18,334 nt of DNA from positions 1 to 18,334 of the forward strand of contig CALGTJ010000164.1 of the NCBI GenBank assembly GCA_937901435.1, read 5' to 3'. The position numbers were made by a program, and so were the translations under genes. This DNA is from an uncultured Rhodobacter sp. (lineage in GTDB: Bacteria; Pseudomonadota; Alphaproteobacteria; Rhodobacterales; Rhodobacteraceae). This document shows, one piece after another, positions 1 to 18,334 of this stretch. Below the pieces are notes generated by a model. It was given only the letters and a program-made list of their open reading frames with translations, made no database searches and was not told the DNA's origin. How positions within the stretch are numbered: position 1 is the first letter of the stretch; each line of letters starts with the position of its first letter.

Positions 1-44
1 ACGCACCAAGCGCTTGACCGTTGCGGGTTTCTATGAGGTATTTA

Positions 45-59
45 ACGAATGATAAATAA
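45..59 (+). promoter_or_regulatory. Candidate shared regulatory box 1
   Basis: The 15-mer ACGAATGATAAATAA lies 76 nt upstream of the TRAP binding-protein gene. Together with the following G it contains GATAAATAAG, which is repeated exactly at 14722-14731 upstream of the cyclase gene. It also matches 12 of 15 positions of the box upstream of the flavin monooxygenase. It may be an operator or part of a -10 region; no good -35 sits at the right distance (TTGACC at 14-19 is too far upstream). Seen in sequence; function inferred. Confidence 0.4.
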
Positions 60-135
60 GGTATACCACCCGTGAAAACAGGGGCCGCCTGAAGGCCCTG
101 CACGGGAACTGAAAAATGCTCAAGGGAGGAATAGC

Positions 136-1212
136 ATGACAAAACTCGGAAAGATGCTGCGGCTTGGTGGGACTGCCGCGCTTGTTGCGGCCACGGCCAG
201 CGCCGCCTACGCAGATAATTTCACATTCCGCATCGGATCGGGCCACCCCAACGGGCCTGCGGTCTATGTGGCCGATACAGCCAATTTCTTTGTCCCCGAG
301 GTCAAGCGTCGCGTGGCCGAGGAAACAGAGCACACCGTTGATTTCGTCGAAGGATATGGCGGGGCGATTGCAGGCGTTGCCGAAACGCTGGAGGCTGTGC
401 AGAACGGCATCCTTGATATCGGATCCTATTGCATGTGCTTTGAACCGTCCAAGCTGTTCCTGCATAACTTCCCCTACTACGCGCCCTTTGGCCCGCAGGA
501 TTCCATCCAGCAGATGAAAGCCACCCGTGCCACCTATGACGCGGTGCCATGGCTGGAAGAGCAGTTCACCTCTGAATATCGTCAGGTGCTGCTGGGCCTG
601 CATGGTTGGGACAACTACCACCTTGGTACGACAAACCCATGGGACACCGTCGCGGACCTTCAGGGCGTGAAAATCGGCGGCGCGGGGCCAAACCTGCCGT
701 GGCTGGAATTTGCCGGTGCGATCCCCGTGCAATCCTCGTTGCCAGAGGGGTATCTGTCGCTGCAAACCGGCGTTTATGATGGCTGGCTGATGTTCCCCTC
801 GGCCTACCTTGGCTTTAAATACTACGAACCATCGCCCCATTATACACTGATCGGGTTCGGGGCCATGGGCGTCAACGCGCTGACCATGAACCAGCGCAAG
901 TTCGACAGCCTGCCTGCGGATGTGCAACAGATCATCCGCGAAGTCGGCCGTGCCTATGAAGAGCAAGCCGGAGCATCCCTGAACGCCCGTCAGGAAAGCG
1001 GTCTGAAAGGGCTGGCCGAGGTTGGCGCGCAAATCAAGACGCTCAGCGATGAGGCACGCGCCGGTTGGGCTGTGTCCCTTGACGCCTTCCCCAACCAGCA
1101 AGCCAAAGACGCCGACGGTCGCGGAATGCCCGGAACCGAAGTCATGAACGCCTACCTCAAAGCGGTTGATGAGTCCGGATATACTTGGCCGCACGCCTAT
1201 ACGATCGAGTGA
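136..1212 (+). CDS. TRAP transporter substrate-binding protein (DctP family)
   Basis: Periplasmic solute receptor of a tripartite ATP-independent (TRAP) transporter, 358 aa, a normal length for the DctP family. Residues 1-26 form a Sec signal peptide ending in AYA, with mature DNFTF following. A GGGAGGA ribosome site at 124-130 supports the ATG. Family-like segments are seen in the order SGHPNG (35-40), a GxIAGVAETLEAVQNG stretch near 76-91, DLQGVKIGG near 174-182 and SLQTGVYDG in the second lobe. In most DctP proteins an Arg follows the GLK(I/L) segment and clamps the substrate carboxylate; here that position is Gly181, which suggests an atypical ligand. No DctQ/DctM membrane genes lie nearby, and a strong terminator follows directly, so the receptor is either orphan or the last gene of a unit starting before the window. 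The ligand cannot be assigned. Confidence 0.93.
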   Translation: MTKLGKMLRLGGTAALVAATASAAYADNFTFRIGSGHPNGPAVYVADTANFFVPEVKRRVAEETEHTVDFVEGYGGAIAGVAETLEAVQNGILDIGSYCMCFEPSKLFLHNFPYYAPFGPQDSIQQMKATRATYDAVPWLEEQFTSEYRQVLLGLHGWDNYHLGTTNPWDTVADLQGVKIGGAGPNLPWLEFAGAIPVQSSLPEGYLSLQTGVYDGWLMFPSAYLGFKYYEPSPHYTLIGFGAMGVNALTMNQRKFDSLPADVQQIIREVGRAYEEQAGASLNARQESGLKGLAEVGAQIKTLSDEARAGWAVSLDAFPNQQAKDADGRGMPGTEVMNAYLKAVDESGYTWPHAYTIE

Positions 1213-1239
1213 GTCTGGCCGGAATGTGAAACAATTAAG

Positions 1240-1266
1240 GGGCGGCCTAGTCGGTCGCCCTTTTTT
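1240..1266 (+). terminator. Rho-independent terminator after the TRAP receptor gene
   Basis: Stem GGGCGGCC (1240-1247) pairs with GGTCGCCC (1253-1260), eight pairs including one G-U, across the loop TAGTC, followed directly by six T (1261-1266). It starts 27 nt after the stop codon. This is a textbook intrinsic terminator and separates the receptor gene from the radical SAM gene. Confidence 0.93.
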
Positions 1267-1441
1267 CGTTTATTACTGTCTGAACATCGATGCGCAAAGC
1301 CTTTCACCTTGCCCGCTTAAGGCGAGGGAATTTTCGCCATATACCGGATATAGTTGGAATTGGTTGCCTTGATACCTGTGTGAAGACCTCGCAAGCATGC
1401 GACGCGATTATCTTTGGGAAACACAACCACGGAGCCAACAT

Positions 1442-3217
1442 ATGTCATCGCAGCCAAACTCTGCCTTCACCGTCGTTTTGATCAAACCAACTCACTACGA
1501 TGATGATGGCTATCCGATCCAATGGCTCAAGACACTGATGCCGTCAAACACGCTGGCCTCGATCAATGGCCTTTTGTTGGATTGTGCAGAGCGTAAGGTT
1601 CTTGGCGAAGACGTCGACATTCAGATTATTCAGATCGACGAAACCAACACCCGTGTGATCCCAGACCGCATCATCGCCGATATCAAAAGCCGGGGCGGAA
1701 GGGCCCTGATCGCCTTTGTCGGGGTCCAGACCAACCAGTTCCCTCGTGCGATCGACCTCGGCCAACCGTTTCTTGACGCAAAGCTGCCTGTGGCGATTGG
1801 TGGCTTTCATGTGTCGGGCTGTATCTCGATGCTAAAAGACCTGCCGTCCGATATCCAGGCCGCCGTTGATATGGGGATAACAATCTATGCGGGCGAAACC
1901 GAAGACCGCCGCTTTGACGGGCTGCTGCGCGACGCCGCTGAAAACACGCTGAAACCGATCTATAACTACATGAACGATCTGCCAAATCTACAGGGCGAGC
2001 CGTTTCCCTTCCTTGCAAAGGAATCCATCGGCAAGATTCAAGGGGACTATACCAGTTTTGATCTGGGTCGTGGCTGTCCTTACCAATGCTCTTTTTGTAC
2101 GATCATCAACGTGCAAGGCCGCAAAAGCCGCTTTCGCTCTGCAGATGATCTGGAGGCCATCGTGCGCGCCAACGCAGCGCAGGGCATCAACAAATTCTTC
2201 GTCACCGATGACGATCTGGCCCGCAATCGTCACTGGGAAACCCATTTCGACCGCTTGATCGAACTGCGCGAAAAAGGCTTTCCCGTGAAACTTACGATCC
2301 AAGTCGACATGCAGTGCCACAAGGTCAAGGGTTTCATCGACAAAGCCTGTCAGGCAGGCGCAGAGCGTGTGTTTTTCGGGCTTGAGAACATCAACCCCGA
2401 CAACCTGCTGGCCGCCAACAAACGCCAGAACAAGATCACCGAATATCGCGCGATGCTGCAACACTGGCGCTCGCATGGAGCGGCGATCATGGCGGGGTAT
2501 ATCCTCGGCTTTCCCAACGACACGCCAGAGTCCATCTTGCGTGATATCGAGATCATCAAGGAAGAATTGCCAATAGATATTCTGGAATTCTTTTACCTCA
2601 CCCCCCTACCCGGCTCGGCCGATCACAAGTCTCTGCTGGCCAAAGGGGTCTGGATGGACCCCGATATGAACAAATACGATCTAATCCACCGGGTCACACA
2701 TCACGAAAAAATGGCAGATGCCGTCTGGGAAAAGGTCTATCGCGACGCGTGGTTCGCCTATTACACGCCAGAGCACATCGAAACGATCTGCCGCCGCTCC
2801 GCCGCGCAGCAGAAAAAGGGCATAAATGTCAACGAGGTGATCGAGTTCTTCCTCGCCTATAAGGTCGACGGCATCCACCCGCTAGAGGGCGGCATCCTGC
2901 GCCGCAAATTCCGCCGCGACCGGCGCCCAGATCGCCCGCGCGAGTCCTTGCTGGCGTTCTATCCCCGTTACTACGTCGAGACCGTCTTGAAGCTCGCCGA
3001 ATACGGTTGGAAAATCTGGCGGGGCAACCAAATGCAAAAACGCATCTTTGCAGACCCAAAACGGTTCGCCTTCACAGACCTCGCCACCCAAAAGGCCGAG
3101 GCCAGCGACACAGAAACCCTCGCCATGTTCAACGAAACATCAGGGGCAAAGGCTGCGCTGCGCCGCGAAGAGGTCAGAACCAAAGGACGAAAAGAGCTGC
3201 AATTACCGGCCACTTAA
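1442..3217 (+). CDS. B12-binding-domain-type radical SAM protein
   Basis: Predicted [4Fe-4S]/S-adenosylmethionine radical enzyme of 591 aa, probably with an N-terminal cobalamin-binding-like Rossmann domain. The cluster motif CxxxCxxC is seen as GCPYQCSFC, with Cys212, Cys216 and Cys219. Downstream, AGYILGFPNDTPES fits the conserved strand of the radical SAM barrel, and FFGLEN precedes it. The N-terminal domain (about 1-170) has the VVLIKP start and an AIGGFHVSG segment common in this group, but no DxHxxG lower-ligand motif, so cobalamin may bind base-off or not at all. About 180 C-terminal residues are rich in basic and aromatic residues and unassigned. The start at 1442 is preferred because GGAG lies 7 nt before it; an in-frame ATG at 1397 adds 15 residues but has a poor ribosome site. 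It stands alone, with no precursor peptide or partner enzyme beside it. The reaction is unknown. Confidence 0.88.
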   Translation: MSSQPNSAFTVVLIKPTHYDDDGYPIQWLKTLMPSNTLASINGLLLDCAERKVLGEDVDIQIIQIDETNTRVIPDRIIADIKSRGGRALIAFVGVQTNQFPRAIDLGQPFLDAKLPVAIGGFHVSGCISMLKDLPSDIQAAVDMGITIYAGETEDRRFDGLLRDAAENTLKPIYNYMNDLPNLQGEPFPFLAKESIGKIQGDYTSFDLGRGCPYQCSFCTIINVQGRKSRFRSADDLEAIVRANAAQGINKFFVTDDDLARNRHWETHFDRLIELREKGFPVKLTIQVDMQCHKVKGFIDKACQAGAERVFFGLENINPDNLLAANKRQNKITEYRAMLQHWRSHGAAIMAGYILGFPNDTPESILRDIEIIKEELPIDILEFFYLTPLPGSADHKSLLAKGVWMDPDMNKYDLIHRVTHHEKMADAVWEKVYRDAWFAYYTPEHIETICRRSAAQQKKGINVNEVIEFFLAYKVDGIHPLEGGILRRKFRRDRRPDRPRESLLAFYPRYYVETVLKLAEYGWKIWRGNQMQKRIFADPKRFAFTDLATQKAEASDTETLAMFNETSGAKAALRREEVRTKGRKELQLPAT

Positions 3218-3607
3218 TCTTGGCCACGGCATCTGATCACCGGGTATCTGCACGCCGCAGTCGCAGAAAGGGATCAGTTCCAGACTAACTGTAAAATTTC
3301 GAGGTAAGCGGGTTTTGCAACAAATGGCGGCTTATAGCCCTTATCGTACGCCGCAAATTCTCGCTGTATTCGCTCGCAGCGCCAAAATTGCCGCGACAGC
3401 GGGAATTGATATGCCGCTGTGCGGCGCAAAACTGGTCATTCATGCGAGCGGCAGCAGAAACGACACACTAAAGAATTGGATCGCGGACAGATGGGACATT
3501 CGCCGCACTTGCGCCAAAATCAGCTTTAGCAGCCAAAACGGACACGGCGGCGGAAGAAACAATGCCAGTGACCGCCTATAACAACAGCCATCAGACCCAT
3601 GTGAACG
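3218..3607. other. 390-bp gap without a convincing gene
   Basis: A plus-strand open frame (3315-3581, 88 codons) runs through this stretch, but its product has no hydrophobic or domain pattern I recognise and there is no ribosome site. The only structures seen are a short hairpin, GCCGC TGT GCGGC at 3413-3425, and a longer inverted repeat at its right end (3592-3622). It may be decayed sequence between two converging transcription units. Confidence 0.5.
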
Positions 3608-3622
3608 TCAGTGGTGGGTCTG
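3592..3622 (-). terminator. Perfect 8-bp inverted repeat at the end of the araC-type gene
   Basis: CAGACCCA at 3592-3599 is an exact reverse complement of TGGGTCTG at 3615-3622, with a 15-nt loop. The arm at 3615-3622 overlaps the last codons of the regulator gene and the loop contains its stop codon. No T run follows in either direction, so it is at best a weak terminator or an mRNA-end structure for the minus-strand gene. Confidence 0.35.
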
Positions 3623-4606
3623 GCGGGCTTGCGCCGGGGTTTGCCCAGTCCATAAACGGAATGCTCGGTGAAAGGCATTCGTGTCGCGGTAGGCCAACAG
3701 GCTTGCCACTTGCTTGACCGGCATGTCGCTGTTGCGCAGATATGTCAGCGCGAGTGTCTTTCGCGTCTCTGTCAAAATGTCCTGAAAACTCACGCCGCAG
3801 GCTTTCAACTCTCGCAACAGACCCGTGCGACTTTTTGACAGACGCTCGCAGACGTAGGCTATTGATGGGTCGCCATCGCTGATCGCCTCAATCAAACAGG
3901 CGCGGACGCGCTCTGGCATGCTGATCGCCATGTTGGATTGTGCAAGTTGCAAGTTCAGATCCGGCTCTACGGAAGCCCAGAGATTTGCGTTTTCGGACAC
4001 CAGTGACAGGCGTGCATCCGCAGGCGCGTAGACAATTTCGGGATCACCGACCTGCGGCGTGACCCCGAAAACCGCCGCCAGTTCCTGCCGCTTTCCTTCA
4101 GCCCCCTGAAAGAACACCTGTTCAGGCACAAGACGCCGTGCCGTGCTTGAGCAGGCCTTTTCATGCAGAAAAAGAAGGATACCGGGCGCAAGGCAGGCTG
4201 GAAAATCCTCACTCCGGCGCAAGAGACGGATTGCGACATGCAGACGGCCTTTGCGGCTTTGTACTTTCATCGTCATTGGGCCAAAGACATGTTTGAACTT
4301 TGCGAACCGTTCCAATCCGGTTTGCAGGTCTGGCGCACACGACATTGCAAAGAAAATCGGGGATGTCGCCCCGTTGGCAAGACCCCGACCGATATGTGTT
4401 TCAATGTCCGTTCGTTTGGATCGCGCAACAATGGTGTTCCAGATTTTGAAGAAATCAGCTTCGGTAATCCTGACACCGTGACCAGTGGCAACGCGCTCTG
4501 GCAGGCCCGCATCGAAAACGACGTCGCGGGGATCCATTTCCATCAGCTTGCAGACGGCCCCGAACAGGATCGTGGTTGAGTAGAGTGCGGTGTTTTCGTG
4601 AGTCAC
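3608..4606 (-). CDS. AraC-family transcriptional regulator
   Basis: DNA-binding regulator of 332 aa, the usual length for the AraC subgroup with a large N-terminal arabinose-binding-type sensing domain (about residues 10-200). The C-terminal 100 residues hold the paired helix-turn-helix domain. SIAYVCERLSKSRTGLLREL is the first reader helix unit, and MPVKQVASLLAYRDTNAFHR followed by AFRLWTGQTPAQ is the characteristic second unit. The start is GTG at 4604-4606, with GAGG 7-8 nt upstream; an overlapping ATG reads into a stop. It is transcribed away from the 2Fe-2S/molybdopterin hydroxylase genes across 160 bp, so it very likely controls them. A direct repeat in that gap (4672-4710) fits its expected operator. 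The inducer is probably the hydroxylase substrate or product (inference). Confidence 0.93.
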   Translation of the reverse strand: MTHENTALYSTTILFGAVCKLMEMDPRDVVFDAGLPERVATGHGVRITEADFFKIWNTIVARSKRTDIETHIGRGLANGATSPIFFAMSCAPDLQTGLERFAKFKHVFGPMTMKVQSRKGRLHVAIRLLRRSEDFPACLAPGILLFLHEKACSSTARRLVPEQVFFQGAEGKRQELAAVFGVTPQVGDPEIVYAPADARLSLVSENANLWASVEPDLNLQLAQSNMAISMPERVRACLIEAISDGDPSIAYVCERLSKSRTGLLRELKACGVSFQDILTETRKTLALTYLRNSDMPVKQVASLLAYRDTNAFHRAFRLWTGQTPAQARQTHH

Positions 4607-4671
4607 GTCAGGGCCTCATAGCTGAATTCGCATCCGAGTTCGTGGCGCGTTAAGCGTGAGCAAGCAAGGTG

Positions 4672-4710
4672 TTTGGGACGATTTGCAAGCATTTGGGACG
4701 AAGTGCAAGT
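4672..4710 (+). promoter_or_regulatory. Tandem direct repeat, probable AraC-type operator
   Basis: TTTGGGACGATTTGCAAGC (4672-4690) and TTTGGGACGAAGTGCAAGT (4692-4710) agree at 16 of 19 positions and have a 20-bp period, about two helical turns. They sit in the 160-bp gap between the divergent regulator and hydroxylase genes, 56 nt before the hydroxylase start. AraC-family activators typically bind such direct repeats just upstream of, or overlapping, the -35 box. The repeat is seen directly; the bound protein is inferred. Confidence 0.75.
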
Positions 4711-4766
4711 TGCAGCACAGTCGCGCCACCGTCACGTTCGGGGCATCCAACATTGGAGGCCTTTCG

Positions 4767-5225
4767 ATGGATTTGCTGATAAACGGCGAAACGAAAACAG
4801 TCGCACTGCCAGACGAGACCCCGTTGCTTTGGGCGCTGCGTGACGGGCTGAATATCACAGGTGTCAAATATGGTTGTGGGATCGCCCAATGTGGGGCGTG
4901 CACGGTCCATATTGACGGAGAGGCCGTGCGCTCTTGCCAGATAGCCCTTGGTGATGTCTGGGGTGCAGTGACCACGATTGAAGGCCTCGGCCAACCCGAC
5001 GCCCTTCATGCCGTGCAACAGGCATGGATCGAACATCAGGTCGCCCAATGCGGATACTGCCAATCCGGCCAGATCATGCAGGCCGTTGATTTACTAAATG
5101 TGAACCCAACACCGACGGATGATGACATTGACGACGTGATGAGCGGAAATTTGTGCCGCTGCGCCACGTACCCCCGCATTCGCGCCGCTATCCACACGGC
5201 TGCGGCCAAGATACAGGCGGGCTAG
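4767..5225 (+). CDS. 2Fe-2S subunit of a two-component molybdenum hydroxylase (IorA-like)
   Basis: Small electron-transfer subunit of a xanthine-oxidase-family hydroxylase, 152 aa, matching isoquinoline 1-oxidoreductase alpha-type proteins. All eight cluster cysteines are present: plant-ferredoxin-type Cys37, Cys42, Cys45 and Cys57 ([16 protein letters not shown]), and the helical-domain cluster Cys95, Cys98, Cys130 and Cys132 (QCGYCQSGQ and GNLCRCATY). The ATG at 4767 is chosen because GGAGG (4755-4759) lies 7 nt before it and the protein then starts like its family. The open frame extends upstream to 4656, but that part crosses the operator repeats. It lies 3 nt before the molybdopterin subunit gene. 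It has no signal peptide and is probably exported folded with its Tat-targeted partner. The two-subunit form lacks an FAD subunit and usually passes electrons to a cytochrome or other membrane acceptor. Confidence 0.93.
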
Positions 5226-5228
5226 GGT

Positions 5229-7481
5229 ATGGGAACTGTTGGTAAAATTGCGCGTCGCACGTTTCTTGTAGGCTCTGTTGCCATCGCAGGTGGGGTTGTC
5301 TTCGGCATTCGGTCCTACAACGCGCGGCTGGAAAACCCGCTGACGGCACGGCTCGGTCAAGGCGAAGCGGCATTGACGCCCTACGTCAAAATCTCGGCTG
5401 ATGGCATCACCATCATCACACCGCGTGCCGAAATGGGCCAAGGGATACACACCACACTCGCGGCTATGGTTGCCGAGGAACTGGATGTGGAATTGGCAGA
5501 TATTCGCACAGAACACGGTCCGCCGTCGTCCGCCTATTACAACGGCGGTGTCGTCGAAGAAGGTTACCCGTTCCCTGCCACGGATATGGGCGTGGTGGCA
5601 GAGTTTGCACGGGCGCAGCGCGATATCCCAGCTGTTTTCCTGAGCTATCAAATCACAGGTGGGTCGACCTCGACCCATGATGGCTACGAAAAAATGCGCG
5701 CCGCGGGCGCCGTCGCGCGTGAGACATTGAAACTGGCGGGATCTGCCCGGACTGGCATTCCTGTCAGTTCCTTGACGACAAAAGCCGGGTCCGTGATTTT
5801 GCCCGATGGCCAGAAGATCCCTTATACGGACCTCGCTATGGAAGCCGCCGCGATTGATCCACCACCCACCCCCGCGCTGAGGCCGAAAGAGCAATGGCGC
5901 ATCCTTGGCAATTCGCAGGATCGTCTGGATGTGGTCGATAAATCCACAGGGGCGGCGATCTACGCCAGCGATGTTCGCCTGCCGGGCATGCGGTTTGGCG
6001 CTGTGCGGCGCAACCCGTATGTGCGCGGCATCCTGCTGTCGTTTGACGCGACAGAGGCGTTGTCGATGCCGGGCGTCGATGCTGTCGTTGATATCGGCAA
6101 CGGCGTTGTGGCTGTGGCAGAGTCCACATGGGCCGCGATGCAGGCTTTGGATGCGATCAAGTTTGACTGGGAAAACCCCGGCCTGCCGACGGATACGAAA
6201 AGCCATTCCGACGTGTTGGCACAGGCATTTACGCAAGACAACCTTGATTCGCGTCAGCGCGATGATGGCGATGTAGATGCAGCCCTTTCTGGTGCCGACA
6301 TCATAGAGGCCGAATACCGCGTCCCCTATCTGGCGCACGCAACGCTTGAACCCATGAATGCTGCAACCTGGCTGGACAAAGGGACGCTGCGCATCTGGAC
6401 GGGCACCCAAGGTCCAACCGTTGCGCGACGCGAAGCGGCAAAGGCTGCCGGTCTTGAAGAAGACCAAGTTGAGCTGACAACAACGCTGCTTGGTGGCGGA
6501 TTTGGGCGGCGCGGCGAGATGGATTTCGTGCAAATTGCGGCAAAGGTTGCTGTGGCCTTACCCGATCTGCCCCTCTTGGTCACCTACCCCCGCGAAGAGG
6601 ACATGTCGCGCGGTCCCTATCGTCCGGCCAGCATCGGGCGGTTCAGAGCGGCCGTGATCGACGGTCAGGTGAGCGCAGTTGATATCGCCTCGGCCTCGCC
6701 CAGTATCTTCAGAGGAATAACAGAGCGTGGTGGATCGCCCGCACCGATCCCTGGCTTTCTGCCCGACTTTACAATCTCACAGGCGCTATGGGATCAGCCC
6801 TACAGCATCAAGAACTACCGAACGAGCGCCTACCGTAGTCCGGATCTCTTGCCCGCAAGTTTCTGGCGGTCTGTCGGTGCCTCGCAGAATGCATTTTTCC
6901 ATGAGTGCATGATGGATGAGGTTGCGGTCGCGGCGGGACGTGACCCGGTTGAGATGAGGCTGGATCTGATAACCGATACCCCAAGCCGGAAAGTGCTGGA
7001 GGCTGTCGCGGAAATGTCTGACTGGGGCAGCGCCCCCGGCCCCAACCGTGCTCGCGGCGTCGCGTTTTCGTTGTGCTTTGGCGCACCGACCGCACAAGTG
7101 GTCGAGGTTGCGCAAACGCCAAACGGCCTGAAGGTCACACAGGCCTGGATCGCCGTAGACGTGGGCACGGCACTTGATCCGCGCAACATCGACGCGCAGC
7201 TGATTTCTGGTGTGAACTTTGGTCTGGGTGCGGCCATCGGTGAAAAAATCACGATCACTGACGGGATCGTCGATCAAAGCAACTATCACGATTACACGCC
7301 GATGCGGATGTATCAGGCGCCCACTATCACCACCCGTATCCTTGAAAATGCGCCTCATATTCGAGGCATCGGTGAACCGGGTACGCCCGCCGCTGCTCCC
7401 GCGTTGACCAATGCGGTGTTCGCCCTGACTGGCCAGCGCATCCGGACGTTGCCCTTGGGCGACACTGTTCAATTCATATAG
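5229..7481 (+). CDS. Molybdopterin-binding subunit of an IorB-like aldehyde/heterocycle hydroxylase, Tat-exported
   Basis: Catalytic subunit (750 aa) of a two-component molybdenum hydroxylase of the isoquinoline 1-oxidoreductase beta/aldehyde dehydrogenase type. It hydroxylates an aldehyde or electron-poor ring carbon with water-derived oxygen. The N-terminus carries a twin-arginine signal (Arg9-Arg10 in ARRTFLVG, then a hydrophobic run to about 26). Seen motifs are AEMGQGIHT (molybdopterin contact), LLGGGFGRRGEMDF, FWRSVGASQNAFFHE typical of the IorB group, and the catalytic Glu716 in GIGEPGTPAA. Its length is normal for IorB. It follows the 2Fe-2S gene by 3 nt and precedes genes for two membrane proteins and an exported cupin in the same direction. 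No XdhC-type maturation gene and no cytochrome c gene is present in the window, so the maturation factor and electron acceptor must be elsewhere or novel. The true substrate is unknown. Confidence 0.93.
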   Translation: MGTVGKIARRTFLVGSVAIAGGVVFGIRSYNARLENPLTARLGQGEAALTPYVKISADGITIITPRAEMGQGIHTTLAAMVAEELDVELADIRTEHGPPSSAYYNGGVVEEGYPFPATDMGVVAEFARAQRDIPAVFLSYQITGGSTSTHDGYEKMRAAGAVARETLKLAGSARTGIPVSSLTTKAGSVILPDGQKIPYTDLAMEAAAIDPPPTPALRPKEQWRILGNSQDRLDVVDKSTGAAIYASDVRLPGMRFGAVRRNPYVRGILLSFDATEALSMPGVDAVVDIGNGVVAVAESTWAAMQALDAIKFDWENPGLPTDTKSHSDVLAQAFTQDNLDSRQRDDGDVDAALSGADIIEAEYRVPYLAHATLEPMNAATWLDKGTLRIWTGTQGPTVARREAAKAAGLEEDQVELTTTLLGGGFGRRGEMDFVQIAAKVAVALPDLPLLVTYPREEDMSRGPYRPASIGRFRAAVIDGQVSAVDIASASPSIFRGITERGGSPAPIPGFLPDFTISQALWDQPYSIKNYRTSAYRSPDLLPASFWRSVGASQNAFFHECMMDEVAVAAGRDPVEMRLDLITDTPSRKVLEAVAEMSDWGSAPGPNRARGVAFSLCFGAPTAQVVEVAQTPNGLKVTQAWIAVDVGTALDPRNIDAQLISGVNFGLGAAIGEKITITDGIVDQSNYHDYTPMRMYQAPTITTRILENAPHIRGIGEPGTPAAAPALTNAVFALTGQRIRTLPLGDTVQFI

Positions 7482-7499
7482 CAGACATTGGAACAGATC

Positions 7500-8030
7500 A
7501 TGACAGACGGCCCCTACAAATTTCGCGTGAACGGTTTGGCAATCATTGCGTCAGCCGCATTTGCGGGGGCCAATCTGTTTATTGGTTTCTCCATGGGTGC
7601 CTATTGGCTGCGCCTTTCCCCTGCCGATTTTATCGCACAATTCTTCCCTCAGTTTAGCAATTTCCTATACACGATCATGCCACTTTTCCTATTGATGCCA
7701 GTTGGCCTGATCCTCTCGGCCCGGCTCGATAGGCATAATGCCCCGGCGCGGCGGAACTGGGTGATCGCGCTGTGGCTTTATCTGGCCGTCTCGCTGATCA
7801 CGATCTTCTATCACATGCCGCTCAACCTGCGCCTTGCGGCGGCGATCGGGTCGCCTGTCGCGGACGCGCTCGACTTTTACAAGAGCACCGCTCTGACTGG
7901 TTCGGTGACCGGGGAAAATTCTGCAACCATCCGCACACTTTGGTTGCTGGGCCATATCCCGCGAGTCCTGATCACGTTTGCCATCCCCGTTTATGCACTG
8001 CGCGCGCTTGCCGCCAGCGAAGCACGTTGA
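7500..8030 (+). CDS. DUF1772-like four-helix membrane protein
   Basis: Integral membrane protein of 176 aa with about four hydrophobic segments (roughly residues 12-32, 50-70, 85-105 and 145-170). The segment HMPLNLRLAAA and the later LWLLGHIPRVLITF resemble the N-P-x-N and W...H..R signatures of the DUF1772 (anthrone oxygenase-like) family; this is motif recall without an alignment. The ATG at 7500 is taken as start, though an in-frame TTG at 7488 is possible. It begins 18 nt after the molybdopterin subunit gene and is probably co-transcribed with it. It could be a membrane partner or electron-acceptor component for the exported hydroxylase, or an unrelated accessory enzyme; neither is shown by the sequence. 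Confidence 0.7.
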   Translation: MTDGPYKFRVNGLAIIASAAFAGANLFIGFSMGAYWLRLSPADFIAQFFPQFSNFLYTIMPLFLLMPVGLILSARLDRHNAPARRNWVIALWLYLAVSLITIFYHMPLNLRLAAAIGSPVADALDFYKSTALTGSVTGENSATIRTLWLLGHIPRVLITFAIPVYALRALAASEAR

Positions 8031-8077
8031 AGCGACACGCCCTTACGATACGCACCGCTGACAAAAGGATAAATCGG

Positions 8078-8560
8078 ATGAAAAACACGCTACCTCAAAC
8101 GCTAATGACCCTTGCTGCCTGCACCCTCGGCCTGCTGCTTGGCCTGCTGCTTGGCCTGCCAATCGCGGCGCAGGCACAAGACCCGCAAGTGCCAGAGGCC
8201 GGGATACGCGTTCCCGCCGATGAGGTGAAATTCGCCCCGTTCCCGGCACCCGGCGTTCAGAGTGTCGCGCTCTATGGAGGGGTCGGGACGGAAATGCCGA
8301 CGGCGATGACATCGCTGCTCGACCCGGCCACCTACGAAGTTCTGCCACACACGCATTCGCATGCGTATTGGGCGATGGTCGTGAAAGGCCGGATGCAGCA
8401 TTGGGAGCTTTCCGAACCAGATCGCGGGCCGGACCTTCTGCCCGGGTCCTATTGGTTCCAGCCCGGCGGCGTGCCCCATGCCGAAGATTGCCTTGGCCCC
8501 GAGGTTTGCCAGGTCTTCGTTGTCTTTGATGAACCGGCGGACTTTATGCCGGCGCAGTAG
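8078..8560 (+). CDS. Exported cupin-domain protein
   Basis: A 160-aa protein with a Sec signal peptide (hydrophobic core about 11-29, cleavage expected after AQA at 31-33) and a single small beta-barrel cupin domain. Likely metal ligands are His91, His93 and His95 in LPHTHSHAYW and His134 in GGVPHAED; Cys138 and Cys144 could form a disulfide. The usual Glu of cupin motif 1 is not obvious. An AGGA lies before the ATG at 8078; upstream in-frame codons overlap the preceding gene and are rejected. The signal-peptide core is built from a 12-bp tandem repeat (8129-8158). Its place in the hydroxylase unit and its export suggest a periplasmic role on the same compound. Specific activity is unknown. 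Confidence 0.8.
   Translation: MKNTLPQTLMTLAACTLGLLLGLLLGLPIAAQAQDPQVPEAGIRVPADEVKFAPFPAPGVQSVALYGGVGTEMPTAMTSLLDPATYEVLPHTHSHAYWAMVVKGRMQHWELSEPDRGPDLLPGSYWFQPGGVPHAEDCLGPEVCQVFVVFDEPADFMPAQ
8129..8158 (+). repeat. 12-bp tandem repeat in the cupin signal peptide
   Basis: GGCCTGCTGCTT occurs at 8129-8140 and 8141-8152, followed by a half copy GGCCTG at 8153-8158. The unit is in frame and encodes Gly-Leu-Leu-Leu, lengthening the hydrophobic core by four residues per copy. Confidence 0.85.
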
Positions 8561-8573
8561 ATCCGTTTCCCCC

Positions 8574-8603
8574 AAGGCCCTGCGGCACAAGGTGCCGGGC
8601 CTT
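8574..8603 (+). other. Strong intercistronic hairpin
   Basis: AAGGCCC (8574-8580) pairs with GGGCCTT (8597-8603). Inside, GGCAC (8584-8588) pairs with GTGCC (8592-8596) around the loop AAG, leaving a 3-nt TGC bulge on the left arm: twelve pairs in all. It lies 13 nt after the cupin stop and 21 nt before the next start. No T run follows, so it may protect the upstream message or partly attenuate transcription into the last gene of the unit. Confidence 0.6.
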
Positions 8604-8624
8604 GATTGATGCCAAGGAGCCTGC

Positions 8625-9038
8625 ATGACACCAACGATCAGATGGGCGATCACGCTTTTGATGGGCGCCACGATTTTTCGGGCTCAGACAGTGCTGTTCC
8701 TGCCCGAATTGCAGATGTTCGGCGGGATCGCGCCCGATGGCTGGTTCGGCCCGTGGCTCAGCGACGCGATCATCGGTTTTACATTACCGGTGATGCTCTA
8801 CCTGTTCTGGGTCAGGCGCAGCGTGGCAGTCTGGGGAGTGCTTGTCGCCTACAACGCCGTGGGGGCGTTCGACTATTCGCAGGGACTGATTACGCAGTTT
8901 ATCAATCCCCTGCCGGTGGAAATTGCCTCGACCGCGACGATCTATGTGGGTATCGGCCTTTTCATGGGATTTCAGCTTGTGGCGCTCGGGTTGCTGTTTC
9001 GTCGGGACGTCTTCGCCGACGTAATAGGCCGCCCCTGA
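8625..9038 (+). CDS. Small integral membrane protein, unknown function
   Basis: Hypothetical membrane protein of 137 aa with about four hydrophobic segments (near 5-25, 45-62, 67-82 and 103-125) joined by short loops. AAGGAG at 8614-8619, 5 nt before the ATG, is a good ribosome site. I do not recognise the family. It is the last gene in the unit begun by the 2Fe-2S subunit, separated from the cupin gene by a strong hairpin, so its expression may differ from that of the earlier genes. A role in anchoring or accepting electrons from the exported hydroxylase is possible but only inferred from position. Confidence 0.7.
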   Translation: MTPTIRWAITLLMGATIFRAQTVLFLPELQMFGGIAPDGWFGPWLSDAIIGFTLPVMLYLFWVRRSVAVWGVLVAYNAVGAFDYSQGLITQFINPLPVEIASTATIYVGIGLFMGFQLVALGLLFRRDVFADVIGRP

Positions 9039-9068
9039 TGCACGATCATCCTGCGCGCCCTGAGCATC

Positions 9069-9311
9069 GTGATATACGCTTGGTTGCTGTTCGCTGTGGT
9101 GGCCACCCAAGCCAGCTACGCAGAGATCAATTCCGGAACCGCATTCGGCTTTTCCACCCGCGAGGATCCGCAACCCGGTTTGGGCCCTTTCGGCAAGCGG
9201 ATCGATAGAACCCTTGGAAACCTCAAACCACCCCCAACGCCTTTAGAACCCGTTCTGGCGTCATGGGCATTTGGTCGAGCCGCCCAGCCAGCGGCCTCAA
9301 GGCATCGTTGA
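9069..9311 (+). CDS. Doubtful small exported protein or gene remnant
   Basis: An 80-codon frame opening with GTG, whose first 18 residues look like a Sec signal peptide (hydrophobic IYAWLLFAVV, then ASYA before Glu). It is in the same frame as the preceding membrane-protein gene, 30 nt beyond that gene's TGA, so readthrough would join the two. There is no ribosome site, and the last 90 bp overlap the end of the opposite-strand molybdopterin subunit gene. It could be a degraded gene or chance. Low confidence. Confidence 0.2.
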   Translation: MIYAWLLFAVVATQASYAEINSGTAFGFSTREDPQPGLGPFGKRIDRTLGNLKPPPTPLEPVLASWAFGRAAQPAASRHR

Positions 9312-11595
9312 CGGCGTTCATCACGGCAGCGGGGGCGCCTCCGGTGCCGGCTTCGCCTGCGCCTTTGGCCCCGAGGACAGACGTGCGGGTTGGCGTTTCC
9401 ACGTGTTTGACCACGATATCGGGCATTTCCCCGGCCATGGGCACAAGGTAGTCGGCCATGGTGGCGTTTTGCATTTGGCCGTCATCGGAATAGAGGATCT
9501 CTTCGTACAAGGCCCCGCCGATGCCCTGCACCACGCCGCCGCGCACCTGTTCGTCGACCAGCATGGGGTTGATGACGCGGCCACAATCCTCGACCGCCCA
9601 AAAGTTCAGGACCTGTGTGATCCCCGTCTCGACATCAACCTCCACATAGGCGGCCATCGCCCCATTGGTGAAGACAAAGGGAAAGTCGGTGACACGGTAG
9701 TGGCGCGTGGCGATCAGTTCGGGTTTCAGGTCCGATGGCAGTTCGTTGCCCCGGTAATAGACGGTCTTGGCAAGGTCACTTAGGGTCATACGGATACCCG
9801 TGGCGTCGGTCACAGCACCGTCGACGATATCAAGGCTGTCGGCCTCGGTTTGCAGCATCACGGCAGCAACGCCCAGCACCTGTTCCTTCAGCGCCAGAGC
9901 GCCTTGCAGCATCGCCTCGCCCCCGATCCCCGCGCCGCGAGAGGCCCATGTGCCACCGCCATAGGGCGTGGTGTCGGTGTCGCCGGTGGTGACCTTGACC
10001 CGTTCAATCGGGATACCAAAGATACCCGCGGCGATCTGGGCAAGGATGGCGTTGGTGCCTTGACCTTGCTCTGTGATCGACGAGGATATCCGCAAACCAC
10101 CGCCTGCATCCAGCCGCACCGTTGCGCCGTCCTGCGCTGATATGGGCGCGCCGCCGATGCCGTAGAACATGGGCGAGGGGTTGGTAACCTCGACCATGGA
10201 AACGAGGCCGATACCGCGATAGACGCCCCGCGCGCGCGCCTCTGCCTGATCGGCCAGCAGGGCGGTGTAGTCCATGGTTTCGGCCAGTGTTTCCAGCGAT
10301 TTCTGGTGTGACAGGTCGGCGAGTTTCATCCCCGAAGCGGACAGACGAGGATAGCTGTCGTCCGCCATCAGATTGCGGCGACGCATCTCGACCGGGTCAA
10401 TGCCCAGCGCGGCCCCGGCCTCGTCCAGTAGGCCATCAGCGACGGCCATGGCGATGGGGTGGCCGACGGCACGGTATTGGCACATCAGGTTCTTGTTCTG
10501 GAAAACGACGCGGGCCCGGGCGCGATAGTGGTCCATCACGTAAGGCGCACCGGTGAGGTTCAGCACCTGATTGGCCTCGATCGCTGAGGTGCGCGGGTAC
10601 ATGGAATAGGGGCCGATACCGGTGATGTCGTCAAAGTCGATGCCGACGATGGTGCCATCCGCCTTCACCCCCATGCGGGCCTTGATGATGTGGTCGCGGG
10701 CGTGGATGTCTGTGAGAAAGCTCTCGTTCCGGTCGGCGGCGAATTTTACCGGACGCCCCAGCAGTTTGGCGACGGCAGCGGTGGCGATCTCGTCCCCGTA
10801 AGTGTGGATCTTGATCCCGAAAGAGCCGCCCACGTCGCGCGCGATGACGCGCACGTTTTCCTCTGGCAGGTGCAGGTGTTTGCCAAGGATCGCCTGCATC
10901 ATATGCGGGGCCTGACCCGAATAGTGAAAGGTCAGCTGATCCTCTGACGGGTTGAATTCGACCACTACGGCGCGGGGTTCAAGGGTGACGCCGGTGTGAC
11001 GGCCAAAGGTGAAATCACGAGAGACGATGGTGACGCCGGGTTGCGCAAAAGCGGTGTCGATGTCGCCGACGTTTACGGTGCGCTCCCAAGCGACATTTGT
11101 GCCTAGCTCTGGATGGATGAGGTCTGCATCGGGCAAGAGGGCCGCCTCGACGTCGCAGACGGGATCCAAGGGCTCAAGGTCTGCCTCGATCAGGGCGACG
11201 GCGTCCTCTGCCAAGGCGCGGCTATGGGCGACGACCATGGCGATGGGTTCGCCCTGCCAGCGGGCGCGGTCCACGGCGAGGGGCATTTGTGGCGGGCTTT
11301 GCAGGCCCGCAAGATGGGTAAGCGTGCCGACATAGGGTGTCACATGGTCGATCAGATCCGTGCCAACATAGACCGCGACAACACCGGGCGCAGCACGGGC
11401 GGCGTCGAGGTCAAAACCGTCGATACGGGCATGGGCATAAGGAGAGCGCAGGAAGGCGGCGTGCAGCATCCGGGGCAGTTGCAGATCGTCCACATAGGCG
11501 CCGCGTCCCTCTAGCAGGCGGGCGGCGTCGGCGCGGGGGACAGAGCGCCCTATGTAGGAGTTCGGGCGATCAAAGATGGTCAGGGGGCCGGTCAT
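9223..11595 (-). CDS. CoxL-like molybdopterin-binding large subunit of a three-component hydroxylase
   Basis: Catalytic subunit of 790 aa of a xanthine dehydrogenase/CO dehydrogenase-family enzyme, which hydroxylates a carbon of an aldehyde or N-heterocycle in the cytoplasm. The ATG at 11595 overlaps the 2Fe-2S gene stop by 4 bp (ATGA); a longer open frame to 11931 only reads through the neighbour gene out of frame. Seen motifs are GRGAYVDDLQLPRMLHAAFLRSPYAHARI at the start of the a/b hammerhead domain, RDVGGSFGIK, EQGQGTNAILAQIAAG, and the catalytic Glu748 in KGAGEAGTGGAP. The active-site loop reads QYRAVGH (residues 373-379), replacing AYRCSFR of true CO dehydrogenase and AYRGAGR of form II proteins; Ala376 stands where the CO-active Cys would be. 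It is therefore not a CO dehydrogenase. The substrate is unknown. Confidence 0.94.
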   Translation of the reverse strand: MTGPLTIFDRPNSYIGRSVPRADAARLLEGRGAYVDDLQLPRMLHAAFLRSPYAHARIDGFDLDAARAAPGVVAVYVGTDLIDHVTPYVGTLTHLAGLQSPPQMPLAVDRARWQGEPIAMVVAHSRALAEDAVALIEADLEPLDPVCDVEAALLPDADLIHPELGTNVAWERTVNVGDIDTAFAQPGVTIVSRDFTFGRHTGVTLEPRAVVVEFNPSEDQLTFHYSGQAPHMMQAILGKHLHLPEENVRVIARDVGGSFGIKIHTYGDEIATAAVAKLLGRPVKFAADRNESFLTDIHARDHIIKARMGVKADGTIVGIDFDDITGIGPYSMYPRTSAIEANQVLNLTGAPYVMDHYRARARVVFQNKNLMCQYRAVGHPIAMAVADGLLDEAGAALGIDPVEMRRRNLMADDSYPRLSASGMKLADLSHQKSLETLAETMDYTALLADQAEARARGVYRGIGLVSMVEVTNPSPMFYGIGGAPISAQDGATVRLDAGGGLRISSSITEQGQGTNAILAQIAAGIFGIPIERVKVTTGDTDTTPYGGGTWASRGAGIGGEAMLQGALALKEQVLGVAAVMLQTEADSLDIVDGAVTDATGIRMTLSDLAKTVYYRGNELPSDLKPELIATRHYRVTDFPFVFTNGAMAAYVEVDVETGITQVLNFWAVEDCGRVINPMLVDEQVRGGVVQGIGGALYEEILYSDDGQMQNATMADYLVPMAGEMPDIVVKHVETPTRTSVLGAKGAGEAGTGGAPAAVMNAVNDALRPLAGRLDQMPMTPERVLKALGVV

Positions 11596-12071
11596 GTTTT
11601 GGCTCCTGTCTCGATCACGTCGCAGATCGCTTCGACAATCGACTGATAGCCGGTACAGCGACAGTAATTGCCAGAAATATGCTGGCGGATGGCGGTGCGG
11701 TCGGCGGTGCCACCCTTGTCGATATATTCCAGTGCACTGGCGAGCATTCCCGGCGTGCAAAAGCCGCATTGCAGGGCATTGTGCTCGGTAAAGGCAACGC
11801 GCAGGGCGGCGCTGCGTCCGCTGTCGGCGAGGCCTTCGATGGTGGTGACCTCTTGCCCGTCGGCTTGCACCGCGAGCATCAGACAGCCCCGCACGGGCGC
11901 ACCTGCGATTTCGACCGTGCAAGCGCCGCAAACGCCATGTTCGCAGCCCACATGAGAGCCGGTCAGTTGCGCCTCTGTGCGGATGAAATCGACGAGGTTC
12001 ATGCGGACAGGGACGGTGCGGGTGATCGCCTCGCCGTTAATGGTGATCGTGACGTCTTGTGTCTGGCTCAT
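11592..12071 (-). CDS. 2Fe-2S subunit (CoxS-like) of the three-component hydroxylase
   Basis: Electron-transfer subunit of 159 aa carrying both [2Fe-2S] clusters of a CoxMSL-type enzyme. The cysteines are Cys43, Cys48, Cys51 and Cys63 (VGCEHGVCGACTVEI, then RGC) for the ferredoxin-like domain, and Cys102, Cys105, Cys137 and Cys139 (QCGFCTPGM and NYCRCTGY) for the helical domain. It transfers electrons from the molybdenum site to FAD. It is coupled on both sides by 4-bp ATGA overlaps, with the FAD subunit gene upstream (12068-12071) and the large subunit gene downstream (11592-11595). This gives the order M-S-L and tight stoichiometric translation. Confidence 0.95.
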   Translation of the reverse strand: MSQTQDVTITINGEAITRTVPVRMNLVDFIRTEAQLTGSHVGCEHGVCGACTVEIAGAPVRGCLMLAVQADGQEVTTIEGLADSGRSAALRVAFTEHNALQCGFCTPGMLASALEYIDKGGTADRTAIRQHISGNYCRCTGYQSIVEAICDVIETGAKT

Positions 12072-12892
12072 ACTGTCATCCCCGCCAATGCGCGCCGCAG
12101 CACGACCCCTGCGTAGTGTTGTTTCGTTGCTGCCGAGGCGTTCAGGTCGCTGTCAAAGTCGATCTCTGACAGGCGCGCGACAGCAGCGTCGATATCGGTA
12201 GGATCGGCTGATAGCACATCCTCGGCCCCGGTCGCCCGGATGGCGCGATCTGCGACGCTGAAAAACGCGATGCGGAACTGGCCTTGGCGTTGGGCGATGG
12301 CGACACCGGCCATGGCGTAATCTCCGTGGCGTCGGGCGATTTCGTAAAAGCCGAAGTGATCACCCGGTGCGGCGACGGGAATGGAGACTGAGGTGAGCAA
12401 CTCGGTCGCCCTGCGGGCGGTCTCGTAGACGCCCAGAAAGAAGTCATCGACGGGGATGACACGTGTGTCCTCGGCGCTTTGCACAGTGATTTCAGCACCA
12501 AGGGCCAGCATGACCGCAGGCATTTCGGCAGCAGGATCGGCCAGCGCCAGAGAACCGCCGATCGTGCCACGGTTACGGATGGCGGAATGGGCGATATAGG
12601 GCAGGGCCTGCGCGATCAGGGGCGCGTGGATCAGTTCGGTTGCTTGTTCCAACGTCGCATATCGGGTCATTGCACCGATTGTCAGTTGGTCGCCCGTGAC
12701 AGACACACCCGCCAGATCGGAAATCCCGTTGAGATCGACCAAAAGCTCTGGCTGGGCGATGCGAAAGTTCATCATTGGCATCAGACTTTGCCCGCCTGCC
12801 AGCGCGGCGCTTTCAATGCTTTCATCCGCCAGCAAGGCCAAGGCCGCCGCAACGGTATCAGGCCGTTCGTATCGAAAATCAGCAGCCTTCAT
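12068..12892 (-). CDS. FAD-binding subunit (CoxM-like) of the three-component hydroxylase
   Basis: Flavoprotein medium subunit of 274 aa, first gene of the M-S-L unit. The two FAD-binding signatures of the family are seen: LAGGQSLMPMM (residues 31-41) and TIGGSLALADPAAE (110-123). A CO-dehydrogenase-type C-terminal domain follows (about 165-270). The ATG at 12892 has GGGGGGAG just upstream. The subunit passes electrons from the iron-sulfur clusters to a soluble acceptor such as NAD+ or to a quinone. The promoter must lie in the 127-bp gap shared with the divergent peroxiredoxin gene, which holds one copy of the shared box. Confidence 0.94.
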   Translation of the reverse strand: MKAADFRYERPDTVAAALALLADESIESAALAGGQSLMPMMNFRIAQPELLVDLNGISDLAGVSVTGDQLTIGAMTRYATLEQATELIHAPLIAQALPYIAHSAIRNRGTIGGSLALADPAAEMPAVMLALGAEITVQSAEDTRVIPVDDFFLGVYETARRATELLTSVSIPVAAPGDHFGFYEIARRHGDYAMAGVAIAQRQGQFRIAFFSVADRAIRATGAEDVLSADPTDIDAAVARLSEIDFDSDLNASAATKQHYAGVVLRRALAGMTV

Positions 12893-12930
12893 CGGCTCTC
12901 CCCCCTGTCGATCTTGTGACCGACACCTCT

Positions 12931-12959
12931 TTGTTTTGTGTAAGTTATCAATCTATAAA
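12931..12959 (+). promoter_or_regulatory. Candidate sigma-70-type promoter of the peroxiredoxin gene
   Basis: TTGTTT (12931-12936) and TATAAA (12954-12959) are separated by 17 nt. The -10 element is 60 nt before the peroxiredoxin ATG and overlaps box 2. Expected spacing, moderate match. Confidence 0.45.
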
Positions 12960-12962
12960 CAA
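12948..12962 (+). promoter_or_regulatory. Candidate shared regulatory box 2
   Basis: TCAATCTATAAACAA matches box 3 (TCAATCGATAAATAA, 14716-14730) at 13 of 15 positions. It lies between the divergent FAD-subunit gene (55 nt away) and peroxiredoxin gene (57 nt away), and overlaps the candidate -10 element of the latter. A repressor bound here could act on both directions (inference). Confidence 0.5.
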
Positions 12963-13019
12963 ACATCAAGGTAAACGAGTCACCGTCTGGCTTTTTGCCG
13001 CTTTCAGGAAGGAACAAAC

Positions 13020-13538
13020 ATGAGCACGAAACCAATGCCTGACACTCAGGCCCCCACGCTGTCCCTGCCTTTGGTGGGCGGCGGCATGTGGTCGCTTGCG
13101 GATCAAACGCCAGAAACATTCACGATGGTCGTGTTTTATCGCGGGCTGCATTGCCCGGTGTGCAATGGGTATCTGAACAAGCTGAACGATCTGATGGGGG
13201 CCTATACCGAGGCCGGATTTTCAGTTGTCGCTGTGTCGATGAATGATCAGGCCACGGCGGAAAAATCCAAGGCGGACTGGGGTTTGACCAATATCCCCGT
13301 CGCCTATGATCTAAGCGAGGCGGATGCGCGGGCGTGGGGGCTATATCTGACAAAGGGCATCAATGACGTTGAGGCCGAGACATTTGTCGAGCCCGGTACG
13401 TTCTGGATCCGCCCGGACGGTCGCCTGTATCTGATCGACATTGCGAATATGCCTTGGCCGCGTCCTGATCTGGAGTTTCTGCTGTCCAAGGTTCCGCTGA
13501 TTGCCGAGCGGAATTATCCAGCACGCGGGACAGCCTAG
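13020..13538 (+). CDS. Peroxiredoxin-like (AhpC/TSA) protein
   Basis: Thioredoxin-fold protein of 172 aa in the AhpC/TSA superfamily, expected to reduce peroxides in the cytoplasm. The active site is FYRGLHCPVCN with Cys45 and Cys48, a CxxC in place of the classical PxxxT/SxxC, as found in peroxiredoxin-like families. The later segment FWIRPDGRLYLID is the typical cis-Pro-proximal strand region. A strong AGGAAGGA ribosome site precedes the ATG. It faces away from the CoxMSL-type operon and shares its control region, which suggests protection from peroxide or superoxide produced by molybdenum and flavin hydroxylases. Its stop codon overlaps the stop of the TetR gene on the other strand within CTAG (13535-13538). 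Confidence 0.88.
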   Translation: MSTKPMPDTQAPTLSLPLVGGGMWSLADQTPETFTMVVFYRGLHCPVCNGYLNKLNDLMGAYTEAGFSVVAVSMNDQATAEKSKADWGLTNIPVAYDLSEADARAWGLYLTKGINDVEAETFVEPGTFWIRPDGRLYLIDIANMPWPRPDLEFLLSKVPLIAERNYPARGTA

Positions 13539-14200
13539 GTTCCGGTCACCAACCGTTTCAACCCGTCCAGAAGGCTGTCTATACCGAAACTAATAGCATT
13601 GTTGTTCGGGATGTTGGGCTGTTTGCCGTAAACAATCTTGATGACACCAAAGTAAAAGATGCCGCCATGGATCACCCAGGCGGCGTCAATTTCTTCTTCG
13701 CTGGCCGGTTCCGGGGACATGCCGGCCTCGAACCGGACCTCTGCGATGATCGGTTCCAGAATGCGCGAGACGACGACACTCATATACCGCGTGTTGATCT
13801 CAACGCCTTTAAGGCCGGAATAGAGGTAGATGCGCATCCAGTCTGGGTGAAAGATCGCGTCGGTATAATGTCCATAAAATTCGATCAGTCGCTCGCGCAG
13901 CGGGCGGGATCGGTCGGCAAACAAAGCTTCCCATTCCGGGTTCCAGCGGCGCACATAGACGGCGTCATAGACCTCTGAAATCAGATCCTGTTTAGAGGGG
14001 AAATAACGGTAGAGCAGCGGCTGGGTGACCCCAAGACGGCGCGCCAGTTCGCGGGTCGAGCTTTCGAACCCTTCTTCGGCAAAGAGCTTGATCGACTTCT
14101 GAATGAACTCTTCACGTCGTTGGTCCGAGGACAGACGGCGGCGCGGCTTTGCGTCTGCACCGCCCGCCTCTTGGGCATTCTCAGGCATCTTGCCACTCAT
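13535..14200 (-). CDS. TetR/AcrR-family transcriptional regulator
   Basis: One-component regulator of 221 aa. The N-terminal helix-turn-helix domain spans about residues 31-77, with EEGFESSTRELARRLGV and TQPLLYRYFPSKQDLISEVY showing the standard recognition helix and YxxFxSKxxL signature. The remaining 140 residues form a variable ligand-binding helical domain. The ATG at 14200 is chosen; alternatives are TTG at 14206 and ATG at 14188. The gene overlaps the end of the OsmC gene by 20 bp and is probably co-transcribed with it. It is the only regulator inside the CoxMSL/cyclase/monooxygenase region and is the obvious candidate for binding the shared box. Its ligand is unknown. Confidence 0.9.
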   Translation of the reverse strand: MSGKMPENAQEAGGADAKPRRRLSSDQRREEFIQKSIKLFAEEGFESSTRELARRLGVTQPLLYRYFPSKQDLISEVYDAVYVRRWNPEWEALFADRSRPLRERLIEFYGHYTDAIFHPDWMRIYLYSGLKGVEINTRYMSVVVSRILEPIIAEVRFEAGMSPEPASEEEIDAAWVIHGGIFYFGVIKIVYGKQPNIPNNNAISFGIDSLLDGLKRLVTGT

Positions 14201-14672
14201 CACCAATCTTCAACCTGTGTCCTACCTCTAAACCTTGTGACAGAGTCTGTTCGATAAAACACCCCTTTTTGGCAGCGGCCAGCAGGCGGTGCTGATCATC
14301 GGGCGTCGCGTCTGTATCAAGGGTCACGTCCAGATCGAACCCGACGGGCGCGGTGACATAGGGGTCGTTTCCTGTCTGCACGCCTTCCCAGTGCAGGCGC
14401 GCACGCACCTCGACATCGCGCAATTCAATGTGCAGACGTTTGGCGAAAGCACGGATCTGGGTCATCAGGCAACCGGTCAACGCGGCGGTGAAAAGCGCCA
14501 GAGGCGGCGGGGCGGTGCCGTCCCCCCCATGGAACGGACCCTCGTCGGTTGCCAGTTCAAAGCTCTCTTTCATCATCGGCCATTCCACCGAAATATCATT
14601 GCGCATCTTGCCAGAGGACCGGCCGACACCCTCAAACACCACCTCAAATCGTTTTTCCGGTCCAGTTGTCAT
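14181..14672 (-). CDS. OsmC-family protein
   Basis: OsmC/Ohr-fold protein of 163 aa. The two conserved cysteines of the family are seen as Cys68 in LTGCLM and Cys138 in KKGCFIEQTL, and the domain begins with the RNDISVEWPMM strand. Ohr-type members reduce organic hydroperoxides in the cytoplasm; many OsmC-like proteins have no proven substrate. GAGGAT before the ATG at 14672 is a fair ribosome site. It is the first gene of a two-gene unit with the TetR regulator and diverges from the cyclase gene across 87 bp that carry box 3 and an inverted GATTGA/TCAATC pair. Its presence beside a peroxiredoxin gene suggests that the pathway generates oxidants. Confidence 0.9.
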   Translation of the reverse strand: MTTGPEKRFEVVFEGVGRSSGKMRNDISVEWPMMKESFELATDEGPFHGGDGTAPPPLALFTAALTGCLMTQIRAFAKRLHIELRDVEVRARLHWEGVQTGNDPYVTAPVGFDLDVTLDTDATPDDQHRLLAAAKKGCFIEQTLSQGLEVGHRLKIGDEWQDA

Positions 14673-14689
14673 AGGTATCCTCGAATTCT

Positions 14690-14721
14690 GATTGACTTGG
14701 CCTCCAGTTAATTTTTCAATC
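14690..14721. repeat. Inverted GATTGA/TCAATC pair in the divergent control region
   Basis: GATTGA (14690-14695) and its exact complement TCAATC (14716-14721) flank 20 nt between the OsmC and cyclase genes. The right half is the first part of box 3. The arrangement would let a dimeric repressor contact both promoters. Six-base arms can also arise by chance. Confidence 0.35.
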
Positions 14722-14730
14722 GATAAATAA
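14716..14730 (+). promoter_or_regulatory. Candidate shared regulatory box 3
   Basis: TCAATCGATAAATAA lies 29 nt before the cyclase ATG and 43 nt from the OsmC start. It is the closest match to the consensus of the four boxes and contains a central ATCGAT palindrome. No -35 element sits 16-18 nt upstream of its GATAAA, which favours an operator over a plain -10 element here. Confidence 0.5.
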
Positions 14731-14759
14731 GCAAGAACTAAATGCTAAAGGAGGGACCC

Positions 14760-15716
14760 ATGGGCAAACTGACCCGTGACGATATTTACGCAACAGCCAA
14801 AGAGCTTTCGAACCACGGGCGATGGGGGGCGGACGATCAGATCGGCACACTCAACAATATCTCGCCACAGGATATCATCGACGCAGGCAAGCTGATCAAA
14901 AAGGGCAAGACCTTTGCACTGGGGCTGAACCTGAAACAAAAGATCCAGTCCGGGCTGTTCGGCGGACGCTGGAACCTGATCCATCAGATGCTGGCGACAG
15001 GGACGGATGCGGTTCAGGGCGAGCAGGACGGCGACGGCCGCGCCTATCTGCGTTATGCGGATGATGCGATCAACGTGCCCTGTCAGGGGTCAACGCAATG
15101 GGATGCGCTTTGCCACATCTTTTTGGATGACCAGATGTACAACGGCTTTCCAGCGACCGATGTGACGGTAAACGGGGCCAAGAACCTTGGCATAGAACAT
15201 GTGCGCGACAAGATGGTCGGGCGCGGTGTGCTGCTGGATATCGCCCGCTGGAAGGGCAAGGACAGTCTGGACGACGGCGAGCCGATCTATAACGCCGATC
15301 TGGATGCTTGCGCCAAGGCGCAGGGGGTCGAAATCCGCAAGGGTGACTTTGTCATCGTGCGCACCGGGCATCAGGAACGCTGTCTGGCCAGTGATGACTG
15401 GACCGGTTACGCGGGTGGCGATGCACCCGGACTGGCGTTCGAGACGGCGCGCTGGATCAAGCAGCACGACATTGCCGCGATCTGTGCCGACACATGGGGC
15501 TGCGAGGTGCGCCCGAATGAGACGGACGAGGCCAATCAGCCGTGGCATTGGGTCGTCATCCCTGCCATCGGCATTTCCATGGGGGAAATCTTTTACCTCA
15601 AGGACCTCGCCGAGGATTGCGCAGAGGACGGGGTGTACGAGTTCTTCTTTACCGCCCCCCCGCTGCATATCCCCGGCGCGGCAGGATCGCCGATCAATCC
15701 GCAGGCGATCAAGTAG
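14760..15716 (+). CDS. Cyclase-family hydrolase (kynurenine formamidase/isatin hydrolase superfamily)
   Basis: Predicted metal-dependent hydrolase of 318 aa in the cyclase superfamily, whose members cleave amide or lactam bonds (kynurenine formamidase, isatin hydrolase). The ATG at 14760 is preferred because AAAGGAGGG lies 5 nt before it; an ATG at 14742 would precede that site. The family metal motif HxGTHxDxPxH appears as QGSTQWDALCH (residues 109-119). Asp115 and His119 are kept, but both early His positions are Gln (109 and 113). The length and the downstream FVIVRTGHQ and AADTWGCEVRPNE-like segments fit the longer cyclase subgroup. It ends 3 bp from the converging monooxygenase gene. In context it could open a hydroxylated N-heterocycle ring or cleave an amide intermediate (inference). 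Confidence 0.88.
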   Translation: MGKLTRDDIYATAKELSNHGRWGADDQIGTLNNISPQDIIDAGKLIKKGKTFALGLNLKQKIQSGLFGGRWNLIHQMLATGTDAVQGEQDGDGRAYLRYADDAINVPCQGSTQWDALCHIFLDDQMYNGFPATDVTVNGAKNLGIEHVRDKMVGRGVLLDIARWKGKDSLDDGEPIYNADLDACAKAQGVEIRKGDFVIVRTGHQERCLASDDWTGYAGGDAPGLAFETARWIKQHDIAAICADTWGCEVRPNETDEANQPWHWVVIPAIGISMGEIFYLKDLAEDCAEDGVYEFFFTAPPLHIPGAAGSPINPQAIK

Positions 15717-15719
15717 TCG

Positions 15720-16907
15720 CTAAATCACAACAGCAGTGTCTCGCATCACGGTCTCTATATCGGGATGCGAGCACCCGTCTGCGTTCTCGCCCTCCGGCCC
15801 GTCAAAAATCAACCCACCCAGTCGCTGCGAGCGTTCGTAGGCGATCAGAGACGCCGCGACCCGTTCGTCGGAATAGGCGGTCAACGCCTCTGGAATCGCA
15901 CCATGTTCCAGATGGCGCGCAAGCGCCAGCGCATCCAGCGCCGCCTTGGTGACGCCCATCCCCACATGGGGCCGCGCGACGCAGGCCGCATCCCCGGCCA
16001 GCGCCACATGTCCCTGCCCCATCACAGGCGAATGGTGGTCGTAGATGGGGGTGAAAAAGGGTCGCTCGCTGACCTTCAGGATCTCGACAAAGGGCGTTGG
16101 CAGACGGGTTGCCGCGTCTTGTTCCATGCGTTGCAGCACATCTTTGCGCACCAAGGGCGGCGGTATCGATATCTCGTGCCTCTGCCCGCTGGCATCGGTC
16201 AGCATATCGTCAAGATCGCCCTGCAGCACCCGCGCATACCAGACAAAGTTATAACGCAAATGCCCCGGACGCAGGTCATTGTCCGGCCCCGCGATGGGAT
16301 AGCCGATGATTTGCGTGCCGTTGGGAATGAAAAAGCCGAAGGTGTCAAAGACCTGACGATGGACCTCCTCTGAAAGGTCCGCCTCTTTCGCCAAAGCCCG
16401 CCAGACCACATAGCCTGCATAATCCGGTTTCACCTCTGGCAGCATCTGGGCGCGGATCGCAGAGCGAAATCCATCTGCCCCGATCAGCAGATCGGCCTGC
16501 TCTGTGCGGCCGTCCTCAAAGATCGCGGTCACCCCGTCAACGGCCTCTTGGTAGCCGACAATCGCACGTCCCAGATGATAGTGCCCCTCTGGGATGATCT
16601 CTCGCAGAACCCGGTGCATCCGATCCCACGAGGTCACGACCTGAGGGTACTCCAGCGTTCGCACCCGATCACCAGCACTGTCATAGGCCACGCGCTCGTT
16701 GACCTGTACGCCCAGATCCTTGGTATTTGCCCCCACGGCCTCTAATCCAGAGATCAACGGTTCGTGGGTCACAATCCCCGCGCCGCGTCCGGCCAGTTCA
16801 ACGCCGGTGCGCTCGTAGACATCTACCTGCCATCCTGCGCGCAGCAACGCACAAGCGGCAAAAAGCCCCCCGATCGAGCCGCCGCTGATAATCGCCCTGC
16901 CTGTCAC
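15720..16907 (-). CDS. FAD-dependent aromatic ring monooxygenase, DhpH-like
   Basis: Class A flavoprotein hydroxylase of 395 aa, using NAD(P)H and O2 to hydroxylate an aromatic or heteroaromatic ring. Seen motifs are the dinucleotide fold IISGGSIGGLFAA (residues 6-18), the DG motif DLLIGADGFRS (139-149), and the GD motif ALAGDAACVARPHVGMGVTKAALDA (302-326 region). The RPH and GxxKA pattern after GD recalls 2,6-dihydroxypyridine 3-hydroxylase of nicotine catabolism. The start is GTG at 16907, with AGGAGAGG about 5 nt upstream. It is a single-gene unit converging on the cyclase gene. A promoter with box 4 lies 60-93 nt upstream. Other class A hydroxylases (6-hydroxynicotinate, salicylate or urate types) remain possible, so the substrate is not fixed. 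Confidence 0.9.
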   Translation of the reverse strand: MTGRAIISGGSIGGLFAACALLRAGWQVDVYERTGVELAGRGAGIVTHEPLISGLEAVGANTKDLGVQVNERVAYDSAGDRVRTLEYPQVVTSWDRMHRVLREIIPEGHYHLGRAIVGYQEAVDGVTAIFEDGRTEQADLLIGADGFRSAIRAQMLPEVKPDYAGYVVWRALAKEADLSEEVHRQVFDTFGFFIPNGTQIIGYPIAGPDNDLRPGHLRYNFVWYARVLQGDLDDMLTDASGQRHEISIPPPLVRKDVLQRMEQDAATRLPTPFVEILKVSERPFFTPIYDHHSPVMGQGHVALAGDAACVARPHVGMGVTKAALDALALARHLEHGAIPEALTAYSDERVAASLIAYERSQRLGGLIFDGPEGENADGCSHPDIETVMRDTAVVI

Positions 16908-16967
16908 GTTGACCTCTCCTACCCGTGTGATGCGCGCCGAAAAGACCCAGATCCTTTTGCGCAGGTC

Positions 16968-16982
16968 GTATTTATCGTTCGA
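16968..16982 (-). promoter_or_regulatory. Candidate shared regulatory box 4
   Basis: On the minus strand this reads TCGAACGATAAATAC, matching box 3 at 12 of 15 positions. It is 60 nt before the monooxygenase start and in the same orientation to that gene as boxes 1 to 3 are to theirs. Confidence 0.45.
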
Positions 16983-17000
16983 TCACAACAAGCAGGTCAA
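16971..17000 (-). promoter_or_regulatory. Candidate promoter of the flavin monooxygenase gene
   Basis: On the minus strand TTGACC (17000-16995) is followed after 18 nt by GATAAA (16976-16971). The -10-like element lies inside box 4. Good -35 match, modest -10 match. Confidence 0.5.
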
Positions 17001-17197
17001 GCACCAACCACAACCAATGCGACCCAAGGGTTGTGAAATCCGACAACCTGCAAAAAAAGATCAGGAAACAAGGACTGATTGAGCTAATTCCATCGTCAGA
17101 CACCCCTGTACACCGCGCCTGTGATGGGGCTAGGTGACACTGTGCCCCGTAGGGCAAACAGGCGAAACAGACGATCAGACAGAGAGAGATGCCAGCC

Positions 17198-18115
17198 ATG
17201 ACAGCGCAGATTATCGACGGCAAAGCCTTTGCAGCCACGGTTCGGGGAAAAGTTGCCGACCATGTGACCCGAATCAAAGCCGAGGCAGGCATCACCCCCG
17301 GTCTGGCCGTTGTGCTGGTTGGCGAAGATCCGGCGAGTCAGGTTTATGTGCGCTCCAAAGGCAAGATGACGACAGAGGTCGGCATGAACAGCTATGAGCA
17401 CAAGCTGGATGTCGACACCAAAGAGGCCGATCTGCTGGCGTTGATCTACACGCTGAACAAGGATGCAGACGTGCATGGCATCCTTGTGCAACTGCCGCTG
17501 CCGGGGCATCTGAACTCTGATCTGGTGATCAACTCGATTGACCCCGCCAAGGATGTGGACGGGTTTCATATTTCCAATGTTGGCCTGCTGGGCACCGGGC
17601 AGAAATCCATGGTTCCCTGCACCCCGCTGGGCTGTCTGATGATGCTGCGCGACCACCACGGGTCGTTGTCGGGGATGAATGCGGTTGTTTTGGGCCGCTC
17701 AAACATCGTGGGCAAGCCGATGGCGAACCTGCTGTTGGGCGACAGCTGTACGGTGACCATCGCCCACAGCCGCACCAAAGATCTGCCCGACGTGGTGCGC
17801 GGTGCCGATATCGTCGTCGCTGCCGTTGGCCGCCCCGAGATGGTCATCGGCGACTGGATCAAGCCCGGCGCGACGGTAATCGACGTGGGCATCAACCGGA
17901 TTGACGCACCCGAAAAAGGCACAAATGAAGATGGCAGCGTCAAGACCCGCCTCGTCGGTGACGCCCACTTTGAAAGCTGCGCTGCTGTTGCCGGAGCGAT
18001 CACGCCTGTGCCCGGCGGCGTTGGCCCGATGACCATCGCTTGCTTGCTGGCCAACACCCTGACCGCCTGTTGCCGCGCGAACGGTCTGGAAGAGCCCGAC
18101 GGGCTTACGGCTTAG
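17198..18115 (+). CDS. folD: Bifunctional methylenetetrahydrofolate dehydrogenase/methenyl-THF cyclohydrolase
   Basis: FolD converts 5,10-methylene-THF to 10-formyl-THF through methenyl-THF in the cytoplasm, with NADP+ as usual cofactor. The product is 305 aa, slightly longer than the common 285-300. Diagnostic segments are [19 protein letters not shown], with the catalytic Tyr and Lys; [29 protein letters not shown]; the [15 protein letters not shown] loop; and the signature [15 protein letters not shown]. The ATG at 17198 gives the usual MTAQIIDGK start; an ATG at 17189 would add three residues and sits too close to the AGAGAGAG run to use it well. Codon use and content are ordinary housekeeping. 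No promoter could be assigned in the 280-bp gap upstream. Functional link to the catabolic genes is not evident, though one-carbon units from demethylation could feed it. Confidence 0.97.
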
Positions 18116-18138
18116 CCCTTACGGTGTGATCCGGGAAC

Positions 18139-18156
18139 GTGGGCAGACCTGTCCAC
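18139..18156 (+). terminator. Weak hairpin after folD
   Basis: GTGGGCA (18139-18145) pairs with TGTCCAC (18150-18156) across GACC, seven pairs including one G-U. It starts 24 nt after the folD stop but has no T run. Similar GTGGGCA/TGTCCACCCTAC sequences recur between genes in many Rhodobacterales, so this may be a copy of such an intergenic repeat (recalled pattern, not searched). Confidence 0.3.
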
Positions 18157-18334
18157 CCTACGGGTTGTCGGGTGACGTTCTGAATGCGTGGGTAAGCCGA
18201 CTTTTATTTCAAGCGCACATCGAACGACAGCTCTGCGAACCAAAGGGGCTTTTATTGCAACCTGGCGAAGGTCGGCTGCAACGTAAGCGTGTGCTGATCA
18301 CCCATCGGGTTGTGGCTTGACTGTGTTTGACTGG

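Follow-up and report, generated by a model that had tools for sequence, protein, structure and literature searches.

Do the genes at positions 9223 to 16907 of the window (the whole stretch of 18,334 nucleotides analysed here) form a single unit, and on what compound would such a unit act? A preliminary description had read them as an N-heterocycle catabolic locus, and each gene that it described there is an open reading frame at its coordinates. On the minus strand are the three subunit genes of a molybdenum (Mo) hydroxylase, assigned from their reading frames and domains: MoM, the FAD subunit (12068..12892), MoS, the 2Fe-2S subunit (11592..12071), and MoL, the large subunit (9223..11595), which by alignment is of the CoxL/QorL type but lacks the CoxL active-site motif. 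They are transcribed in the order M-S-L and neighbouring genes overlap by 4 bp. The 902-aa open reading frame of MoL starts too early, and a start at MTGPLT gives a protein of 790 aa. An AhpC/TSA-family thiol redox protein is encoded on the plus strand (13020..13538; reading frame, domain and co-occurrence). A TetR-family regulator on the minus strand (13535..14206) is a probable operator binder according to its reading frame, its domain and the operator survey, and its gene is overlapped on the same strand by that of an OsmC-family protein (14181..14672; reading frame and domain). Next to these are CYC, a hydrolase of the PF04199 cyclase family (14757..15716, plus strand; reading frame, domain and alignment), and FMO, an FAD-dependent monooxygenase of the PRK07236 family and GIVTH subtype (15720..16907, minus strand; reading frame, domains and tree). 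The Pfam models matched above their curated cut-offs are MoCoBD_1/2, Fer2_2, FAD_binding_5, AhpC-TSA, TetR_N, OsmC, Cyclase, FAD_binding-like and FAD_binding_3.

There is a 20 bp palindrome (consensus TATTTATCGNNCGATAAATA, 18 fixed positions) before each of four cluster promoters. It lies before dctP (39..58, 16/18 fixed positions), in the divergent MoM/AhpC promoter region (12942..12961, 13/18), in the divergent OsmC-TetR/cyclase promoter region (14710..14729, 15/18) and 62 bases upstream of the FMO gene (16969..16988, 15/18). No other match to 13 or more of the 18 positions was found in the window. Three sites of the window itself served to draw up the consensus by eye. The count within the window is therefore not independent and the relatives provide the test, with ancestry shared there too. 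Of the controls, the shuffles preserved base composition alone, in 300-base blocks, and the random pieces may contain true sites. In 12 relatives' genomes, picked as CYC carriers, 31 of 35 sites fall at these same promoters, and the dctP site is likewise located before DctP/DctQ. The operator precedes CYC in 52 of 54 loci with TetR, in comparison with 12 of 26 loci without a nearby TetR, and one operator in relatives stands before a HisD-SDR run. One operator sequence is therefore common to four units: DctP; MoM-MoS-MoL with AhpC divergent; OsmC-TetR with CYC divergent; and FMO. We infer that TetR is a repressor that binds the palindrome. The genes from 9223 to 16907 thus form a real unit, as had been described, but the unit is larger, and DctP, a TRAP transporter solute-binding protein (136..1212, plus strand; reading frame, homology and gene order), had been missed. 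The neighbouring genes for an IorAB-like Mo hydroxylase, a radical SAM protein, an AraC protein, a cupin and folD have no operator in the window and were found in 0 of 80 relatives' loci at the thresholds used, and were rejected as members of the regulon on these grounds.

The core genes of the regulon are co-inherited. Within one family of 198 genomes, orthologues of CYC and FMO occur in an identical set of 12 (Fisher p 1.9e-19, a value which, like all the co-occurrence p values, ignores shared ancestry), and in three of these 12 the two genes are on separate contigs or 370 kb apart. MoL at 74% identity or more is present in 11 of the 12 and in no other genome of the family, and DctP is present in 10. 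A luciferase-type monooxygenase occurs in all 12 and in three others, and a PuuE-like hydrolase (at least 60% identity) in all 12 and in two others. Three of the 12 (G001, G002 and G007) were known beforehand to carry CYC. The identity thresholds were set after the gaps had been seen, and part of each genome's candidates was scored in some of these searches, those for MoL and FMO among them. Set aside were G166 (CYC 53%, one stop), G157 (DctP 62%, AhpC 61%, luciferase-type 66%, no CYC), G176 (luciferase-type 41%), MoL rows at 52-62% and PuuE-like rows below 60%. A lack of co-occurrence elsewhere, named in the preliminary description as the result that would count against it, was looked for in these 198 genomes and the opposite was found.

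Gene order was surveyed in the best 80 of 305 loci found, whose carriers include marine Rhodobacterales and SAR116. Among these 80, TetR is present in 53, MoL (at least 50% identity) in 45, FMO in 33 and DctP in 23, and MoL (at least 65%), FMO and CYC occur together in 20. These are minimum counts, since 34 of the 80 loci extend over less than 20.9 kb. Taken together, gene order, co-occurrence and the common operator bear out the expectation that the genes would be found together in related genomes. In a second family, however, CYC of at least 75% identity is not associated with FMO (6 of 15 genomes, p = 0.78; within 30 kb in 2 of 15) when FMO rows are entered down to about E 1e-90. This speaks against one universal pathway.

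The Mo hydroxylase belongs to the xanthine dehydrogenase family in the wide sense, having MoCoBD, Fer2_2 and FAD_binding_5 domains and the GAGE motif, which carries the catalytic Glu in these hydroxylases; GAGEAG occurs in the window's MoL and in every variant displayed (36 of 47 rows). AYRCSFR is the CoxL active-site motif. MoL has QYRAVGHP instead, and it scores 430.6 bits against a cut-off of 991 with the CoxL equivalog model. Motif and cut-offs together exclude CO dehydrogenase. MoL is distant from all solved enzymes, with quinoline oxidoreductase (461 bits) barely above a CoxL (411 bits).

FMO is above the cut-off of NCBIfam PRK07236 (NF005566; 441 vs 333 bits). The closest solved structure is 2,6-dihydroxypyridine hydroxylase (DHPH; 2vou, E 2.9e-47, 165 bits) and the next is tropone monooxygenase (73 bits). 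In the tree, FMO is in a 9-row clade of its own at 100/100 and DHPH is elsewhere, on a long branch of unsure placement. Orthology to DHPH was rejected on the basis of the tree, and the earlier label "DhpH-like" holds at the family level only. The two also differ in the GIVxx motif, where FMO has His (GIVTH) and DHPH has Gln. Relatives of FMO adjoin or lie near Mo hydroxylases in two further loci (L001 and L123).

CYC scores 79.2 bits with PF04199 (cut-off 23.1). HxGTHxD is the metal-binding motif of the KynB, isatin hydrolase and PKC type of this family, and PKC has HTGTHID. At this place CYC has QGSTQWDALCH, in which both metal-site His residues are Gln, so it falls outside that type; the Gln pair is present in the 80 of 81 aligned rows displayed. 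Identity to PKC is 30%, lower than to other uncharacterised PF04199 groups (35-49%), which means that PKC is not a special relative of CYC. The AlphaFold model of CYC has a mean pLDDT of 59, from a shallow alignment.

TRAP solute receptors for carboxylates have a conserved ligand-clamping Arg. The DctP clade does not have it: the clamp position, taken from an alignment with 4nap/4pgn, is Gly or Ala in 24 of 24 aligned rows, the window included. This suggests a ligand that probably does not bind through a carboxylate. A CPVC motif is present in the AhpC-like protein, which is below threshold with a SelL-related redox model (33 vs 120 bits), and the OsmC protein is above the cut-off of an OsmC-related model. 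They had been described as two peroxide-handling proteins; the AhpC/TSA and OsmC families are correct and the peroxide role is a guess at family level. The relatives have extra partners, namely a luciferase-type monooxygenase with a flavin reductase, a PuuE/cyclic-imidase-like hydrolase and a PcaD-like hydrolase. None of these is found in the window, and their genes may lie past its left end.

On balance we favour a TetR-controlled catabolic regulon for an aromatic N-heterocycle, a reading made from sequence: the jointly switched genes of this marine bacterium probably serve to take up and degrade a ring compound that contains nitrogen. The substrate or an intermediate would release the TetR repressor, and the TRAP transporter would bring in the ring compound. 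The Mo hydroxylase could then place a water-derived oxygen on the ring carbon adjoining the nitrogen, and FMO could introduce another hydroxyl group, using O2 and NAD(P)H. CYC would hydrolyse a ring N-C bond of the polyhydroxylated (lactam-tautomer) ring, as has been proposed for PKC/HpoH on 2,3,6-trihydroxypyridine, and the AhpC-like and OsmC proteins might clear peroxide or quinone-like by-products. In relatives, the luciferase-type monooxygenase with its flavin reductase and the PuuE/cyclic-imidase-like and PcaD-like hydrolases would continue the route. Against this reading are the 30% identity of CYC to PKC, its Gln metal site, the position of FMO outside the DHPH clade and the distance of MoL from solved enzymes.

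The luciferase-type partner has its best match, a weak one, to 3,6-diketocamphane monooxygenase (E 5e-20), which could mean that the ring has no nitrogen. The regulon would then serve an aromatic or furanic aldehyde or alcohol, a terpenoid ketone or a lactone. The Mo enzyme would oxidize an aldehyde, ring hydroxylation and Baeyer-Villiger oxidation would fall to FMO and the luciferase-type enzyme, and CYC and the PcaD-like protein would be lactonases. Consistent with this, one PcaD-like protein is above the enol-lactonase cut-off, and HpsN-like, SDR, BKACE and 3-hydroxyisobutyrate-dehydrogenase-like genes are near the loci in relatives. The HpsN-like HisD gene, however, is widespread in the family (100 of 198 genomes) and was for this reason dropped as a part of the pathway. 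The PuuE-like hydrolase in all 12 co-occurrence genomes is of a family acting on C-N bonds, and among solved structures a pyridine hydroxylase is by far the closest to FMO. We consider a nitrogen-free ring unlikely.

Three narrower routes are special cases of the N-heterocycle regulon. The pAO1-type nicotine operon kdhL-pkc-dhph (Arthrobacter sp. ZXY-2 pZXY21, L120) brings together, as here, a Mo hydroxylase of the CoxL type, a cyclase of PF04199 and an FAD hydroxylase of the PRK07236 type, with identities over nearly the whole length of 32% (MoL/KdhL), 30% (CYC/PKC) and 34% (FMO/DHPH). This would fit the 2,6-dihydroxypyridine route, in which DHPH is followed by ring opening of 2,3,6-trihydroxypyridine by PKC/HpoH and by an omega-amidase. 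PKC of the nicotine operon is described as nicotine-dependent, and its relative HpoH, 77% similar, as acting on trihydroxypyridine (excerpt of PMC6214936). In contrast with the operon, FMO is in another clade, CYC lacks the His pair of HxxxHxD, the window has a TRAP receptor and a TetR operator, and no Nit, DHPONH or NBOR was recognized. Neither a Nit-type amidase nor a side-chain hydrolase was recognized among the window's genes, nor an omega-amidase (Nit/HpoI) among these or the recurrent partners annotated in relatives. HpoH is part of the 2-hydroxypyridine pathway of Rhodococcus rhodochrous PY11, compared here by description; no counterpart of its amidase HpoI was recognized. This known route is improbable. 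The claim that the locus stands apart from known clusters is not supported as worded: kdhL, pkc and dhph, of the same three classes, are already side by side on pAO1-type plasmids, so the kind of combination is known, although the locus differs in its FMO clade and CYC motif and no omega-amidase was recognized.

Oxidation of a purine or methylxanthine at C-8, the reaction of the caffeine dehydrogenase and trimethylurate monooxygenase types, is suggested by a cluster on pMRAD01 of Methylobacterium radiotolerans (L001), where relatives of MoL (60%), MoS (56%), FMO (43%, with GIVTH) and TetR (38%) occur beside uraD, uraH and an NCS1 transporter. That cluster has an ABC transporter and, in the stretch seen, no cyclase, unlike the window, and its FMO is outside the 9-row clade. 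The HpxO model (FAD urate hydroxylase, NF033623) gives FMO 102 vs 500 bits, and neither uraH nor uraD was recognized in the window or among the recurrent annotated partners of relatives. There is hence little likelihood of a purine route. Uptake also differs in the rhizobial MoMSL-ABC-CYC-HisD-SDR clusters (e.g. L059; CYC 79%, MoL 58%), where CYC adjoins HpsN-like and SDR genes: they have the same operator before MoM and CYC, but ABC rather than TRAP uptake and no FMO match genome-wide at the threshold used.

Homarine and trigonelline are common marine N-methylpyridinium compounds, and trigonelline is opened by a luciferase-type monooxygenase and flavin reductase pair, which the relatives' pair resembles. 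The marine carriers noted above would fit. Homarine is consumed by Ruegeria pomeroyi according to an excerpt of PMC12817926. The best 80 of 305 loci, a pattern-based list, do not include that species by name, and catabolism of either compound seems very doubtful. Finally, AhpC-like, OsmC and GST genes recur in the relatives' loci as they might in a non-catabolic redox-stress or detoxification locus, a most improbable reading given that the same operator governs the TRAP receptor, the Mo hydroxylase, FMO and CYC.

The N-heterocycle regulon has a partial parallel in the Aspergillus nidulans nicotinate regulon, with the Mo hydroxylase HxnS, the FAD hydroxylase HxnV and the PuuE-related cyclic imidase HxnM (excerpt of PMC9304392). 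That pathway is eukaryotic, its partners are partly alike, and the excerpt names no PF04199 step. No paper describing the present cluster was found in the open-licence PMC literature, a scope in which absence counts for little. The genes do belong together and fit oxidative breakdown of an aromatic N-heterocycle, as first described, and a new substrate is possible. More tentatively, we propose a TetR-controlled pathway, so far undescribed and of scattered occurrence in marine Rhodobacterales, SAR116 and some Gammaproteobacteria, for a common marine N-heterocycle. It would use three oxygenating enzymes (Mo hydroxylase, FAD hydroxylase and luciferase-type) and two unrelated ring-amide hydrolases, with a Gln/Gln/Asp site in place of His/His/Asp in PF04199 and loss of the TRAP clamp pointing to a neutral ligand.

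The operator and co-inheritance give, beyond adjacency, a parts list for an uncharacterised marine degradation pathway, some carriers of which are cultured. Two examples are Flavimaricola marinus CECT 8899 (L017, G001) and Histidinibacterium lentulum B17 (L015, G007), each of which has CYC, MoL, FMO and DctP. Should the regulon act on a common marine N-heterocycle, it would tie a pool of dissolved organic nitrogen to the organisms that consume it, and CYC would offer a first case for testing a PF04199 subfamily whose metal site is altered.

The genes between 9223 and 16907 that the preliminary description had listed are real and correctly placed, as judged from open reading frames and family models. 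MoM (12068..12892), MoS (11592..12071) and MoL (9223..11595), the FAD, 2Fe-2S and large subunits of the Mo hydroxylase, form one minus-strand operon with 4 bp overlaps between genes; MoL starts at 11595, not 11931. OsmC (14181..14672) and TetR (13535..14206) overlap on the minus strand and are divergent from the cyclase-family hydrolase gene CYC (14757..15716), which is convergent with the FAD-dependent monooxygenase gene FMO (15720..16907).

We fetched loci with CYC (the best 80 of 305 encoding a relative, 34 of the 80 being incomplete in length) and searched for window proteins within 10 kb of it by tblastn at set thresholds. TetR was near CYC in 53 of these 80 loci, MoM in 50, MoL in 45 (35 at 65% identity or more), OsmC in 34, AhpC and FMO in 33 each and the TRAP solute-binding protein DctP (136-1212) in 23. 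In contrast, AraC, the radical SAM protein, the cupin, two hypotheticals, FolD and IorB (at least 40%) were found in 0/80. The gene order in these relatives shows that the cluster is a conserved unit, to which DctP, omitted from the preliminary description, also belongs; seven other genes separate DctP from the Mo operon in the window.

Among the other genes of the window, the radical SAM protein (1397-3217), which is encoded between DctP and the remaining genes and scores under all NCBIfam cut-offs listed, is probably B12-binding. There is a second, two-subunit IorA/IorB-like Mo hydroxylase at 4770-7481, whose large subunit has a twin-Arg-like start; small hypotheticals and the cupin follow it, and araC (3608-4606) is divergent. 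No operator lies in this region of the window, nor is the region conserved with the cluster in the 80 loci. The folD gene (17189-18115) adjoins FMO, and a folD is described as having a part in the methyl-group branch of the pAO1 nicotine clusters; since folD lacks a counterpart in the 80 loci, its proximity to FMO is probably chance. Elsewhere, Dinoroseobacter shibae pDSHI05 (L004, 7967-12465) carries a MoL operon, 61% identical, together with genes for TRAP and TetR proteins; CYC and FMO were not found in this stretch. It is a sister system, perhaps for another substrate. In Azospirillum oryzae (L123, 4878-10071) an FMO (42%) comes directly after a Mo hydroxylase that has two subunits and a cytochrome c, a separate instance of these two enzyme classes being paired.

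Comparison by eye of the promoter regions of the window revealed a palindrome, TATTTATCGNNCGATAAATA. It occurs with at least 13 of 18 fixed positions at four sites (39-58, 12942-12961, 14710-14729 and 16969-16988), each before a cluster unit, in comparison with a mean of 0.0 in ten composition shuffles of the window. The consensus was drawn from the window, so the relatives serve as the test. Scanning 12 whole genomes, selected as CYC carriers, gave 35 sites at no more than three mismatches, and the reversed operator, used as a control, gave 0 matches. Judged by position, 31 of the 35 are at DctP/DctQ, MoM/AhpC/OsmC2, CYC/OsmC or FMO promoters; one of the remaining four precedes a HisD-SDR run (G001), one adjoins a c16/metallo-beta-lactamase pair (G007) and two lie elsewhere (G002, G021). 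The operator is 5' of CYC in 65/81 loci (window included) compared with 46/1620 random pieces of the same loci.

The operator 5' of CYC is present in 52 of 54 loci with TetR and in 12 of 26 without. It was not found in nine TetR-less loci, from SAR116 (L032-L034, L036), an alphaproteobacterium (L028), Granulosicoccaceae (L037, L042, L047) and Chromatiales (L041), L036 and L042 being short upstream. This makes TetR the likely binder; rhizobial loci, however, carry the operator without a nearby TetR. A protein of about 151 amino acids without a Pfam match, c16 (L020:12815-13270 and 17 other loci), is often beside or head-to-head with FMO, the operator being common to both. In L113 (7361-13145) the operator stands before a run of HpsN-like dehydrogenase, SDR, Meth_synt_2-like and BKACE genes, after which comes a second luciferase-type gene.

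Co-occurrence was surveyed in 198 genomes of the family of G001. CYC (at least 76%) and FMO (at least 57%) are found in exactly the same 12 genomes. MoL (at least 74%) is in 11 of these and in 0 others, ten further genomes having only a 52-62% relative; DctP (at least 69%) is in 10/12, and the AhpC-like protein (at least 58%) in 8/12 plus G157. Two proteins absent from the window accompany CYC in all 12: a luciferase-type monooxygenase (one a fragment at a contig end; also in G085, G095 and G157) and a PuuE-like hydrolase (one at 60%; also in G047 and G107 at 60-61%). Fisher p values are 3e-15 to 2e-19, with shared ancestry ignored. Linkage alone does not account for the co-occurrence of FMO and CYC: two genomes (G021, G002) have them on separate contigs, and in G007 the distance between them is about 370 kb. 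HpsN-like HisD was rejected as a specific partner because it is general in the family (100/198).

Among 188 genomes of a second family, CYC of at least 75% is not associated with FMO (6/15 genomes, p = 0.78; within 30 kb in 2/15). A 63-67% CYC clade is associated (45/58 genomes, p = 4e-15; 24/60 copies with FMO within 30 kb). The CYC-FMO pair is thus also found outside the first family, yet some CYC proteins belong to a different route, next to HpsN-like, SDR and BCAA-type ABC genes.

The supercluster of G001, with gene families assigned via representatives, runs HIBDH-like (3-hydroxyisobutyrate-dehydrogenase-like), GFO/IDH, LysR, flavin reductase, c32, c16, FMO, PuuE-like, PcaD-like, luciferase-type monooxygenase, DctM, DctQ, DctP, MoLSM, TetR, OsmC, CYC and GST. 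About 12 kb of a Chromatiales contig (L041) hold DctP, luciferase-type, PuuE-like, HIBDH-like, HAD, MoLSM, CYC, OsmC and FMO.

The best solved relatives by sequence are quinoline 2-oxidoreductase for MoL (E 1e-136), 2,6-dihydroxypyridine hydroxylase for FMO (E 3e-47) and the uncharacterised protein 5ibz for CYC (E 4e-65; both have a QGSTQWDAL stretch). Trp331 of QorL, an active-site residue, aligns with Arg in 47/47 MoL rows, the window's among them; every variant displayed (36/47 rows) has GAGEAG, which contains the catalytic Glu. FMO falls in its own 9-row clade (100/100), apart from the nicotine-operon enzyme DHPH, with long branches outside the clade. Its GIVTH stretch is in 14/14 aligned clade members, L001 (Methylobacterium) and one Paraburkholderia protein; Gln takes the place of the His in DHPH and in one protein each from Rhodococcus and Azospirillum. 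CYC keeps the Asp and last His of the usual motif, with both metal-binding His replaced by Gln (80/81 rows displayed). The Arg of the aligned receptors 4nap and 4pgn corresponds to Gly/Ala in DctP and 23 relatives, consistent with a ligand that is not bound through a carboxylate.

The order on pZXY21 of Arthrobacter sp. ZXY-2 begins with a Mo-hydroxylase subunit of 794 aa, annotated as hypothetical and identified here as KdhL by position, size and the paper. A stress protein, a 'polyketide cyclase' (PKC), 2,6-dihydroxypyridine hydroxylase, a hypothetical protein and an amidase of the nitrilase type follow in that order. Identities are 32% for MoL/KdhL, 41% for MoM/KdhM, 34% for FMO/DHPH and 30% over 302 columns for CYC/PKC; other PF04199 groups, without assigned function, are closer to CYC (35-49%) than PKC. 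PKC, a PF04199 protein with nicotine-dependent expression, is described as hypothesised to hydrolyse N1-C6 of 2,3,6-trihydroxypyridine, and HpoH from a 2-hydroxypyridine degrader as 77% similar to it (PMC6214936). HxnM of A. nidulans, with PuuE among its relatives, is described as opening a cyclic imide once nicotinate has been hydroxylated by Mo and FAD enzymes (PMC9304392). The PuuE-like partner matches PuuE allantoinase 3cl6 (E 7e-26). From the PKC/HpoH and HxnM precedents the best model is that hydroxylations in series would be followed by hydrolytic ring opening.

A substrate without a ring nitrogen is possible, and the weak resemblance of the luciferase-type partner to a Baeyer-Villiger enzyme speaks for it. 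The window is not placed in the trihydroxypyridine route, because FMO lies outside the DHPH clade, the metal-binding His pair of CYC is Gln, and no omega-amidase such as that route uses was recognised in the window or among the annotated recurrent partners of relatives.

Taken together, the data leave little doubt that the cluster is a genuine, conserved, co-regulated catabolic regulon, and an aromatic N-heterocycle is its most likely substrate, a reading we favour with some reserve. The N-heterocycle locus first proposed thus stands as a conserved, co-regulated unit but not as one apart from known clusters: its enzyme classes and kind of arrangement are known, and the variants are the regulon's own.
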